The notes under the pieces were generated by a model that was given only the letters and a program-made list of their open reading frames with translations, was not told the origin of the DNA and made no database searches. The position numbers and the translations under genes were made by a program. A DNA stretch of 64,000 nt, taken from Roseibium sp. Sym1 (GTDB lineage: Bacteria > Pseudomonadota > Alphaproteobacteria > Rhizobiales > Stappiaceae). Below are positions 1 to 64,000 of this stretch, piece by piece. The stretch is from contig NZ_CP114786.1 in assembly GCF_027359675.1 (NCBI RefSeq), forward strand, positions 1,178,001-1,242,000, written 5' to 3'. Within the stretch, counting starts at the first letter, position 1; every line of letters starts with the position of its first letter.

Positions 1-443
1 GGGTTCGACATGTCCAGCTTCACGGTTTCAACGCGCCCAGGGATGTGGCCCTTCTCAAGCAAGCCGGCTACACGGTAATCAAGACACTTCACCTGAAGGA
101 TGACGGATCCTGTCTTGAGGAACGCTGGATCGAGGCCTACGCGAAGCTCGGCACAGATATTTTCCTGGCGGACAGGTACCAGGATCCGTCCAGGATCGGC
201 AGCACGGGCCAGCCTCTGCCGGACTCCGTTGCCGAAAAATGGATGGGTCGCCTCGCCGGACACCGCATCTGGCTGGCGGGCGGCCTGAATGTCGAACGCG
301 TCTCCCTGCTGTCGGAAGGTGGCCGGGTCGAAACAGCGGACATCGACACTGCCGCGCGGCACCTCGGCAAGATTGCCCGCAAGGCGAGCCGCCTGCTCGT
401 CACCGCCTCTCGGCCGGCCGGCCTGTTCAAGGAAACGGCATGA
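1..443 (+). CDS. trpF: TrpF-like phosphoribosylanthranilate isomerase, 5' end missing
   Basis: The reading frame is open from the first bases of the window, so the N-terminus, including the family's catalytic Cys, lies outside. The visible part begins with the TrpF strand motif VQLHG, has the D of the LLD-type motif (FLAD, family general acid Asp) and the LAGGLN motif. In the family it performs the Amadori rearrangement of N-(5-phosphoribosyl)anthranilate. The GGTG-x-x-FDW segment is altered to GSTGQPLPD and the C-terminal phosphate-binding SSGVE motif is not recognisable, so the substrate may differ. The stop overlaps the next start as ATGA. A GTG at 45 could be mistaken for the start, but homology continues upstream of it. 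The symbol denotes family only. Confidence 0.8.
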   Translation, partial: VRHVQLHGFNAPRDVALLKQAGYTVIKTLHLKDDGSCLEERWIEAYAKLGTDIFLADRYQDPSRIGSTGQPLPDSVAEKWMGRLAGHRIWLAGGLNVERVSLLSEGGRVETADIDTAARHLGKIARKASRLLVTASRPAGLFKETA

Positions 444-1231
444 CCGCCATGGCGCAGCTTCTCAAACGGCCGGACCCCGAAACGCGCAGTCTGTGCCCGC
501 TGATCATGGCTGGTGATCCTGATCTGCAGACAACCCGTTCCCTGCTGCAGGCATGCGTCGATCTGCGCATCGGCATGGTCGAACTCTGCGTCCCCTTTCA
601 CAGAGCTTTTACGGATGGTCCGACCTTGCAGCGTGCGCATGCCAGGGGCCTTGCCGCCGGAACGGACCTGGAAGCCGTCCTGGCCGTCATCCGCGATTTC
701 AGCCACAACATGGATATCGTCCTGCTCGCCGACTGTTCGCACACGCTCCTGCCCAACGGCTTTGCACCGGTATGCGAAAAAGCACGCGAGGCTGGTGCCG
801 CCGCTATCCTTCCGCACGGTCTTCCGCCCCGCCTCGCACCGGAATTCATCAGCGCCGCCAACGGAATGATCCCGGTTGTGGGAACCCTCTATGTAAATTC
901 CGCAGACGATGTCTGCCGCAAGGTTCTCGCGCACAGCAGCGCCTTCATCTATCTGGTTTCGGCCTATGGCCGGTCGGGAGGGCAGGCAGGGCCCGACGCC
1001 GGCCTTCGCCTGCGGATCACCGACCTCAAGCTGCGGACGCGCCTGCCGATCGCGCTCGGCTTCGGCCTCAAGACCCCCGCCAACGTCTCGGACGCCTTCT
1101 CGATGGGCTGCGACATAGCGATCGTCGGAAGCGCGGTATCGGCCGCGGTCGAAAGCGGAATCCGGACCGGCGACCCGGTGCGCCCGGCACGGGAACTCAT
1201 GGAAGCCCTGAACGCGGGCGTCCCGGCATGA
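440..1231 (+). CDS. trpA: TrpA-like tryptophan synthase alpha chain / indole-glycerol-phosphate lyase
   Basis: A 263-residue TIM barrel of normal TrpA length. The family cleaves indole-3-glycerol phosphate to indole and glyceraldehyde 3-phosphate. Visible motifs: LIMAGDP near residue 21, the catalytic Glu in VELCVPF, the catalytic Asp in TDGPTLQ, the Tyr in FIYLVS, GFG and VGSAV phosphate loops. The loop between the catalytic residues (usually SDPLA) is HRAF, and the usual SRSGVTG loop is SAYGRSGG. These are the two loops that contact TrpB in the alpha-beta complex. No trpB is in the window, so TrpB-independent lyase action, as in the plant BX1 type, is a reasonable inference. The start overlaps the trpF-like stop (ATGA), and the stop overlaps the AfsA-like start. 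Confidence 0.85.
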   Translation: MTAMAQLLKRPDPETRSLCPLIMAGDPDLQTTRSLLQACVDLRIGMVELCVPFHRAFTDGPTLQRAHARGLAAGTDLEAVLAVIRDFSHNMDIVLLADCSHTLLPNGFAPVCEKAREAGAAAILPHGLPPRLAPEFISAANGMIPVVGTLYVNSADDVCRKVLAHSSAFIYLVSAYGRSGGQAGPDAGLRLRITDLKLRTRLPIALGFGLKTPANVSDAFSMGCDIAIVGSAVSAAVESGIRTGDPVRPARELMEALNAGVPA

Positions 1232-2061
1232 CGGCTCTCGACCGGCGACAGGACCCGCGCAACCATGTCCTGAGAAACCTTGCCACCGACCGGCGGCTGA
1301 CGGCCGAACTGGTCGTGGACCGCCAGCATCCGTTTTTCTTCGATCACCCGCTCGACCACGTCCCGGGGCTGCTGCTCCTTGAGGGCGCGACACAGCTCGC
1401 GCAGTCGGATGCGCGACGCCCCCAATTCGTCGGTTCCGTCACCGCCCGGTTCGAGAAATACGCCCTGTTCAACGAAACGATTGACCTGAGCGCCGACAGG
1501 ACAGAGGCGAGCGGCCGCACGCGGTACGACGTCGCGCTGGCCCAAGATGGAAGGACCCGTGCGCATGTCAGCGTGGAACTGGTAGATTTCGACCGCGACT
1601 TTGCCGGCAGATGCGCTCGGCGGGCCGAGGTGCACCCCTGTCCGCCGGGTCCCTTGAACAAGTCGAACCCTGAGAATGTCCTGATTTCCGAACCGCAGGT
1701 GACGGCCTCCAGTGTCAGGGCGCACATCCTGTCCGCATCCGGAAACTGCCTGCTGACCGACAGCATCTGCACAGTCCACCCGCTGTTCATGCTGGAGTGT
1801 TTCATGCAGGTTCAGCGCTACCTCAACGCGCAGCACCCGGATCCTGGCCGCATGCGTGACATCCTCACGGGTGTCACGTTTTCGCAGATCCTGCCCGTTC
1901 GGGACAGTTCGCTGCCGATGACGGTCGAGGGCACCGCCGATTTCATGTTTTCCCAAAATGGAAGAGCTTCACGGACAGCGAACATTGCCGTCTGCGGCAG
2001 CACCTTCGCGCACTGCAGCATCCTCACCGCCCGGACCGGGATGCGCCGCAAATCCGCCTGA
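1228..2061 (+). CDS. AfsA-type double hotdog protein (gamma-butyrolactone synthase family)
   Basis: A 277-residue protein with two AfsA-type hotdog repeats. The first shows the signature HPFFFDHPLDHVPG followed by LLLLEGATQLA (about residues 34-60). The second shows VHPLFMLECFMQVQ (about residues 178-191). AfsA proteins of actinomycetes transfer a beta-ketoacyl chain from ACP to dihydroxyacetone phosphate to make butenolide/gamma-butyrolactone precursors. In this cluster, with a ketosynthase and a carrier protein, a similar transfer of a KS-made beta-ketoacyl unit to a small hydroxyl acceptor is plausible, but a dehydratase-like or structural role cannot be excluded. The ATG overlaps the TrpA-like stop as ATGA, implying translational coupling. 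Confidence 0.8.
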   Translation: MTALDRRQDPRNHVLRNLATDRRLTAELVVDRQHPFFFDHPLDHVPGLLLLEGATQLAQSDARRPQFVGSVTARFEKYALFNETIDLSADRTEASGRTRYDVALAQDGRTRAHVSVELVDFDRDFAGRCARRAEVHPCPPGPLNKSNPENVLISEPQVTASSVRAHILSASGNCLLTDSICTVHPLFMLECFMQVQRYLNAQHPDPGRMRDILTGVTFSQILPVRDSSLPMTVEGTADFMFSQNGRASRTANIAVCGSTFAHCSILTARTGMRRKSA

Positions 2062-2080
2062 ACAGATAGGAACCAGGATT

Positions 2081-3385
2081 ATGGAACCTGTACACATTAT
2101 TGGCGCCGGCATTTCGGGACTTGGCGCGGCCCACTACCTCTCCCGCAAGGGCATTCCATCGGTCATCCACGAGGCCGGACACAGCATTGGCGGCCGCGCC
2201 GGCTGCATCCGCAGCGGCGGCCATGCTTTCGAGGTCGGCGGCAAGAATTTCTCAACAGCCTGGCCACGATTTACCGCCCTGTTGACCGAATTCGGCCTGA
2301 ATGATTTTGAACCGCAGCACCCCGGTTTCCACATTGTCCTGAAAAACAGGCTGATCGCACTGGAAAAGAGCAAGACCCTTTCGGGTGACCTGCGTCTGGC
2401 AGCCCGCCTTGGATTGAAATCCGCGCTCCAGTTCAGGAGCTTCCTCGCCAAGGCCCGCGCCAATGCGGACCGGCTCAACTACACGTCCGGCCTGATCGAG
2501 GAAATCGAGCGTCGTTGGGATCATTCAACCATCGACAACCACTTCACCCGGACCCTCAGCGACGGTCCGCTCAGACTGTTCTCGATCATCATGGGTGCGG
2601 CGGAACCCGATGAACTCTACCCCTCGCTGCTGATGCTGTTTGCCTCGGGTTTCGGCAAAGGCGAGCACCGCGCGATACGCGGCGGCATCGGACGGCTGCA
2701 CGATTGCCTTGCACAAGGCAAGTCGATCCAGTTCGGCGAGCGGGTCGAACGCATCGTCACGGAAAACGGCCAGGTTGCCGGACTCGAGCTCGTTTCGCAG
2801 ACCGGGCAGCGCAGCAGGGTCACCGCGACGCGCGTTCTGTCCTGCGCGCCCCTTCACGTCCTGAAACGGATCGTTTGCCTGCCGGCCTATGCCCGTGTCG
2901 CGGCGGACGCCGTGCGGTATCATCCCCTGGCTCTGATCAACGCGGTCTACGATCAGGATGTGTTTCGCGACAATATCCACTCGATCATGTTTGACGCCGG
3001 TTCGCCGCTTGGACATTGCTCCGCAAACCGGCTGCACCAGCCCTATCACGTCCGCTTCACCCTGTCCGGCCGGGCGGCCCGTGACGTGCTGGACCAGGAC
3101 GACGACGCCCTGCTCGACCTTGCCGAGGCGGAGTTCTCGCGCCGCCTGCCGATCCGGGCCAACAGGACAAAGTGCCTCGTTACTCGCCACGAGGGCGGAA
3201 TTTGCGGCTATGCCCCGCATTTCAGCCGGGTGAAGCGGGATCTCCTGAGGGGGATCGAAACGATACAGGGCCTGGAAATCGCCGGCGACTATCTCGAGGG
3301 GCACACCATGGAAGGCTGCCTGACATCCGCGGACCTTGCGGTGCAGCGCTTCAACCTGGAAGAACCCAAGCGGGAGGCCGCATGA
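2081..3385 (+). CDS. FAD-dependent amine oxidase / protoporphyrinogen-oxidase-like enzyme
   Basis: A 434-residue flavoprotein. The N-terminal Rossmann motif IIGAGISGLGAAHYL (residues 5-19), the following acidic strand end (IHEAG) and the GGRAG motif are those of the amine oxidase/phytoene desaturase/HemY superfamily. The C-terminal FAD motif is GLEIAGDYLEGHTMEG. Substrate is unknown. In the cluster it probably oxidises an amine, an enamine or a C-C bond of the assembled product. Start at 2081 is chosen because it has AGG-type ribosome sites just upstream and places the Rossmann motif at the N-terminus. Its stop overlaps the exporter start as ATGA. Confidence 0.85.
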   Translation: MEPVHIIGAGISGLGAAHYLSRKGIPSVIHEAGHSIGGRAGCIRSGGHAFEVGGKNFSTAWPRFTALLTEFGLNDFEPQHPGFHIVLKNRLIALEKSKTLSGDLRLAARLGLKSALQFRSFLAKARANADRLNYTSGLIEEIERRWDHSTIDNHFTRTLSDGPLRLFSIIMGAAEPDELYPSLLMLFASGFGKGEHRAIRGGIGRLHDCLAQGKSIQFGERVERIVTENGQVAGLELVSQTGQRSRVTATRVLSCAPLHVLKRIVCLPAYARVAADAVRYHPLALINAVYDQDVFRDNIHSIMFDAGSPLGHCSANRLHQPYHVRFTLSGRAARDVLDQDDDALLDLAEAEFSRRLPIRANRTKCLVTRHEGGICGYAPHFSRVKRDLLRGIETIQGLEIAGDYLEGHTMEGCLTSADLAVQRFNLEEPKREAA

Positions 3386-4554
3386 TGTCCGCCGCGGCTT
3401 CCGGGCTGCGCGCACCCTTGATCCTGGCGGCGGGCGCGATGACGGTGATGAGCGGTGCGGCGATCGCCCCGGCTCTTGGCGAACTGCACCTCGCCCTGAC
3501 GTCTGGAGGCGGAAAGGGGATCGACAGGTTCGTTCTGATCCTGCCGGCGATCGTCGTTCTGTTCGCGGGCCCGCTGATCGGCCGGATGTCCTCCTGGATT
3601 TCACCCCGCATCGTTCTGTGCTTCAGGTTGGCGCTGCTTGCGGTTGCCGGCGCCCTGGGTGGCCTGGCGAATTCCTACGGCTGGCTCTTGGTCACGCGCG
3701 GCCTGCTCGGCGTGGCGACGGCGATCGTGCTCTGTTCGGCAACCGCCGCCATCGTCCGCTTCTTCGAGGGGCCGGCCAGAGGCCGCATGATGTCCGCGCA
3801 GACCGCCTGCAATACGCTCTCCGGGGTGGTTTTCATTGTCTGCGGCGGGCTTCTGGCAACGCTGAGCTGGCGATTGGCCTTCGCGATCTACCTGTTAGCC
3901 GTGCCTGTCGCAATTCTTGCCTGGCGCCTGGACTGGGGTGATGTCCTTGAGGCTCCGGCCAAGCAGCATGGCGGCGCCGGAATTCAAGACGATCTGCCGA
4001 TGCTCGGCATGATCGTGCTCGCAATGGGGTGTTTTTACCTATTGCCCACCCAGGTGCCCTTTCTTCAAGGTGTCCTGGCGGGCCCGGCCGAGGCCGCACT
4101 TGCAATTGCCGGCGGAACGCTGGCGAGCGCCCCATGTGCGATGCTGGCCCCGAAACTGTCACGGCTTCTCGGCCGCAGGAACATGATGGCATCCGGCGCT
4201 GGTGCCATGGCGCTCGGCAATCTGTTGATGACCCTGGCGGACGGCCCGCTGGCCGCGACGCTGGCGGCCGTTCTTGTCGGCAGCGGGTTTGGCCTGATCC
4301 TGCCGCTCGCCATCCTTGTTGTGATGGGCCGGACCGGGGCCCCCGACCGGGAAGCAAAATCGGGCTGGGTTGCGTCGGCAATCTACTGCGGACAGGTCTT
4401 TGCGGTTGTCCTCGCCACGAGCGCCGCAAGCTGGGGAAACACCGTCCCCTTCGCGATTTCTGCAGGTATTCTCGCCGGAGGTCTGGTTGTCGCACTGCTC
4501 GCGATCTGGGTGCGGCGGCTGGGCGTCAATGCGCGTTCCCAGATCGGTGACTGA
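3382..4554 (+). CDS. MFS transporter, probable product exporter
   Basis: A 390-residue polytopic membrane protein with about 12 hydrophobic segments and the arrangement of major facilitator superfamily proteins (N-half with a GPLIGRMSSWI loop resembling motif A between TM2 and TM3, a polar central loop near residues 190-205, and a second six-helix half). Being the last gene of the plus-strand biosynthetic operon and translationally coupled to the flavoenzyme (ATGA), it most likely exports the product or provides self-resistance. The specificity cannot be read from sequence. Confidence 0.88.
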   Translation: MMSAAASGLRAPLILAAGAMTVMSGAAIAPALGELHLALTSGGGKGIDRFVLILPAIVVLFAGPLIGRMSSWISPRIVLCFRLALLAVAGALGGLANSYGWLLVTRGLLGVATAIVLCSATAAIVRFFEGPARGRMMSAQTACNTLSGVVFIVCGGLLATLSWRLAFAIYLLAVPVAILAWRLDWGDVLEAPAKQHGGAGIQDDLPMLGMIVLAMGCFYLLPTQVPFLQGVLAGPAEAALAIAGGTLASAPCAMLAPKLSRLLGRRNMMASGAGAMALGNLLMTLADGPLAATLAAVLVGSGFGLILPLAILVVMGRTGAPDREAKSGWVASAIYCGQVFAVVLATSAASWGNTVPFAISAGILAGGLVVALLAIWVRRLGVNARSQIGD

Positions 4555-4648
4555 CACGCACGACAACCGGCATCTCATCTGATGGCGCTGTTCCGGTTCG
4601 CCAGCCCGGACAAGGCCGCCTCAGACTGCGGCACCGGCTTCTTCAATC

Positions 4649-5089
4649 CTATGCTCCGGTTGCTCCGGGCAACCGCAGCACATCCGAAATCCTGCAAAAG
4701 TGACGGGACACCACCTGGATCGTGGTGAGGATCGTATCGACGGGGACCGGCAGCTGGGCACAGTGATCGGCGCCTGCCGCAAACAGTTCCAATCGCTGCT
4801 CGAGGTCCAGCCCCCGATGCAAAATGATGATTGGAATGACCTGGCTGATCCGGCGCACGGTGCGGCAGATCGCGGAACTGTGTTCAAAGGAAACCGTTTC
4901 CGAGATGAGCACGGCTGTCGCGGTGGCGTTGCGCACCATGTCGGCAACGTCCTTCAGCCCCCGTTTCTGAAACACGATGTATCCCCGCGTTTCCAGCGAG
5001 GATCGCAGGGTCGTGCAATCCGACGGCGCGTTTACCGCGATGGCAATAAGCTCCGTGCCGATCTTCGGCCGGTGGGGAATGGAGCTCAT
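4649..5089 (-). CDS. Stand-alone degenerate response-regulator receiver-like protein
   Basis: A 146-residue protein whose second half follows a CheY-type receiver pattern (IPIIILHRGLDLEQRLEL, then FAAGADHCAQLPVPVDTILT, compare PIIxLSA...GADDYLxKPF). The position of the phosphoacceptor Asp (after the third strand) reads TAVLISETVS, with no Asp, and the conserved Lys of strand 5 is replaced (QLP instead of xKP). No output domain follows. It is therefore likely a pseudo-receiver that cannot be phosphorylated in the usual way. It is the last gene of the minus biosynthetic operon and starts inside the TrpC-like stop (ATGA), so it is co-produced with the pathway. The role could be ligand sensing or protein-protein regulation. 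Assignment is moderate because the N-terminal half is divergent. Confidence 0.65.
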   Translation of the reverse strand: MSSIPHRPKIGTELIAIAVNAPSDCTTLRSSLETRGYIVFQKRGLKDVADMVRNATATAVLISETVSFEHSSAICRTVRRISQVIPIIILHRGLDLEQRLELFAAGADHCAQLPVPVDTILTTIQVVSRHFCRISDVLRLPGATGA

Positions 5090-5796
5090 GAAGCCGGTGC
5101 TCTGGCCTGCGCCATGGCATCCATGAACAGTCCTGCGGTATTGCCCGGACCGTTGTCGCCATTCATGAATGCGGTGCCGACCAGAATGCCGTCAAAACCG
5201 CACATGCAGGCTTTCCGGGCATCCGCCGGGGTCCGGAATCCGCTCGCGCTGACCAAAAGCCCGGCATGCCGGGCCCTGGCGCTGCGGTAGAGCGCAAGGC
5301 TGTGTTCAACGCCGCCATCGTCGGTTTCCCGGACGCGGATGTTCCGGTTGTTGATCGCCAACACCGATCCGCCCGGCAAGTCCAGCCCGTCAAGCTCGGT
5401 TTCGTTCGCGGCCTCGACAAAAGGTGTCAGGCCAAGATCCAGAGCCATTGCAGCGAGCCGGACAACATCCTTGTTGCGCAGCAGCGAACAGGTGAGCAGA
5501 ACGGCCGACGCACCGGCCTGAAGGCTGTCCCGCAGATGCCGGGCGGACACGATGAAATCCTTGCGCAGAACCGGCAATCCGGTTTCGGCGATTTCCCTGA
5601 TCATGCCGACGGAGCCGTTGTGCCACCTGCCGGTCGTGACCGACAGGCACGCGACACCCGCACGGGCATAATCCCGCGCGATTTCGCCGACCTGCATCTG
5701 CCTCAGAAGGTCGCCATCCTTCGGTGAGGCAGGTTTTATTTCCGCGATCAACGGCGCCTCGGCGCGAGCCAGCGCTGCGGCAAATTCAAGTTTCAA
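5086..5796 (-). CDS. trpC: TrpC-like indole-3-glycerol-phosphate synthase
   Basis: A 236-residue TIM barrel; IGPS normally has about 20-30 more N-terminal residues. In the family it cyclises and decarboxylates CdRP to indole-3-glycerol phosphate. Motifs: AEIKPASPKDG (Glu51/Lys53 of the S. solfataricus enzyme), LRKDFI (Lys110, general acid), FVEAAN (Glu159, base), INNRN (Asn180 region), SASG (Ser211 kept, preceding Glu210 replaced by Ala) and ILVGTAFM. Almost all catalytic residues are kept, so ring closure with decarboxylation is likely. The start is a TTG whose bases overlap the TrpD-like stop (TTGA). A longer frame upstream would overlap trpD by about 140 bases and lacks homology. The symbol denotes family. 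Confidence 0.87.
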   Translation of the reverse strand: MKLEFAAALARAEAPLIAEIKPASPKDGDLLRQMQVGEIARDYARAGVACLSVTTGRWHNGSVGMIREIAETGLPVLRKDFIVSARHLRDSLQAGASAVLLTCSLLRNKDVVRLAAMALDLGLTPFVEAANETELDGLDLPGGSVLAINNRNIRVRETDDGGVEHSLALYRSARARHAGLLVSASGFRTPADARKACMCGFDGILVGTAFMNGDNGPGNTAGLFMDAMAQARAPAS

Positions 5797-6836
5797 GCGA
5801 CATGCCTCCCGGTTCCGGTTCGGGCCTGCACAAGGTCTCGTGCGTCGGCGAGTTTCCGCAGCGCCGATCCACTTCTGAGGGCTTCCTGCGCCAGATCGAG
5901 CCCTTCCCGCAGCGTTCCCGCCTCGCCGCCGATGCAAAGAACCGCAGCCGCATTGAGCGCAACGGTCGCCGTCGCTTCCGCGGGGCCTTCGTTTGCGAGA
6001 ACCGCCTGAAGCAGCGCCGCATTGTGTTCAAGCTCCCCGCCGGCGAGCATCCCGACGCGCCCGGGCGGCAGGCCGAGGTCTCGCGGGTCCAGAAGGTCAG
6101 GCTCGCTTTTCCCCGGCCAGGCGAGCCGCACCGGTCCGACCGACACGAGTTCGTCGACCCCGCACAGGGCGTGCGCCGTCAAAACGACCCGGTCCGTCTC
6201 CGCCGCTGTCCGGCGGACAATGTCGAAAAGATCCGGTGAAGAGGTTCCCACCACGGCTCCCCGCGTCCTGTAGGGGCAGATCAACGGTCCGAGGGCATTG
6301 ACGAAACGGCCGATCATCTTGAAGGGCAGCGGCATCGCCGCCACCGCAAGCCTCCGGCAGAGCGGCGCATAGACCGATGCGTCGGCAAAGCCGATCCCGA
6401 TCGTCTCAAGATCTTCCGCCAAAGCATCGTGCGAGTGCGCCTTGCCGAGCCCCAGCGCCTTCAGAACGTCGGACGAACCGACCCGGCTGGAGTAGGCGGG
6501 GGACCCGGACTTCAGAACCGTAGCCCCGCATGCCGCCGCGACAAATGCCGCCGTCGTGGAAATGTTGAATGTGGCGGGACCGCCGCCGGTGCCAACGATG
6601 TTCACCGCCTTGTGCGACACCGGCAGGTCGATCCGGGGATAGGCCACGTCGAGATAGCGAACGAACGCAAGCACCCTTTCAAAGGTGAACGGGGCGGCCG
6701 AGAGCGCGGCAAGAACGGCAATGGTTTCCTGTTTCGGCCGCAGCCCCCCATCGGTTTCGCGCCAATAGTCCACCATGGCGTCGATCCCGGGTGTTTGGCC
6801 GGCGACAAGCGCGGCAGCAATCGCGTCTTGGGACAT
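5793..6836 (-). CDS. trpD: TrpD-like phosphoribosyltransferase with altered acceptor site
   Basis: A 347-residue member of the anthranilate phosphoribosyltransferase family. The PRPP/Mg region is intact: NIVGTGGG (residues 79-86), FNISTTAA, and SSRVGSSDVLKALG. ALGPL and GVDEL also align with the family. However, the acceptor-binding KHGNR motif is KSGSP, and the RREIG-type segment before xFNxLGPL has lost both arginines (PLPFKMIGRFVNALGPL). His, Asn and Arg at these places bind anthranilate in characterised TrpD enzymes. I infer transfer of phosphoribose to a different amine. It has a strong ribosome site (GGGAGGGAG). It lies between the carrier protein and the TrpC-like gene in the same operon. 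Confidence 0.87.
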   Translation of the reverse strand: MSQDAIAAALVAGQTPGIDAMVDYWRETDGGLRPKQETIAVLAALSAAPFTFERVLAFVRYLDVAYPRIDLPVSHKAVNIVGTGGGPATFNISTTAAFVAAACGATVLKSGSPAYSSRVGSSDVLKALGLGKAHSHDALAEDLETIGIGFADASVYAPLCRRLAVAAMPLPFKMIGRFVNALGPLICPYRTRGAVVGTSSPDLFDIVRRTAAETDRVVLTAHALCGVDELVSVGPVRLAWPGKSEPDLLDPRDLGLPPGRVGMLAGGELEHNAALLQAVLANEGPAEATATVALNAAAVLCIGGEAGTLREGLDLAQEALRSGSALRKLADARDLVQARTGTGRHVA

Positions 6837-6857
6837 GTCTCCCTCCCGGTTGCCGGA

Positions 6858-7115
6858 TCAGGCAGGCGCTGTCTGGACTTTTGCCGACAGCAGCGAACCG
6901 ATGGAACTCAGGGACTTGTAGAGATCCACGTCCAGTTCTTCCGGCGCAATCGCCAAGCCCATCTCGTCCTCGAGAAACGCAACCAGTTTCAGCACGCCGA
7001 GACTGTCAATAATGCCGCTTTCGATGAGATCGAGGTCGTCCGGCAGGTCTGCAGGTTTGATGTCGGGAGCAAATTCTGTGGTGATGAACTCGCGGATTAC
7101 GGTCAGGCTGGTCAT
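6858..7115 (-). CDS. Free-standing acyl/peptidyl carrier protein
   Basis: An 85-residue acidic carrier protein with the phosphopantetheine attachment Ser in SGIIDSLGVLKLVAFLE (about residues 34-50), the D/LFDxGLIDSxG pattern typical of PltL/DltC-like carriers that work with stand-alone adenylation enzymes. It sits directly downstream of the adenylation gene (21 bases), which probably loads it. The start is placed at the ATG preceded by GGAGA at 7-nt spacing. A TTG four codons upstream overlaps the ribosome site and is rejected. Confidence 0.92.
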   Translation of the reverse strand: MTSLTVIREFITTEFAPDIKPADLPDDLDLIESGIIDSLGVLKLVAFLEDEMGLAIAPEELDVDLYKSLSSIGSLLSAKVQTAPA

Positions 7116-7136
7116 CTTGGTCTCCAATATTCGTTG

Positions 7137-8651
7137 TTAGGCGGTCTGGACCGCAGCCTCGAAATAGGAGGCAGCGATAGTCTTCCGGCAGATCTTGCCG
7201 TTGGAATTCTTGGGAAGCGGATCCGGCGTGAGGCAAAAGGATTTCGGGATCGCATAGGCGGGCAGCGCCTGCATGGCATGCAGGCGCAGAGCCACGCTGT
7301 TCACCTGCAACTCGTTACCGGAGAGCACCGCGGCAAGCTGACCGTTGGGACCGACGAACACGGCATTTTCGCGCACGCCCGGATGTCGCGACAGGCACGC
7401 CTCGATTTCGGCAAGGTCGATACGGTAGCCGTTGACCTTTCGCACGCTGTCGATGCGTCCCAGAATATAGACAAGACCGTCTTCCCCGGTTCGAACCCGG
7501 TCACCGGTCCGGTAAAAGGTCCGCCCCTCGAAGGTGCCGGTCGCGCGGGCCGTCAGGTCCGGGTCCGAATATCCGATCATCATGGTCGGGCAGCGCACCC
7601 ATAGCTCCCCCTCCTCTCCCGCGGGAACCGGATGTCCGTTGTCCGCCATGACAACGTGGTCCGTGTAGGGCAGCGGCCGGCCGAGCGGCAGCGGATCGGG
7701 ACTTCCCGCCGCGGGAACATCGTAGAAGAAAGTGTCGTTCGTCTCCGTGCAGCCGTAGATGTTTGTCAGCCGTGCGTTGGGAAACACCTGGGCAAGCAAG
7801 CTGAGACGGGATGCCGGCATTGGTTCGCCCGCGAACAGAACACAGCGCACCAGTGGAAACGTCCGCCCGCCCGCTGCGTCCGCGATCAATCCCAGCGCAG
7901 ACGGTGTCGCATGCAGGAAGGTCACCCGGGTTTCGGCGATCAGCCGGCACAGCCGTGCTCCGCTGCGGGCCGCGGCCGCGTCTGCCAGAACCACGGACGC
8001 TCCCGCCGCCAGGCCGGCAAAGATATCCAGAAAGGACAGGTCGAAGGCCAATGGCGCATGGCTGAGCAACACGTCCGCAGGTGTCAGGCTGAATTCGGAA
8101 CGGACCCAGTCGCAGAACACCGAAATCGCGTTCGCGCCGATACGCACCTGCTTTGGCACACCGGTCGAACCGGACGTGTGCAGAACGGCCGCACATTCGC
8201 CCGCAACCTGGCCGCACCCCGAACCGGTGGAAAGGTTTGCGGGCACAAGTGGCAGGAGCGGAACGTCCGCGCGCGCGGCCCAGGTGTCGATCTTGTCGCG
8301 CGCAGCCATGTCGACAAGGATCGCGGCCGGTTGAAGTCTTTCGAGAATGTCTGTCCAGCGACGCGCGGGATGCGTCGGGTCAAGGGGGGAGTAGGCCCTG
8401 CCGGCATGCAGAACACCGAGTATCGCCGAGACTGCCGCAGGCTGTTTCTGGGTGCAAATGGCAACCGGCCCCGGGGCGGTGCCCGCAATCATGGCGCTCA
8501 CGGCAAGAGCCTCGTCTCGAATCCTGGAAAAGGGCACAGCGTCCGCCGCGCCTTCGACCCGTCCGGGTGCCCAGGCCTCGAGACGGTCCATCAGCCGTGC
8601 GGCCAGGGTCTGCGGCGTCATGGGCGCATTTGCTGTGGCCGCTTGAAACAT
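7137..8651 (-). CDS. Stand-alone amino acid adenylation enzyme
   Basis: A 504-residue ANL-superfamily enzyme with core motifs LHTSGSTGVPK (A3), NIYGCTET (A5), YRTGDR (A7), GRIDSVRKVNGYRIDLAEIE (A8) and the A10 Lys in NSNGKICRK. It should activate an amino acid as AMP ester and load the adjacent carrier protein. Aligning by hand to PheA, the pocket residues read D-L-L-H-L-A-I-D-T-K. The start D-L-L and the L-A resemble the RedM/PltF proline code, but His, Ile, Asp and Thr differ. The Asp near the pocket end may indicate a basic or hydroxylated side chain. The start is fixed by a strong GGGAGGAGG site 2 bases before ATG; the frame upstream is not homologous. Confidence 0.9.
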   Translation of the reverse strand: MFQAATANAPMTPQTLAARLMDRLEAWAPGRVEGAADAVPFSRIRDEALAVSAMIAGTAPGPVAICTQKQPAAVSAILGVLHAGRAYSPLDPTHPARRWTDILERLQPAAILVDMAARDKIDTWAARADVPLLPLVPANLSTGSGCGQVAGECAAVLHTSGSTGVPKQVRIGANAISVFCDWVRSEFSLTPADVLLSHAPLAFDLSFLDIFAGLAAGASVVLADAAAARSGARLCRLIAETRVTFLHATPSALGLIADAAGGRTFPLVRCVLFAGEPMPASRLSLLAQVFPNARLTNIYGCTETNDTFFYDVPAAGSPDPLPLGRPLPYTDHVVMADNGHPVPAGEEGELWVRCPTMMIGYSDPDLTARATGTFEGRTFYRTGDRVRTGEDGLVYILGRIDSVRKVNGYRIDLAEIEACLSRHPGVRENAVFVGPNGQLAAVLSGNELQVNSVALRLHAMQALPAYAIPKSFCLTPDPLPKNSNGKICRKTIAASYFEAAVQTA

Positions 8652-8661
8652 GGCCTCCTCC

Positions 8662-9834
8662 CTAAAGCCCCAGCATCGCGGCGATGCGATTGCGCTGGAT
8701 ATCCGACGTCCCTGAATAGATGAGACCGCCCACCGCATTGCGCAGACCTGCCTCGATGCCCGTTTCGGCCATGTATCCGGCGCCGCCGAACAGCGTGATC
8801 GCATCCAGCGAGTTGGCGACATTTGCTTCGGAAATCGCCAGTTTGGCCGCGGCAATATCGAGCGAGGCCCGACCACCGCCACCGATGGCCTCGACCGCGC
8901 GCTGCAGCCAGTTGCGCGAGGTTTCCACCCGAAGGTGCATATTCGCGATACGGTGCGAGACCGCCTGATAGCTGCCGATTGAACTCCCGAACTGCTGCCG
9001 GGATTTCGCATGTTCGATGCACCGCTGCAGTTGGGTCTGCATCTCTCCGATCTGCAATGCGAAGATGCAGATGATTTCCCACTTCATGACGTAGTCGAGG
9101 ATCGAGTAACCCTGCCCCTCGCGTCCGATACGGTCCGATTCGCCGATCCGGACCTCGTCAAAGTGCATGTCCGCCATGGGGGCCGTTCTGAGTCCGAGCT
9201 TGCGGCGCGGCTTGCCAATCGTGACCTCGTCCGCGGCACAATTCACCAGAAGTGCGCTGAACCCTCCCAGGGCGCCCTTTTGCGGATCGGTTCTTGCGTA
9301 AACAACGCAGAAATCCGCAATCGGGGCGTTGGAGATAAAGCACTTCTCGCCTTTCAGAAGATACTTGTCCCCTTCCCGGGCTGCCGTCGTCTTCATGGCG
9401 AAGGCATCGGACCCGCTATCAGGCTCCGTGATGGCATGCGCACCGATCAAGCTGCCCGCGGCAAGCCCCGGCAAAAGCCTTTCCTGAAGCTCCGGGCCGG
9501 CGAATTTCGCGATCGGGATACAGGTGCTGCAGAAATGGCTGGCCAGAGTGAACCCGAGACCACTGTCCGGGCAGAGCCGGCCGAAGCAAAGCAGCACTTC
9601 GGCAAGTTCGGTGGCGCTCAACTCCAGGCCGCCAAAGTCCTCCGGCACTGTCAGCGCGGTCAGTCCGGCATCGCACAACGCCTGCCACCGGTCCGGATCG
9701 AACCGTCCGTCCTGGTCGTCGTCGATCCAGTCGCGGTTCAACGTCTCCGCCCAACGCTCCAGTCCCGCGCAAAGATCCGCGACCAGGTCCGTTCTGTGGG
9801 GCGTGTTTGCGGTTTTGGTCAGCAAAACGGTCAT
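8662..9834 (-). CDS. Acyl-CoA-dehydrogenase-type flavoenzyme, probably acting on carrier-bound aminoacyl
   Basis: A 390-residue acyl-CoA dehydrogenase fold: N-terminal helical domain, FAD-binding AITEPDSGSDA (about residue 135) and C-terminal IYSGTSDIQRNRIA. The Glu usually found before GTS is Ser here. Instead a Glu in KWEIICIFALQIGEMQ aligns with the helix-G catalytic Glu of isovaleryl-CoA dehydrogenase. Together with the adjacent adenylation and carrier genes this resembles prolyl-carrier dehydrogenases (PltE/RedW type) that oxidise a thioester-bound amino acid, here of unknown identity. Its ATG overlaps the ketosynthase stop (ATGA). Confidence 0.9.
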   Translation of the reverse strand: MTVLLTKTANTPHRTDLVADLCAGLERWAETLNRDWIDDDQDGRFDPDRWQALCDAGLTALTVPEDFGGLELSATELAEVLLCFGRLCPDSGLGFTLASHFCSTCIPIAKFAGPELQERLLPGLAAGSLIGAHAITEPDSGSDAFAMKTTAAREGDKYLLKGEKCFISNAPIADFCVVYARTDPQKGALGGFSALLVNCAADEVTIGKPRRKLGLRTAPMADMHFDEVRIGESDRIGREGQGYSILDYVMKWEIICIFALQIGEMQTQLQRCIEHAKSRQQFGSSIGSYQAVSHRIANMHLRVETSRNWLQRAVEAIGGGGRASLDIAAAKLAISEANVANSLDAITLFGGAGYMAETGIEAGLRNAVGGLIYSGTSDIQRNRIAAMLGL

Positions 9835-11081
9835 GAAAGATCTAGCCCCTGTGCCTGGAAGAGAAGGCTGCAGTTGATGCCGCCGAAACCGAGCGAGTTG
9901 CTCATGGCGAAATTTCCAATGAATTTTTCCGGCCGGTCGGGGCCGGGCATCGGAAACCCTGTCTCCTCCGGCGTCGCGGTGGTCTTCATCGCCGGCGCCG
10001 TTCCGGTGCGCAGGGCAAGCACGGTGATCAGCGCCTCGATGGCGCCGGCGCTACCGAGCAGATGCCCCGTTGCCCCCTTGGTGGAACTGATCACCGGGCG
10101 CTTCTTGGAATCTGCGAAAATCCGGTTCAGCGCTTCAGTCTCGGCCTTGTCGTTAACGGGGGTACCGGTCCCGTGGCAGTTGATGTAGCCGATGGCTTCG
10201 GGCGCGATGCCCGACCTTTGCAGGGCCTGGCTCATCGCCTGGGACAGTCCGTCCGGACTGGGATGCGTGATGTGATGCGCATCGATGCTCAGACCAACAT
10301 CGATCAGATACGCAATCGGCTCGACGCCCCTCTTTCGGGCGTGGGCCTCGTCTTCAAGCAGCAGCATCGCTGCGCCGTCGCCGATAACCATGCCACGCCG
10401 CCCCTTGTCGAAGGGCCTGCAGCTTTCCTTGTCCATTGCCCTGAGGGCATTGAACCCCGCATAGTCTGCCGCCCGCATCCGGTCGGACCCGCCGACCAGC
10501 ATCATCGGAGCGTCTCCGCTCCTGACGCGGGAAAAGGCATAGGAGATTGCCAGCGACGAACTCGCGCAAGCGCAGGAGAAATTGGCGAATGGGCCGTCGA
10601 GACCAAAGGTCCGTGCCAGGATGCTCGCGGACGCGGCGGGCAAAGCGGCATCCAGATAACCGCTGTCCTGCTCTTGCAGGCGGCTGTCATCCGCAAGACT
10701 GTCGAGGAACAGATCCATCAGTCCGCCGCTGGTCGTCGCCAGCGCGATCCCGCAGGAGCTGGTGTCTCCTCCGAGCACACCGGCGCTTTCCAGTGCTTCG
10801 GCCGCAGCCAGCAGGCCGTTGGCCGCGCATTCCAGTTCGGCCTCCGGCAGCATTGGCAGGCCGTACCGGTCCAGACAGCCGGCAAGTGCTGCGCGGACGG
10901 CGTCCGGATGCGTCGCATAGGCCTTCTTGGCCCGGAAGGGTTCCGTGTCGAAATGGACCGGCCTGTTCGGGAGTCCGCCGCCGGCCATGAGCCAGCGGGT
11001 AAATGCCGGTACGCCAATGGCATCACGTACCACGACTCCAAGCCCGGTAATGGCGACGCCGGATTTCAAGTTCGTCTCCAT
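9831..11081 (-). CDS. Beta-ketoacyl-ACP synthase (FabF/type II KS)
   Basis: A 416-residue condensing enzyme with the complete C-H-H triad: Cys in FSCACASSSL (about residue 165), His in NCHGTGTP (about 300), Lys and His in SSTKGATGHLLGSAGA (about 335). The C-terminal NSLGFGGIN is the usual FabF ending. It should perform decarboxylative Claisen condensation on carrier-bound substrates. No malonyl transferase, ketoreductase or second carrier is in the window, so malonyl-ACP may come from primary metabolism or the single carrier is used. It follows the KS-like gene by 3 bases. Confidence 0.93.
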   Translation of the reverse strand: METNLKSGVAITGLGVVVRDAIGVPAFTRWLMAGGGLPNRPVHFDTEPFRAKKAYATHPDAVRAALAGCLDRYGLPMLPEAELECAANGLLAAAEALESAGVLGGDTSSCGIALATTSGGLMDLFLDSLADDSRLQEQDSGYLDAALPAASASILARTFGLDGPFANFSCACASSSLAISYAFSRVRSGDAPMMLVGGSDRMRAADYAGFNALRAMDKESCRPFDKGRRGMVIGDGAAMLLLEDEAHARKRGVEPIAYLIDVGLSIDAHHITHPSPDGLSQAMSQALQRSGIAPEAIGYINCHGTGTPVNDKAETEALNRIFADSKKRPVISSTKGATGHLLGSAGAIEALITVLALRTGTAPAMKTTATPEETGFPMPGPDRPEKFIGNFAMSNSLGFGGINCSLLFQAQGLDLS

Positions 11082-11084
11082 CGC

Positions 11085-12053
11085 CTAGTGCAGCCTGATA
11101 CCGGCGGCGATACCACCGGTAAGCGGATCGCAGGCCCCGACCATCCAGTGCCGGGGCGTTGTCTTGTCTTGCAGCAGGCTTCCGCCCCCCAGCAGCTGGG
11201 CAAGCTCCACCAGGCCGCTTGCGCCGATACATTCTCCCGCGTCCAGGCTGGAAGCCGGATTGCACCGGTCACGAAAATCCGCCGGGCTGCGGCTGACTGC
11301 AAATCCGAACTCCGGCAAATCGCGACCGAAGAGGCGCTTACCGACCGAGCCGCAATTTCCGGACACGCGGTTGAGGATGGCAGTCCCCGTGAGGTCGGCC
11401 AGCGCGGTCAGGCCGCGGGCCTCCGCCAGCTCCTTTCGCTCCAGCATTAGGCAGACCATGGCTTCGAACACGGGGCCGGACTGCGTGGCTGTCCTGCGGA
11501 TATGATCGTCGACCGGCGAACCGAAATCCTCGAACGCGGTCACGACCACACGGTCGCAGCGCCGATCCAGCAACCAGTCGCATGCGCATTGAAAGGCTTC
11601 CATGCCTGCGGCCCGGGAACTGACCATTGCCGTGCATGGTCCCTTGAACCCGAACTCGATCGCGCAGCACGAGACCGGGTAATTATGCGTTGCCTGCGCA
11701 AACCGGATGGCGTCAATTCCCTTTGGACCGTACCTGGCCAGGCGCCGGTGCATGTCGAACACGATTGAACAGCCGTACCGGGACCCGGACACCAGGCCCG
11801 TTGCGGCCCCCGCCGCCGCCTCCTTCGACAGGGCCGCGTTTGACAACAGCTTAGTCACAAGCTGTGACATTCGGAACGACACCGGCGTATGCCGCTGCCG
11901 CTCCCTTTTCCTGTGTGCCTCGAAGGCACCGCGATCCAGCCGGATCAAAGAAAAATCGCCAAGGGACTCGTCCGGCGCCTGCAGTCCGGGCGGGAGGCTC
12001 TTCTCGTCTGCAAGATCCATTGCAATTGCTGAAATCACTATGGAAGCTTTCAT
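11085..12053 (-). CDS. KS-like protein without catalytic Cys (chain-length-factor-like)
   Basis: A 322-residue protein with thiolase-fold features of ketosynthases: an N-terminal strand KASIVISAIA, a nucleophile-elbow region AMVSSRAAGMEAF, and GECIGASGLVELAQLL near the C-terminus. At the position of the active Cys there is Arg or Ser, and the two catalytic His motifs are absent. It is shorter than a KS (about 400). By position just before a complete KS it is likely its heterodimer partner, like KS-beta/CLF of type II PKSs or the small KS-like partners of other clusters. ATG at 12053 is preceded by GGGGAT. The frame extends 33 codons further upstream without homology. Confidence 0.78.
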   Translation of the reverse strand: MKASIVISAIAMDLADEKSLPPGLQAPDESLGDFSLIRLDRGAFEAHRKRERQRHTPVSFRMSQLVTKLLSNAALSKEAAAGAATGLVSGSRYGCSIVFDMHRRLARYGPKGIDAIRFAQATHNYPVSCCAIEFGFKGPCTAMVSSRAAGMEAFQCACDWLLDRRCDRVVVTAFEDFGSPVDDHIRRTATQSGPVFEAMVCLMLERKELAEARGLTALADLTGTAILNRVSGNCGSVGKRLFGRDLPEFGFAVSRSPADFRDRCNPASSLDAGECIGASGLVELAQLLGGGSLLQDKTTPRHWMVGACDPLTGGIAAGIRLH

Positions 12054-12084
12054 CAAGACCAATCCCCTGGCAAGTTGAGTTGCA

Positions 12085-12465
12085 TCAGTAAGCAGAACTC
12101 TCGGCTCCGAGACTGTGTCTTTCAGGTCCCTGCAGAGGCGGATTGAAGACACACACCAGACGCATGGTCTTGTCGGCCTTCAGCACATGCTTTTCGTGAT
12201 TGTCCAGCGCATACATGGTCCCGGGAGTGATCCGGTGAACCGCCCCGGTGACCTGGTCAATGACCTCGCCCTCGCCCTCGATGCAATAACAAGCCTCCAG
12301 GTGGTTCCTGTATTCAAGCAGCGAAGACGTGCCCGCCTCAACGATGGTATCGGTGAGGGAATACCCCATACGATCGGATTCAAGCAGCAGTCGCCGGCTT
12401 TGACCATTGCCCCAGGCGACATCACGATCAGTATTCGACAACGAATCGATAGATTTAATGATCAT
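12085..12465 (-). CDS. ectC: EctC-like cupin (ectoine synthase family)
   Basis: A 126-residue cupin closely following ectoine synthase along its length, with LEYRNHLEACYCIEGEGEV (metal-ligand Glu), PGTMYALDNHEKH (metal-ligand Tyr and His) and MRLVCVFNPPLQG. EctC closes N-gamma-acetyl-diaminobutyrate to the cyclic amidine ectoine. No ectA, ectB or ectD is nearby. As first gene of the biosynthetic minus operon it probably performs an analogous cyclising dehydration on a pathway intermediate, or makes a 2,4-diaminobutyrate-derived unit. The symbol denotes family; osmoprotection is less likely from context. Confidence 0.85.
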   Translation of the reverse strand: MIIKSIDSLSNTDRDVAWGNGQSRRLLLESDRMGYSLTDTIVEAGTSSLLEYRNHLEACYCIEGEGEVIDQVTGAVHRITPGTMYALDNHEKHVLKADKTMRLVCVFNPPLQGPERHSLGAESSAY

Positions 12466-12713
12466 ATTTACCTCACCTTATAGTAGTCAATTCAAGATTA
12501 TTCTTAATATCCTGAACTCTAAAAAGTATATAATAATCAAAATCACTTGAGTTTGCTTTTTTGTAAAATTAAATTCCCTATGCAACAAAATGTGAGACAT
12601 GGACGCCGGTCTGAAACATCCGACCCGGCGCCCCCATGAGAAGCATTGCCGGCACGCATCAAATCGCAAAACCCGTGACGAACCGGGCAAGACCGTCACA
12701 GGATTTTGAAACA
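12466..12713. other. AT-rich intergenic promoter region
   Basis: No gene is supported here. Bases about 12480-12600 are sharply AT-rich against a GC-rich background and lie upstream of the minus-strand EctC-like gene, so they should contain the promoter of the nine-gene biosynthetic operon (12465 down to 4649). The remainder separates it from the terminator of the exporter/two-component operon. Confidence 0.6.
12558..12571 (-). promoter_or_regulatory. Candidate operator shared with the exporter operon
   Basis: On the minus strand this reads TAATTTTACAAAAA, about 93-106 bases upstream of the EctC-like start. The same 14-mer with one change (TAATTTTACCAAAA) occurs at 19954-19967 before the exporter/two-component operon. 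Both promoters could bind the OmpR-type regulator encoded at 14746-15429. This is inferred from the shared string only. Confidence 0.4.
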
Positions 12714-12740
12714 CAAAAAAGGCGGCCCGCCGGGCCGCCT
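12714..12740 (-). terminator. Intrinsic terminator of the exporter/two-component operon
   Basis: A perfect GC stem (GGCGGCCC 12721-12728 with GGGCCGCC 12732-12739, loop GCC, plus a flanking A-T pair) is followed on the minus strand by a run of T (AAAAAA on the plus strand at 12715-12720). It lies 24 bases after the transglutaminase-like stop and ends the minus-strand operon. Confidence 0.85.
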
Positions 12741-12764
12741 CCGCAAGGTGATCGACGAAATGTG

Positions 12765-13436
12765 TCAACCGGTCCGCGCGACCGCATCCTGTTTCAGCGA
12801 TCCGGACAGGAACCTCGTGGAACTGGCAAACAGCTCGCCGTGTTTTTCCCGCATGCCTTCCAGGATCATGCTGTGGGGCAGGTCGTCGAATTCACCGTGA
12901 TCCCGCAGGATTTCCATATGGAGATGCCCGTTTTCGTCGAAGGGATGATGCAGGCTGTCGCGATATCCGTCGAATTCCAGAGGTGTCATCCGGAAGAGCT
13001 GGCACAGGCGCTTGTTGAACACCGGTGTCGACTTGATCCATCTTCCATCGAGCTGCAGGGCCACCAGGCAGTGATAATGAAAAACGGTGTCTCCCATGAT
13101 GCGGGACAGGCGTTCGGAACAAAGGTGGTTGCGGACGTCAGTCAGCCAAAGCCGCGAAGGAATGCCGATCTTGCGAAGCAGCGTGGCATATACAATGGAC
13201 TTGTGTATGCACAAGCCGGCTCCCTTCCGCAAAATCGCGCTCGCCTTCATGCCGGATTGAGAGAAATCCGCATCGTAGATCTCGTAGAACAGCTTGTCCC
13301 GGACGGCATAGTAAAGCTCGACGGCACGTGTCCGCTTGTCCGCACCGGTATCACTCACATTGTTTTCGACAAACCGTGATATCTCGGGCGCGGAAAAATC
13401 AAAAAACGAGGTTTCTGCAAGAGTCGATTTTGTCAT
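12765..13436 (-). CDS. Transglutaminase-like (papain-fold) protein
   Basis: A 223-residue protein with the transglutaminase-like core: the nucleophile Cys in KGAGLCIHKSIVYATLLRKI (residues about 72-91), followed by GIPSRLW and a His in FHYHCLVALQLDGRW. The third triad residue is unclear (WIKSTP instead of the usual W-x-x-x-D). The family includes proteases, cross-linkers and, in the andrimid pathway (AdmF), an amide-bond-forming enzyme acting on carrier-bound acyl groups. Being next to a biosynthetic cluster, amide formation is possible; a regulatory protease is the alternative. It starts inside the histidine kinase 3' end (38-base overlap) with GAGG upstream. A longer upstream frame is not homologous. 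Confidence 0.75.
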   Translation of the reverse strand: MTKSTLAETSFFDFSAPEISRFVENNVSDTGADKRTRAVELYYAVRDKLFYEIYDADFSQSGMKASAILRKGAGLCIHKSIVYATLLRKIGIPSRLWLTDVRNHLCSERLSRIMGDTVFHYHCLVALQLDGRWIKSTPVFNKRLCQLFRMTPLEFDGYRDSLHHPFDENGHLHMEILRDHGEFDDLPHSMILEGMREKHGELFASSTRFLSGSLKQDAVARTG

Positions 13437-14745
13437 TGGCCATGTCCTCGATCGTTTTGCAAATGGCATTGGGTATGATGGCGGAAATGGTCGTCCCCTC
13501 GCCCAATGAGCTCTTGATGAACATGCGTCCGCCAAGGCCCTCGGCGATCGTTCGGCACAGGTAAAGGCCGAGGCCGTAACCGCCGGATGCCCTCCCCCTG
13601 GACTCGTCAACTCGCCAAAAAGGTTCCGTCAGGTATTTCAACTGGTCTTCCGCGATGCCGATACCCTGATCCTGGACCGAAATGCAAAGGGCCGCCGGGT
13701 CATTCGTGTCGCGGGCAAAGCGCACCGTGATCGGATTACCGTCGCCGTAACGGACCGCGTTGGAAACGAAGTTCTTCAACAGGACGCTGACAACGAAGGG
13801 GTCGAAAAACGCGACGTCGAACCCAGTATTGTTCTCGACCCTGATCTTGTCGCGATCATCCACCTGCAGCGCGATCTGTTCATCGGCAAATGTCAGAATT
13901 TCGACCAGTTCGGCCGAATCCTCATTCGAATGTCGGCGTTCCGTTGCCAGAATGGAGGCCAGTATTTCCTCCACCACCGAAATGTCCTTGTTGATCTTGG
14001 TCCGAAGGGTCTCGTCTTCCACGAGGTCCTTGCGGACCTTCAGGCGGGACAGCGGTGTCAGCAGCTCGTGCGGCAAGGCCAGCAGCATGTGCCGGCGGGC
14101 TTCGTGGATCCGCTGCAACTCTGACACCATATTGTTGAATCCTATCGCAAACGTGCGGAATTCGCCGAAAGTCTCGTTCAGAGGGATCTGGTAACTCATG
14201 TCTCCCTCCTCGACCCTCGAAATACCGTTGCTCAGCACGATGAAGGGCCGTGTGAGCCTGCGCATCAGGAAATAGATCAGCAGGATGACGCCGACGATCG
14301 CGCTGATGACAACGCCAACCAGAAACAATGCAAAGGTCGAGATGGCGGCACCGAAACGCGGCAGGACGATGAACATGTCCCCTTCGATGCCGCCGGCGGC
14401 GTAGTAGTCGTTGTGAGGCGATATGGCGATGCCATCCGGGTCCTCCTGCGCCATGAGATAGAGATCTCGGAACTCGGACGATCCCGCTTCTTCCGGGCTC
14501 ATCTGGATGAGTTTGACACCGTTAACGGACAGGGGTTGCGGTCCGGCTTCGTTTAATTGCGTCACCAGGGCGTGGAACAGGGCACGCGCGAGGTACCGCC
14601 GCGGATGTTCATCCGCGACGCGTTGAAGGGCGAGAATGAGCACGAAAGTCAACGTGAGCGTCGACGCGACCGTCGTAATCAGGAGCAAGCTGAACACCGA
14701 ACGCGAGGCAATCCATTTACTCAGCCGTGCCATCAAGTGATTCAT
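13399..14745 (-). CDS. Two-component sensor histidine kinase
   Basis: A 448-residue membrane kinase. TM1 is at about residues 17-42, a periplasmic sensor domain of about 95 residues follows, then TM2 (about 137-162), a HAMP domain (LTRPFIVLSNGISRVEEGD) and the kinase core: H-box LALPHELLTPLSRLK, N-box KNFVSNAVRYG, G1 DQGIGI, F-box EPFWRVDE, G2 GGYGLGLYLC. It autophosphorylates the H-box His and passes phosphate to the regulator encoded immediately upstream (adjacent stop and start). The signal is unknown; co-transcription with an envelope export system suggests an envelope or product signal. Confidence 0.95.
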   Translation of the reverse strand: MNHLMARLSKWIASRSVFSLLLITTVASTLTLTFVLILALQRVADEHPRRYLARALFHALVTQLNEAGPQPLSVNGVKLIQMSPEEAGSSEFRDLYLMAQEDPDGIAISPHNDYYAAGGIEGDMFIVLPRFGAAISTFALFLVGVVISAIVGVILLIYFLMRRLTRPFIVLSNGISRVEEGDMSYQIPLNETFGEFRTFAIGFNNMVSELQRIHEARRHMLLALPHELLTPLSRLKVRKDLVEDETLRTKINKDISVVEEILASILATERRHSNEDSAELVEILTFADEQIALQVDDRDKIRVENNTGFDVAFFDPFVVSVLLKNFVSNAVRYGDGNPITVRFARDTNDPAALCISVQDQGIGIAEDQLKYLTEPFWRVDESRGRASGGYGLGLYLCRTIAEGLGGRMFIKSSLGEGTTISAIIPNAICKTIEDMANDKIDSCRNLVF

Positions 14746-15429
14746 CTAGACCCTGCTGTAAACGAGGCGATAACCGCGGCCGCGCACCGTGAGGATGAGA
14801 TCATCCGGGGACCCTGCCAGCCGGAACTTCCGGCGCAGCCTGTAGACGATCGTATCTATGATCGCCGGATCGCTGTATTCGGAATGGCGGATACGCTCCA
14901 GAATCTGCAACCGGCTGAGAACGTTTCCCTTTGCGTCTGACAGCGCTTTCAGGATCTGTATCTCCAGATCTGTGAGATCGACCGTGAAACGGTCGTGACT
15001 TGCCACCATCCGGGTCTCATCGATGACGACCGCGGCCGGGAGCTCCGGTTTTCCTGACGGAGCCGGCCAGCGCTTCACCGCCCGGATGCGGGCGACCAAC
15101 TCCCTGAGTTCGACGGGTTTGGCAATGTAGTCGTCCACGCCGCTTTCCAGGCCGACGATCCGGTCGGTCAGTTCGGCACGCGCGGACAATGCGATGATGG
15201 GAATGTCCCGCTTCGGAAAGTCCGATGACCGGATTTCATGACAGACGGTCATTCCGTCCATCTCCGGCAGCATCATGTCGAGCAGCACAACATCGGGACC
15301 ACAACTGGCGAGCATTTCCAATCCCTTTTGCGGTGTCTCAGCCTGCACGAGCGATATTCCGTATTTTTCAAGTACCGGCTTCATGGCGTCTCCCAGCTCA
15401 ACATCGTCATCGATCATCAGTACTTTCAA
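14746..15429 (-). CDS. OmpR/PhoB-type response regulator
   Basis: A 227-residue regulator with an intact receiver (acidic pair IDDD at residues 6-9, phosphoacceptor Asp in VVLLDMMLPEMDG, Lys in YIAKPVEL) and a C-terminal winged helix (LTDLEIQILKALSD to YRLRRKFRLAG and VRGRGYRL). It is the partner of the adjacent kinase. It starts with TTG, preceded by AAGGAAGG at suitable spacing; the second in-frame ATG is four codons later and would cut into the first strand. Its likely targets are the promoters of its own operon and of the biosynthetic operon. Confidence 0.94.
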   Translation of the reverse strand: MKVLMIDDDVELGDAMKPVLEKYGISLVQAETPQKGLEMLASCGPDVVLLDMMLPEMDGMTVCHEIRSSDFPKRDIPIIALSARAELTDRIVGLESGVDDYIAKPVELRELVARIRAVKRWPAPSGKPELPAAVVIDETRMVASHDRFTVDLTDLEIQILKALSDAKGNVLSRLQILERIRHSEYSDPAIIDTIVYRLRRKFRLAGSPDDLILTVRGRGYRLVYSRV

Positions 15430-15464
15430 ATCGAGCCTTCCTTTCGCGCGCCCCCGCCCCTCGA

Positions 15465-16970
15465 TCAGAATGTGTATTTCACCGCAAGCTGGATTGAGTT
15501 CTGAAGCGGGTTTGAGCCGTAGACCGACGTGTCGCTACCGAACACGGAAAACGCCCGCATGCTGAGTTCAAGATTGTCGTTGAACGGATAGCTTGCGGCA
15601 ATCTGCGCCAGTCCGCTGTGATCGTGCGGAACGTAGTAGCCTATCGCCGTGAAATCGGCGTCGTTCCAGAAATCGTTCCACGCAAAACGTGCAAAAAGCT
15701 GATGCTGCGCAAGCGGTTCCTGCTCCCGCGAAGCAAAGGAATGGACGGCCCCCGCCGCTGCAAGATCGGATCCGGACGCATCCGCCAGGGCATCGAGTTC
15801 CCGGTTGTTGAGGCCGGCACCGTTGTAGTGGTACTCGAGCGAAAGGGAGATATCCTCGGATTTTGCGAGCACCTCGGGAAAGGACCAGGTTGCGCCGACC
15901 GCGAGTTGGGCGGCCACGAAGAACCCCTGGTCGGCACCGATACCCCGCCGAAAGGCCGCGCTTCCCGATCCGTCCTCCAGGGCCTCCGCGGACAGGTTCA
16001 TTCGGTCCTGAATGAAGGTTTCCCCGTAGAGGACAAGGTTGTTGCCGAGCGCGCCGCTGACTTCGGCGCCGCCGCCCCACCGGTCGTCCTCGACGATCAC
16101 ATTGCCGGTGAACGAGATGTTTCCGCCGAATCCCGGCGAGACCTTGGCGTAGGCTGCATAGCTCGGATTGGTCCGGTTCAGATTCAGTCCGACGATGTCG
16201 GCGTTCGTGATCACGGTGTCCTGCGCTGCGGAGATTTCCGGCCGGTAGCCTGCCTGCACGAGCGTGTTGCCGATGCTGGTCGCGCCGTTGACGACGACCG
16301 TGCCCAGCCGTTCTTCCCGCCGGTCGCCGGGGTCCTGGCTGTCGATCGTGACCAGGCTGTTGGCCTTGAACCAGTCGGTCGGATTGAAACCGAGGGCAAC
16401 GCCGTTCCGGATGTTGATCCGGCCGGCCTCAAGCGAGAGGTTCTTGCCCGTGTCCCAGGCAAATCCCAGTTCCTGTACATCGAGGCGCGTGTCGTCCTCG
16501 ACCTCGAAAGGTTCCGCCTCGATCTTGGCGGCCCGGGCACGCAGATTGAACAGGAGCGCCGTGTTTTCGCTCAGGCTGTTCCGGCCGAACCAGTGCGCCG
16601 AGAACCGGCCGGCATAGATGTCATCGCCCTGCTGATCCTCATTGCGAAAACCGCGCAGTTCGAGTTCCAACGACGAGGTCTTCGAGGCCAGCACCGGGGG
16701 AGACGTCTCCGCCTCGGTCACCTCGGCCTCGACACTGTCCTCGATTGGCGGGATTTCCCCGACCGCAATGTCCGGCAGCGGGATGTCATCGGGCTCAGGA
16801 GACGCCACACCCACATCGGCGGCAGGGCCTTCGTCTTCAATTACCGGAGCGGCCACAACGCTGTCGCCTTCCAGGACGGGAGGTAGGTCGAACTCCTGCG
16901 CAAATGCCAGTCCGGTGCTCAGAAGCAACGGACCCGCGGCTGCGCATAGAACACCCGAGGGCTTCATCAT
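15465..16970 (-). CDS. Outer-membrane beta-barrel protein
   Basis: A 501-residue protein with a signal peptide (about residues 1-24, cleavage after LAFA), an acidic Pro/Glu/Val-rich linker to about residue 95, then many amphipathic strands ending in the terminal Phe of QLAVKYTF, the hallmark of BamA-recognised barrels. No TonB box or plug is seen. The pattern (LEAGRINIRNG, NPTDWFKANSL) recalls the DUF1302/alginate-export-like barrels often encoded with LolA-like carriers. It shares one base between its ATG and the preceding stop (TGATG). It probably forms the outer-membrane part of the export route with the ABC proteins. Confidence 0.82.
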   Translation of the reverse strand: MMKPSGVLCAAAGPLLLSTGLAFAQEFDLPPVLEGDSVVAAPVIEDEGPAADVGVASPEPDDIPLPDIAVGEIPPIEDSVEAEVTEAETSPPVLASKTSSLELELRGFRNEDQQGDDIYAGRFSAHWFGRNSLSENTALLFNLRARAAKIEAEPFEVEDDTRLDVQELGFAWDTGKNLSLEAGRINIRNGVALGFNPTDWFKANSLVTIDSQDPGDRREERLGTVVVNGATSIGNTLVQAGYRPEISAAQDTVITNADIVGLNLNRTNPSYAAYAKVSPGFGGNISFTGNVIVEDDRWGGGAEVSGALGNNLVLYGETFIQDRMNLSAEALEDGSGSAAFRRGIGADQGFFVAAQLAVGATWSFPEVLAKSEDISLSLEYHYNGAGLNNRELDALADASGSDLAAAGAVHSFASREQEPLAQHQLFARFAWNDFWNDADFTAIGYYVPHDHSGLAQIAASYPFNDNLELSMRAFSVFGSDTSVYGSNPLQNSIQLAVKYTF

Positions 16971-17773
16971 CAGGAACTGCCCTGCAGTTCAAATCGCGGC
17001 AGCCACTCCTTGCGGAACCAGGACTGGGGCAGGTTGCGCGGCCTGAAGGCGTTCATCCGCATCAGCGTCACCTTTTTCGGATCGAACGCGTCTGCAATCA
17101 CGACTTCGGTCGGACGAACCTCGCCCATCTGCGATTTCCAGGAACGGTACCAGGCGACTTTGATGAGAGAGCCGCTTTTCGTGTAGTATTTGCCCTTTAT
17201 GGGCCTGGAGGTCGCCGCATCCACCCAGAAAGTGACGGCGCTGTAGGGCGTCGAACTGCTGGCGGAGGACAGCTTCAGCCGATAGCAGTTGCGGTTCTGC
17301 CGGTCGCCGTCGGCGATTGTCTCGGTACCCTCCAGCACCGGATTGTAGTCGCCGACCAAGTTGGAGCTGACAACGTCACCATTGGAGGCATTGCCAAGCA
17401 GCCGCTGGCGCGGCGAAATCCGCACGGATGCCCGTGACTTGGGATCGTATAGCCACAGGATGTTGCCATTGCGCAGCAGGATCTTGCCGCGATCGATGCT
17501 CGGCGCGGTGATGTAGACCAGTGTCTGGAATTGACCGCCCTGCTTTCGGGAATGCGTGGTGACCTTGGTCTGCCCGTCCAGCTTGCCGTTTTCGTAATTC
17601 AGCAGATGGACGTCGACGACGAAGGAGGTCTGCGGATTCCGGATCGCATCCGACTGTCCAAGGATGGTCTTGGCATCCGGGGCCGCGAGGGCCGGAACGG
17701 TCAGTCCCGTGGCCCCGGCTGAAGCCGCTGCCGTCAGGAGCAGCCGATTGAATTCGCGGCGATTGAAGGTCAT
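16970..17773 (-). CDS. LolA-like periplasmic lipid/lipoprotein carrier with Tat-type signal
   Basis: A 267-residue 'outer membrane lipoprotein-sorting' family protein (LolA-like half-barrel). The N-terminus MTFNRREFNRLLLTAA has a twin-arginine motif, a hydrophobic stretch and an ALA-AP cleavage site, suggesting Tat export. The body shows the LolA-like pattern SFVVDVHL, FQTLVYITAP, KILLRNGNILWLYDP. The family carries hydrophobic cargo between inner and outer membrane. It sits between the ABC permease and the barrel. The start at 17773 has AGGAGA upstream; the frame extends 19 codons further without signal-peptide features. Confidence 0.85.
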   Translation of the reverse strand: MTFNRREFNRLLLTAAASAGATGLTVPALAAPDAKTILGQSDAIRNPQTSFVVDVHLLNYENGKLDGQTKVTTHSRKQGGQFQTLVYITAPSIDRGKILLRNGNILWLYDPKSRASVRISPRQRLLGNASNGDVVSSNLVGDYNPVLEGTETIADGDRQNRNCYRLKLSSASSSTPYSAVTFWVDAATSRPIKGKYYTKSGSLIKVAWYRSWKSQMGEVRPTEVVIADAFDPKKVTLMRMNAFRPRNLPQSWFRKEWLPRFELQGSS

Positions 17774-17804
17774 TTCCGATTCTCCTTTCCTGGTGCGGAC
17801 CTGC

Positions 17805-19196
17805 TCAGGACTGGTGCAGGCTTTCGACAATGTTCATGCGGGCTGCGCGGAAGGTCGGCAGGACCGCCGCGAGGACGGCAAGCACGATCAGTGCAAGGAA
17901 GACCGAAGCGGCAAACACGGGATTTTTCAGAACCATCAACTGGACGGTGAGCGGCGTCGCGTTGCTTGGCGGCGTCCATTGCAGCCCCGCGGAATTGACA
18001 AAGCTGGAAACCGCCACCGCGAGAATCAGCGCGACAGCCGCGCCGAACAGGCCGGTCAGGGCGCTTTCGGCGAGAAACAGCTTTTTGACGAAGCTCTTTC
18101 GGAATCCGATGGCGCGAATGGTGCCGATTTCCTTCACGCGTTCCACCACGGTCATGGAAACCGTGTTCACGATGGTGAAGACGATCACGATCGACAGGAC
18201 CAGGGAGATCACGAAGAAAATGAAGGAGAACATGCCGAAGATACGGTTGAAGGTCGGATCCACCTCGGTGAAATGATAGACTGTCAGATCCGTCCCGGCG
18301 TCCTGCAGGAGCATCGCGACACGGGCCTTGACCGCATCGACCAGTTCCGGCGCCTTCACCTGCAGCATGAGCGCGGTCGCCTCGGGGCGTTCCCCGTAAA
18401 GCAGCGTCTGCGCCTGCTCGAAATGCATGAGCACGAAGGCGTTGTCGACGGCGCGGATGGCCTGCGCCTGTGCGGAATCGATGCCGACGCGGACAATATT
18501 CGGAGCGCCTTCCGTCGTGGCGGCCATAAGGTTGAGCGGCGGCCGCGCCGAGCCGGAGGATGACAGGTCGGCCAGTTCCCGGTCGCCGGAGACGAGCGCA
18601 TCGATATCCGTGCCGGCAGGCGTGCTCGCGGCCTGTGCCGGCGCCTCAGGACGATCCCGGCAATTTTCGACCTGCAACCGGTCGCAGAACCCCAGCATGC
18701 GGGCCATGCCGAGGCCGACGACAACGGTCCCGTTCTCGGTGTCGTTCAGGCCCGTGGCCGGGGTTGCCTGGCCGATCTGCCAGCCGTCCCATTGCCGCAT
18801 CCTGTCGATCTTCGACGGATAGACACCCTGGCCGATGAAGGTCTTGGAGTTTCCGGTAACCGCGTTGCCGGCGACGCCCGCGAGGTCGATCCGCGGCGTG
18901 ATCACTTCGACGCTGTCGCGGATCACGACGTCCGCCAGCAGAAGATCGGCAATCTCCGGCCAGTCGCCGATCGTGTAGTCTTCAGGATTGGCCGCGCCGT
19001 ATTCCAGGTAGCCGTTCCGATAGATCTGCAAATGCCCCTGTTGCTGGATCATCGAGGTCTGAACCCCGAACCAGATGGAGGTGACAAAGCCGCCGAACAG
19101 CAACGCCGCAAGGCCGCCGACCCCGATGGCCAGCGCGGTCATGATTGACCGGCGTGCATTCTTGACGAGATTCCGAAATGCGATGGTCCAGATCAT
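17805..19196 (-). CDS. MacB/LolC-type ABC transporter permease
   Basis: A 463-residue permease with the FtsX/MacB layout: TM1 at about residues 18-40, a large periplasmic domain (MacB_PCD-like, about 45-325), then three TM helices (FIFFVISLVLSIVIVFTIVN, the segment after LAESALTGLFG, and the last before TFRAARM). The motif VERVKEIGTIRAIGF after TM2 is the coupling segment for the ATPase. It belongs with the ATPase 12 bases upstream. Such permeases work mechanically on periplasmic cargo rather than transporting through the membrane, which fits the LolA-like partner. Confidence 0.92.
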   Translation of the reverse strand: MIWTIAFRNLVKNARRSIMTALAIGVGGLAALLFGGFVTSIWFGVQTSMIQQQGHLQIYRNGYLEYGAANPEDYTIGDWPEIADLLLADVVIRDSVEVITPRIDLAGVAGNAVTGNSKTFIGQGVYPSKIDRMRQWDGWQIGQATPATGLNDTENGTVVVGLGMARMLGFCDRLQVENCRDRPEAPAQAASTPAGTDIDALVSGDRELADLSSSGSARPPLNLMAATTEGAPNIVRVGIDSAQAQAIRAVDNAFVLMHFEQAQTLLYGERPEATALMLQVKAPELVDAVKARVAMLLQDAGTDLTVYHFTEVDPTFNRIFGMFSFIFFVISLVLSIVIVFTIVNTVSMTVVERVKEIGTIRAIGFRKSFVKKLFLAESALTGLFGAAVALILAVAVSSFVNSAGLQWTPPSNATPLTVQLMVLKNPVFAASVFLALIVLAVLAAVLPTFRAARMNIVESLHQS

Positions 19197-19208
19197 GATA
19201 CGCAGCCT

Positions 19209-19940
19209 CTAGCAGAGTTCACCGTCGACGATTTCGATCCGGCAGCTTTGCGGCGTGATCAGATCGGTCTCGTGGGTACAGATGACAACCGACGTGTCGA
19301 ATTCGGATTTCATGCGGTCGAGGAGCGTGATGATTTCACGCGATGTCCGGCTGTCGAGGTTCGCCGTTGGTTCGTCGGCCACAATGAGGTCCGGCTCCGT
19401 GGCCAGGGCACGGGCGATCGCCGTGCGCTGGCGCTGTCCGCCGGAGATTTCACCGGGCCGTCGGTCTGTCAGATCGCCGAGGCCGACCGCGGCAAGATAG
19501 TCCGCGGCCCTTTCCCGGCGCTGGCGGCTGCTTAGCCTGTGGCGCAGCAGCGGAAACTCCACATTCTCAAGGAGACTCAGCACCGGGATGAGGTTGAAGG
19601 ACTGGAAGATGAAACCGATGTGCCGGGACCGGAAGTCGGCGGCCCGGGCATCGCTGAGCCCGGTCACGTCTTGCCCCAGCAGGGACAGCGTACCGGAAGT
19701 CGGCCGGTCGATCAGGCCCAGGATATTCAGGAGGGTTGACTTGCCGCTGCCCGACGGTCCGGTGACGAATGTTGTCTCGCCCTTTGGAATGGTAAAAGAA
19801 ACATCACGAAGCGCGTTAACAAGAACACGATCAAGCTTGTAGTTCTTGCAAATATTTTTGAAAACGGCAGCCGCTTCAACTTGCAGAACCGGCTCCACGG
19901 TTGCGACTTCGAACTCCGTTTGCTGAGATATTCTGGTCAC
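19209..19940 (-). CDS. LolD/MacB-type ABC ATPase
   Basis: A 243-residue ATPase with Walker A GPSGSGKS, Q-loop FQSFN, signature ISGGQRQR, Walker B LIVADEP and H-loop CTHE. It is the first gene of the seven-gene minus operon. The start is a GTG at 19940 with a GAGGG-like site about 11 bases upstream. A second GTG 14 codons later is possible and would leave about 42 bases more leader before the perfect inverted repeat at 19958-19983. Confidence 0.93.
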   Translation of the reverse strand: MTRISQQTEFEVATVEPVLQVEAAAVFKNICKNYKLDRVLVNALRDVSFTIPKGETTFVTGPSGSGKSTLLNILGLIDRPTSGTLSLLGQDVTGLSDARAADFRSRHIGFIFQSFNLIPVLSLLENVEFPLLRHRLSSRQRRERAADYLAAVGLGDLTDRRPGEISGGQRQRTAIARALATEPDLIVADEPTANLDSRTSREIITLLDRMKSEFDTSVVICTHETDLITPQSCRIEIVDGELC

Positions 19941-19953
19941 GATCTCGGCCCTC

Positions 19954-19983
19954 TTTTGGTAAAATTATTGAGCAAATTTTACC
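19954..19983 (-). promoter_or_regulatory. Perfect inverted repeat and shared box at the exporter operon leader
   Basis: GGTAAAATT (19958-19966) and AATTTTACC (19975-19983) form a perfect 9-base inverted repeat with an 8-base spacer. Its left arm belongs to the 14-base box shared with 12558-12571. It lies only about 18 bases before the GTG of the ATPase gene and has no T-run, so an operator is more likely than a terminator. Confidence 0.5.
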
Positions 19984-20087
19984 TACCGAGCCACTCACAA
20001 CTCAAACAACAAAAAATACTATTTCTCCGCTTACGGACTTCACATTGTAACAATTCAGAACATTGCGCCATAAATCGAAAAGAGCGG

Positions 20088-20340
20088 TGTCAACGGCGAA
20101 GCATGAACAGGAAAATGGGCGGAGTAAAAGTCAACGGCTTGCTGCTCACGCCTGAGACCGCCGGCAGGGCGTAGCCCGAGCCGGGGGGGGCAGGCGTGCG
20201 CGGCGACGTTCCGGGTGGGGTCAACCTGCCTTTCGGGCACGGCTTTGGGTGAGGCGGTAGCTGTCACCGTTCATCTCGAGGATATTGACGTGGCCGGTGA
20301 CGCGGTACAGCGGCGCACCGGTCAGACGGGCTCCGTTGCA
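20088..20340 (-). mobile_element. Remnant of an IS21-family insertion sequence (istB-side end)
   Basis: The terminal-like sequence TGTCAACGGCG starts at 20088, and a related subterminal repeat (GGCGGAGTAAAAGTCAACGG) follows at 20118-20137, in the style of the multiple terminal repeats of IS21-family elements. Next to them, on the minus strand, is the C-terminal end of an IstB reading frame. The rest of istB, istA and the other end were not found, so only a fossil remains. Confidence 0.65.
20221..20337 (-). pseudogene. istB: IstB C-terminal fragment (IS21 helper ATPase)
   Basis: Reading the minus strand to the TGA at 20221-20223 gives ...RLTGAPLYRVTGHVN followed by ILEMNGDSYRLTQSR, which matches the IstB C-terminus (LTGALLDRLTHHxHILEMNGDSYRL type). 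About 38 codons remain; several usual residues (LLDRLTHH) have changed and no ATP-binding domain is upstream, so the gene is dead. Confidence 0.7.
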
Positions 20341-21253
20341 AACTCTGAGTTCGGGCGAATTTCGGTCTCGTCGGTCGCCCCCGGTTCAAGCATTGACGTC
20401 CTGAGGATGGGTTTCGAGCAGCCGTGCGGCTTCCTCCACTTTAGACACCTCCCAAAAACGGAAAGCGTTACCTTTGTCTCCGGACGTTTTGTCACCCATG
20501 TCTCAGGTCGGGCCTCAAAAGACTTGGATAAGCCGCATGCGATGTGTTTTTTTGCAAAGCGGCCACCGCAAATTCGCATTGTCACAAGGGTGCCCGACAC
20601 GCATTCGTAGCGGCACAAACCGAACAATGGAAAGAAACGTGAACGGGTCCCACGCTTGAACGGCTGGATCGGGGAGCTCGGCTTCCGCCTGCTCGGAGCA
20701 AGGTACTGGAGGCCGAGGGTTCCGGTGCGCCTGTCGGGTTCGGCGGGACGGTGATCGCACCGGAAAACGTTCTGCTGTCCGATCTCGATCAGGGCGACGT
20801 CCTGTTCACCTGGTCCTTCGACTGCAATCTGTCCTGCTGCGGCACGCCTTGGTCCGGGAGACGGTTCCAGGGCGTGGTCCGCTTTCAAGGGCTTGCCACA
20901 GCGTGCAGGTGCCGAAAGGGCGGTCTGGTACCAGGTCCGTCGAACTGGCACCCGTCCGATGGCACTGTCCCGGTTCTTGTTTGTTGCGGTCGGTGTTTGA
21001 GCGTTCCGCGTCGCTATTTGCTCCCTCAAGACCGCCTGCCACGGCATCGGCAAAGCAGGCTTCGCAAGTCCGGGAGCCGCTCAGCGGGCCGTATCCGAAA
21101 CGTGTTTCGTGATCCGCTTCCCATGACTTCCGCTCGCAAACCACGCCGATCCAGGGGCTCCGTGTAGAGCGCTTGAAAAAAAGTTTCCGGAGCGGTCCGA
21201 AATCGGTGCCGGCCGTCGTCCTCGCGATGAACCGGAAACAAAGGACGACGCTC
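20341..21253. other. Long intergenic region without a recognisable gene
   Basis: About 0.9 kb with open frames on both strands but none with recognisable motifs, a convincing ribosome site or sensible composition. It may be decayed insertion-sequence or gene debris continuing from the IS21 remnant. Its right end must hold the promoter of the membrane-protein/sigma-factor genes. Confidence 0.5.
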
Positions 21254-21694
21254 ATGACATTTTCACGCCCCATGCTCGCGCTGGCCGATGCTGTTCTCTA
21301 TGTCGTGCTGACGTTGGGATTTGCCGTTGTCTGGCACCTGAAACTGTTTGCGCCGCTATACGTCTCATTGAACTGGCCCAGCCCCGAAGACGCGGATGTC
21401 CCGCTTGGCTTCGTGGCGATTGTCACGCAGGCGATCATTCTGGGTGTCCTGTTTCAGTCTGTTGTCGAGGGCCGCGGTCTGGGCCGCGCGATCGCGATGC
21501 TTTGCGGCACGGCCTTCGTCTTTCTTTGGTCGTCGCATGTCATCGGCGACGCGGCGAAATGCGGCTTCCTCCCGAAATCGACCTTCGTCGCGGTCGAAAC
21601 CCTGTACCTGGCGATACAATTCGTTCTCTTCGGGGTGGCTCTGGCCCTGGTTCATCGCTGGCTTGATCCGCGTTGCAGGCCGCGCGCATCATGA
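21254..21694 (+). CDS. Small four-helix membrane protein of unknown function
   Basis: A 146-residue protein with about four hydrophobic segments (roughly residues 7-30, 46-68, 75-95 and 113-134), ending in a polar RWLDPRCRPRAS tail. I do not recognise the family. The ATG at 21254 is preceded by AAAGGA at 8-9 bases, better than the ATG nine codons upstream. It lies 51 bases before the DGPF gene and may belong to the same transcription unit, thus possibly a member or target of the ECF42 module. Confidence 0.7.
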   Translation: MTFSRPMLALADAVLYVVLTLGFAVVWHLKLFAPLYVSLNWPSPEDADVPLGFVAIVTQAIILGVLFQSVVEGRGLGRAIAMLCGTAFVFLWSSHVIGDAAKCGFLPKSTFVAVETLYLAIQFVLFGVALALVHRWLDPRCRPRAS

Positions 21695-21745
21695 CCGCGG
21701 TTCCCGCTCGCGGGAGCTTCGGAAATCGGACAAAAGGAGGCCACC

Positions 21746-22114
21746 ATGCTCTATTCCATCCTGATCTTCGGCGCGGAAGGCGTGACCGAGAACCTCTCGC
21801 CGGAGGCGCAGGATGCGCTGATACAGCAACACAACAACCTGAAGACCCGGCTGGAGGCCGAGGGCACATATCGCGGTTCGGTTCAGCTCATGCCTCCCTC
21901 CACGGCGACGCATTTGCGCGATGCCGGCAAGGGGACGGAATTGCTGGACGGCCCCTTTGCGGAGTCCAAGGAACAGTTCCTGGGGTTCTATCTGATCGAA
22001 TGCGACGATGTCGGCTATGCGCAGCAGGCTGCGCGCGAGCTGCCGGCAGGCGTTGCAACAATGGAAGTGCGCGCGGTCGCCTGGGCCAGGGGGGCCGTCA
22101 CCACCGATGGCTGA
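21746..22114 (+). CDS. YCII-related DGPF-domain protein
   Basis: A 122-residue protein with the DGPF family signature (ELLDGPFAESKEQFLGFYLIE, about residues 66-86) and the YciI-like ferredoxin fold. Such proteins are encoded next to ECF42 sigma factors. Their biochemical role is unsettled; a sensor or small-molecule-binding role is assumed. It has a very good ribosome site (AAAGGAGG) and overlaps the sigma factor start by 8 bases. Confidence 0.9.
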   Translation: MLYSILIFGAEGVTENLSPEAQDALIQQHNNLKTRLEAEGTYRGSVQLMPPSTATHLRDAGKGTELLDGPFAESKEQFLGFYLIECDDVGYAQQAARELPAGVATMEVRAVAWARGAVTTDG

Positions 22115-23369
22115 CCGTGCCGCGATCGCCGCGCATCTGGCGGCGGCCCGGCCACGCGCGGTTGCGGCGCTGGTGGCCTGGTGCCGTGACATCGAGATGG
22201 CCGAGGACGCGTTCCAGACGGCGGCCCTGCGCGCGGCGAAGAACTGGCCGGCCAACGGAATCCCGCGGGATCCGACCGCCTGGCTGCTGCACGTGGCGCG
22301 CAACGCGGCCCGTGATGTGTATCGCCAGCGCGCAAGGCAGGCGGAGGAACCTCTGGAGGCTGCCTTCAGGCTCGCCGACGGCAGCCAGCCACAGGCCGAG
22401 GAGGCGCTTGACAAGGCGCGCTTCAGGGACGACGTGCTGCGGCTGCTGTTTCTGTGCTGCCATCCGAGCCTGCAACCGGGCGATCAGGTGCTGCTCTGCC
22501 TTCGCCATGTGCTGGGGCTCGGGATCAACGACCTGGCCCGGGCGCATGTCACGTCAGCCGATACGATGCAGCGCCGGATATCGCGGGCCCGGGCCCGGGC
22601 GCAGGCACGGCTTGGCGCCGGCGAGGCGGACATCAAGCCCGGCGAGCGGGCCGGAAGCATCGCCCAGGTGCGCAAGGCGCTCTACCTGATGTTCAACAAG
22701 GGCTACGGCGCCAGCCACGACGAACAGCATCTGCAGCCGCTCCTTGTCCGCGAGGCGATCCGGCTGGCCCGCCTTCTGGTTTCGCTGTTCCCGGGCGAAC
22801 CGGAAAGCCTTGGACTGCTGGCACTGTTCCTGGGCCATTCCGCGCGCATGGGCGCCCGGCTGGATGCGGCGGGGAGCCTTGTCACGCTTCCGGATCAGGA
22901 CCGGACGCTCTGGGACCGCGGCGCGATCGCCCAGGCAGCGCAATACCTGCAAAACGCCCTGCGCAGCGGACAGGTCGGCCCGTTTCAGGTTCAGGCGGCC
23001 ATCGCGGCTGTTCACAACGCGGCCGCCCGCGCCGAAGACACCGACTGGAAAGAAATCCACTGTCTCTACCTGGCTCTGGAAGCGCTGGAGCCCTCGCCGG
23101 TCGTTCGCCTGAACCGGCTCGTCGCCCTGTCGCGCCTGCAGGGCCCCGATCGCGCCCTGGCCGAGTTGCAGGAACTGGTGGAAACGCTGGCGGACTACCT
23201 GCCGTTTCACGCGGTATACGCCGGCCTGTCCGAAGAAGCCGGCCGGCGAGCCGATGCCGTCCGCGCCCTGAGAGCCGCTCTCGACTGCCATCCGTCCACC
23301 GAGGAGCGGATCTTCCTCACGAGCGAGCTGGCGCGGCTGAAGGACGGGGCAGGAACGGGGAGGAGTTGA
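22107..23369 (+). CDS. ECF42-type RNA polymerase sigma factor
   Basis: A 420-residue sigma factor. The N-terminal sigma-2 region contains MAEDAFQTAALRAAKNWP and PTAWLLHVARNAARDVYRQ. The sigma-4 region is at about residues 125-175 (LCLRHVLGLGINDLARAHV, TMQRRISRARARAQ). A long C-terminal extension begins with RKALYLMFNKGYGASHDEQ and continues as TPR-like helices. This extension and the upstream DGPF gene define the ECF42 group, which has no anti-sigma factor; the extension itself is thought to control activity. The start ATG lies inside the DGPF stop region (8-base overlap). Confidence 0.93.
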   Translation: MADRAAIAAHLAAARPRAVAALVAWCRDIEMAEDAFQTAALRAAKNWPANGIPRDPTAWLLHVARNAARDVYRQRARQAEEPLEAAFRLADGSQPQAEEALDKARFRDDVLRLLFLCCHPSLQPGDQVLLCLRHVLGLGINDLARAHVTSADTMQRRISRARARAQARLGAGEADIKPGERAGSIAQVRKALYLMFNKGYGASHDEQHLQPLLVREAIRLARLLVSLFPGEPESLGLLALFLGHSARMGARLDAAGSLVTLPDQDRTLWDRGAIAQAAQYLQNALRSGQVGPFQVQAAIAAVHNAAARAEDTDWKEIHCLYLALEALEPSPVVRLNRLVALSRLQGPDRALAELQELVETLADYLPFHAVYAGLSEEAGRRADAVRALRAALDCHPSTEERIFLTSELARLKDGAGTGRS

Positions 23370-23409
23370 AAACAGTTTCGATGGTCGCTACAGCAAGGCC
23401 TGACGGGAT

Positions 23410-23434
23410 CCGGGCCGGATTTTCCCCGGTCCGG
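23410..23434. terminator. Possible bidirectional hairpin between convergent genes
   Basis: CCGGGCCGG (23410-23418) can pair with CCGGTCCGG (23426-23434) with one G-U pair and a 7-base loop. It lies between the convergent sigma-factor and TctA genes. No clear T-run follows, so termination strength is uncertain. Confidence 0.35.
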
Positions 23435-23460
23435 CACAGCCGAGCCGTTCAGTCCTGCTG

Positions 23461-24981
23461 TCAGGTCTCCGGATCGAGCTGTTGCGTGGCGGCCGCGGCC
23501 TTCCGTCGCCGGCGCACCGGGCCGAGCACCAGCGGCGAAAGCCAGATTGCGATGGTGACGATCCCCAACCCGGCTGAGATCGGTCGCTCGAAGAAGGTCG
23601 CGAACTGACCGTTTGCCTTGATCATCGAGGTCATGAAGGCGTCCTCCAGCAACGGCCCCAAAACCAGTCCCAGGATGGCCGGAGCGATGGGAAAGCCGTT
23701 CTCCTCCATGAGATAGGCAACAAGTCCCAAAACGAGCAACACGACGATGCCGAATACCGAATTGTTGATCGCAAACGTGCCGACCATGCAGAACATCAGG
23801 ATGATCGGCATCAGCACCGAGCGCGGGATACGCAACAGCTGCTTGGAGGACTTGATTGCCAGATAACCGAGCGGCAACAACAGCAAATTCGCCACGAAAA
23901 ACGAAATGAACACCGCGTAGATCAATTCAGGCTGATCCAGGAACACGGTGGGTCCGGGATTCATGCCTTTCACGTAAAGAACGCCAATCACGATCGCGGT
24001 GATCGAATCGCCCGGAATGCCGAAAACAAGCGCGGGCACCCAGGTTCCGCCCAGCCCCGCATTGTTCGAAGACCCCGCATCCACCAGCCCTTCGACATGG
24101 CCTGTCCCGAATTTTTCCGGTTCCTTCGAAAACCGTCTCGAAACCGCGTAGGATATCCACGCGGCGATGTCCGACCCGGCCCCGGGCAAGGCGCCAACCA
24201 GCGTCCCGATCACCGACCCGCGCAGCAGGTTCATTCGATATTTCGACATGATCGCGCCCAGTCCGGCAAACACGTTGCCGATCGATGCCTGCCTGACGGC
24301 GTCAGGTGGTCTGGTTGCCGTGACGACGCGCAAGACTTCGGCCAGCGCGAACATGCCGATCATCGCGGGAATGAAGTTGATCCCGCCCATCAGCTCAACC
24401 GATCCGAATGTGAACCGGGCCTGGCCCGACATCGGATCAAGCCCGACAGTTGCCACCAACAGGCCGATCAACAGGGAAATCGCCCCTTTCACCGGGTTCG
24501 AGCCCGATATGAACGCTGCACAGGTCAGGCCAAGGCAGGCCAGCCAGAAGTACTCATAGGAAGAGAATTTCAGCGCCACTTTGGCCAGTATGGGCGCTGA
24601 AAACGTCAGCGCCACCGCTCCGAACATGCCGCCGATGACCGCGGCGACCAGGCCGGTGCCAAGCGCCAGCTCGGCCTTGCCCTTCCGGGTCAGGGCAAAC
24701 GCCTCGTCCGTGTAGGCAGCCGAAGCGGGGGTGCCCGGAATTCGCAGGAGAGCCCCCGGTATGTCCCCCGCAAAAATGGCCATGGCCGTGGCCGTTACGA
24801 TGGCGGCAAGGGCCGGAACGGGCGGGATGAAAAATGTGATCGGCACCAGAAGCGCGGTGGCCATTGTCGCCGAAAGACCGGGAATTGCCCCCATGAAAAG
24901 CCCGAACAGTCCGGACAGGAGGATGACCGTCAGAACATAGGGATCCAGCACGATCGGCAAGGCAGTGAGGAAATGGTCCAT
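23461..24981 (-). CDS. tctA: TctA-family large membrane subunit of a TTT transporter
   Basis: A 506-residue protein with about 11-12 TM helices and typical TctA motifs: GAIPGLSATMATALLVP near the N-terminus, GALPGAGSDIAAWISYA and FGIPGDSITAIVIG in the middle. It forms the channel of a tripartite tricarboxylate transporter with TctB and TctC. The start is the ATG two bases after the TctB stop; 63 upstream codons belong to the overlap with tctB and are not homologous. The substrate is a carboxylate, not identifiable here. Confidence 0.95.
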   Translation of the reverse strand: MDHFLTALPIVLDPYVLTVILLSGLFGLFMGAIPGLSATMATALLVPITFFIPPVPALAAIVTATAMAIFAGDIPGALLRIPGTPASAAYTDEAFALTRKGKAELALGTGLVAAVIGGMFGAVALTFSAPILAKVALKFSSYEYFWLACLGLTCAAFISGSNPVKGAISLLIGLLVATVGLDPMSGQARFTFGSVELMGGINFIPAMIGMFALAEVLRVVTATRPPDAVRQASIGNVFAGLGAIMSKYRMNLLRGSVIGTLVGALPGAGSDIAAWISYAVSRRFSKEPEKFGTGHVEGLVDAGSSNNAGLGGTWVPALVFGIPGDSITAIVIGVLYVKGMNPGPTVFLDQPELIYAVFISFFVANLLLLPLGYLAIKSSKQLLRIPRSVLMPIILMFCMVGTFAINNSVFGIVVLLVLGLVAYLMEENGFPIAPAILGLVLGPLLEDAFMTSMIKANGQFATFFERPISAGLGIVTIAIWLSPLVLGPVRRRRKAAAATQQLDPET

Positions 24982-24983
24982 GC

Positions 24984-25463
24984 CTACCACCTGTAGTCCT
25001 GCAACAATCCCCAGGGCAGGGGGACACGCAGGACCTCGCCAAAGGCATATTGCAGCGCGACGACAACCGCGATGGACAGTGCCAGCGACCCCAACCAGTG
25101 CCCGGGACCCCGCAACCACATCAACATCGAGAAGATGCAGACGAAACCCGCTATCGGGAACCCCAGCCAATCCGACAGCAGGATGTAGAAAACCAGAATG
25201 CCGACAATCAAAAGAAAATTGGCGACAAGACGCGGCGATCCAATCCAGTCGAACGCCGTTGCCCAGGGTTCTGTTCCCCTGTTCCGCACGCCCTGAAACA
25301 CCATCACCAGTCCCAGCACTGCCATTGCCCCCGCAATGGTGCGCGGGAAGAACGCGGCGCCGTAGTTCTGCCCCGGCATGACCCGGAAGTCCCTGGTGAG
25401 GTAGAAAACCAGAGCGGCGAAAAGGACGAAAAAGCCGCCCGATATTGCATCATTTACTTTCAC
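24984..25463 (-). CDS. tctB: TctB-family small membrane subunit of a TTT transporter
   Basis: A 159-residue four-helix membrane protein (NDAISGGFFVLFAALVFYL, the GAMAVLGLVMVFQ segment, LLIVGILVFYILL and the C-terminal LALSIAVVVALQYAFG). Its size, position between tctC and tctA and topology are those of TctB. The spacing to tctA is two bases. Confidence 0.9.
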   Translation of the reverse strand: MKVNDAISGGFFVLFAALVFYLTRDFRVMPGQNYGAAFFPRTIAGAMAVLGLVMVFQGVRNRGTEPWATAFDWIGSPRLVANFLLIVGILVFYILLSDWLGFPIAGFVCIFSMLMWLRGPGHWLGSLALSIAVVVALQYAFGEVLRVPLPWGLLQDYRW

Positions 25464-25481
25464 GATCCTGCCCCCTGAAAA

Positions 25482-25510
25482 CTCTGCCCCGGTCGGGAAC
25501 CGGGACAGAG
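25482..25510 (-). other. Intercistronic hairpin between tctC and tctB
   Basis: CTCTGCCCCGGT (25482-25493) pairs with ACCGGGACAGAG (25499-25510) with one mismatch and a 5-base loop. It lies between the binding-protein gene and tctB, without a T-run, and probably stabilises the tctC message or attenuates transcription of the membrane genes. Confidence 0.6.
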
Positions 25511-25520
25511 CGCGTTTGGA

Positions 25521-26504
25521 TCAGTTGGCAATCCCGACTTTTTTCATCACAACGCCGAAATTCTCGTCCGCTGCCTGCATATAAGCCGCCGCCTCTTCAG
25601 CCGGGCGCCAGATCATGCCGAAGCCGCGCCCTTCCATGAACTCGCGATATTCGTCGGAATTGTAGGCCCTCTCCAGGGCCGGAACGAGCACGCTGGTCAC
25701 CTCGTCCGGCAGTCCGGCAGGACCTGCAACCATGCGCCACGCACCGACGGTCCAGTCCGACCCGGTTGCCTCCTTCAGGGTCGGCACGTCCGGCATGATC
25801 TCCAGGCGCTCCTCGCCCATCGTGGCCAGCGCACGCACTTCACCCGCTTCGATCAGGGCGCGTCCTTCAGCCAGCGACGACGTCACGAAGGTAATGCCAC
25901 CGGCGACCATGTCCTTGAGCGCGGGTGCAGCGCCCTGACTGGGGACCCAGGGAGCGACCGCGGGATCGACGCCTTCCGAAAGCATCCAACCGGCATAGCC
26001 CAGATGCCAGATGCCGCCCTGCCCGGTGCCCGAGCCGTTGAACGTCCCCTCCGGGCTGTCCTTGATCGCCGCCAGCAAGTCCGCGGCCGTTTCGAAGTTT
26101 GAATCGGCCTTCACCATCAGACCGCCGGAATCGAGATTGACCTGAGCAAGCACCGTGTAGTCCTTGTAGCTCAGGTCCGTCAGCCCGGCCCAGTGCATCA
26201 TGGTGATCTCGACGGTCGGCATTCCGATCGTATACCCGTCCGGTGTTGCCGTCGCGATGGCCGAGTGGCCAACGACACCCGAGCCGCCTGTGCGGTTGAC
26301 GACATTTACCGGTTGGCCGAGGTCTTTTTCCAGAAGCGATGCCAGAATGCGTCCGACGGCGTCGGTTCCGCCGCCCGCTCCCCAGGGCACGATGAAGGTT
26401 ATGGGCCGGTCCGGATATTCCGCCAGCGCCGGAGAAACAAACCCCATGGCAACGACCGTGGCCATGGTGATTTTAATCGATTTAAAAAGCTTGCCTATTT
26501 TCAT
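25521..26504 (-). CDS. tctC: TctC/Bug-family substrate-binding protein of the TTT transporter
   Basis: A 327-residue periplasmic protein with a signal peptide (MKIGKLFKSIKITMATVVA..., cleavage after ALA), then the Bug-family start YPDRPITFIVPWGAGGGTDA, and IGMPTVE, TFNGSGTGQGG, WVPSQGAAPALKDMVAGGI segments. It captures a carboxylate for TctAB. Two ATGs lie at 26510 and 26504; the second is preferred because GGGAGG lies 7-8 bases before it and only 2 before the first. Confidence 0.93.
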   Translation of the reverse strand: MKIGKLFKSIKITMATVVAMGFVSPALAEYPDRPITFIVPWGAGGGTDAVGRILASLLEKDLGQPVNVVNRTGGSGVVGHSAIATATPDGYTIGMPTVEITMMHWAGLTDLSYKDYTVLAQVNLDSGGLMVKADSNFETAADLLAAIKDSPEGTFNGSGTGQGGIWHLGYAGWMLSEGVDPAVAPWVPSQGAAPALKDMVAGGITFVTSSLAEGRALIEAGEVRALATMGEERLEIMPDVPTLKEATGSDWTVGAWRMVAGPAGLPDEVTSVLVPALERAYNSDEYREFMEGRGFGMIWRPAEEAAAYMQAADENFGVVMKKVGIAN

Positions 26505-27360
26505 TTGCATTTCCTCCCTTGCACAGTCGTGCTGCGCTGCCTGTTGCGGTGAGTGTCAATTCCGACCGGCATTCAGCAGTTGGAACCAAGCCCGGCGACC
26601 AAAGCGACGGCCTGCTTGAAACCACCTTTTCCCGGGTCCTGCCCAGTCAATCCACCTCCATTGGATCGAAAGGTCGCCAACCCGGGAGGCAGCAACGACC
26701 GGCTCAAACTATCGCCGAAATAACTAGTATACAAGATATATATGATATACTTGTTGCCGGACGTCCCTACCCATTGAAATGACGGGCAAAATTCCCGGGA
26801 GCCGAACGGAGACCGGTCCAGTTTTCAAACGGAAGCGGACGGCAAAAGACTGTCTGGAGGCTGAAATGACCCGGGTGATCTTTGCTCTTACCCCCGGACG
26901 CCGCATGGCAATCAACGGGAGGACGCACCACGGGACGGAGCTCGGTTGCCCCCTGCTGCGGTGGTTTGCTTCAACGAAGCGCATCGTCCGGTCTGCGGGC
27001 GCGCGCCGAATTTCAGAGGTCTGCCGATTGCCTCCCCGACCCAAAACGGAATACCGAGCGGGTGGTATGGACCGCCCGTTTGCCGGCGCTCTCTGCCGCA
27101 GACCCCAAGACAAACGGGTTCCGGCAAATCCGGCCCGCTTCAACCCGTCGGATTGTTTCCGTCAGAGCGCTGCGCTCAAGGGACTTGCGGCGGATCGCGG
27201 CCCGGTCACAGCGGCCTGGGCGCGACCTCCTCAAACCGGGCCGTCTGCATCGGCCGGCCTTGAGACGGATCTGCGAAATTTCCATTGAAACTTTAAGCAA
27301 TTGGTCTTTCGCCAGACCCTTGAAACCTATAGCTTATCCGGTGAATCACAGAGGTAAGCG
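26505..27360. other. Intergenic region between TTT and carbohydrate loci
   Basis: About 0.86 kb. No frame on either strand resembles a known protein and none has a good ribosome site. It holds the tctC promoter, an AT-rich palindrome (26726-26753) and the leader of the PHP gene, whose GAGGT ribosome site is at 27351-27355. Confidence 0.55.
26726..26753. promoter_or_regulatory. AT-rich palindromic operator candidate upstream of tctC
   Basis: AGTATA (26726-26731) and TATACT (26746-26751) form an inverted repeat in an otherwise AT-only stretch, flanked by CAAG (26732-26735) and CTTG (26750-26753). The style (GTATAC-rich) matches FadR/GntR-class operators such as the one at 59717-59731. It lies about 220 bases before tctC; the cognate regulator is not adjacent. 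Confidence 0.4.
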
Positions 27361-28422
27361 ATGCTAGAAACCGGCATATGGCTCAAGGGCGATTGGCACA
27401 TGCATTCGCGCCATTCCACCGATAGCACCCACCACGGGATCGCACGCATCATCGCGTCTGCCAGGGGAGCCGGGCTCGACTATCTGGCGATCACGGATCA
27501 CGATGTCCATGTGGCAGGTGCGGTTGCCGATCATACCTGGGCGGATCCGGACTTTCGCTCCGATCAACTGACCCTCTTCTACGGAGCCGAGCTGACGGCG
27601 GCGCGGGGCCATGCCAACATCCTTTCAGCCAGGCCTTACGATCATCAACGCGTTTTCGACGCGCGCGATGCGCGGGACTGGGATATCCGGGCGCTGAAGA
27701 CCGAACTCGGCGTGCATTTTTCCGCCAACCATCCCGACACGCGCAACATCTACAGTTTTTCCTGGGATCTCGCCGACAGCATCGAGATCTGGAACACCAG
27801 CCAATGGGCGCGCAATGTGACGGGTCTTAGGATCTGGGACGACGTGCTGCTGTCGGGACGGATCATGCCGGCTCGCGGCGGCTCGGATGCCCATCACGGG
27901 GTCCCGGAGAACGGCGACATGGACCGGCCGGAAAGCGTCGAGGCACTCGGCAATGCGCCGGGTACGCCGACGACATGGGTCTTCGCGCAGGATCGCAGCC
28001 CGGAGGCGATCCTTGCCGCGCTCGAGGCCGGACGCACGAGCGTGAGCGCCAATCCCTACGCTCCGCGCGCCGAACTGATCGTCACGAACCGCGACGGAAC
28101 CCTCTTCATGGGCGATATCGCCCCCGCATCGGGCGGCTCCGTCACCGTGCGGGTAACGCTTTCGGGAGGCCGGATCGAGGAGGCGCGCTACCGGGTGCGG
28201 ATCATCTGCAACCGCAAGGAGGTCGCGCTTCTGTGGACCGATCCGGTGACGGGTGCGGCCGAGGCGACGCTTTCGCTGGAACCGGGCATCCGCGCCTATC
28301 TGCGCGCCGAGATCGAGGGACCGCAGACCCCCTTTCCCCCGGCACCTTACTGCACCAGCCAGAGCGGCACGATGGTCGCGCTGACCGGCCCGGTCTACTT
28401 CGGCTACGACCCGGCGTTCTAG
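27361..28422 (+). CDS. PHP-domain metal-dependent phosphoesterase (CehA/McbA-like)
   Basis: A 353-residue protein with PHP motifs: GDWHMHSRHSTDS (residues 10-22), DYLAITDHDVH (about 40-50), the HFSANHPD motif and the GGSDAHHG motif near residue 176. These bind the di- or trinuclear metal centre. The C-terminal third (from about residue 225) is a beta-rich domain. PHP proteins hydrolyse phosphoesters or act on sugar phosphates; here the context suggests carbohydrate metabolism. Its stop overlaps the convergent GH105 stop by four bases. Confidence 0.85.
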   Translation: MLETGIWLKGDWHMHSRHSTDSTHHGIARIIASARGAGLDYLAITDHDVHVAGAVADHTWADPDFRSDQLTLFYGAELTAARGHANILSARPYDHQRVFDARDARDWDIRALKTELGVHFSANHPDTRNIYSFSWDLADSIEIWNTSQWARNVTGLRIWDDVLLSGRIMPARGGSDAHHGVPENGDMDRPESVEALGNAPGTPTTWVFAQDRSPEAILAALEAGRTSVSANPYAPRAELIVTNRDGTLFMGDIAPASGGSVTVRVTLSGGRIEEARYRVRIICNRKEVALLWTDPVTGAAEATLSLEPGIRAYLRAEIEGPQTPFPPAPYCTSQSGTMVALTGPVYFGYDPAF

Positions 28423-29504
28423 GCTGCCCGCGCTCCTTCACCGAACGCGTCGATCAACATGAGCATGGTCAGCGCCTGTCCGTAGGGGGTCGGGATATTG
28501 GGAATGTCCTTGTAGAACTGCAGCGTGTGTCCCATGGGCGTGCCGTCGGAGACATGGGCGACGATCCCGTCCTCGCCGATACAGTCGAGCACCGCGCGGC
28601 GGGCGCTGGCAACGACCGTGGAATATTCCGGCGCAAGAAGCCCCTGTTCGATCCCCCGCGAAATGCCGTAAGCGATCCCGGCCGTGGCCGATGCCTCGAT
28701 CGGGGAACCGGGGTCGTCGAGCAGCGTATGGAAATAGCCGTCGGCATTTTGCGCCGCCGCCAGCGCCGTGACCTGGGCGCGCAGTACGTTGGTGAGAAAA
28801 CGGCGTTCGGGGCCCGATATGCCGGGCAGGATCGAGAACAGTTCGGGGATCGCGATGGTGATCCAGGAATTGCCCCGCGCCCAGAAGGCCCGTGCGAAAT
28901 TGTGCCGTCCGTTGAAGGTCCAGCCGTGATACCAGAGCCCGGTGACCGGATCGGAAAGATAGCGGGCATGCACGAGGCATTGATAGACGGCCTCGTCGGT
29001 CCAGTCGGGCCGGTTCATGCGCTTGCCCGCAACGGCAAGGAAAAGGCACGTCATGAAGAGCGTGTCATCCCAAAGTTCGCCGTCATTGGCCCGTTCCTTG
29101 ACCACATGCTGAAAACCGCCATCCTCGGTGCGCGCCAGCCCGGTCATGAGCCAGTCCGCCCAGTCGGCAACAAGGGCTTCCCAGTCGGGGCGGTCGACAT
29201 GATCGAGCAGACAGGCCAGCGCCAGCATCGGCGCGGTCGAGTTGACCTGGCGCGGCGGCAGGCCGCGCGAGATCTGCCAGTCGTACCAGTCCGCCAGCAC
29301 CGCGATGAGCCCTTTGTCCCCCGTGCTTTCCGCGTGGCGGAACAGCCCGTAGACGCCGACGCCAATTTCCCAGTCCCATTCGTCGAATTGCAGCCGGAAC
29401 CCGTCGCCGTCGAGCGGTGCGGTGTCGTTGATGCCCCGCAGCCGCGCCAACCCAGTCGCCACGCTGGTCAATCGGGAAAGGAGAGTGTCCTGGCTGTGAT
29501 GCAT
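28419..29504 (-). CDS. GH105/GH88-type unsaturated uronyl hydrolase
   Basis: A 361-residue (alpha/alpha)6 enzyme with GH105 motifs: GGFQHVV...DGELWDDTLFMTCLFL (catalytic Asp of the YteR type), FWARGNSWIT, SPIEASATAGIAYGI and the C-terminal PYGQALTMLML. The family removes unsaturated glucuronyl/galacturonyl residues left by polysaccharide lyases, so a lyase product is expected upstream in the pathway. No signal peptide is seen, consistent with action on imported oligosaccharides. The start at 29504 has GAGG upstream. It is the last gene of the minus operon. Confidence 0.88.
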   Translation of the reverse strand: MHHSQDTLLSRLTSVATGLARLRGINDTAPLDGDGFRLQFDEWDWEIGVGVYGLFRHAESTGDKGLIAVLADWYDWQISRGLPPRQVNSTAPMLALACLLDHVDRPDWEALVADWADWLMTGLARTEDGGFQHVVKERANDGELWDDTLFMTCLFLAVAGKRMNRPDWTDEAVYQCLVHARYLSDPVTGLWYHGWTFNGRHNFARAFWARGNSWITIAIPELFSILPGISGPERRFLTNVLRAQVTALAAAQNADGYFHTLLDDPGSPIEASATAGIAYGISRGIEQGLLAPEYSTVVASARRAVLDCIGEDGIVAHVSDGTPMGHTLQFYKDIPNIPTPYGQALTMLMLIDAFGEGARAA

Positions 29505-29526
29505 GGAAATCCTCGTTCTCTGGCGT

Positions 29527-32001
29527 TCAGGCTTCGGGAAAGCGGCGGGTGGAAATCTTGGGTGCGCGGGCATGTGTCGGGAAGGGGCAAGGCGTGTCGC
29601 CGCAGGTGAGACCTGTGGCGTAGTCGAGTGTCAGGTCGGGCCTTCCCGCGCGCGTCAGTCGAAGGGCGGCGGTTCCCTCAACAAACGACAGGCGGCAGTC
29701 GGCCGCGCAGGCTGCCAGTGAATCGAGGGAGTCGCCGTCATGGGCCGCGATCCACAGTGCCCAGCCGGTGCGGCGGCCGGCGCAGCGCCATTCGAGCCCG
29801 GCGCCGGGCCCGGTGGAGACCGGTTCGATCGGGCCGGTGGCCTTGAGGACGGCTGCGCCACGCCCCGAGGCTAGCACAAGGTAGTCCGGCCCCGCCACGT
29901 GGGCGTCGAAGGCGGCAAGGGGCGCATAGGCATGGGTGAAAGCCAGTCTCGGGTCCGCGCCGAGATCGCTGAACAACAGCGCGGTCTCGCCCGCCATGCC
30001 GAGACGCGGCATGATCCCGCTTCCGGCCCAGTAGGAGGGCCTTTCGGCGCCCCAGGGATCGTCATCGCCCGGGTGATTGATCCAGATGCGGGCGAAGGGA
30101 TGATGGGCAGCTTGCAGGTCGATGAGGTGCTGCTGATGGCCGGATGCGCCAGGCATGGCGTCGATCGCGGCGGAAAGTTGCATGTCGGCGGTCTTGAAGG
30201 TCGCCAGCCGGCCCTGATCGCCGAAACCCTGGATGTAGCGCGTTTCGATGGCCGTGCGGGGCGCGGGTGCGGCAAGGGCAGCCAGATCTTCGGGCGGTGC
30301 GTAATCAGACAGGCAGAACATCGGCAGGGCCGCGACGCCTTTGCCCAGCCAGCCTTGCCCGAAGGCGACGGCGGCGAAGGGCGCGAGCTCGGTGAGCGGC
30401 CCTGCCCTGAGTTCCTTGTCGTAGGCGCGCCCCATGGAACCGGCCGCCACGCCGCCGGACGTGTGCAGCGCGATCATCGTGAAAAGCCTGTCGAGAATGG
30501 CCCGTGCCCGGCTGCGAATATCGCCTTCGGCCAAATGCGCGAGCGCCAGAAGTCCGATGAAGTCGATCGGGTAATAGGCGGCGGAATTCCATTCCGCGAG
30601 CCCGTGCTCCTCAACCGACGTCAACCAGCGTCCGAGCCGCCGGGCCGCCAGCACGGCATGCTGGGCCCCGGTCATGCCGCTGTTGGGAAAGACCGCCTCG
30701 GGGCAAAGCCGGCCGGCAAGATATTCGCTGACATGGAAGCAAAGCACATGGTTCTCTGACCAGAACCACATCGTGTCGTTGCCCGGCTCGTCCATCCAGT
30801 AGCGATAGCCCAGAACGGCCTTGCGGGCGGCGTCGGCCACGGTTTCGGGCAGCGCGGAAGCGTGGTCGTGGAGAAGCCAGAGCAACGGCACCATGACAAA
30901 GTCCGAGCAGTCGCGCCGGGTGGTTATTCCGTCGAGCGTGTCGGCGATTATGCTCTCCGCCGTGGTGTCCCAGTCGCGTCCGAGCGCGCAGGCGGCAAGC
31001 AGGCGGCCGATGCGCGGCTCGCCGTGATCGGCGGCATGAGCGAGCGCCGCGCGCTTGCGCGCGGCAAGCGTGCCGGGCAGGTGGGCTTTGGCGAGATCCG
31101 CCATTCGGGCAAAGGCAATCCGGCGATGCAGCCGGGTCTGGCCGATGGAGAAGGTCAAGTCGAGCGGATGATAGCCGTCGCCAAGTCCGGTCGTGTCGAA
31201 GCTGAGCGTATCGGCACCGCGCGCAAGGACCAGATCGGTCTTAAAAAGCGGCGGCTGATGGGTGAGATGGACACTGGGCGGCACAGATGCCCGGACCGCC
31301 ACGTCGCGCGGCGCCGGTGCGTCGATGCGAAGGGTGACCGGCGCGTCGCCGGAAAAGACGACCGCATCCGGGCGGATATCGCGCGCCAGCGCCATCAGCA
31401 GATCGAGGGTTTCCGGGTCTGCCTGGCTCGGCACCTCGCTGGTCAGCGTGCCCTCACCGACCCAGGTCAGCTCGACAAAATAGCTTGTGTCGCGCTCGGC
31501 CATCTCCTCGATGAGCAGCACGACCTCGCTGCCCTCGGGGCGCAGGGGCAAGGTGAGCGCGGTCTCCTGCACCTCGTTGCGGCGATAGGGCTCGAACGCG
31601 GCGACATGGGCCCCGTCGACCCAGACATGGACCCCGCCACAGGTTGCAAGCCGAAAGGGCGCGGCGCCGTCGCCGGACGGGATCAGCCGGGTACGCGCGC
31701 CGCGGGCGAGCCGGTGCGGAAGATGCCAGAACCCCGAGAAATCGAGCCGCCGGTTGAAGCCCGGCAGCGAAATGTCGGTGTCGGGAACCTCGGGCATGGG
31801 CGGCATTTGCCGGGTCGCCACCTCGTCCCAGGTCGCGGTCCGGCAGGGCAGGTCGCCGACATCGACGAAACCGTTGACGAACCGGTAGTCCACCCGGTCC
31901 TCGAGCGGCGCGGGTGTGCCCGCGAAGGGCCGCGCCGTCAGCGGTCCGAGGGCAAAAGCGGTAACGGTTTCGCCGGGCTGGACGGGAAAACGGGCACTCA
32001 C
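29527..32001 (-). CDS. Large uncharacterised enzyme, possible (alpha/alpha)-toroid polysaccharide lyase or hydrolase
   Basis: An 824-residue cytoplasmic-type protein (no signal peptide). The first third is beta-rich with sugar-binding-like strands; the middle is helical and contains WFWSENHVLCFHVSEYLAG and LAEWNSAAYYPIDFIGLLAL, the Asn-His and Tyr arrangement seen in heparinase/alginate-lyase-like toroids; the last third is beta-rich again. I cannot assign a family with certainty. Being just before GH105 and after an oligosaccharide-type importer, it probably splits an imported oligouronide. It starts with GTG inside the HAD gene stop (GTGA). Confidence 0.6.
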   Translation of the reverse strand: MSARFPVQPGETVTAFALGPLTARPFAGTPAPLEDRVDYRFVNGFVDVGDLPCRTATWDEVATRQMPPMPEVPDTDISLPGFNRRLDFSGFWHLPHRLARGARTRLIPSGDGAAPFRLATCGGVHVWVDGAHVAAFEPYRRNEVQETALTLPLRPEGSEVVLLIEEMAERDTSYFVELTWVGEGTLTSEVPSQADPETLDLLMALARDIRPDAVVFSGDAPVTLRIDAPAPRDVAVRASVPPSVHLTHQPPLFKTDLVLARGADTLSFDTTGLGDGYHPLDLTFSIGQTRLHRRIAFARMADLAKAHLPGTLAARKRAALAHAADHGEPRIGRLLAACALGRDWDTTAESIIADTLDGITTRRDCSDFVMVPLLWLLHDHASALPETVADAARKAVLGYRYWMDEPGNDTMWFWSENHVLCFHVSEYLAGRLCPEAVFPNSGMTGAQHAVLAARRLGRWLTSVEEHGLAEWNSAAYYPIDFIGLLALAHLAEGDIRSRARAILDRLFTMIALHTSGGVAAGSMGRAYDKELRAGPLTELAPFAAVAFGQGWLGKGVAALPMFCLSDYAPPEDLAALAAPAPRTAIETRYIQGFGDQGRLATFKTADMQLSAAIDAMPGASGHQQHLIDLQAAHHPFARIWINHPGDDDPWGAERPSYWAGSGIMPRLGMAGETALLFSDLGADPRLAFTHAYAPLAAFDAHVAGPDYLVLASGRGAAVLKATGPIEPVSTGPGAGLEWRCAGRRTGWALWIAAHDGDSLDSLAACAADCRLSFVEGTAALRLTRAGRPDLTLDYATGLTCGDTPCPFPTHARAPKISTRRFPEA

Positions 32002-33236
32002 GACAGCGTCTCCAGCGCCAGTTCGATGGCGTCGATCATCCCGGGAAGCTCTTCAAGCCGGTCAATCCGGAAATCCGGGGTTTCGGCGGGCGAGGCGGGC
32101 GCGTGGCTCCGCTTTTTCGACCAGGCGACGAAGAGGCTCACAAGGCCCGCGGCGTTGGCGCCTGCGATGTCGCGTTCAAGATTGTTCCCGACCATGACGA
32201 CGCGGCTCCGCCTTTGAACACCAAGGCCCTGGAGCGCCGTTTCGAACATGACCGGCGCGGGTTTCAATTCACCGACATCGCCTGAAATCACATGGGCCTG
32301 CATCAGGTGCCAGATCCCGCGGGGCTTGAGGAGGTTCTCGAAGGTTTCACGCGGCCCGTCCGCCACCAGCACGAGCGGGTAGCCCATCGCGTCGAGCGCG
32401 CGCACCGCATCCATCGCACCGGGGATTTCCTCCGCCTCGAGCACAACCTCGGTGCCGGGGCGCTTGACCTCGGTCGTCTCGTCGATCAGCGTGTCGCCGC
32501 AATCGAGAAAGAGACCCTCCAAATGAGGCACCTTGCACGGCAGCGCGGAGATCAGCTCCCGCATCCGGGCGGGTATCCATGCTGCGAGCGTGGCCCAGTC
32601 GGTGAGCGCGGGCTCTGGTGCCGGCTCGAATTCGAAGCTCGGCTCGAATGCCGCGCGGCGCATGGCGAGCCGGGCAAGGCGATGCGCGCGCGCATCGGCA
32701 GCATAGGCCCCGGCCTCGGCGAAAGGATTGCCAAGATGCACCCCGTCACGCCCGGCCTCGGCGCCGCACAGTGTGCGGATCATCGCACCGGCGATGAAGG
32801 ACATGGGCCGCGCCTCGGCCCAGATCGCATGTTTGCCCGGCTCCATGAAAAGATGCGGCCGCGCGCCCTCCATGGCCGGAAGACCGGATCCGTAGTCGAG
32901 CGAGACACGAAAGCCGTGCATGGACCCCTCGACGCGGACCACTTCCCCCTCCCGGTCGAGATGGACCCAGACATGTTCGAGATCGTAGAGATGCTGAATG
33001 TCCCAGTCGTGCCAGATTGCATATTCGATGACTGTTCCGCCCTCGGGCGGGCGAAGATGAAATTTCGAGGATGGTGACTGCGCGGGCGCGCGGTGCACGG
33101 AATAGCCCATTGCAAGCGGCGGCGCGGGCTCGCGCAGGTCCACGTGAAGCAGCGGCGCATGACGTGCGGCAAGCTCTGCGTCGGTGCCCGTTCCGGCACG
33201 CGTCAAAGCGGGCAAGGACACGGAGAACAGCGTCAT
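31998..33236 (-). CDS. HAD-superfamily hydrolase with an uncharacterised N-terminal domain
   Basis: A 412-residue fusion. The C-terminal about 200 residues form a HAD hydrolase: LFLDCGDTLIDE (motif I), VLVADGP (II), GELKPAPVMFETAL (Lys, III) and VMVGNNLERDIAGANAAGL (IV). The N-terminal about 200 residues contain YAIWHDWDIQHLYDLEHVW and MHGFRVSLDYGSG and do not match a domain I know; the density of Trp and His suggests a carbohydrate-interacting fold. The start overlaps the OppF-like stop and the stop overlaps the next start (ATGA and GTGA), so it is tightly coupled to the transporter genes. Confidence 0.8.
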   Translation of the reverse strand: MTLFSVSLPALTRAGTGTDAELAARHAPLLHVDLREPAPPLAMGYSVHRAPAQSPSSKFHLRPPEGGTVIEYAIWHDWDIQHLYDLEHVWVHLDREGEVVRVEGSMHGFRVSLDYGSGLPAMEGARPHLFMEPGKHAIWAEARPMSFIAGAMIRTLCGAEAGRDGVHLGNPFAEAGAYAADARAHRLARLAMRRAAFEPSFEFEPAPEPALTDWATLAAWIPARMRELISALPCKVPHLEGLFLDCGDTLIDETTEVKRPGTEVVLEAEEIPGAMDAVRALDAMGYPLVLVADGPRETFENLLKPRGIWHLMQAHVISGDVGELKPAPVMFETALQGLGVQRRSRVVMVGNNLERDIAGANAAGLVSLFVAWSKKRSHAPASPAETPDFRIDRLEELPGMIDAIELALETLS

Positions 33237-34260
33237 TCCGTCACCCCGCGCAAGGTTAGTTCGGTCGCGTGATGGCAGCGCACCTGCCGGCCATCGATCT
33301 CCGCCAGCGGCGGCTCCGTTCGTGAGCAAAGCTCGCTCGCATAGGGGCAGCGCGGATGGAAGGCGCAGCCCGGCGGCGGATTTGTCGCGTCGGGCACCTC
33401 GCCTTTGACCACCACCCGTTTGCCCGACCTGCGCTTGGCCGGATCGGGCTGGGGCACGGCGCCCAGAAGCGCCTCGGTATAGGGATGGCGGGGACGCTCG
33501 AAAAGCGCCTCCGTCTCGCCCATCTCGACAATCTGTCCGAGATACATCACGGCGATCCGGTCGGAGATATGTTCGACCATGCCAAGATCGTGCGTGATGA
33601 AGAGATAGGTCAGGTCGTTTTCTTCCTGCAGGTCCTGCAGGAGATTGATGTTCTGCGCCGCGACCGAGACATCCAGCGCCGAGACCGCCTCGTCCGCAAC
33701 GATGAGCGCGGGCGAGAGCGCGAGCGCGCGGGCGATGCCGATGCGCTGGCGCTGGCCGCCGGAAAAGGCGTGCGGGTAACGCGCGGCATATTCGGGACGC
33801 AGCCCGACGGCGCGCAGGAGTTGCGCCACGCGCGCCGCAATGGCGTCCCTGGAATAACCGTGCACGAGCATCGGCTCGCCGACGAGTTCAAGGAGTGTCA
33901 TGCGGGGATTGAGCGAGGAATAGGGATCTTGAAAGATCATCTGCATCTCGCGGCGGATGCTGCGAAGGGCCTTGTCGTCGAGTGCCGAAATATCGGCGAC
34001 GGAACCGTCGGTACGTCGGAAGAGGACCTGTCCGCCGGTGAGCGAATAGGCCCGCAACATGAGCCGGGCCACGGTCGATTTGCCGGAGCCGCTTTCGCCC
34101 ACGAGCCCGAAGGTTTCCCCCTTGCGGATGTCGAAAGTCACATCCTGAACGGCCTTCAGGACATGGGACTTGCCATCGCTGCGCACGGGGAAATGCTTGG
34201 TCAGGCCGCGCACCCTCATCAGGACGTCGTCAGGCAGGGCCTCAGGGGGAAGAATGTGGC

Positions 34261-34264
<4 letters not shown>
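33233..34264 (-). CDS. OppF/DppF-like ABC transporter ATP-binding protein
   Basis: A 343-residue ATPase with Walker A GESGSGKST, signature FSGGQRQR, Walker B ALIVADE, and the C-terminal oligopeptide/dipeptide extension with the Cys-containing PPPGCAFHPRCPYA motif. It forms the nucleotide-binding pair with the OppD-like protein. Given the surrounding glycosidases the system probably imports oligosaccharides rather than peptides. ATGA overlap with the OppD-like gene. Confidence 0.95.
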
Positions 34265-35295
<1,031 letters not shown>

Positions 35296-35307
35296 TCGTT
35301 TCGCTCC

Positions 35308-36438
35308 TCAATGGCCGTAGGGGTCGGCCGCGTCGCGCAGACCATCGCCGAGGAAATTGAACGCCAGCACCACGCAAACCACCGCGGCACCGGGTGCCAG
35401 CAGCCACGGGGCGAGCGAAATCGAGCGCAGGTTCTGGGCGTCCTGCAGCAGCACACCCCAGGAAACCACCGGGGGGCGGAGGCCAAGCCCGAGAAAAGAA
35501 AGCGCCGTTTCCCCGAGGATCATTTCGGGCACCGCGAGCGTCATGGCCGCGATAATGTAGGACGTCATGGCAGGCAGCATGTGTTTGGTGATCACCCGGT
35601 ACTCGCTGGCCCCCGCAAGTCGCGCAGCCATGACGTAATCCTCGGTCCGGAGCGACAGGAAGCGTCCGCGCACGACGCGTGCCAGATGGGTCCAGCCGAT
35701 CAGGGCGAGGATGAGGGTGATGAGGACATAGACAAAAAGCGGGTCCCATGCGATCGGCAGAGCGGCGGCGAGCCCCATCCAGAGCGGAATCGTCGGCACC
35801 GATCGGATGAACTCCATCAGGCGCTGGATCGAGGCATCGAGAATGCCGCCGAAATAGCCCGAGATCGCGCCGAAAAAGAGCCCCAGCACAAAGGCGAAAA
35901 TCACCCCGACAAGCCCCGCGGAGAGCGTGACACGCGCGCCGTAGACGAGCCGCGAGAACAGATCCCGCCCAAGGCTGTCAGTGCCCAGGAGGGTGAGTTT
36001 CTGCTTGCGGTGCTCGATGCCGAACAGATGGAGATCGGCCTCCCAGATCCCCCAGAACTCGTAGCGGTCGCCCTTGACGAAGAACTTGATCGGCAGGGGC
36101 TTGTCGCGGTTTTCCTGATAGGTCACCCGGGCGGTTTCCTTGTCGCGTGTGCGTTTGAGCTCATAGACGAAGGGCCGGTGGAACGCGCCGTCGTGCCAGA
36201 TGCGAACGGTTTGTGGCGGCACGAAGGTTTGAAGCCGCTCGATCTCGCCGGGCGCGTAGGGAGCCACGATCTCGGCGAAGATCGCGGTGAGATAGGCGAA
36301 GACGAGGAAGACCAGCGAGACGACGGCCAGCTTGTGCTTCTTGAACCGCCACCAGATCAGGGTCCAGGCGTTGGCGGTGTAGAGGTTTTCCTCGGTTTCA
36401 GGCGCGGAATGGATCGGGTCTTGAATCTGATCGGTCAT
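35308..36438 (-). CDS. OppC/DppC-like ABC transporter permease
   Basis: A 376-residue permease: N-terminal cytoplasmic segment and TM1 (LAVVSLVFLVFAYLTAIF), a periplasmic insert of about 90 residues, then the binding-protein-dependent transport domain with LGTDSLGRDLFSRLVYGAR and the EAA-type loop YVMAARLAGASEYRVITKHMLP. Typical of peptide/nickel/oligosaccharide Opp-type systems with an extended OppC. Confidence 0.93.
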   Translation of the reverse strand: MTDQIQDPIHSAPETEENLYTANAWTLIWWRFKKHKLAVVSLVFLVFAYLTAIFAEIVAPYAPGEIERLQTFVPPQTVRIWHDGAFHRPFVYELKRTRDKETARVTYQENRDKPLPIKFFVKGDRYEFWGIWEADLHLFGIEHRKQKLTLLGTDSLGRDLFSRLVYGARVTLSAGLVGVIFAFVLGLFFGAISGYFGGILDASIQRLMEFIRSVPTIPLWMGLAAALPIAWDPLFVYVLITLILALIGWTHLARVVRGRFLSLRTEDYVMAARLAGASEYRVITKHMLPAMTSYIIAAMTLAVPEMILGETALSFLGLGLRPPVVSWGVLLQDAQNLRSISLAPWLLAPGAAVVCVVLAFNFLGDGLRDAADPYGH

Positions 36439-36448
36439 GACGGAGCCC

Positions 36449-37435
36449 TCACGCGTAGCGGATGCGCGGATCGGACCACGCCAGCAGGATGTCGGAGACC
36501 ATCGTGCCGATGACCGTGAAAACGCTGAGTATCAGAATGAAGGAACCGGCGAGATACATGTCCTGCATCTTGAGCGACTGCAGCAGCAGCGGGCCTGTCG
36601 TCGGCAGGTTGAGCACCACCGCCGTGATCACGTCACCCGAAAACAGCGCCGGCAGCGCCCAGCCGACAGTCGAAATGAACGGATTGAGCGCCACGCGCAC
36701 CGGGTAGCGCCAGACGACCTGCCGCTCCGACAGGCCTTGGGCATAGGCGGTCTCGACATAGGGCTTGCCAAGCTCGTCGAGCATGTTGGCGCGCATGACG
36801 CGGATCAGCCCCGCGGCACCACCCGTGGCGAGCACGACGACCGGGATCCAGATATGGCCAAGGATGTTGAGAGCCTTGGCCCAGCTCATCGGCGCGCCCT
36901 CGTACTGGGGCGACATGAGGCCGCCCACATCCATGTTGAGCCAGGCGAAGCCCATCCACATCAGCACAAGCGCGAGCAGGAAATCGGGGATGCCCTTGCC
37001 CAGGAACCCGAAGACGGTGAAGACATAGTCGAAGACCGAATACTGCCGGGTGGCGGAATAGACGCCGACGGGAATGGCGATGATCCAGGTGAAGATCAGC
37101 GACAGTGTCGACAGAATGAGCGTGATCGCCAGGCGGTCCCAGATCAGTTCGGAAACAGGCGCGTTCCAGTGGAAGGACTGGCCGAAATCGCCCCTGAGGA
37201 GGATCGCCGATATCCAGCGCCAATACTGGATGACGATCGGATCGTTGAGCCCCAGCGCGGTACGGATTTCCTCTTCTTGAAGCGGCGTGACGAATTCGCC
37301 GTTGTTGCGCATCTCCGCCACCATGGCGGTGACGTAGTCGCCCGGAGGAAGCTGGATGATCAGGAAGGACACGAAGGACACGACCACCAGAACAGGCAGC
37401 GCCCAAAGCATCCTCTTGACGATAAATCCGAACAT
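36449..37435 (-). CDS. OppB/DppB-like ABC transporter permease
   Basis: A 328-residue permease with six TM helices, N-terminal MFGFIVKRMLWALPVLVVVS, conserved ALGLNDP segment, and the EAA-type loop YVETAYAQGLSERQVVWRY. The start at 37435 is the Met before the first helix; the longer frame upstream runs through the intercistronic hairpin and has no homology. It pairs with the OppC-like permease 10 bases downstream. Confidence 0.93.
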   Translation of the reverse strand: MFGFIVKRMLWALPVLVVVSFVSFLIIQLPPGDYVTAMVAEMRNNGEFVTPLQEEEIRTALGLNDPIVIQYWRWISAILLRGDFGQSFHWNAPVSELIWDRLAITLILSTLSLIFTWIIAIPVGVYSATRQYSVFDYVFTVFGFLGKGIPDFLLALVLMWMGFAWLNMDVGGLMSPQYEGAPMSWAKALNILGHIWIPVVVLATGGAAGLIRVMRANMLDELGKPYVETAYAQGLSERQVVWRYPVRVALNPFISTVGWALPALFSGDVITAVVLNLPTTGPLLLQSLKMQDMYLAGSFILILSVFTVIGTMVSDILLAWSDPRIRYA

Positions 37436-37516
37436 CTGGCACCGATCTTCACGAGTTGGAAAACGGAACGTCCGGCGATGCCCGATTGACGGGACCGCGA
37501 ACGCAGAATTGAAAAC

Positions 37517-37547
37517 CCCGAACCGGCACAGATGGCCGGTCCGGGGC
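37517..37547 (-). other. Intercistronic hairpin after the binding-protein gene
   Basis: CCCCGAACCGGC (37517-37528) can pair with GCCGGTCCGGGG (37536-37547), one mismatch, 7-base loop. It lies between the solute-binding gene and the permease gene and has only a short T-run on the minus strand. Likely it lets the binding protein be made in excess over the membrane subunits. Confidence 0.6.
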
Positions 37548-37563
37548 AAGTCTGGGGGTAAGC

Positions 37564-39480
37564 TTATTCGCTAATCCACATCTGCTGGGTGCGGGCAATG
37601 CCGATCCCGCGCGTGATGTTGTCCTCGACGAAGCCGTCACGCAGATTGTGGAAGCTGTTCTTGACGATGACCGGGGTCGCCACTTCGCCGACAAGGCCGA
37701 TGACCCAGCCCGCGTCCACGAAGCCCGAGATCATCTCCATCGTCGCCGCATCTGCGTCCTCGATCGAGGCAGCGCTGGTGGCACGGTCCCATGCCGCCCA
37801 GACGTCGCGGATGGGATGATCCGCAGCCGGCTCAATGCCGCTTTCGCCGCCGGTCCGATACCAGGTGAAGTATTCGTTGGCGAAAAAGTCGCTGCCCATC
37901 ATGATCCGCGGATCGGCAGGGACGATCGAAAGACGGTCGAACGGCACCAGCTGCATCTGGAAATTGTTGTTCTTGCGGTTGTCGTCCCACTGGGTCCGGT
38001 CGATAAGACGCGGCAGCAGCTCCACGCCCACATCGGCGTAGTTCTCGGAAAGGATCTCCAGAACGTTGGTGTAGGCGTCATTGTTGTTCTCCACCACGAT
38101 GGTGAAGCGCTCGCCGTCCGGGCGCAGGCGATAGCCGTCCGCGTCGCGCTCGGTCAGACCGGCCGCGTCCAGAAGCGCGTTGGCGGCATCGGGATCGTAT
38201 TCGGTCCAATGGCTTTCGAGTTCGGCGTCGAAATAGGGCGAACCGGAGATCGGCGAGGCGCTGCGCGGCTCTCCAAGTCCGGAAAAGGCCAGCTCGTTGA
38301 TCGTCTCCCGGTCAGCCGCGATCGAGAGCGCCTGGCGCACTTCGGCGGTCTCGAAGAGCCCGCGCAGAACCTCGTCCTCCACCGTCAGGTTCGGCACCAG
38401 CGACCAGACGTTGGCGGAACGCGAGGATTTGACGTCATAGCCGCCCTTTTCGGCGTTTTCCTTGTAGAAGGTGAAATCGTTCGCCGTGACATAGCGTTGC
38501 TGCATGTCGATCTGGCCCTGCACGATCATCAGGTTGAACGCGTCCTGCGCCTCGAACAGACGATGCTCGATCACGTCGATATATGGCAGCTGGTTACCCT
38601 CCTGATCGACGGCCCAGTAGTAGGGATTGCGAACCATGGTGACCTTGTCGCCATTGACGCCGCCCTGCACTTTCCACGCGGTGATGACCGGCAGGTCCTC
38701 GTTGAACCACCACGCAGTCACGCTGCCCTTGGATCCCCAGAGCTTGGTCCAGTCCTCGACCTGATAGTCGGCGGCGGCCTTGGCAAGCTCCTCCGCGGTC
38801 GCATGATGGTTGTTGAACTGCTTGAGATAATGCGCGGGCGCGATGAAGGACGGCCGGTCAAGGCTCGGGCCACCGGTCGAATCCTGCGCCAGGATATTCA
38901 GGAAGTAGACGTAGGGCTGACCGAATTTCACCTTGAAGGTGCGTCCGTCGACGATCTCGATTTCCAGCGGCTCGCCGCCCGGCGCCAGATAGGTTTCGAA
39001 ATTCGGGGTCAGCTCCTTGTTGAGGAAGATGTCGTTGTACCAGAAGGAGACGTCCTCCGTGGTCACCGGGTGGCCGTCCGACCACTTCAACCCTTCAAGC
39101 AGGGTGAAGGTGAACTCCGAACTGTCCTCATTGACCGAATAACTCTCGATATAGGCCGGTGTCAGGATGACATTGCCATCAGCGTCGGTAGCGTATTTGA
39201 GTACACGCTCTTCCATGAGCTTGGTCGGGCCCCAGCGGTCGCCCGGCCCCTTGAACGCGCGCTGCCACTTGCCGCCATACTGCCCAACCTCCATCGCGGT
39301 CACGACCGTGGGTTTCACAGGCAAGCGCTCTTCCACAGGCGGCAGGTCGCCGGCAGCGACCCGCTCGGCGAGTATCGGAGCCTCATTGAATGCCCAAGCT
39401 GCCGAGACCAGGCTCGAGCTTGCAAAAAGGGCTGCGATCGTCACGCGGCGTAGCGAGCGTGTGTACGAAAATTTTTTCAT
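37564..39480 (-). CDS. Family 5 extracellular solute-binding protein (oligosaccharide type)
   Basis: A 638-residue periplasmic protein, larger than the usual 530-residue DppA/OppA. Signal peptide MKKFSYTRSLRRVTIAALF..., cleavage around AAWA. SBP_bac_5 features: FTFTLLEGLKWSDGHPVTTE and, later, VRQALSIAADRETI. The GQYGGKWQRAF start and length are those of the subgroup that binds oligosaccharides from plant or algal polysaccharides. A good ribosome site (GGGAGGAAAGG) precedes ATG. The first codons also carry one half of a LacI-type palindrome. Confidence 0.92.
   Translation of the reverse strand: MKKFSYTRSLRRVTIAALFASSSLVSAAWAFNEAPILAERVAAGDLPPVEERLPVKPTVVTAMEVGQYGGKWQRAFKGPGDRWGPTKLMEERVLKYATDADGNVILTPAYIESYSVNEDSSEFTFTLLEGLKWSDGHPVTTEDVSFWYNDIFLNKELTPNFETYLAPGGEPLEIEIVDGRTFKVKFGQPYVYFLNILAQDSTGGPSLDRPSFIAPAHYLKQFNNHHATAEELAKAAADYQVEDWTKLWGSKGSVTAWWFNEDLPVITAWKVQGGVNGDKVTMVRNPYYWAVDQEGNQLPYIDVIEHRLFEAQDAFNLMIVQGQIDMQQRYVTANDFTFYKENAEKGGYDVKSSRSANVWSLVPNLTVEDEVLRGLFETAEVRQALSIAADRETINELAFSGLGEPRSASPISGSPYFDAELESHWTEYDPDAANALLDAAGLTERDADGYRLRPDGERFTIVVENNNDAYTNVLEILSENYADVGVELLPRLIDRTQWDDNRKNNNFQMQLVPFDRLSIVPADPRIMMGSDFFANEYFTWYRTGGESGIEPAADHPIRDVWAAWDRATSAASIEDADAATMEMISGFVDAGWVIGLVGEVATPVIVKNSFHNLRDGFVEDNITRGIGIARTQQMWISE
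39467..39480 (-). promoter_or_regulatory. LacI-type operator candidate at the binding-protein start codon
   Basis: On the minus strand TGAAAAAATTTTCG, 13 of 14 bases identical to the perfect palindrome at 39593-39606. It overlaps the ATG and first codons of the binding-protein gene. The similarity may partly reflect the Lys-Lys-Phe codons. Confidence 0.4.
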
Positions 39481-39514
39481 TCCCTTTCCTCCCGTCAGAT
39501 CGACTTGTTTCTTG

Positions 39515-39536
39515 ATGCAAAAATATTCATTTGCAT
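39515..39536. promoter_or_regulatory. ATGCAAA inverted repeat in the binding-protein promoter
   Basis: ATGCAAA (39515-39521) and TTTGCAT (39530-39536) are a perfect inverted repeat, with a third ATGCAAA at 39557-39563, all within the 126-base gap upstream of the binding-protein gene. Possible second regulator site. Confidence 0.4.
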
Positions 39537-39592
39537 AGCGTGGTTGCGTCGTCTTTATGCAAAGTACTATTGCGGGCTCATGAAAATCAAAC

Positions 39593-39606
39593 TGAAAAAA
39601 TTTTCA
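39593..39606. promoter_or_regulatory. LacI-type operator: perfect palindrome
   Basis: TGAAAAAATTTTCA is palindromic except at the central AA and lies directly behind the LacI-family gene stop, upstream of the binding-protein gene. Its centre is 126 bases from that of the copy at 39467-39480, about 12 helical turns. Confidence 0.55.
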
Positions 39607-40665
39607 TTAGACGGCATCGTTTTTCACAGCGTGCGCATCCCGGACACTGGCGCGCTCGATCACGTTGCAACCCAGCTCAACCCTGCGGGCGGCACGTTGT
39701 CCCCGCCCCGCCAGGATTCGCTGCTGCAGCAAAGAGAGGGCTTCCGCGGCAAACTGGTCCATCGGGACGGCAACCGTTGTGAGCGGCGGGTCGTGGAATT
39801 CGCCCAGGGCGACCCCATCGAACCCTATGACCGAGATGTCCTCGGGAACCCGATAGCCCGCCGCACGCAGCGCCCGGATCGCGCCGAAGGCAAGGTTGTC
39901 GGCAGCGCAAAAAAGCGCCGTTGCGGTGCCCGGACCATTCTCCTGCGAAAGCCACCTTGCGATCCGCTCCTCGCCGCAGGCGGGTTCAAAGCTGCGCGCG
40001 ACGAGCACGCCGTCCGGCGCCGCCTCGATTCCCGCCTCCTCCAACGCATCAAGAAAACCGTCCTGCCGGCGCCGCATGGTCTTGCGCCCGGCGAAGGTCA
40101 GGTGACGGATGTCGCGGTGGCCGCGCGTGATGAGCCGGCGCGTCGCCTTCTGCGCGGCAAAGCGGTTGCCCGGCGTTACGCTGTCGATGAGCATGTTGGG
40201 GTCTTCGCCATTGATCAGCACCGCGGGCATGCCGCTCGAGGCCACGGCAGAAAGCAGTGCCTCGTCGTCATCGTTGAGCAGCACCAGCCCGTCAACGCCG
40301 GCTTCGCGCGCCGCGGCGACGAGGTCGGACGGACCGACCTTGCTGTGCAGTGCAAAGGGCGTGACGTGGATACCGCGCGCATCGCACTCACGTGAGAGAC
40401 TCGAAAGAATGGTCCAGGAAACCAGGTTGAGATCATTGTGCGGCAACGCATCCTCTGGCGCCGCGAGCATCACCTTGGTAATCGTGGCGATCGCTCCCTT
40501 GGCCTGGCGGCGTGCCAGGTAGCCCAGGGACTTCGCCACCTCAAGCACCCGGTCGCGCACCTCGTCCGAGATCGACGCCGTGCCGTTGAGGACATGGGAT
40601 ACAGTGGACATCGCCACGCCGGCCGCTTCGGCAATTTCCCGGATGCCGACCTTCTTGCCTGTCAT
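39607..40665 (-). CDS. LacI-family transcriptional regulator
   Basis: A 352-residue repressor. The helix-turn-helix is at the N-terminus (VGIREIAEAAGVAMSTVSHVLNG), followed by the hinge region and a periplasmic-binding-like sugar domain with RLITRGHRDIRHLTF and ISVIGFDGVALGEF. It should respond to a sugar or oligosaccharide and control the surrounding operon and the divergent GH28 gene. It directly follows the alpha-mannosidase gene (adjacent stop/start), so it is autoregulated within the operon. Confidence 0.95.
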   Translation of the reverse strand: MTGKKVGIREIAEAAGVAMSTVSHVLNGTASISDEVRDRVLEVAKSLGYLARRQAKGAIATITKVMLAAPEDALPHNDLNLVSWTILSSLSRECDARGIHVTPFALHSKVGPSDLVAAAREAGVDGLVLLNDDDEALLSAVASSGMPAVLINGEDPNMLIDSVTPGNRFAAQKATRRLITRGHRDIRHLTFAGRKTMRRRQDGFLDALEEAGIEAAPDGVLVARSFEPACGEERIARWLSQENGPGTATALFCAADNLAFGAIRALRAAGYRVPEDISVIGFDGVALGEFHDPPLTTVAVPMDQFAAEALSLLQQRILAGRGQRAARRVELGCNVIERASVRDAHAVKNDAV

Positions 40666-43600
40666 CTAGTTTTCTCCTGTGTCCTGTGCCCGGGTCCGCC
40701 GCCGTTCCAGGCGGAGCGTAACGATCTTGAACGGGGCAAATTCAATCTCCGTCTCGTTTTTGCCGTCGAGTGCGATTTCCGCTTGTGGCGTCTCCAGCAG
40801 ATCGGCAAAGGAGACGGACGCGATGCAGGCATCGAAGCGGAGGCGCGCCCGTGTGTGTGCGCCGTGCCGCTCCCAGAGCCGCAGAACGATGGCATCGCCG
40901 TCTTCGGCGGGCTTGATTGCCTCGAGCGCCACCGCATCACCGTCAAGCGAGACGATCCCCTCCAGATCCGCCATCGCTCCTGCACCGCCCCGCAAGAGCC
41001 TCGGCGGGTGATTGAACGCCTCGGCGCGCGCGGGAAGCTCGGCAATGCCATGGTGCAAGGCAATGGCGTAGCGCAGGCGATGCACACCGATATCGGCACC
41101 GTCCCAAGGCCATGTCGGCGCCCGCAGCAGCGTCAGGCGCAAGGTCGCGTCTTCCGCGTCGTAGCCGTATTTGCAGTCGTTGAAGAGCGCCAGGCCGAAA
41201 TCGCCGTCGGTCATCGCGACCCAGCGCAGCATGGGCAGTTCGAATTTCGCCTGGTCCCAGCTCGTGTTGCGGTGGCTGGCGCGGGTCACATGGCCGAACT
41301 GGGTCTCCGCAACGGAGGCATTTGTGCGCAGTGCCAGCGGGAAGGCCGCCTTGACGAGTGTGTGGGGCTCGGCCCAGTCGATATAACAATCGACCTCGAG
41401 TTCCCTCGCCTCGGCGCCGAGCGAAATCACCTGCACGATACGCGAGCGCTCATACGCCCATTCCAGCCGGAGCGCTGCCCGGTAAGGGCCGGTTTCGACG
41501 ACTTCGCAGCGCTGCAGATCGTCGATTTCCCACATCTGGTCCAGATACGTCGGGTCGATGTCCCAGGCATCGAATTGTGCGGGACGGTCGCGAAAGGCCA
41601 CAAGCCGATTGGCCGGTCCAGCCAGGATCTCGCGGCCCGCCCCCTTGTCGCTGAGTGACGTCAGACGGCCGGCGGTGTCGAACTCCGCCCGCAGATGGAC
41701 ATTTTCGAGATGGCCGGTGCCGACCGAAAGCCCACCCGTGCCGGTGGCGGCGGGAGCGGGCGTAAGCGTCACGCGGCGCGCACCCGCAACAGGCACCGGG
41801 GGCAGGGGCGCGATATGGGCGACGGTGCCGTCGGCGCGGTTGATGACTTGCGAGGGCGCCCCGTCCAGTGCGCAGCTCTCCCGGGCATCGAAACTCACCA
41901 GCCCGCCGCGCGGTGCCCCGAGCGCGTTGAGCACGATGTCCCCGCCGAGCTCTGCTGCAAGCCGCGCCTCCAGATCAGAGGCCTGTGCGAAGAATGTCTC
42001 GAAATCCGCGCGGCTGTCTGCATAGACCTCCGCAATCGAGGACCCGGGCAGAATGTCGTGGAACTGGTTCAGGAGAACGATGTCCCAAAGCGCGGCCAGT
42101 TCGGTCCGGGGAGCGTCCACCCCGGCGCGCACCATCGCCAGAACCGCCAGCGCTTCCAGATCGCGCAAGACCGCCTCGGCGCGCCGGTTGTTGCGCTTGA
42201 CCTCGGCAACGGAGGTGAACGTGCCCCGGTGAAATTCCAGGTAAAGCTCGCCGACCCACGCCGGATAGGCGCCCGGATCGGCCTGCATCCGTTCGACCAG
42301 GTCGGTGAAGAACGGCCCCATCGGCCCGTGTTCGACACGCGGACAGCCCGGGATGCCCCTCTCCATCCGGCGAATCTGCTCGAGCATGCCGCGGGTCGGA
42401 CCGCCGCCGCCGTCGCCGTGACCATAGACCAGCCAGAGCCTGTCATGGTCCGCCTTCTGGCTGAAGCGGCGCCAGGCCCCCATGACATGACTGGGCCGCA
42501 GGTCGGGGCAGTAGGTGGTTCCGATCGAGGTGCTTTCGACCGGCTGGGTCGTGAGGAAATAGGTAGGCGCGCGGGTCCCGTCGAGCCCTTCCCACCAAAA
42601 GATCTCGTGGGGCATCCGGTTGGTGTCGTTCCAGCTCATCTTGTGCGTGACGAACACGTCGAGCCCGGCCAGTGCCATGATCTGGGGAAGCGCGGCGGAG
42701 TAGCCGAATGTGTCGGGAAGCCACACGATGCGCGGACGTATGCCGAACGTTTCCTGATGATAGCGGATACCTTTGAGGATATGGCGCACGAGGCTTTCGC
42801 CCCCGGTCATGTTGGCGTCCGGCTCCAGCCACAGGGCCCCTTCTATCTCCACCTGTCCGCCTGCCTGGCGCGCCTTGAGGCGTTGAAAGAGCTCAGGGTA
42901 ATCGCGTGCCAGCGCATCGAGAAGAAAACCCTGATTATACATGAAGATGTAGTCGGGATACTCCTCCATGAGCCCCAGGACCGTGGCGACGGAACGGGCC
43001 ATTTTCTGGCGGGTTTCGCGTACCCGCCACAGCCATGCGACGTCGATATGCGTATGGCCGGTCACCGTGATTGTCGGCACGGCTTCCGTGTCGGCGGTTT
43101 CGTAGATGCTGCGGGCGACCTGGCGCGCGGCCCGAACACTGCCGGCGCGGCGATCCGGATTACCGGGGCGCAGATCGACCACGTTAAGCGCCGCGTAGAC
43201 CGTACCGAGAATCCGATCACGCCGGTGATCCGTTTCAGGCAGGTGCCGGGCGACATCGAGAGGTGTCGCGAGATCGTAAAAAAGCATCTCCATCTCGGCG
43301 TCACGGGTCAGCACGGTGAGCGCGAAACCGATCTGGTGGCGATCCTCGATCGTGCCCGCCTCGATCATGATGTCGAAACGGGCCCCCGTCCGGGCAGCGT
43401 CCGAAAGCCGGACCAACCGGTGATTATAATCGCCGCCCTGCGCGATTTCGCCGTTGATCCGCACGAGGCATTGCGGATCCGAACGGCCCATGACGCGCCC
43501 GAATTGCGCGTCGATGCGGAGCCAGAGATCGGCACCCTCGAGAGCTTCGGGCACCGTGAAACGTCCGGAAAACCAGAAATAGCTTTGCGGGCGGCCCCAG

Positions 43601-43770
43601 ATCGTGGCGGGACCGACGCTGCGCCAGTCGTGGTGAGGACCGTCGAGCATATGGTCCCGGTCTGCGGGTGCGGCCTCGGCCCAACGCAGCGGAACATCAA
43701 GCCCGGTTTCGCACCAGGCTTCGGCCTCGAGCGTCGCCACCAGATGGTCCAGCTGCGCGATTGTTGGCAT
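40666..43770 (-). CDS. GH38-family alpha-mannosidase
   Basis: A 1034-residue enzyme with the GH38 N-terminal catalytic domain (VTGHTHIDVAWLWRVRETR near residue 240; nucleophile Asp in IVWLPDTFGYSAALPQIM), a middle helical domain (LRDLEALAVLAM) and the beta-rich C-terminal domain. It hydrolyses alpha-mannosides using Zn or a related metal; no signal peptide, so it acts on imported oligosaccharides. The start at 43770 has GGGAG eight bases upstream; the frame upstream crosses the operator and is not homologous. First gene of the ten-gene minus operon. Confidence 0.92.
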   Translation of the reverse strand: MPTIAQLDHLVATLEAEAWCETGLDVPLRWAEAAPADRDHMLDGPHHDWRSVGPATIWGRPQSYFWFSGRFTVPEALEGADLWLRIDAQFGRVMGRSDPQCLVRINGEIAQGGDYNHRLVRLSDAARTGARFDIMIEAGTIEDRHQIGFALTVLTRDAEMEMLFYDLATPLDVARHLPETDHRRDRILGTVYAALNVVDLRPGNPDRRAGSVRAARQVARSIYETADTEAVPTITVTGHTHIDVAWLWRVRETRQKMARSVATVLGLMEEYPDYIFMYNQGFLLDALARDYPELFQRLKARQAGGQVEIEGALWLEPDANMTGGESLVRHILKGIRYHQETFGIRPRIVWLPDTFGYSAALPQIMALAGLDVFVTHKMSWNDTNRMPHEIFWWEGLDGTRAPTYFLTTQPVESTSIGTTYCPDLRPSHVMGAWRRFSQKADHDRLWLVYGHGDGGGGPTRGMLEQIRRMERGIPGCPRVEHGPMGPFFTDLVERMQADPGAYPAWVGELYLEFHRGTFTSVAEVKRNNRRAEAVLRDLEALAVLAMVRAGVDAPRTELAALWDIVLLNQFHDILPGSSIAEVYADSRADFETFFAQASDLEARLAAELGGDIVLNALGAPRGGLVSFDARESCALDGAPSQVINRADGTVAHIAPLPPVPVAGARRVTLTPAPAATGTGGLSVGTGHLENVHLRAEFDTAGRLTSLSDKGAGREILAGPANRLVAFRDRPAQFDAWDIDPTYLDQMWEIDDLQRCEVVETGPYRAALRLEWAYERSRIVQVISLGAEARELEVDCYIDWAEPHTLVKAAFPLALRTNASVAETQFGHVTRASHRNTSWDQAKFELPMLRWVAMTDGDFGLALFNDCKYGYDAEDATLRLTLLRAPTWPWDGADIGVHRLRYAIALHHGIAELPARAEAFNHPPRLLRGGAGAMADLEGIVSLDGDAVALEAIKPAEDGDAIVLRLWERHGAHTRARLRFDACIASVSFADLLETPQAEIALDGKNETEIEFAPFKIVTLRLERRRTRAQDTGEN

Positions 43771-43789
43771 GTTTCGTCTCCCTGGTAGG

Positions 43790-43802
43790 TGAAATTTTTT
43801 CA
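43790..43802. promoter_or_regulatory. LacI-type operator between mannosidase and GH28 genes
   Basis: TGAAATTTTTTCA, a near palindrome of the same family as the 14-base operator at 39593-39606 (one base shorter), 20 bases before the mannosidase start and about 135 bases before GH28. It could control both divergent units. Confidence 0.45.
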
Positions 43803-43936
43803 TTAAATTACAGAATTGTCGAGTGGCGATTAATCCAATATTACAAGTCATAACAAGGGAATAATGTTAAATCTGCATCGATTTTCCAAAATTTCCGAAT
43901 GAATTCAGTATGAAAAATATTCCATTGGAGTTTGGA

Positions 43937-45277
43937 ATGAAGACCCAGGAACGGCATCGTATCGATCTGGAGGCGATCGAGGGGGACGGCACGTCGCGGC
44001 TACAAGCGGCGCTCGACCGCGCGCGCACGGGGCCTGTGCATGTATGTCTCGGTGCGGGACGGCATCGGCTCAAGGGGGTGCGGTTGTGGTCCGACACGTT
44101 GCTGGAACTCGGTGCCGGGGCGGTGCTTGCGTTCCAGCCGGATTACGAAGCCTATAGCGGCACCACGGTCAATGTGGAGGCCGAGCAATCGGACCGGGCC
44201 ATGATCGTGGCCTCGGAGGCGGCACGGATCACGATCTGCGGGGAGGGCCGGATCGAGTGCTCGGGCGCAGGGCATTTTTCAACCGGAGAGGACGAACGCA
44301 TGGGCACGCGCATTCCGGCGCAGTTCCGCCCGCGGGTTCTGGTATTCGACAAATGCAACGAGGTCACGCTGCGCGGTATCTCCGTCCATGATTCTCCCAT
44401 GTGGACCTTGCATCTTGTCGATTGCATCGACGTGACCATTTCCGGCGCGCGCGTGGAAAATGACCGGCGGATGCCGAATACCGACGGGCTGGTGCTTGAT
44501 GGCTGCGAGAACGTGACCGTGACGGCCTGTGAGATTCGCACGGCCGATGACGGCATCGTGCTGAAGACTTCGGCGCGTGCGGGCGGCGGTACGACGCGTG
44601 ACTGCCGGAATATCAGGATCAGCGATTGTGTCGTCGAAAGCCGGTCCTGCGCGCTCAAGATAGGTACCGAGAGCCATGCCGATTTCGCCGATATCAGCTT
44701 CGAGGACTGTGTGGTCGAGGCCTCCAACAGGGCGCTCGGCATTTTTTCGCGCGATGGCGGTTCGATCTCCCGGGTCCGGTTCGCGCGCATCCGGCTGGAC
44801 TGTTTTGAAACGCCGGACGGGTTCTGGGGCTCCGGCGAGCCCTTGACGATCACCGCGCTCGACCGTCGTCCCGGGATCCGCCCGGCAGGTGCCGTGAGCG
44901 ACATCGAGGTCCGCGACATCACGGGCCGGGCCCCGGGAGCGATCAATCTCTGGGCCGAACGTGCCGGTCTGGTTTCAGGCGTCACGCTCGACGGCATCGT
45001 ATTGAAACAGAACGCTGGCGAATTCGGTACGGCACTGCAATATGACCTGCGCCCGACACCGGCCGATCTCGACCCCGCGCCGGAAGCGGCAGGGCGGGCC
45101 AATGCCTGGCGGCTCGGCGCCGACGGCAAGGTGATGGGTCTCGTGCCCTACCCCGACGGACTTCCGGGTCTTTTTGCACGCGGCGTTCGGGACCTCAATT
45201 GCGGTTCAGTCCGAATTGACCGGCCGGACCCTTTGCCCGAAGGGTGGGCTCCCGATGTGTCCTGTATGTGCGAATGA
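43937..45277 (+). CDS. GH28-family (polygalacturonase-like) glycoside hydrolase
   Basis: A 446-residue right-handed beta-helix protein with the GH28 motifs MPNTDGLVL and TADDGIVLKT (three catalytic Asp). The usual catalytic-site GHG is replaced (SRSCALKIGTES) and no RIK motif is found, so it is an atypical member, perhaps a rhamnogalacturonan- or other uronan-active exo-enzyme. No signal peptide, so probably cytoplasmic. The start at 43937 has TTGGAG at seven bases; an ATG nine codons upstream lacks a ribosome site. Divergent from the mannosidase operon and probably LacI controlled. Confidence 0.87.
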   Translation: MKTQERHRIDLEAIEGDGTSRLQAALDRARTGPVHVCLGAGRHRLKGVRLWSDTLLELGAGAVLAFQPDYEAYSGTTVNVEAEQSDRAMIVASEAARITICGEGRIECSGAGHFSTGEDERMGTRIPAQFRPRVLVFDKCNEVTLRGISVHDSPMWTLHLVDCIDVTISGARVENDRRMPNTDGLVLDGCENVTVTACEIRTADDGIVLKTSARAGGGTTRDCRNIRISDCVVESRSCALKIGTESHADFADISFEDCVVEASNRALGIFSRDGGSISRVRFARIRLDCFETPDGFWGSGEPLTITALDRRPGIRPAGAVSDIEVRDITGRAPGAINLWAERAGLVSGVTLDGIVLKQNAGEFGTALQYDLRPTPADLDPAPEAAGRANAWRLGADGKVMGLVPYPDGLPGLFARGVRDLNCGSVRIDRPDPLPEGWAPDVSCMCE

Positions 45278-45401
45278 TGCCGGGCACCAGGCCTGAGGCC
45301 GTCCGGTCGTGACTGGCCCAGATGGCCTCGGGTCCTGAATCCGCATGGCGCAAGCCGGCACTCTCCAAACGGGATCTTTTCAGGCGATCCGGTCAAACGG
45401 C

Positions 45402-46685
45402 CTACATCAGGCTCGGCAGCCAGAGGGTGATCTGCGGAAAGGCGATCAGCAGTCCGAGCACCGCCATTTCAACCAGGATGAACGGTATCAGGCCGCGGAA
45501 GATGGTGGCCAGCGGCACCCTCGTCTGCGCGGAGGCCACATAGGCATTGAGGCCGAGGGGCGGCGTCAACAGCCCGATCTCCACCGTCTTGGTGACGATG
45601 ATGCCGAACCACACCGGATCGAAATCCAGCGCCATCGCGGCCGGAAAGGCCAGCGGCATCGCAAGCGAGAGGATCGCGAGCTGATCCATGAACATGCCCA
45701 TGACCAGCAGAACCAGAACCATGATCATGAGAATGGCGTAGCGGGGCAGTTCGGTGGTCGAGACGGCTTCCAGGATCGCCTGCGTGACCCGTGTGAAGGT
45801 CAGGTAATTTGCGAAGATCGCCGAGCAGGCCACGATCGCGACAATCATGACCGTTGCCTTGACCGCCTTGCTCAGGGACCCGCCGAAAGCAGGGATCCGG
45901 AACGTGCCCTGCGCGAGGCAGATGACGACCGATCCCAGAACGCCGAGGGCCGCGGCTTCGGACGGCGAGGCCAGGCCCCAGTAGATCGCGCCGATGACGG
46001 CGGCGATCAGCAGGACCATCGGCACGACGTAAAAGCTGCTGCGCGTTGCCTTGCGCAATTCGAACGGTTCCCCTTCGGGGGCATAGTCCGTGCGATGGGC
46101 GATGACCTTGATGACGGCGGCAAGCCCGAGGGCGGTCAGCAGGCCGGGCACGACCCCGGCAATGAAGAGCTTGCCGATGGAGGTTTCCGTCAAGACGCCA
46201 TAGACCACGAGAACGATGCTCGGGGGCACCACCACGGCCAATGTCCCGCCGACGCTGACGACCGCCGCCGACAGGCGGTCATTGTATTTGTGCCGCCGCA
46301 TCTCGGGAAAGGCGGAGGCCGACATGGCGGCGGTCGAGGCGGTGCTGCTTCCCACAAGGGCCGCCAGGAGCACGGAGGCACCGACCGTGGCCATGGCAAG
46401 ACCACCTTTCAGGTGTCCCACCCAGGCCTGGCACGCGACGATGGCCCTGCGTGTGACATCGCCTGCGGTCAGGATTTCCGCCATCAGGATAAAGAGGGGG
46501 ATCGCCACGAGCACGAAGGACGAGGCCGTGTCGAAGAAGGTGCGCTCGAGAACGGAGAGCGCGGGCTGTGTGCCAAGCTGAACGGCAAGCCCCACGGACC
46601 CGGCGATTCCCATGGCAAAGGCGATGGGCATGCGCAGGATCATCAAGCCGGCTAGAATAACGAGAAGTGCGAAGAAGGAGAGCAT
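45402..46685 (-). CDS. dctM: TRAP transporter large permease, DctM
   Basis: A 427-residue membrane protein with about 12 TM helices. Motifs typical of DctM: MPIAFAMGIAGS, IPLFILMAEILTAG, VGSSTASTAAMSAS, VVPPSIVLVVYG, and LTPPLGLNAYV near the C-terminus. It forms the ion-driven channel with DctQ. Last gene of the minus unit Q-P-M. Confidence 0.95.
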   Translation of the reverse strand: MLSFFALLVILAGLMILRMPIAFAMGIAGSVGLAVQLGTQPALSVLERTFFDTASSFVLVAIPLFILMAEILTAGDVTRRAIVACQAWVGHLKGGLAMATVGASVLLAALVGSSTASTAAMSASAFPEMRRHKYNDRLSAAVVSVGGTLAVVVPPSIVLVVYGVLTETSIGKLFIAGVVPGLLTALGLAAVIKVIAHRTDYAPEGEPFELRKATRSSFYVVPMVLLIAAVIGAIYWGLASPSEAAALGVLGSVVICLAQGTFRIPAFGGSLSKAVKATVMIVAIVACSAIFANYLTFTRVTQAILEAVSTTELPRYAILMIMVLVLLVMGMFMDQLAILSLAMPLAFPAAMALDFDPVWFGIIVTKTVEIGLLTPPLGLNAYVASAQTRVPLATIFRGLIPFILVEMAVLGLLIAFPQITLWLPSLM

Positions 46686-46712
46686 CCGCTGACAGACCTT
46701 GGCGGGAAAAGA

Positions 46713-46733
46713 GGCGGCCGGTCTCCGGCCGCC
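46713..46733 (-). other. Intercistronic hairpin between dctP and dctM
   Basis: A perfect 9-base stem: GGCGGCCGG (46713-46721), loop TCT, CCGGCCGCC (46725-46733). No T-run. It separates the binding-protein gene from the large permease gene. Confidence 0.6.
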
Positions 46734-46759
46734 AGGTGATGTTAGGTAACGCTCTGACG

Positions 46760-47767
46760 TTATTGACCCGTCAGTTTTCCGTATTCTTCCAGCACGGCCT
46801 TCGCCGTGTCACTTCCACCGCCGACACGCTCCAGCCAATCCGCCGAAACCTCTGCCATGGCCGCCTTGAGGCTCGCCAGCTCCTCGTCGGTGAAGTCGTA
46901 GACTTCGATCTCGTTCGCGGTCCATTCCTCGACAAGCTTCTCGATGGAGGCGTCCTGTGCGGCGGCCACGTGAAGCGCGATCTCCTGCCCTGCTTCAAAC
47001 ATGGCCTTCCTGGCACCCTCTGAGAGCGCGTCGAAGCGGGCCTTCTGGATAACCATGACGAAGCTGTAGCCGCCGAAGGACCCGTTCTTGGAAATGTGGC
47101 TGACGATTTCCTGGAGGTTGTAGCCCGGAACCGAAGCCAGCGGAAACAGGACGCCGTCAAGGCGGGTCCGTTCCACCGCCGTATAGACTTCGGGTCCCGG
47201 AATGCTGACCCCCACGGCGCCGAGGCTGCGCGCGGTCATGGCCTGGGTCGAGCCGCTGGTGCGGATGTCGAGTCCGGCCCAGGTGTCCGGCATGCCCAGC
47301 CGGTCATTCGCCAGCACCTGGTAGGGCGGCAGGACAAAACCGAAAATGGGAACAACGCCCGCGTCGATCAACTCGTCCCGAAGGGGACCTTCGGCCAGCA
47401 TTTTCTGGAGGACTTCGGTGCCGTGAACCGCGGACTTGTAGAAACCCGGCAGGGCGACCACCGAATTCAGCGGCAGGACCTCGCTGTGATAGGGCGTGCC
47501 GATCAGGGCCGCATCGAGAATGCCCGCCTTGACCGCATCCAGCTGGGCGGCGGCCTTTGCGGCCTGCGCGGACGGATAATGTTCGAACGTGATTTCGCCG
47601 CCGGTGGCGTCCTCGACGGCCTTCATCCAGCGTGTGGTTCCTTCCACCGACACGATGTGGGTGGTGGACTGGAAGTCACCGAGCCTGAGCGTGTCCGCAT
47701 TTGCCTGGACAGCGCCGAGTGCAAGCAGACCGGCCAGCAGGCCGTATGCCGTTTTTGCAATCTTCAT
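46760..47767 (-). CDS. dctP: TRAP transporter substrate-binding protein, DctP
   Basis: A 335-residue periplasmic protein with a signal peptide (KIAKTAYGLLAGLLALGAV, cleavage after ANA). DctP features: DAVKAGILDAALIG, LANDRLGMPDTWAGLDIRTS (with the carboxylate-binding Arg), and GPEVYTAVERTRLDG. The start is fixed by GGGAGGAA upstream of ATG 47767. The order Q-P-M is unusual; most TRAP operons are P-Q-M. Confidence 0.94.
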   Translation of the reverse strand: MKIAKTAYGLLAGLLALGAVQANADTLRLGDFQSTTHIVSVEGTTRWMKAVEDATGGEITFEHYPSAQAAKAAAQLDAVKAGILDAALIGTPYHSEVLPLNSVVALPGFYKSAVHGTEVLQKMLAEGPLRDELIDAGVVPIFGFVLPPYQVLANDRLGMPDTWAGLDIRTSGSTQAMTARSLGAVGVSIPGPEVYTAVERTRLDGVLFPLASVPGYNLQEIVSHISKNGSFGGYSFVMVIQKARFDALSEGARKAMFEAGQEIALHVAAAQDASIEKLVEEWTANEIEVYDFTDEELASLKAAMAEVSADWLERVGGGSDTAKAVLEEYGKLTGQ

Positions 47768-47793
47768 TTCTATTCCTCCCGTCTGAAAGACTT

Positions 47794-48288
47794 TCAAGCC
47801 GAGGTGTTGAGACCACCTTCTCTGATTGTTTCATAGACAAGCCGCACCATCAGGACGCAGCACCCAAGAGGGACGGTGAGATAGGCCCAGCCAAGCGGCC
47901 AGTCGATCACGCCGAATTCGATTTCCCCCCGGGCAAAGGCCCGGAAGGCAAATTGTCCGGACATCCAGGTGACGACGGCGAAGAATGCCGCGGCCAGCAG
48001 CATTCGGCCGATCCTCACGAACCGCCAGGGAGATCCGGCCCCGCCTTCGGGAACGATGTCGAGGGCGAGGTGGCCACCGTCCCGGAACACCCGGGACAGT
48101 GAAAGGCACGCCAGTGCGGGCATGAGATAGAGCTCGGTCATTTCGAACTGGATCTGGACGGGAATGCCGAAGACCAGACGCGACAGGATGTCGGCATTCA
48201 GCAGGACCGCCACAGTCAGCAGGGCCAGGCATCCCGCGTAGTGCAGGATGTCTTCGACCCGAGCCAGATATCTCCCGAAGTTTTTCAA
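47794..48288 (-). CDS. dctQ: TRAP transporter small permease, DctQ
   Basis: A 164-residue four-helix membrane protein (helices at about 18-36, 52-70, 93-112 and 134-154) with FEMTELYLMPALACLSLS and the HLALDIVP segment after TM2, as in DctQ subunits. First gene of the transporter part of the unit, after the dehydratase gene. Confidence 0.9.
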   Translation of the reverse strand: MKNFGRYLARVEDILHYAGCLALLTVAVLLNADILSRLVFGIPVQIQFEMTELYLMPALACLSLSRVFRDGGHLALDIVPEGGAGSPWRFVRIGRMLLAAAFFAVVTWMSGQFAFRAFARGEIEFGVIDWPLGWAYLTVPLGCCVLMVRLVYETIREGGLNTSA

Positions 48289-48327
48289 GCTCTCCTCCCA
48301 GTCGCCTGAATCACCGCCCGAAACGCG

Positions 48328-49467
48328 TCACCGCGTCGGCAGCTCCACGATTGCCGATCCGATTGCGGATAATTCGTCATCCTGGTTGACGGCACGTTGC
48401 TGAATTTCAACAAGGTGCCGGCCGTCCTCGACAAATTTGCGCAAGACAGTTCCCTTGATCAGGACGATGTCGCCTTCCGGATTGTGCCGGCGGACCTGAC
48501 ATTTGGACTGGCGCAGAAACCCGTCGTCGCCCATCCAGTTGGTGACCTGGTGGGTGAGCCAGGAGCAGCGCTCGGGGCCGTAGTCATAGGCGCCGGGCGC
48601 GCCCACTTCCAGGGCAAAGTCCTCTTCCCAGTGAACCCGCTCCGGGCAATCGGGAATGCCGCGCTTGTTCTCGATGCCAAGGCCGGGATGGTTGACATGC
48701 TGGCGCCAGGCGAGCTTGTTCGCGCGGATGTAGAGACCGCCCCAGCCCTGGGCGTAGGCGATGAACCCGGTCACGGTCATGGGTCCCTTGACCATCGTCG
48801 GCAGGTCTTCCCCTTCCACGACATCTTCCCAGTATCTGGGGACGGCACCCCTGATCTCTTCCTGCTCATAGAACTTGAAGAAGCTCTCGAGCTCGTCCTT
48901 TGTGTAGCCACGCGCTTCGCGGGAGCGGACCTCCGTGTATTTGGTGCCCTTTTCGCGTGCGTGGTCGCGATCGGTGCGGAAGCACCAGCTGTCGGCGCTT
49001 GCCAGCAGTTCGTCAGTGTCGGCGTCGAAGAAATCCACGTGATAGATCTGCTGGACCGCACGACCGGCAAACCGCGTGTCGTGTTCGATCAGGTCTTTCA
49101 GATAGGCCTCGGTGCGGATCGTGGTGTTGCGACTGATCGGCTTGTGCCAGGTCCAGTCCGCGCCGGACCACATGGCATGCACGCCGGACAGACCGCCGAC
49201 ATAGCCCGAAATGATCCGGCTCGTCGCGAACAGGAAGCTCGGCAAGGCGATGACGTCGCCGTATCTGGTGGTCTTGGCGTAGTCCGGGTCACACCACAGC
49301 GGGTTGTCATCGCCGATGCCGTGCGCATAGTGGCGGATGTTGTCCCGGGTCGCCTCGTAACACCATGGCTCGACGGTGTTTTCGATTTTCACGCCGATGC
49401 GGGAACGAAGGTCTTCCAGACCTTCCGGGGTGATTTTCGGGAATCGTGAATGCACGATTTCGTTCAT
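48328..49467 (-). CDS. MaoC-like / FAS1-type double hotdog dehydratase
   Basis: A 379-residue protein with two hotdog domains. The N-terminal FAS1_DH-like domain contains YAHGIGDDNPLWCDPDYA; the hydratase-type His after NPL is Trp here. The C-terminal part contains a second MaoC-type domain (WLTHQVTNWMGDDGFL). It likely hydrates an enoyl-CoA or dehydrates a hydroxyacyl-CoA in the breakdown of the acid imported by the TRAP system. The start has GGAGGA four bases before ATG. Confidence 0.85.
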   Translation of the reverse strand: MNEIVHSRFPKITPEGLEDLRSRIGVKIENTVEPWCYEATRDNIRHYAHGIGDDNPLWCDPDYAKTTRYGDVIALPSFLFATSRIISGYVGGLSGVHAMWSGADWTWHKPISRNTTIRTEAYLKDLIEHDTRFAGRAVQQIYHVDFFDADTDELLASADSWCFRTDRDHAREKGTKYTEVRSREARGYTKDELESFFKFYEQEEIRGAVPRYWEDVVEGEDLPTMVKGPMTVTGFIAYAQGWGGLYIRANKLAWRQHVNHPGLGIENKRGIPDCPERVHWEEDFALEVGAPGAYDYGPERCSWLTHQVTNWMGDDGFLRQSKCQVRRHNPEGDIVLIKGTVLRKFVEDGRHLVEIQQRAVNQDDELSAIGSAIVELPTR

Positions 49468-49505
49468 GGCTTCCTCCATATCAAGTGAACTTTCAGGCAG
49501 CGGTG

Positions 49506-51065
49506 TCAGGCGGCACCCGCCGCTTCCCTGGCCTCTGCATCTCTGAGAATTTTGCGATTGACCTTGCCTGCCGGGGTTTTCGGCAGGGACTTCACGAACT
49601 CGACCTGGCGCGGGTATTCGTGCCGGCTGAGATTGTTGCGAACGAGATCCTGGATCTCGTGAACCAGGTCGCCGGCCTCCGCGCCCTTCAGGACGATGAA
49701 GGCCTTGACGACCTGTCCGCGCACCGCGTCGGGAACACCGATCGCGGCGGCTTCCGCGACGGCGGGATGGCGCAGGATGGTGTCTTCGATCTCGACCGCG
49801 CTCATGGTCCAGCCCGCGGAAATGATGACATCGTCCGCGCGGCCGGCATGATAGAAATAGCCGTCCTCGTCGACGCGGCCGAGATCCTTGGTCGGGAACC
49901 ACTCGTCCTTCCGCCGCAGCATCAGTTCACCGATTTCGCCCGGCGCCGACGGCTTGCCGTTCGCATCGTGAACCGCGACTTCCACGCCCGGAACCGGCTT
50001 GCCGAGAGACCCTTCCCTGACCTCGAAATCCTCCGCGCCAGGATAATTGGCGAGGATGACACCGATTTCCGTGGTGCCGTACATGCTGCACACCTTGGTG
50101 CCGAACAGCCGTTCGATGTAGCGCGCGGTTTCGCTGTCGATCGGCTCGCCGGTGAACGAGAGCTTCTTGAAGGCGTAGGTGTGGTTTTCCGCCTCCCCGC
50201 AATTGCGCATCATCCGGTAATGGGTGGCGGCCGCGGAGAGATTGGTGATTTCGAAATCCGACAGGGCCTTCAGCAGCCGAACCGGATCGAATTTACCGCT
50301 GAACGTTCCCGTGCCCACGCCCAGGGCGAGCGGGGCCAGGGTGCCGTGCCAGAGCCCGTGCCCCCAGGCCGGAGATGACGGGCAGAAGAACCGGTCGCCG
50401 GGCCTGACACCCGTTGCATATAGCGCGGCGACCATCAGTGTGACGATGGAGCGATGATTGTGACGTACGGCTGCCGGTAGAAGCCGGGTGGTGCCGGACG
50501 TATATTGCAGGACAGCGAGGTCTTCGCCACTTGTGTCCCACGCGAAGTGCTCGGGGAACGCGGCCAGGTCTTCCAGGAACGCCTCGTCGATGACAACGAC
50601 ATCCTTGGCGCCCGCTTCTTCCGCTTCCGCCGCCTTTTCCACGTTGGTGAAAACCAGTTCCGGTGTGCAGTCGTCCAGCCGAAGCCGGATGCCTTCCGGT
50701 CCGAACAGGGTGAACATGGGAACGGCAACCGCGCCCGCCTTGATGACGCCGAAAATGGCGCAATAGAACGCCAGGGACGGCTCGATCATGACCGCGACCC
50801 GGTCGCCCTTCTCGAGGCCGCGCCCTTTCAGGTAATGCGCGACCTGCGAGGACCGGCGGCTGAGTTCATCGAACGTGATCAGTTCGTCGTGACCTTCGGC
50901 ATGCGCGATACGAAGCGCGACCTTGTCGCCATCCACGTGCCGGTCGACACATTCATGCGCAATGTTCAGCCGGTTCCTGTCTCCGTCGAAGAGCTCCCAA
51001 AGCGCCGCATTCGAGAAATGCCCGATGGCATCTGAATAGGACGTGTACTCCGTCAGCCGCGTCAT
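49506..51065 (-). CDS. Acyl-CoA synthetase (AMP-dependent, acetyl-CoA-synthetase-like)
   Basis: A 519-residue ANL enzyme. Motifs: LQYTSGTTRLLPAAVRHNH (A3), SMYGTTEIG (A5), KDLGRVDEDGYFYHAGRADD (A7/A8) and KTPAGKVNRK (catalytic Lys, A10). The phosphate loop departs from TSGTTGxPKG. It should convert the imported carboxylate to its CoA thioester. It is the first gene of the minus unit, divergent from iclR, with GGGAGGAAG before ATG. Confidence 0.92.
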   Translation of the reverse strand: MTRLTEYTSYSDAIGHFSNAALWELFDGDRNRLNIAHECVDRHVDGDKVALRIAHAEGHDELITFDELSRRSSQVAHYLKGRGLEKGDRVAVMIEPSLAFYCAIFGVIKAGAVAVPMFTLFGPEGIRLRLDDCTPELVFTNVEKAAEAEEAGAKDVVVIDEAFLEDLAAFPEHFAWDTSGEDLAVLQYTSGTTRLLPAAVRHNHRSIVTLMVAALYATGVRPGDRFFCPSSPAWGHGLWHGTLAPLALGVGTGTFSGKFDPVRLLKALSDFEITNLSAAATHYRMMRNCGEAENHTYAFKKLSFTGEPIDSETARYIERLFGTKVCSMYGTTEIGVILANYPGAEDFEVREGSLGKPVPGVEVAVHDANGKPSAPGEIGELMLRRKDEWFPTKDLGRVDEDGYFYHAGRADDVIISAGWTMSAVEIEDTILRHPAVAEAAAIGVPDAVRGQVVKAFIVLKGAEAGDLVHEIQDLVRNNLSRHEYPRQVEFVKSLPKTPAGKVNRKILRDAEAREAAGAA

Positions 51066-51120
51066 GCGCTTGCTTCCTCCCAAACCTTTTTCGATTGGAC
51101 GGCAAAGCGTCCCAACCACG

Positions 51121-51184
51121 TTGACAAGGCTAGGGGCGACAGATGATTATTGTCAATATGATTCTTTTATTGTATATAGACAAT
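51121..51184. promoter_or_regulatory. Divergent promoter/operator between CoA ligase and IclR genes
   Basis: TTGACA at 51121-51126 with GATTAT/TGATTA 17-18 bases later is a possible plus-strand promoter. ATTGTATATAGACAAT (51169-51184) has ATTGT/ACAAT arms, and another ATTGTC is at 51149-51154. This pair is a candidate IclR operator controlling both directions. Confidence 0.45.
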
Positions 51185-51209
51185 GAAATCAAGTCATACA
51201 GGTGAAGAC

Positions 51210-51992
51210 ATGCAGGACGCAAAAAAGGGCATTCGAAAACGGCAGGTCCCGGCGGTCACGCGCGCGGTTGCCATCCTCCGGCAACTGGCCAGGGAGCCGG
51301 AGCCGGTGGGCGTCAACCCGCTGGCGCGCTCCCTGGGCCTGATCCCCAGCACCTGCCTGCATATTCTGCGCGCGCTGCAGGATGAGGGGCTTGTCGTGTT
51401 CGACCCGGAAAAGAAGTTGTATTCCATAGGCTTGGGCATTCTTCCCCTGGCCCGCTCCGCCTTGCAGCGCAACAGCTTCACCACCCTGGTCCAGCCCCAT
51501 CTCGACCAGCTGTCCGAAGAGTTCGGCGTGACCGGAATCGCGACCCAATTGACGGACCCCGTGCACATGGTCGTGGTCGCCATGTCCCAGTCCAGCATGC
51601 CCTTCCGCCTGCAGGTGGACCTGGGCAGCCGTTTCCCCGCGCTCATCAGCGCGACTGGACGCTGTTTTGCCGCCTTCAACCGTGTGGACGATGCGAAACT
51701 GCGCGCGGATTTCGACGAGCTGAGCTGGGATCATCCGCCGGCTTACGAGACCTGGCTGGCAGAAGTGACCAGTGCCCGGAAAAACGGCTACGCGGTCGAT
51801 TCGGGGACCTACATTTCCGGTGTTACCGTCGTTGCGGTCCCCATGTTCGACACAAGGGGCCAGATGTTCCGTAGCCTGGTGGCGATCGGTATTTCCGAAC
51901 GCATCCAGGCAACGGGCGCAGACAGGATCGCGGAGAAAATGCTCGCCTATCGCGACGAGATCTCGAAAAGCCAGATGGAATTGGGAGGATAG
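51210..51992 (+). CDS. IclR-family transcriptional regulator
   Basis: A 260-residue regulator with an N-terminal winged helix (TRAVAILRQLAREP to GLIPSTCLHILRALQDEG) and a C-terminal IclR effector domain (GRCFAAFNR, YAVDSGTYISGVTVVAVPMFD). It probably senses the imported acid or its CoA ester and controls the divergent CoA ligase unit and its own unit. The start at 51210 has AGGTG upstream; the ATG at 51183 lies inside the operator candidate and lacks a ribosome site. Confidence 0.93.
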   Translation: MQDAKKGIRKRQVPAVTRAVAILRQLAREPEPVGVNPLARSLGLIPSTCLHILRALQDEGLVVFDPEKKLYSIGLGILPLARSALQRNSFTTLVQPHLDQLSEEFGVTGIATQLTDPVHMVVVAMSQSSMPFRLQVDLGSRFPALISATGRCFAAFNRVDDAKLRADFDELSWDHPPAYETWLAEVTSARKNGYAVDSGTYISGVTVVAVPMFDTRGQMFRSLVAIGISERIQATGADRIAEKMLAYRDEISKSQMELGG

Positions 51993-51995
51993 GCA

Positions 51996-52445
51996 ATGAC
52001 CGGTGCGGGCGAAGATGAGTGCGGCGAGGTGACCGGCTGGAAACCTCTGGAAATCGGTGGCTTCATGGACGGTATCGGACCGCTGCTGGCCACGCGTTCA
52101 CAGGAGGAATGGCGATACGGGCTCGATACGGATGCCCGGCACCTCAATCCGATCGGGCTGGTCCACGGCGGTGTGACCGCAAGCCTGATCGATCACGCCT
52201 TTGCCATGGTCGCCTGGGAGGCAAGCGGACGCGCGCCGACGGCAACCGTGCAGATGGACATCAGGTATCTGGGCGCCGCAAGAAAAGGCGACCGGCTGGA
52301 AGCCAGCGCGGTCATCCGGCACCGGACCGGATCCATGCTGTTCCTCGATGCTGACGTCCAAGCCGCAGGCCGGGCAGTCGCAAGCGCATCCGCCATCATG
52401 AAAATCATCCGCCCCAGTTCTGGCGCTTCCAGGGACACACAATGA
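51996..52445 (+). CDS. PaaI-type hotdog thioesterase
   Basis: A 149-residue hotdog protein with the PaaI/YbgC-type signature HLNPIGLVHGGVTASLIDHA and VQMDIRYLGAARKGDRL. It hydrolyses acyl- or aryl-CoA thioesters, perhaps relieving CoA trapping in this pathway. It starts 3 bases after iclR and overlaps the CoA-transferase start (ATGA). Confidence 0.9.
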   Translation: MTGAGEDECGEVTGWKPLEIGGFMDGIGPLLATRSQEEWRYGLDTDARHLNPIGLVHGGVTASLIDHAFAMVAWEASGRAPTATVQMDIRYLGAARKGDRLEASAVIRHRTGSMLFLDADVQAAGRAVASASAIMKIIRPSSGASRDTQ

Positions 52446-53704
52446 CCGCGAACAAGACAGAAGATACCCAAGCTCCCCGGTCCGGACCTCTCGCCGGTCT
52501 GAAGATCCTGGATTTCTCGCGGATCTTGTCCGGCCCCTATGCCAGCATGGTCCTGGCGGACATGGGGGCGGAGGTGATCAAGGTCGAGCCCGTCGGAACG
52601 GGGGACGAGACGCGGAACTTCCCGCCTTTCCAAGGCCCGCTCAGCCACTATTACATTGCCCTCAACCGCAGCAAGAAGAGCCTTGCGCTGAACCTGAAGA
52701 CGGAAGAAGGCATTGAAATCGCGAAGCAACTGGCGGCCGGTTGCGACATTGTCCTGGAGAATTTCAGGCCAGGCGTGATGGACCGGCTCGGGCTCGGCTA
52801 CGAGACCTTGCGCGCCGGCAATCCCGGCCTGATCTATTGTTCCATTACCGGCTTCGGCACGGAAAGTCCGCTGGCGGACAAACCTGCCTTCGACATCGTC
52901 GCGCAGGCCCTGTCCGGTGTCATGAGCATCAACCGGGAACCGGGCGCCGCCCCCAACAAGCTGGGCCTGCCCCTTGGCGACATGGCGGGCAGCATCTTTT
53001 CCGTTTTCGGCATCCTGGCCGCCCTCCACCAGCGCTCCGTCACCGGTCTCGGACAACGTGTCGACGTCGCCATGCTTGACGGTCTGATCGCCATGCTGGG
53101 CTACCTGTCCCAGATCTACTTCGTCACCGGTTCCGCGCCTCAGCCCGTTGGAACCCAGCATCCGAGCATCGTTCCCTACGGGTCGTTCGCAACCCGTGAC
53201 GGCCACGTTATCGTTGCCTGCCTGACAGACCGTTTCTGGAAAAATTTCGCCAACTGCCTCGAGCTGGGCCATCTGATCGAAGATCCGCGCTTTGCGCTCT
53301 ACCAGGACCGCCTGACCAACAGGAACGAGCTGGAGCCGCTCATCAACGCACGCATGAGCGCGCACTCGACCGACTATTGGCTCGACAGGCTGACACGCTT
53401 CGACGTTCCGAATGCGCCGATCCTGGACGTCGCGGAGGCCCTTGAGCAGGACCATGTCAAGGCGCGGGACCTTGTCGAAACCGTTTCACATCCTCTCGCC
53501 GGAGATCTGCGTCTGGTCAAAAACCCGGTCCTGTTTGACGGTCGGTCCCAGGCCCCCTCCAGCGCACCGTCCGTGCTTGGCGAGGACAGCCTGACAATCC
53601 TGCAGGAACAGTTGGGTTTCAGCCGGGACGCGGTGGAGCGGTTGGTCCGGGAAAAGGTCATTGAATGCGGTACCTACCGGGAAGACGAGCTCATCAAGGA
53701 ATAA
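52442..53704 (+). CDS. Class III CoA-transferase (CaiB/BaiF family)
   Basis: A 420-residue enzyme with the N-terminal family motif LDFSRILSGPYASMVLADMGAEVIKVE (quoted in parts: residues 24-50), the catalytic Asp in LPLGDMAGSIFSVFGIL and the C-terminal RFDVPNAPILDVAEAL. It moves CoA between carboxylates, giving an alternative to the ATP-dependent ligase. Translationally coupled to the thioesterase. Confidence 0.93.
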   Translation: MTANKTEDTQAPRSGPLAGLKILDFSRILSGPYASMVLADMGAEVIKVEPVGTGDETRNFPPFQGPLSHYYIALNRSKKSLALNLKTEEGIEIAKQLAAGCDIVLENFRPGVMDRLGLGYETLRAGNPGLIYCSITGFGTESPLADKPAFDIVAQALSGVMSINREPGAAPNKLGLPLGDMAGSIFSVFGILAALHQRSVTGLGQRVDVAMLDGLIAMLGYLSQIYFVTGSAPQPVGTQHPSIVPYGSFATRDGHVIVACLTDRFWKNFANCLELGHLIEDPRFALYQDRLTNRNELEPLINARMSAHSTDYWLDRLTRFDVPNAPILDVAEALEQDHVKARDLVETVSHPLAGDLRLVKNPVLFDGRSQAPSSAPSVLGEDSLTILQEQLGFSRDAVERLVREKVIECGTYREDELIKE

Positions 53705-53756
53705 GGGCCTGGAGAGCCGGTTTCACCGCTCCAGCCGGCAGAGTGCCGGTCACCCG

Positions 53757-54503
53757 TCACGCCAGGGTCAGACAAACTTCCGAAATGTCCGCCCAACAGG
53801 CTTTCCAGGCTGACGCGGAACCGCAGGCCTGCATTCCCGTCATGGAGCCCGTGAGCACCCATTGTCCCGCCTTGAAGCCGCCAAGCCTGTCACCGCCGGC
53901 ATTCGCATAGGCCAGCAGGGATCCGACCGGATCGATGTCGACCGGAGTGAAGGGCTCGGGCTCTCCGTCCCTGAAAAGCGTTGTCTGCGTGACCGGCGAA
54001 GCGGACAGGACTTCCAGCGGGGCCGGATCTCCGATCACCATGCCGTCATTGGCGAAACAATCCGCGAGGCGCTCCGGAAAGCTCAGGTCTCCGGCGGTCA
54101 GCCGCCAGTCGACGAGTTCAAACGCAATGGCGAAGGCCTCCACGCAGGCGCGCACCTCTTGACGTGAATACGGTCTCTCCGGCCGGCACGGCAGATCCCG
54201 TCCCAGCTTGAGAGCAATCTCGGTTTCCAGCCGGTTGGCGGTGCCGACAGTCGCGGGCGAGGTCAGGATCCGGTCGCCGAACACCGGCGCGGCGGCGGGA
54301 CCGAGCGGGCCCGAGGCGGAAACCTTCCAGTGCATCCCGTCCGTCGCGGCGGCACGCGCGAGCCGAGCCTGTATCTCGTAGGCCTCAGCCGGTGTTTGCG
54401 GACGGACATGGTCCGGGAGGCGTTCCATGGCCGCGTGCTGCGCGCGCAGGCCCGCAAGGATGTCGACCGCGTTCGCGATCCGCGTTTCCTTCGTGGTGTT
54501 CAC
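53757..54503 (-). CDS. 2-keto-4-pentenoate hydratase/oxaloacetate-decarboxylase-like protein (MhpD family)
   Basis: A 248-residue protein of the MhpD/HpcG family: Glu-rich metal motif NRLETEIALKLGRDL, FAIAFELVDWR and LGGFKAGQWVLTGSMTG near the C-terminus. The family hydrates 2-hydroxypenta-2,4-dienoate types or decarboxylates 4-oxalocrotonate in meta-cleavage pathways. The start is a GTG (54503) two bases after the amidase stop, with GGGAG/GAGG upstream. It is the last gene of the GntR-controlled unit. Confidence 0.85.
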   Translation of the reverse strand: MNTTKETRIANAVDILAGLRAQHAAMERLPDHVRPQTPAEAYEIQARLARAAATDGMHWKVSASGPLGPAAAPVFGDRILTSPATVGTANRLETEIALKLGRDLPCRPERPYSRQEVRACVEAFAIAFELVDWRLTAGDLSFPERLADCFANDGMVIGDPAPLEVLSASPVTQTTLFRDGEPEPFTPVDIDPVGSLLAYANAGGDRLGGFKAGQWVLTGSMTGMQACGSASAWKACWADISEVCLTLA

Positions 54504-54507
54504 GGCC

Positions 54508-55926
54508 TCAGCTCCCTTCCCCGACAGGTGGCCAGGAGGCATGCCACGAATGAGACTTCTCGTATTGCCTGGCCAGCCTCATCAGGAGCCAGTCGCGATT
54601 GTGCGCGCCGACAAGCTGAACGCCGATCGGCAGGCCGTTTGCCGACGGCGACGCAGGCAACGCGATGGCCGGATGTCCGATGGCATTCACCCAGCCCGTG
54701 TAGACGGCGTGACCGCGTGGCCCCACGGGCCTGCCGTCGATTTCCGGCGGAAAATCCGAACCGACAGGCCAGGGCATTGCCGCGGAGGCGGGAGTGAGGA
54801 TGACGTCGCAGGTTTCAAAGAAACAAGCGGCTTCCTCACGCAGGCGCGCAATGCCGTCCAGAATGTCGAAGAGCTCGTCCGAGCCGACCTGCCTGCTCGC
54901 CTCCGCGATCTCCCGGTATTTCGGGCTGGCGGCTTCGAAACGGGTCCCCAGCGTCCGCGCCAGGAACCCGAGACCGGCCTGACCGATCCTGGTCCAGCCC
55001 GCATTCAGGCCGGAGAGGTCAAACGGCATTGGCCCTTGCGACACGTGATGGCCCAGGGCCTGCAGACGCTCCGCGAAGGCCCGTGTGCTTGCGGCAATTT
55101 CCGGATCCAGCGGGGCGTCGCCCAGCCGCTCGACACAAAGGATCCTGAGCGGAGGGGGACCGGTGTCCAGCGCGACATGACGATCCGGCTCTTCGGGCAA
55201 CCTGGATCTGGGATCCGCAGCGTGCGGCCCCTCCATCGCGGTAAAAAGCATGGCGGACGACGTGACATCGCGGGTGATCGGCCCGACCACCTCCATGTCG
55301 AGCAGAACCTGCGGCAGGGTCTGTGCGCGCGCGATCCGGCCAATGGTCGGCTTCAGTCCGAACAGGCCCGTGTAACCGCACGGGCGCCGGATCGAGCCGC
55401 CGCCGTCTGTTCCGAGCGCGGCCGGGAAGATCCCGGCGGCGACTCCGGCAACCGAGCCGCCGCTGGAGCCGCCCGGCGTAACCGCCAGGTTCCAGGGATT
55501 TGGTGTCGTGCCGAACAGCGGATTGCTGGTGAAGCCTTCGAGCGTGAACTCGGGAACATTGGTCTTGCCCAGCACGATCATTCCCGCGGCTTTCAGCCGC
55601 TCGACAGGTGTTTCGTCCGTTTCGGGAAGGTAGTCAGAATAGACCGGGCTGCCCCAGGTCGTGCGCAGCCCCTTGGTCAGGATGTTGTCCTTGACGGCGA
55701 TGGGTATGCCATCGAGCGGCCCCAGCACCTTTCCTGCCTGCCGTCGCCGATCGCTTTCAGCCGCCTCGTTCAGCGCTTCCGCATTTTCCGTGACCAGGGC
55801 ATTCAGCACCGGATGGAGCCTTCTCGACCGCTCCTGGAACCCGCGGACCAGTTCGAGGGACGTCGTCGCACCGGCGGCCAGGTCGCGGCTCAGTTGATCG
55901 AGAGGTTTTCGCCAGAAATCCGTCAT
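54508..55926 (-). CDS. Amidase (amidase-signature family)
   Basis: A 472-residue amidase with the Ser-cisSer-Lys triad: Lys in GIPIAVKDNI (about residue 80), TPGGSSGGSVAGVAAG (cis-Ser region) and the nucleophile Ser in LGTDGGGSIRRPCG. It hydrolyses an amide, releasing ammonia or an amine; clustered with a TRAP importer and a hydratase-type enzyme it likely degrades an imported amide or a cyclic-imide-derived compound. Its ATG shares one base with the dctM stop. Confidence 0.93.
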   Translation of the reverse strand: MTDFWRKPLDQLSRDLAAGATTSLELVRGFQERSRRLHPVLNALVTENAEALNEAAESDRRRQAGKVLGPLDGIPIAVKDNILTKGLRTTWGSPVYSDYLPETDETPVERLKAAGMIVLGKTNVPEFTLEGFTSNPLFGTTPNPWNLAVTPGGSSGGSVAGVAAGIFPAALGTDGGGSIRRPCGYTGLFGLKPTIGRIARAQTLPQVLLDMEVVGPITRDVTSSAMLFTAMEGPHAADPRSRLPEEPDRHVALDTGPPPLRILCVERLGDAPLDPEIAASTRAFAERLQALGHHVSQGPMPFDLSGLNAGWTRIGQAGLGFLARTLGTRFEAASPKYREIAEASRQVGSDELFDILDGIARLREEAACFFETCDVILTPASAAMPWPVGSDFPPEIDGRPVGPRGHAVYTGWVNAIGHPAIALPASPSANGLPIGVQLVGAHNRDWLLMRLARQYEKSHSWHASWPPVGEGS

Positions 55927-57218
55927 CAGAACATGGACCTCGGCAACCAGAGCGCAATGTCGGGCACAAGGATCATCAGGAACGTGAACGCCAGCATGAT
56001 CAGGACATAGGGAACCGCTCCCCTGACGACATCCATGAAGGGACCGCCGTCCAGGCGGACACCATGCACAACGTAAAGGTTCATTCCGACCGGTGGTGTG
56101 ATCAGGCCGAGTTCGCACATCAGGACGACGAATATCCCGAACCAGATCGGATCTATACCTGCCGCCGTGATGACGGGCACGGCAATCGGAATGGTGAGCA
56201 CCTGCATGGACAGCACATCCATGAACATGCCGAGCACGAGATAGAAGACAACCAGGGCCAGAAGCAGGCCAAAGGCGGATAGCCCGAGCGAAGCGATCCA
56301 GCTGGTCATCGACTGCGCCGCGCCGGTCAGGGACAGCGTCACGTTCAGCATGAAGGCACTTGTCACGATCAGCAGGACCATGCCGGTTGTCTTGGCCGTC
56401 TGCATGAAGCAGCGGTTCAGGAACTCGATGCTGAGCCGCCCGTGCAGAACCACGAAAACAAGGGCCGTCGTGACGCCGAGCGCGGCCGATTCCGTCGGGG
56501 TGGCGATGCCGGCATAGATGCTGCCGATCACGATCACGAAGATCACGATCGGCGGGATCAGCGCGGTGGACGCCCTTATCTTTTCCGACAAGGGTATGGT
56601 GACGGCGGCCTGGGCCCTCTCATGGCGGTGATTGAACGCGATATAGGCCATGAAACACAGCGTCAGCAGCATTCCGGGAACGATCCCGGCGACGAACAAC
56701 TGGCCGATCGACTGCTCCGCCATGGAGCCGTAGACCAGCAGATTGACACTCGGCGGAATGAGAATACCGAGCGTTCCGCCGGCGGCAAGACTGCCCAGCG
56801 ACTTGGCCTTGTCGTATCCGCGTGAATCGAGTGTCGGCATGGCAACCGTACCGATCGTGGCCGCCGTTGCCACCGAAGACCCGGACGTGGCCGAGAACAG
56901 CGCGCAACAGCCGATATTGGTATGCAGCAGACCGCCCGGCAGCACGCCCAGCCAGAGTGACATTGTGCCGTACATCCGGTCCGCAATGCCGCTGCGCAGC
57001 AACAGCTCGCCAAGCAGGATGAAGAGCGGGATCGCGGTGAGCAGGTTTTCGTTCTGAACACCCCAGACGACGGCGCCCATGCTTTCCACCAGCGGCCAGC
57101 CGAAGGCGAGCACGCCGCCGACGATGCCGGCGATTGCCATGACGGCAGCGATGGGCATGCCCGCCAGCATGATGGCGAGCATGAGAAAGAACGCGATGAG
57201 AATCGTTGAAACGGCCAT
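55926..57218 (-). CDS. dctM: TRAP transporter large permease, DctM (second system)
   Basis: A 430-residue membrane protein with about 12 TM helices and DctM motifs: MPIAAVMAIAGIVGG, IPLFILLGELLLRSG, SATSGSSVATAATIGTVAMP, IPPSVNLLVYGSMAE and LITPPVGMNLYVVHG. The neighbouring dctQ lies 6 bases upstream. Confidence 0.95.
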   Translation of the reverse strand: MAVSTILIAFFLMLAIMLAGMPIAAVMAIAGIVGGVLAFGWPLVESMGAVVWGVQNENLLTAIPLFILLGELLLRSGIADRMYGTMSLWLGVLPGGLLHTNIGCCALFSATSGSSVATAATIGTVAMPTLDSRGYDKAKSLGSLAAGGTLGILIPPSVNLLVYGSMAEQSIGQLFVAGIVPGMLLTLCFMAYIAFNHRHERAQAAVTIPLSEKIRASTALIPPIVIFVIVIGSIYAGIATPTESAALGVTTALVFVVLHGRLSIEFLNRCFMQTAKTTGMVLLIVTSAFMLNVTLSLTGAAQSMTSWIASLGLSAFGLLLALVVFYLVLGMFMDVLSMQVLTIPIAVPVITAAGIDPIWFGIFVVLMCELGLITPPVGMNLYVVHGVRLDGGPFMDVVRGAVPYVLIMLAFTFLMILVPDIALWLPRSMF

Positions 57219-57224
57219 GAGTGT

Positions 57225-57779
57225 CTATCTGCCCTGGAGATCTGCGAGTTCGTCCTTCAGTTCTTCCGAGACCCCCTTCGGGCCGAAGTTGGCGTTCAGC
57301 TTTTCAATCTGGCCGGAAAAAAGAAGGTAAAGCGCGTAGCCCGCCCACAGGACCGCGGTCACGAAAAACGCGCACAGGGCCGCGAACCAGAGCGACTGGG
57401 GGTAGATCAGGGGCGTTGCCCAGGGTGTCGCTGCCGTGCTGCCATATTCCAGTGTGTCGCGGATGACCGGGTAGCAGTAGCGGACGAAAAACACGCCGAA
57501 GGCAAACATGCAAAGGGCGGCCAGGACATTCAAAACCGCCTGCACCCTTGCCGGCAGTTTTTCATGCAGAAAGTCGATCCGGATGTGACCGCGCTCCACC
57601 AAGGCGATGGTGAAGGCCAGAGAACCGCAGATCGCAAGCACGTAACCGCCAAGTTCGTCCGCTCCCTGGAAGGAAAAATTGAAAAGTTTCCGGCTCAGGG
57701 TTTCGAGGGAAACGAACAATGACAGCCCAAGGAGCATCAACCCGAAGGTCCAGCTGACATATCTGATGATGAATTGCAT
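57225..57779 (-). CDS. dctQ: TRAP transporter small permease, DctQ (second system)
   Basis: A 184-residue four-helix membrane protein (TM at about 8-30, 42-64, 82-108, 126-150). FQGADELGGYVLAICGSLAF with the following GHIRIDFL is the DctQ signature. The C-terminal tail after TM4 is charged and cytoplasmic. Confidence 0.92.
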   Translation of the reverse strand: MQFIIRYVSWTFGLMLLGLSLFVSLETLSRKLFNFSFQGADELGGYVLAICGSLAFTIALVERGHIRIDFLHEKLPARVQAVLNVLAALCMFAFGVFFVRYCYPVIRDTLEYGSTAATPWATPLIYPQSLWFAALCAFFVTAVLWAGYALYLLFSGQIEKLNANFGPKGVSEELKDELADLQGR

Positions 57780-57801
57780 GAAGCGCTCGTCCAGTCTTGG
57801 A

Positions 57802-57833
57802 GAAAAACGGCGCGCCGGAAACGGCGCGCCGTT
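57802..57833 (-). terminator. Strong hairpin with T-run between dctP and dctQ
   Basis: AACGGCGCGCCG (57806-57817), loop GAAA, CGGCGCGCCGTT (57822-57833): a perfect 12-base stem followed on the minus strand by TTTTT. It should act as an intrinsic (partial) terminator after the binding-protein gene, lowering expression of the downstream permease, amidase and hydratase genes. Confidence 0.75.
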
Positions 57834-57839
57834 CCGAAA

Positions 57840-58871
57840 TCACATACCCAGGCGCTTGCCGACGGTGGCTTTCCAGTCGTCGGAACAGGTCGGGTTGGTT
57901 GCGTCGCAGACTTCGGCCCAGGCCGGGAAGGACAGTTCCTTGACGGCGTTTTCGACGATGGCCAGGTCTTCCTCGGTGATCGGCACTTCAACAAGGTCAT
58001 AGGGCTTGTTGAGCTCGCACGGCGTCTTGCCGACATTGCACCGCATCGCATCGTCGAACAGTTCTTCGGAATAGGTCCAGATATCGGCCGTCAGCTTGTC
58101 GAACGCGGCTTCGATCTTGGCCTGGTCTTCCGCGCTGAACTTGTTCCAGGTGTCCAGGTTGATGCCGTAGCCGTTGAGTGCGATCTGGAAGGCCAGCGGC
58201 AGCACATGGGTGGTGACTTCCGGCCAGGCCGCCGAGTTCGCGGAGCTGGGCCCGGTGATCGCGCAATCGACGACGCCGCGCGCGAGGGACTGCTGGACTT
58301 CCGTGAACCCGAGCGGAACCGGAGTGCCGCCGACGCTTTCGACGAATTTTGCCAGGTTCTGGTCATAGACGCGGACCTTGTAACCCTTCAGGTCACTGAG
58401 CTTTGAGATCTCCGGCTTGCAGAACAGCACCTGCGGACCAAACGGCCAGATGCCGAGGAGCTTGGTGTTGAACTTTTCCTGAAGGCGCTTGTCGACGATC
58501 TCCGAGAAGTCGGTCATCGTTTTCTTGCCGGCCTCGTAGGTCGGGTTCAGGCCGACAAGGTCGAGACCCAGTATGGTCGGCTCGTCCCGGCTGACCTGGG
58601 ACATGCGCAGGGAAATGATGTTGAACAGGCCGCTCTTCAGAACGCGGAGTTCTTCGGTATCCTTGATGCCGGTGGCGTCGAGCGGCTGGAAGTTCACCTT
58701 CACGTCGAGACCGGTCTCCTCGGCAAAATTCTCGAAGAACGGAACTTCCTGGTTTTTCTGGATCAGTCCGGTGCTTCCCGGCTGCCCAAGCACTTTCAAC
58801 TCGATGGTTTCAGCCGATACAGGTGTGGCCACCAGGCCGCCCAGCGCGAGTGCTGCTAATAGTTGACGCAT
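57840..58871 (-). CDS. dctP: TRAP transporter substrate-binding protein, DctP (second system)
   Basis: A 343-residue periplasmic protein with a signal peptide (MRQLLAALALGGLVATPVSA) and DctP features: DLKGYKVRVYDQNLAKF (Arg), VPLGFTEVQQSLARGVVDC and ITGPSSANSAAW. Two extra Cys pairs near the C-terminus (CNVGKTPC, CDATNPTC) may form disulfides. The start has AAGGAGGG. Gene order P-Q-M is standard here. Confidence 0.94.
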   Translation of the reverse strand: MRQLLAALALGGLVATPVSAETIELKVLGQPGSTGLIQKNQEVPFFENFAEETGLDVKVNFQPLDATGIKDTEELRVLKSGLFNIISLRMSQVSRDEPTILGLDLVGLNPTYEAGKKTMTDFSEIVDKRLQEKFNTKLLGIWPFGPQVLFCKPEISKLSDLKGYKVRVYDQNLAKFVESVGGTPVPLGFTEVQQSLARGVVDCAITGPSSANSAAWPEVTTHVLPLAFQIALNGYGINLDTWNKFSAEDQAKIEAAFDKLTADIWTYSEELFDDAMRCNVGKTPCELNKPYDLVEVPITEEDLAIVENAVKELSFPAWAEVCDATNPTCSDDWKATVGKRLGM

Positions 58872-58952
58872 AACGCCCTCCTTGTTCTGTGACGGAGGGT
58901 GCTCAGCAAGTGCTGTGCCAATTGCTCGGGAAGGCCAGCGCCGGCCGGCTCG

Positions 58953-59618
58953 CTATTCCGGAAAAGTCGCCTCGACAACCTCGCCGGTCCTGCCGACATG
59001 GCGCTTCATCAGCCGGCCGCAGAGTTCCGCGTCGCCGGCCTCAAGCGCATCCATGATCCGATTGTGCTCCTCCATCGCTTCCGCCCAGCGGTCATTCCCG
59101 GCAAGTGCCTGATAGCGGAAATGGCGGGCACGGATCATCAGCGCGGAGTGCGTTTCGATCAGGATCGCGTTGCCCGAGAGCTCGACGATCCGAAGGTGGA
59201 TCTGGTGGTTCAATGCAAAATACTGATGTCTCTCTCCTGCGGCATGATGCTTTGCCATCTTGTCGTGCAAAGCCTTCAAACGCTTGAATTCCAAAGGCTT
59301 TATCGTACGAGCGGTGATTTCGGCCGCCAGCATTTCAAGGCTGGACATCACTTCAAACAGCTGCCTGAGTTCCTCGGGTGTCACCTTGGAAACCCGTGCG
59401 CCCCGGTTGGGCTGATGCTCAATCAGCCCTTCGTGGATGAGCGTCTTGATCGCCTCGCGCAACGGCGTGCGAGAGACGTTCAGTTTTTCGCACAGCGCCG
59501 TCTCCACGATCCGTTCGCCATCCTTGAGGCGCCCGTCGAGGATCAGCGCCCTGAGATGATCGGCCACGTCCTGATGGAGCTGCGTGCGTCTGAATGGTGG
59601 TGAAGATGCAAGTGCCAT
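58953..59618 (-). CDS. GntR-family regulator, FadR/FCD subfamily
   Basis: A 221-residue regulator with an N-terminal winged helix (ERIVETALCEKLNVSRTPLREAIKTL) and a C-terminal FCD domain with metal-binding His/Asp positions (HQIHLRIVELSGN, EEHNRIMDALEAGD, MKRHV). It lies 81 bases upstream of dctP on the same strand and probably controls the TRAP/amidase/hydratase unit through the palindrome at 59717-59731. Confidence 0.94.
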   Translation of the reverse strand: MALASSPPFRRTQLHQDVADHLRALILDGRLKDGERIVETALCEKLNVSRTPLREAIKTLIHEGLIEHQPNRGARVSKVTPEELRQLFEVMSSLEMLAAEITARTIKPLEFKRLKALHDKMAKHHAAGERHQYFALNHQIHLRIVELSGNAILIETHSALMIRARHFRYQALAGNDRWAEAMEEHNRIMDALEAGDAELCGRLMKRHVGRTGEVVEATFPE

Positions 59619-59969
59619 AATTTTTTTTGAATCGGGTTGAATACAAATTCATTCTGCCAGAAAGCACCAGAAAGGCAAAACGGAAATGCCTATATATCAA
59701 CCTCTTATGATGAAATTGTATACAGTATACAGAATTCAGACAACAAACCTGACAGGCCGGTTCGCAATCGCGCGCTGATCGTCTCCGGAATTGGCGTTTG
59801 TTTTCAGGCGGTTGATTTCCGCCGTCGTGCCATGGCGGGCAACTGGCCCGGCTGTTGCTTTGTTCCTGCAATGCAAGAAACCGCGAGTGGACCAGGAACA
59901 ATGGCGATCGAAATCAGCAAGACGACCAGGCGCCAGTTACGCGCGCTCGCGGAGCCGCCGGCGTGCGAA
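59619..59969. other. Intergenic region with GntR promoter
   Basis: About 350 bases with no supported gene. The left half is AT-rich and carries the palindrome at 59717-59731 upstream of the first GntR gene; the right half is GC-rich sequence after the second GntR gene in which I recognise nothing. Confidence 0.55.
59717..59731. promoter_or_regulatory. FadR/GntR-type operator
   Basis: TGTATACAGTATACA is a perfect 15-base palindrome around a central A, about 99 bases before the GntR gene start. It has the style of FCD-class GntR operators and probably mediates autoregulation of the regulator-TRAP unit. Confidence 0.6.
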
Positions 59970-60671
59970 CTAGCTTGCGAAAATGGACGCGAAGTCCTGC
60001 GGCGCGCTGACGGCGTCCTGAAGACTGAGGCGGTGCTCGACATGGGCAAAGTGGGAATGGGACAGGGCAATCGCCCTTTCGGGATCCCGCGCGCGCAAGG
60101 CCTCGACGATCTCGGCATGCTCGTCGACGCCGCAGGCAGACTGGTTGGCCTGTTCGTAAAGCGACACCATGATCGACGACCGGCTCAGCAGGTCGCGGAT
60201 GAACCGGGACAGCTCGTCGTTGCCGAGCATGTCCACCAGAAGGATGTGAAACCGGCCCGACAACTGGACGGAGCGCGGGCGGTCCCCCTGCACCGCCGCA
60301 TCGCGTTCCTGGTCGAGATGCGCTTCCAGTTTCGCCAGCATCTCCTCGGTAACGGACTGGCACAACCGCATGAGCACACCGGACTCAAGCACCCTGTGAG
60401 CTTCGTAAACAGCCTTGATCTCATCCGCGGACGGGCGCGGCACCCACGCCCCCCGGTTGGGAATGATCTCGATACGGCGCTCTGCCGCGAGACGGTGAAG
60501 GGCCTTCCTGACGCGTTCGCGCGAGACTTCCAGCGCCTCCGCAAGCTTGTGCTCGGCAAGCTTGCTGCCCGCCTTGAGCTTGCCCTCCATGAGCGCCGAG
60601 GAAATGCGCCCGTAGACGGTCTCGTCGAGATCCGGAGTTGCCTTTGCACCGCGTCTCAAACCTTTTGCCAC
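59970..60671 (-). CDS. GntR-family regulator, FCD subfamily (second)
   Basis: A 233-residue regulator with an N-terminal winged helix (AEHKLAEALEVSRERVRKALHRL) and FCD effector domain (SGRFHILLVDMLGND, DEHAEIVEAL, HSHFAHVEH). I place the start at GTG 60671 (GGAAG upstream) because the upstream ATGs at 60728 and 60707 lie inside TGTGCACA operator copies and lack ribosome sites; the longer forms would add a basic N-terminus of 19 or 12 residues. Divergent from the Pot-type importer, which it probably controls. Confidence 0.88.
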   Translation of the reverse strand: MAKGLRRGAKATPDLDETVYGRISSALMEGKLKAGSKLAEHKLAEALEVSRERVRKALHRLAAERRIEIIPNRGAWVPRPSADEIKAVYEAHRVLESGVLMRLCQSVTEEMLAKLEAHLDQERDAAVQGDRPRSVQLSGRFHILLVDMLGNDELSRFIRDLLSRSSIMVSLYEQANQSACGVDEHAEIVEALRARDPERAIALSHSHFAHVEHRLSLQDAVSAPQDFASIFAS

Positions 60672-60698
60672 GATCTTCCGCTTCTTCTGTTTGAATTT

Positions 60699-60706
60699 TG
60701 TGCACA
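60699..60706. promoter_or_regulatory. TGTGCACA operator copy 1
   Basis: The palindrome TGTGCACA within TTTTGTGCACATT, 28 bases upstream of the proposed regulator start. It is one of three copies between the divergent regulator and importer genes. Confidence 0.6.
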
Positions 60707-60721
60707 TTATAGATCTAAAAA

Positions 60722-60729
60722 TGTGCACA
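60722..60729. promoter_or_regulatory. TGTGCACA operator copy 2
   Basis: TGTGCACA within ATGTGCACAAAA, in inverted flank arrangement to copy 1 with the centres 23 bases apart. Confidence 0.6.
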
Positions 60730-60800
60730 AAATTTGATTCAAGAATTCCTGCCTGCCGAGAGGTTACTTAACATGCTGAAAAAAATAATAAAAACAAAAA

Positions 60801-60808
60801 TGTGCACA
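60801..60808. promoter_or_regulatory. TGTGCACA operator copy 3
   Basis: TGTGCACA within AATGTGCACAATT, about 60 bases before the binding-protein gene of the importer, in a position to block or activate its promoter. Confidence 0.6.
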
Positions 60809-60867
60809 ATTGGCCCTTCCCTTGCATAACCGACCTGGCCTGACTTCCCAATGGTGGAGAAAGTATC

Positions 60868-61911
60868 ATGATTAGCAAGACTACCTTTACCCGCAGAAGC
60901 GCTCTGAAAATCGGTGCGGCCGCGCTCGGCACGCTGGCGACACCGGCAATCGTACGCGCACAGACCAAGGAAATGATCGTCGGCTGTGCCGGTGGCCATG
61001 TCGGCTGGATGGAAAAGGCCGTCCTGCCGCTGTTCGAGGCCAAATACGATTGCAAGGTGATCCTCGAAGGCACCAAGTCCTCGGTCAATCTCGAAAAGAT
61101 GCGGTCCAACAAGGACAAGCCCTATCTTTCGGTGGTGATGATGGACGATCCCGTCCTTATCCAGGCCGTTGAGGAACAACTGATTGAAAAGCTTGATCCG
61201 TCCTCGATCGGCAACCTGGGCGCCATCAAGGACAACGCGATTCACATGGACGGCATGTGGGCCAATTACCAGCAGCCCTGGTGCGGCGTCGCCTTCAACA
61301 CCGGCTCGGTCGAGGAGGTTCCCTCGTGGGAGGCGCTGTGGGATCCGGCCTACAAGGGCAAGGTCATCATCCCGTCCCTGCAGAACACCGAAGGCCTCTG
61401 GACGTTCTTCTTCGCGGCGCATCTGGCAACCGGCAAACCGCTCGAGGAAGCCCAGTATGACGTCGACGCCGCCTTTGCCAAACTCGCGGAACTGAAATCG
61501 AACCTGCTCACGATCTATACCAAGATGCCGCCAAGCTTCAATTTGCTGGAACAGGGCGAAGCGTCCCTTCTTGCAGGCTCGTTCTCCTCCATCGCCATCC
61601 CGCGCAAGCTCGAAGGCGCTCCCGTCGACCTGGCCGCCCCCAAGGAAGGCATTGGCGCCATGCCGTCGGGTATCGCCCGGGTCCTGGGTGGTCCGGAAGA
61701 AGAGCTGGCACTGGCCTTTGTCAACGAAATGCTCGGACCGGACCTGCAGGGCGCCATGATCAAGGAGACCTTCGCCCTTCCGACGAACACCTCTGTTGCC
61801 GCCGGAGAGGGCGTGCCGACGGACGTCAAGGCGTTCTCACCGGACTGGGGCGCGGTGTCCAAGAACCGGCGCGACTGGATCGAACGTTTCGACCGCGAGA
61901 TTGCGGCTTGA
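60868..61911 (+). CDS. Extracellular solute-binding protein (spermidine/putrescine or Fe-type, PotD-like), Tat exported
   Basis: A 347-residue protein with a twin-arginine signal (TFTRRSALKIGAAALGTLA, cleavage after VRA) and family features NTEGLWTFFFAAH, FNTGSVEEVPSWEALWDPAYKGKV. It belongs to the SBP_bac_1/6 group serving PotABC-like importers. The actual ligand is unknown. A GGAGA site precedes ATG. First gene of the plus unit with ATPase and two permeases. Confidence 0.92.
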   Translation: MISKTTFTRRSALKIGAAALGTLATPAIVRAQTKEMIVGCAGGHVGWMEKAVLPLFEAKYDCKVILEGTKSSVNLEKMRSNKDKPYLSVVMMDDPVLIQAVEEQLIEKLDPSSIGNLGAIKDNAIHMDGMWANYQQPWCGVAFNTGSVEEVPSWEALWDPAYKGKVIIPSLQNTEGLWTFFFAAHLATGKPLEEAQYDVDAAFAKLAELKSNLLTIYTKMPPSFNLLEQGEASLLAGSFSSIAIPRKLEGAPVDLAAPKEGIGAMPSGIARVLGGPEEELALAFVNEMLGPDLQGAMIKETFALPTNTSVAAGEGVPTDVKAFSPDWGAVSKNRRDWIERFDREIAA

Positions 61912-61945
61912 GACCCTGGCGCATCCACGAAACGGAACACTGCGA

Positions 61946-63040
61946 ATGACTTCCATGAGTGACGATCCGGGTTATCTGGACGCCAGATCGGTCTCGAAGA
62001 GCTTCCAGGGCACACGTGTCCTGGAAAATCTGGACCTGACGATCGGCAGAGGCGAGTTCGTTTCCCTGCTGGGGCCATCGGGTTGCGGCAAGACAACGCT
62101 TTTGCGCATGATCGCCGGGCTGCTGCCCGTCGACGGCGGTACGATCACTCTGGACGGCAAGGTCATTTCCGGCCTGCCGCCGCACAGGCGCAACGTGGGC
62201 GTGGTCTTCCAGAACTATGCGCTGTTCCCGCACCTGACCGTGGCGGAGAACATTGCCTTTGGCCTGAGGGCCAGAGGTGTTTCCAAACCGGAGGCCGATA
62301 CCACGGTTGCGCGCTTCCTGGACCTGATCAAGCTGCCGGATATCGCCGGGCGTTATCCGTCCGCCCTTTCCGGCGGCCAGCAGCAGCGTGTCGCGGTCGC
62401 CCGCGCCCTTGCGCCGCATCCGGACATCCTGCTTCTTGACGAGCCCTTCAGCGCGCTGGACCGCAAGCTGCGCGAAGGCATGCAAATCGAGCTGAAGTCC
62501 CTTTTGAGGGACCTCGGCATCACCTCCGTTTTCGTCACTCATGACCAGGACGAGGCGCTGGTCATGTCCGACCGGATCGCGGTCATGAATGCGGGCGTCA
62601 TCGAACAGTTCGGTGCCCCCAAGGAGATCTACAAGAACCCGAAATCGCGGTTTGTGCTCGATTTCATAGGCGCGTCTTCCCAGCTTTCCGGCGTGGTCGC
62701 GGCACAGGAAGAAGGCACGCTGTCGGTTCGCGTGGGCGAGACGCGGGTCAGGGTTGCCGGTCACTTCCGCAAGGGGGCGGATGTTGTCGTCGCCATGAGG
62801 CCGGAGGACCTGTCCATCACGGAACACGGAACCACGCCGGACGGGATGAACGTTTTTCCGGTCACGTTGAAGGACCGGATCTATGTCGGTGCCCGGTCGC
62901 ACGCCCTGTTTTCAGGCGCGGGCGGAGAAAAACTCGCAATCGAGCTTTCTCCGGACCTGGCCGATAACCTGAATGTCGGGCAGACCTATTCCGCCGTCTG
63001 GGCGACGGACAAGACGCTCGTTTTTCCGGGGGCGGCATGA
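61946..63040 (+). CDS. PotA-like ABC importer ATP-binding protein
   Basis: A 364-residue ATPase: Walker A GPSGCGKTT, signature LSGGQQQR, Walker B ILLLDEPFSALD, H-loop VTHDQDEAL, then a C-terminal TOBE domain (ASSQLSGVVAA to the end). The ribosome site is weak; an ATG at 61955 is an alternative start. Its stop overlaps the permease start (ATGA). Confidence 0.94.
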   Translation: MTSMSDDPGYLDARSVSKSFQGTRVLENLDLTIGRGEFVSLLGPSGCGKTTLLRMIAGLLPVDGGTITLDGKVISGLPPHRRNVGVVFQNYALFPHLTVAENIAFGLRARGVSKPEADTTVARFLDLIKLPDIAGRYPSALSGGQQQRVAVARALAPHPDILLLDEPFSALDRKLREGMQIELKSLLRDLGITSVFVTHDQDEALVMSDRIAVMNAGVIEQFGAPKEIYKNPKSRFVLDFIGASSQLSGVVAAQEEGTLSVRVGETRVRVAGHFRKGADVVVAMRPEDLSITEHGTTPDGMNVFPVTLKDRIYVGARSHALFSGAGGEKLAIELSPDLADNLNVGQTYSAVWATDKTLVFPGAA

Positions 63041-63882
63041 TGGGCACCGGGGCAAAAGGCAAAGCCGACCGCACCTGGCTCCTGGCCGTTCCCGGTGTCG
63101 GCTATCTCGTGGTGCTCTATGCGCTCCCGCTGGGACTGCTGCTCCTTGCCAGTTTCCGGATCCCGGACGCCTTTACGGTATCCGCCTATGTCGATTTTTT
63201 CGGCGACCCGTTCAACTGGTACATCATCTGGAACACGCTCCGCACCGCTTTGCTCACCTCCGGCATCTGCCTGCTGATCGGCTATCCGGCGGCCTTCGCC
63301 CTGGCCTGGTCGAAAGGGTGGGTTCAGGTCGTGTTCCTGATCTCGCTGATCCTGCCATTGTCCGTCGGCATCGTGGTCAAGGCCTTCGCGTGGACGATCG
63401 TGTTGCGCAGCGACGGTGTCCTGAACCAGACACTGATGATGCTGGGCCTGACGGACGAGCCCGTGCGGCTCATCTTCACCGAGACCGGACTCGTCTTCGG
63501 TGCCGTCAACGTGTTCGTCCCCTTCATGATCATGCCGATCTACTCGGTCATCCGGCTGATGGACCCCAGGCTCCCTGAAGCGGCCAGGACGCTCGGCGGT
63601 TCCCCGCTCTACGTATTCTGGAAGGTCATCGTGCCTCTCACGATTCCTGGCGTCATAGCCGGCATTGCGTTTGTCTTTTCTCTCGCGCTGGCGATGTATG
63701 TGATCCCGACGCTGCTGGTCGGCGAGCGGTTCATGACCCTGTCCCAGCAAATCGCCCGGTCTTATCTGTATCTGCGCAATGAAACCCTGGGCTCGACCGT
63801 CGCGGTCGTCCTGCTGGTGTTCTCGCTGATCGTGATCGTCGCCAGCCAGTGGGTGGCCGGCAAGGTGAGGGCAAACGCATGA
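63037..63882 (+). CDS. PotB-like ABC importer permease
   Basis: A 281-residue permease with six TM helices, N-terminal LLAVPGVGYLVVLYALPLGL and the EAA loop LPEAARTLGGSPLYVFWKVI. Pairs with the next permease; translationally coupled on both sides by ATGA overlaps. Confidence 0.94.
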   Translation: MMGTGAKGKADRTWLLAVPGVGYLVVLYALPLGLLLLASFRIPDAFTVSAYVDFFGDPFNWYIIWNTLRTALLTSGICLLIGYPAAFALAWSKGWVQVVFLISLILPLSVGIVVKAFAWTIVLRSDGVLNQTLMMLGLTDEPVRLIFTETGLVFGAVNVFVPFMIMPIYSVIRLMDPRLPEAARTLGGSPLYVFWKVIVPLTIPGVIAGIAFVFSLALAMYVIPTLLVGERFMTLSQQIARSYLYLRNETLGSTVAVVLLVFSLIVIVASQWVAGKVRANA

Positions 63883-64000
63883 CCTGGACTGAACGCATCG
63901 CAAGGGTCCTCGTCTGGGTGATCGGCTGTGCCGTGTGCATCTACCTCATGGCCCCCCTGTTCGTGACCATCGCGGTTTCCTTCTCCTCTTCGCCCGTGTT
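63879..64000 (+). CDS. PotC-like ABC importer permease, 3' end beyond window
   Basis: The first 40 codons of a second permease, beginning MTWTERIARVLVWVIGC with TM1 (CAVCIYLMAPLFVTIAVSFS). The start overlaps the PotB-like stop (ATGA). The remainder lies outside the window. Confidence 0.85.
   Translation, partial: MTWTERIARVLVWVIGCAVCIYLMAPLFVTIAVSFSSSPV

Follow-up and report, generated by a model that had tools for sequence, protein, structure and literature searches.

A putative kosinostatin-type module of tryptophan-enzyme homologues in a Gram-negative cluster for biosynthesis and export

Results

Organization of the locus

The window is a 64,000-nucleotide stretch of the Roseibium sp. Sym1 genome. 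At its left end two operons converge at about 4.55-4.65 kb (Table 1), and, as the initial annotation proposed, four homologues of tryptophan enzymes (TrpF, TrpA, TrpC and TrpD, all with Pfam matches) are split between them. The forward-strand order is TrpF-TrpA-AfsA-amine oxidase-MFS, with the TrpF-like gene beginning at C1:1177778, 223 bases to the left of the window; the TrpD- and TrpC-like genes come late in a long reverse-strand run. The neighbours listed in that annotation are present as well, namely a carrier protein (CP), an AMP-binding adenylation enzyme (A), an acyl-CoA dehydrogenase (ACAD), two ketosynthase (KS)-like proteins and an AfsA hotdog protein; the EctC-like gene had been missed. 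The Cys-His-His triad of the ketosynthase is intact in the window and in all 23 aligned loci, and in the CLF-like protein the active-position Cys, read by eye, is missing in the window and in 10 loci. An open reading frame of 93 residues (12487-12768) is probably not a gene: Pfam gave nothing for it, and neither did tblastn against the 43 cassette and 37 primary loci described below.

Table 1. Features of the window and of the region to its left
Feature	Position	Strand	Basis or remark
TrpF-like isomerase, 3' part	1..443	+	Pfam PRAI 2.1e-12, first 207 residues
TrpA-like lyase	449..1231	+	Pfam 2.1e-33
AfsA-type hotdog protein	1228..2061	+	Pfam AfsA 1.2e-13; ScbA_BarX match under cut-off
FAD amine-oxidase-type flavoenzyme	2081..3385	+	Pfam Amino_oxidase 2.4e-30
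MFS transporter	3382..4554	+	Pfam MFS_1 9.6e-27
Small receiver-like protein	4649..5089	-	Weak response-regulator-type matches
TrpC-like synthase	5086..5796	-	Pfam IGPS 1.3e-40
TrpD-like phosphoribosyltransferase	5793..6836	-	Pfam 6.7e-45
Carrier protein (CP)	6858..7127	-	Pfam PP-binding 2.9e-05
Stand-alone adenylation enzyme (A), pocket DLLHLAIDTK	7137..8651	-	Pfam 4.7e-55; start set by us, after the ACAD stop (scans took 7137-8711)
Acyl-CoA-dehydrogenase-type flavoenzyme (ACAD)	8662..9834	-	Nearest prolyl-carrier-protein dehydrogenases
Ketosynthase, Cys-His-His intact	9831..11081	-	Pfam
CLF-like ketosynthase partner without active Cys	11085..12053	-	Pfam ketoacyl-synt 1.3e-09; start set by us
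EctC-type ectoine-synthase-like cupin	12085..12465	-	Pfam PF06339 1.4e-46
Transglutaminase-like protein	12765..13436	-	Pfam 2e-11; start set by us, ORF extends to 13610
Sensor kinase and response regulator pair	13399..15429	-	Pfam
Predicted outer-membrane-type protein	15465..16970	-	Our label; no Pfam match
LolA-like protein, FtsX-type permease, ABC ATPase	16970..19940	-	Pfam
TrpE-like	L003:9022-10626		Region C1 about 1165.8-1169.6 kb
TrpG-like	L003:8417-9178		Region C1 about 1165.8-1169.6 kb
TrpB-like	L003:6792-7991		Region C1 about 1165.8-1169.6 kb

A conserved cassette that forms its own clades

Eight of these genes (A, CP, TrpD, TrpA, EctC-like, ACAD, TrpF and TrpC) make up a conserved cassette, which was found at 43 of the best 80 loci in one scan of named genomes. 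Cassette loci were defined by the presence of CP and TrpD, the other 37 being primary trpD loci. The hosts include Rhodobacterales, Azospirillum, gammaproteobacteria, Desulfosudis and many actinomycetes. A, EctC and TrpC are each present at 41 of the 43 loci (missing from 2 within the examined stretch), ACAD and TrpF at 39 (missing from 4) and TrpA at 36 (missing from 7); in five of the seven genomes without TrpA in the locus, a TrpA with 40-55% identity to that of the window lies elsewhere. EctC accompanies 41/43 cassettes and 0/37 primary trpD genes, so the association is not due to chance. Homologues of the receiver-like protein occur at 5 of the 43 loci and of the transglutaminase-like protein at 19, and the sensor kinase/response regulator pair adjoins the cassette in 7 Rhodobacterales loci. 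The predicted outer-membrane-type protein has homologues in L010-L014, L016, L050, L030 and L078, and a weaker one in L015; the LolA-like/FtsX-type/ABC set has homologues in L015, L030 and L078, with like-named genes in L118.

Phylogeny against the primary enzymes, suggested as a check by the initial annotation, placed cassette TrpD (44 rows), TrpC (42 rows) and TrpA (37 rows) each in one clade with SH-aLRT support of 100. In a class-wide TrpD profile search of 385 genomes, the protein of the window scored clearly above all others (496 bits, the next being 233), with distant cassette TrpD and primary TrpD inseparable under about 240 bits.

Relation to the kosinostatin cluster

Kosinostatin is a rare antibiotic of actinobacteria, and its pyrrolopyrrole module (kst/ksn) comes from Micromonospora, Nocardiopsis and Streptomyces. 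A 2013 proposal, described in PMC7918784, has the kstC genes turn a pyrrole and PRPP into a pyrrolopyrrole, and disruption of ksnC3, a PRAI homologue, abolishes kosinostatin production (PMC13099267). Nocardiopsis alkaliphila contains an almost complete kosinostatin cluster (PMC7918784), and one of our cassette loci, L085, is from this organism, on a contig with a KS/CLF pair and deoxysugar genes. It shares with the window homologues of A, CP, TrpD, TrpA, EctC, ACAD, TrpF, TrpC and the transglutaminase-like protein, at about 32-60% identity, and its TrpD, TrpC and TrpA fall in the same clades. In both, Trp-like TrpD, TrpF, TrpC and TrpA are clustered with a discrete A and CP, the arrangement that marks a kosinostatin module. 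These sequences show the cassette of the window to share an ancestor with its counterpart in a kosinostatin cluster. It is very probably the same module as in kosinostatin, and its product unit is predicted, with reasonable confidence, to be a pyrrolopyrrole or close analogue.

The initial annotation had inferred here a new route to a pyrrole-type ring. This is not supported, for related enzymes with A, CP, ACAD and EctC partners are already found in a kosinostatin cluster; because a cassette locus coincides with the published near-complete cluster, making a fused pyrrole through a "shadow" tryptophan pathway has, in principle, a precedent. What is new is the Gram-negative setting, with its KS/CLF-like pair, AfsA-like protein and envelope transporters, together with the hints about the precursor. 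The two clusters also differ in their surroundings. Here the cassette is accompanied by a two-component system, MMPL/LolA/ABC genes, an amine oxidase, an AfsA-like protein and a KS/CLF-like pair, whereas the deoxysugar (deoxy-octose) and aromatic polyketide tailoring genes of a full kosinostatin (quinocycline) cluster, including the aromatase/cyclase families, are absent among the proteins scanned (L003 and window positions 1-20000). We know of no product made by a Gram-negative cassette, and no such cassette is described in the titles and abstract openings among the matches listed from open-licence PMC.

Residues of the Trp-like enzymes

The cassette enzymes share families and core catalytic residues with primary TrpD, TrpF, TrpC and TrpA, and differ in the TrpD KHGN motif, TrpC Glu210 and the TrpA partner loop; the altered acceptor-side and partner-contact sites described in the initial annotation were thus borne out. 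Conserved features include the catalytic Cys and Asp of TrpF (40/40 rows), the Glu49/Asp60 equivalents of TrpA (37/37), the Glu51, Lys53, Lys110 and Glu159 equivalents of TrpC (42/42) and the metal-binding DE of TrpD (44/44). The Glu210 equivalent of TrpC is Ala in 41/42 rows, and Ser55 and Pro57, in the TrpB-contact loop of TrpA, are kept in 0/37. The KHGN motif of TrpD, which we take to be the anthranilate side, reads KSGS in the window and K(S/T)G(S/A) in the cassette generally; His and Asn are both lost in 44/44 rows, and the His, present in 37/37 primary TrpD, in 0/44 cassette enzymes. Anthranilate, already questioned in the initial annotation, is unlikely as the acceptor. An argument from loss of the anthranilate-carboxylate Arg proved wrong and was dropped. 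This position, near which cassette TrpD has three extra columns relative to primary TrpD, is Lys or Arg in 44/44 rows, so that a carboxylate-bearing acceptor is possible.

Hints of a proline-like substrate from the adenylation enzyme, ACAD and EctC

Known gene sets for prolyl-to-pyrrolyl conversion on a carrier protein are PltF/PltL/PltE, PigI/PigG/PigA and RedM/RedO/RedW. The cassette has the same families, with a stand-alone A, a separate CP and a flavin dehydrogenase, and adds to them EctC and the Trp-like enzymes. Position 235 of A is Asp in 39/39 cassette enzymes (a 40th row, L037, was left out as not a cassette enzyme), position 330 is Asp in 37 and Asn in 2, and the A5 motif is of the amino-acid type, YGx(T/S)ETN. 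The pocket thus looks like a proline type with Asp330 and unlike the aryl-acid type. It is close to the consensus of stand-alone L-proline enzymes, L(L/F)YLALVC (PMC3874040), and departs from LLYLALVC in having Asp in place of Val330 and Ser/Thr in place of Cys331. When CcbC was modelled by homology, proline was contacted by the Val at the position equivalent to 330 (PMC3874040). The ACAD scored 362.9 bits against NCBIfam PigA and 341.6 bits against RedW, under the respective cut-offs of 500 and 650, and its structure matches were led by PDB 5zw0, with 4irn fourth.

We think that EctC is the key to the identity of the acceptor. The iron ligands are kept in 42/42 cassette proteins. With ectoine synthase the protein of the window shares the cupin family, the ligands Glu57/Tyr/His, and Tyr52, Thr40 and Arg25; in its substrate site Trp21 is replaced by Gly and Asn38 by Thr, which counts against a firm assignment of its substrate. 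Ectoine synthesis itself was rejected: no other EctC was found in the genome, and no member of the ectA/ectB families among the neighbouring proteins scanned. EctC of H. elongata converts glutamine to ADPC, a proline-like cyclic amidine, as a side reaction (PMC6344544, PMC5924519), although with very low efficiency and with the equilibrium towards glutamine (PMC5924519), and the role of "solitary" EctC proteins has been called unsettled (PMC5924519).

Discussion

A model for the pathway

Taken as a whole, the locus quite likely encodes a module of the kosinostatin type, set within a Gram-negative cluster for biosynthesis and export. Its product, assembled on a carrier protein, would be an amidine of two fused rings, a pyrrolo[2,3-b]pyrrole. 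In a model whose order of steps is a guess, the EctC-like cupin would cyclise glutamine, free or carrier-bound, to ADPC, which the proline-type A enzyme and CP would hold as a thioester, and the ACAD would aromatise the ring to 5-aminopyrrole-2-carbonyl-CP. TrpD would then place phosphoribose, taken from PRPP, on the exocyclic amine, TrpF would form the ketose, TrpC would close the second pyrrole ring and TrpA would remove glyceraldehyde 3-phosphate. Next, the KS/CLF-like pair and tailoring enzymes could take over the bicycle, with a possible decarboxylation by UbiD, and the product might be exported by the MMPL/LolA/ABC set. Whether TrpC would release CO2, as in the initial annotation's scheme, is uncertain, since the likely acceptor may have no ortho carboxylate.

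Glutamine, a simpler starting material, is suggested as the precursor by the proline-like pocket with Asp330, the prolyl-type ACAD and the ability of EctC to cyclise glutamine; between glutamine/ADPC as the source and all else, including the published nicotinic acid, we regard the matter as evenly balanced. A broader set of claims, taken jointly, is more tentative and falls a little short of that. Glutamine would be the source and orphan EctC proteins would be ADPC synthases, with Asp330 gained repeatedly by proline-type A domains; the Trp-like enzymes would fuse a ribose-derived pyrrole onto the aminopyrrole without decarboxylation; and the module, a building block shared widely by actinomycetes and Gram-negative bacteria, would predate kosinostatin, the nicotinic acid origin being wrong. 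The findings show a way of building a ring, familiar from an actinomycete antibiotic, to be a module spread over several phyla; its Gram-negative version has other assembly and export genes as partners and so probably makes unknown products. Two questions become directly testable, the function of "solitary" EctC proteins and the nicotinic acid origin of the pyrrolopyrrole.

Alternative explanations

Nicotinic acid could instead be loaded by A and CP and converted to a pyrrole-type acid, which the Trp-like enzymes would use with loss of CO2. It is the precursor described for kosinostatin (Ma et al. 2013, as cited in PMC7918784, Table 5, PMC5321127 and PMC8400222), and the Lys/Arg at the carboxylate-contact position of TrpD would suit such an acid. 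However, unlike the cassette A enzymes, those for aryl acids (DhbE, for example) lack a conserved Asp at 235 and carry a different A5 motif (PMC11253843), and DhbE and MxcE, for which acceptance of nicotinic acid is reported or assumed, have the common code PLPAQGVVNK (PMC8400222), against DLLHLAIDTK in the window. The kinship of the ACAD to prolyl-carrier dehydrogenases and the absence of an obvious ring-contracting enzyme among the conserved set also argue against this route, which we consider unlikely.

A complete second tryptophan or indole pathway, yielding an anthranilate-derived indole or a tryptophan analogue, is a good deal less probable. TrpB and TrpE were said not to be visible, which is correct for the window; beyond it, an upstream search, as the initial annotation advised, revealed TrpE-, TrpG- and TrpB-like genes about 8-12 kb to the left, adjoined by a UbiD gene. 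For the TrpE-like protein, a search of 36 same-genus genomes gave nothing at E 1e-60, so it may have come with the cluster. On the other hand, no TrpE/G/B-like genes are annotated in two stretches around the Aliiroseovarius cluster, and the three proteins matched only their own place among 37 sequences with limited flanks. This failure to co-occur in the sequences searched, with the loss of KHGN His and Asn in TrpD and of Ser55 and Pro57 from the partner loop in TrpA, led us to reject an indole product.

That the Trp-like genes are backup copies of the primary ones, with no special role, is hardly credible despite the shared families and mostly kept catalytic residues, given a single clade across phyla separate from the primary enzymes, the nearly constant company of A, CP, EctC and ACAD, and primary copies elsewhere in the genome (trpF C1:1645728, trpA C1:1641137, trpB C1:1644475, trpC C1:4844717, trpD C1:4845542 and a trpE-type gene at C1:5556537), which make the enzymes of the window paralogues.

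EctC genes outside the cassette bear on the preferred glutamine reading in both directions. Three further non-cassette EctC stretches had no annotated A domain. Of four A enzymes beside such genes, two have no Asp330 (Paraburkholderia sabiae and Agrobacterium vitis, whose EctC belongs to another sequence type), and clusters of Rhizobium gallicum and Mycetohabitans, with the same EctC sequence type as the cassette, have first A domains that are proline-like with Asp330.

Organization of the cluster

The window occupies C1:1178001-1242000 (C1, contig NZ_CP114786.1) of a 7.26 Mb genome, and the gene order on the + and - strands bears out the two convergent operons described earlier. The outer-membrane-type protein, which had no Pfam match, carries a label assigned in this analysis.

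Features of the cluster and of the DNA to its left (L003, a stretch of the same genome that takes in DNA left of the window)
Feature	Position	Strand
IS481-type transposase gene, near the region's left edge	L003:886-1713	
Group of TrpE-, TrpG-, TrpB-like and UbiD genes	L003:5368-10626 (C1:1164.4-1169.6 kb)	
Decayed UbiD gene pieces beside MMPL	L003:14318-14854	
LolA-like and MMPL genes	left of TrpF	-
TrpF-like	gene start 223 bases before window	+
Operon, rightward: TrpF-like, TrpA-like, AfsA-like hotdog, amine-oxidase-type flavoenzyme, MFS		+
Run, first part: ABC ATPase, FtsX permease, LolA-like, outer-membrane-type protein, response regulator, sensor kinase	leftward from ~19.9 kb	-
Run, rest in order: transglutaminase-like, EctC-like cupin, KS-like partner (KS2), KS (KS1), ACAD (acyl-CoA-dehydrogenase-type flavoenzyme), adenylation (A) enzyme, carrier protein (CP), TrpD-like, TrpC-like, small receiver-like protein		-
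Small receiver-like protein, overlapping the TrpC gene	window 4649-5089	-

The Trp-like enzymes of the window are not the primary ones. A genome search, proposed in the initial annotation as a check on its 'shadow' Trp pathway, located primary trpA, trpB, trpC, trpD and trpF and a trpE-type gene elsewhere, and the family scores of the window copies are much below those of the primary ones (for TrpF, 46.9 vs 158.8 bits).

A cassette conserved across phyla

At E 1e-40, 69 proteins matched TrpD in a protein search, counting that of the window itself, and several of them are named from Rhodobacterales genera. Named genomes were scanned with a profile of 35 rows (34 of these proteins and that of the window), yielding at least 80 loci, and tblastn with 16 window proteins divided the best 80 into two groups: 43 have a CP homologue in the locus, and the other 37 are primary-like trpD loci. 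Among the 43 CP loci there were matches to A (41, of which the one at L037 is a non-cassette enzyme), EctC (41; it is missing at L017 and L049), TrpC (41), ACAD (39), TrpF (39) and TrpA (36). KS1 was matched at 23, many at ~30% identity and with KS types counted together, the transglutaminase-like protein at 19, KS2 at 11, the amine oxidase at 9, AfsA at 6 and the small receiver-like protein at 5. The 37 primary-like loci had no tblastn match to EctC, CP or ACAD (0/37 each) and one each to A and TrpF; TrpC (32) and TrpA (26) were present, as expected for trp operons. A whole-genome TrpA search covered eight genomes, the seven without TrpA in the locus and that of L017. Copies of 40-55% identity were found in the genomes of L014, L015, L037, L041 and L088; the L017 genome has a match of 36%, the best matches in the L049 genome reach just 25-26%, and L019, a MAG, gave zero matches. 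Across phyla, the gene set is stable and the gene order varies (18 loci compared).

Judged by their sequences, cassette TrpA, TrpC and TrpD each trace to one origin. In the suggested phylogeny against primary enzymes, a single branch divides the cassette rows from the primary ones in the TrpA, TrpC and TrpD trees (37/27, 42/33 and 44/37 cassette/primary rows), every time with an SH-aLRT of 100; the trees were quick, without bootstrap and midpoint-rooted. With this rooting, the deepest cassette split in the TrpD tree separates four gammaproteobacterial and Desulfosudis rows, and the actinomycete copies are nested in a broader proteobacterial spread.

Residues were counted in alignments of the locus rows and the window, leaving out rows below 60% of length, at TrpD, TrpC, TrpF and TrpA positions with roles in the model enzymes. 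In TrpD the His of KHGN is Ser or Thr in 44/44 cassette rows (His in 37/37 primary) and the Asn is Ser in 43/44 and Ala in 1/44 (Asn in 33/37 primary); DE is kept in all rows. Close to the Arg that contacts the carboxylate, cassette rows have residues in three columns where 36-37/37 primary rows have gaps, and cassette rows still have Lys or Arg at the Arg position. The TrpC equivalents of Glu51, Lys53, Lys110 and Glu159 are present in 42/42 cassette rows and Asn180 in 36/42; that of Glu210 is Ala (41/42) or Pro (1/42), being Glu in 31/33 primary rows. The TrpF Cys and Asp occur in 40/40 cassette rows, the comparison set being only two primary rows. TrpA keeps Glu49 and Asp60 in 37/37 cassette rows and Asp56 in 14/37, with Ser55 and Pro57 in 0/37 vs 27/27 primary. 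In EctC, with residue roles as described in PMC6344544, the iron ligands are present in 42/42 rows, Trp21 is replaced by Gly in 42/42 and Asn38 by Thr in 41/42.

Kosinostatin and the predicted precursor

The abstract of Ma et al. 2013 on kosinostatin, an actinomycete antibiotic containing a pyrrolopyrrole, reportedly agrees with the later accounts that follow. In one such account (Ma et al. 2013 as reported in PMC7918784), kstB genes serve nicotinic acid loading and conversion to a pyrrole, and kstC genes convert pyrrole and PRPP to pyrrolopyrrole; disruption of ksnC3, a PRAI homologue, is reported to abolish kosinostatin (PMC13099267). Because of these reports, the principle of what the initial annotation saw as a possible new route is already known. 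In a screen of Actinomycetota genomes the NRPS module was commoner than the entire kosinostatin cluster (PMC13099267). L085, Nocardiopsis alkaliphila YIM 80379, has an almost complete kosinostatin cluster according to PMC7918784, and its contig also has a KS/CLF pair and NDP-sugar and glycosyltransferase genes.

We infer a route in which glutamine would be converted to ADPC, a cyclic amidine, ADPC to aminopyrrole-CP, and the latter to pyrrolopyrrole-CP. It is at odds with the nicotinic acid origin given in the literature and is drawn from the A pocket, the kinship of ACAD, the chemistry of EctC, an Asp330 beside other EctC genes and an association with UbiD. In an alignment of 40 rows (the window and 39/41 loci, the L037 row being a non-cassette enzyme), the ten classical pocket positions of the window's A read DLLHLAIDTK; most of the other rows have D-L-L-Q-x-T-x-D-S-K. 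In L-proline stand-alone A enzymes the fixed D and K enclose L(L/F)YLALVC, and Val at 330 touches proline in a homology model (PMC3874040); aryl-acid A enzymes such as DhbE are described as having a different A5 motif and no conserved Asp235 (PMC11253843). The closest relatives of ACAD are prolyl-carrier dehydrogenases, and EctC is reported to convert glutamine to ADPC reversibly, with very low efficiency (PMC6344544, PMC5924519). Among 37 selected sequences, UbiD-type decarboxylases accompany the cassette in eight other loci: L011, L013 (truncated where the locus stops), L024, L030, L042, L078, L137 and L135, from which the query was taken. A UbiD enzyme active on pyrrole-2-carboxylate is known (PMC7976604), and this fits a carboxylated pyrrole.

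A plasmid search with EctC gave 118 records; 11 were examined, from 40 among the matches listed, and comprise 4 cassettes (Aliiroseovarius, two Streptomyces records, S. clavuligerus) and 7 non-cassette records. Beside the solitary EctC genes of Rhizobium gallicum (L120/L124) and Mycetohabitans endofungorum (L121/L125), the first A domain of the neighbouring PKS/NRPS reads DIHYTANDV and DIHYIAHDV, respectively, resembling the modular proline code VQ(Y/F)IAHVV but with Asp330. The first A domain by EctC in Paraburkholderia sabiae, DVQFYAQVV, is proline-like with Val330, so without Asp330; that by EctC in Agrobacterium vitis, of unclear code, does not show Asp330, and no A domain is annotated near EctC in the Gloeothece, Sinorhizobium and R. 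etli stretches. The solitary EctC of the Gloeothece verrucosa plasmid (L119) has a fatty acid desaturase on one side and GNAT and Trp 7-halogenase genes on the other. Genes annotated as biotin-carboxylase-type lie near those of Rhizobium etli (L129) and Sinorhizobium meliloti (L126), with lysine 2,3-aminomutase too in R. etli. An unannotated stretch of Streptomyces clavuligerus pSCL4 (L130) has A, CP, TrpD, TrpA, EctC, ACAD, TrpF and TrpC homologues.

Upstream genes and probable acquisition

Left of the cluster, where it had been proposed to look for trpE, trpG and trpB, genes like all three were found, accompanied by a full UbiD, a UbiX and a regulator. The TrpE-like protein falls under every curated cut-off listed (best 340 of 512 bits), and the TrpB-like one exceeds its own (514 of 392 bits). 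At E 1e-60 the TrpE-like protein had no match in 36 same-genus genomes; 16/24 other-genus genomes match at 40-44% in the C-terminal half, as an ordinary TrpE would. A search of the rest of the 37-sequence set, with its limited flanks, detected none of the three.

AfsA was matched in 1/61 genomes searched, the window's own, and in 0/36 of the same genus; the cluster was therefore probably acquired. TrpD is found on eight Aliiroseovarius crassostreae plasmids, 8/9 of the plasmid records matching it at E 1e-25, and the one plasmid examined has the entire cluster in a single stretch. The sensor kinase, regulator and outer-membrane-type protein are common to seven Rhodobacterales loci, six of which also have LolA and MMPL. 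In Aliiroseovarius and other relatives, a longer UbiD occupies the place of the decayed pieces beside MMPL.
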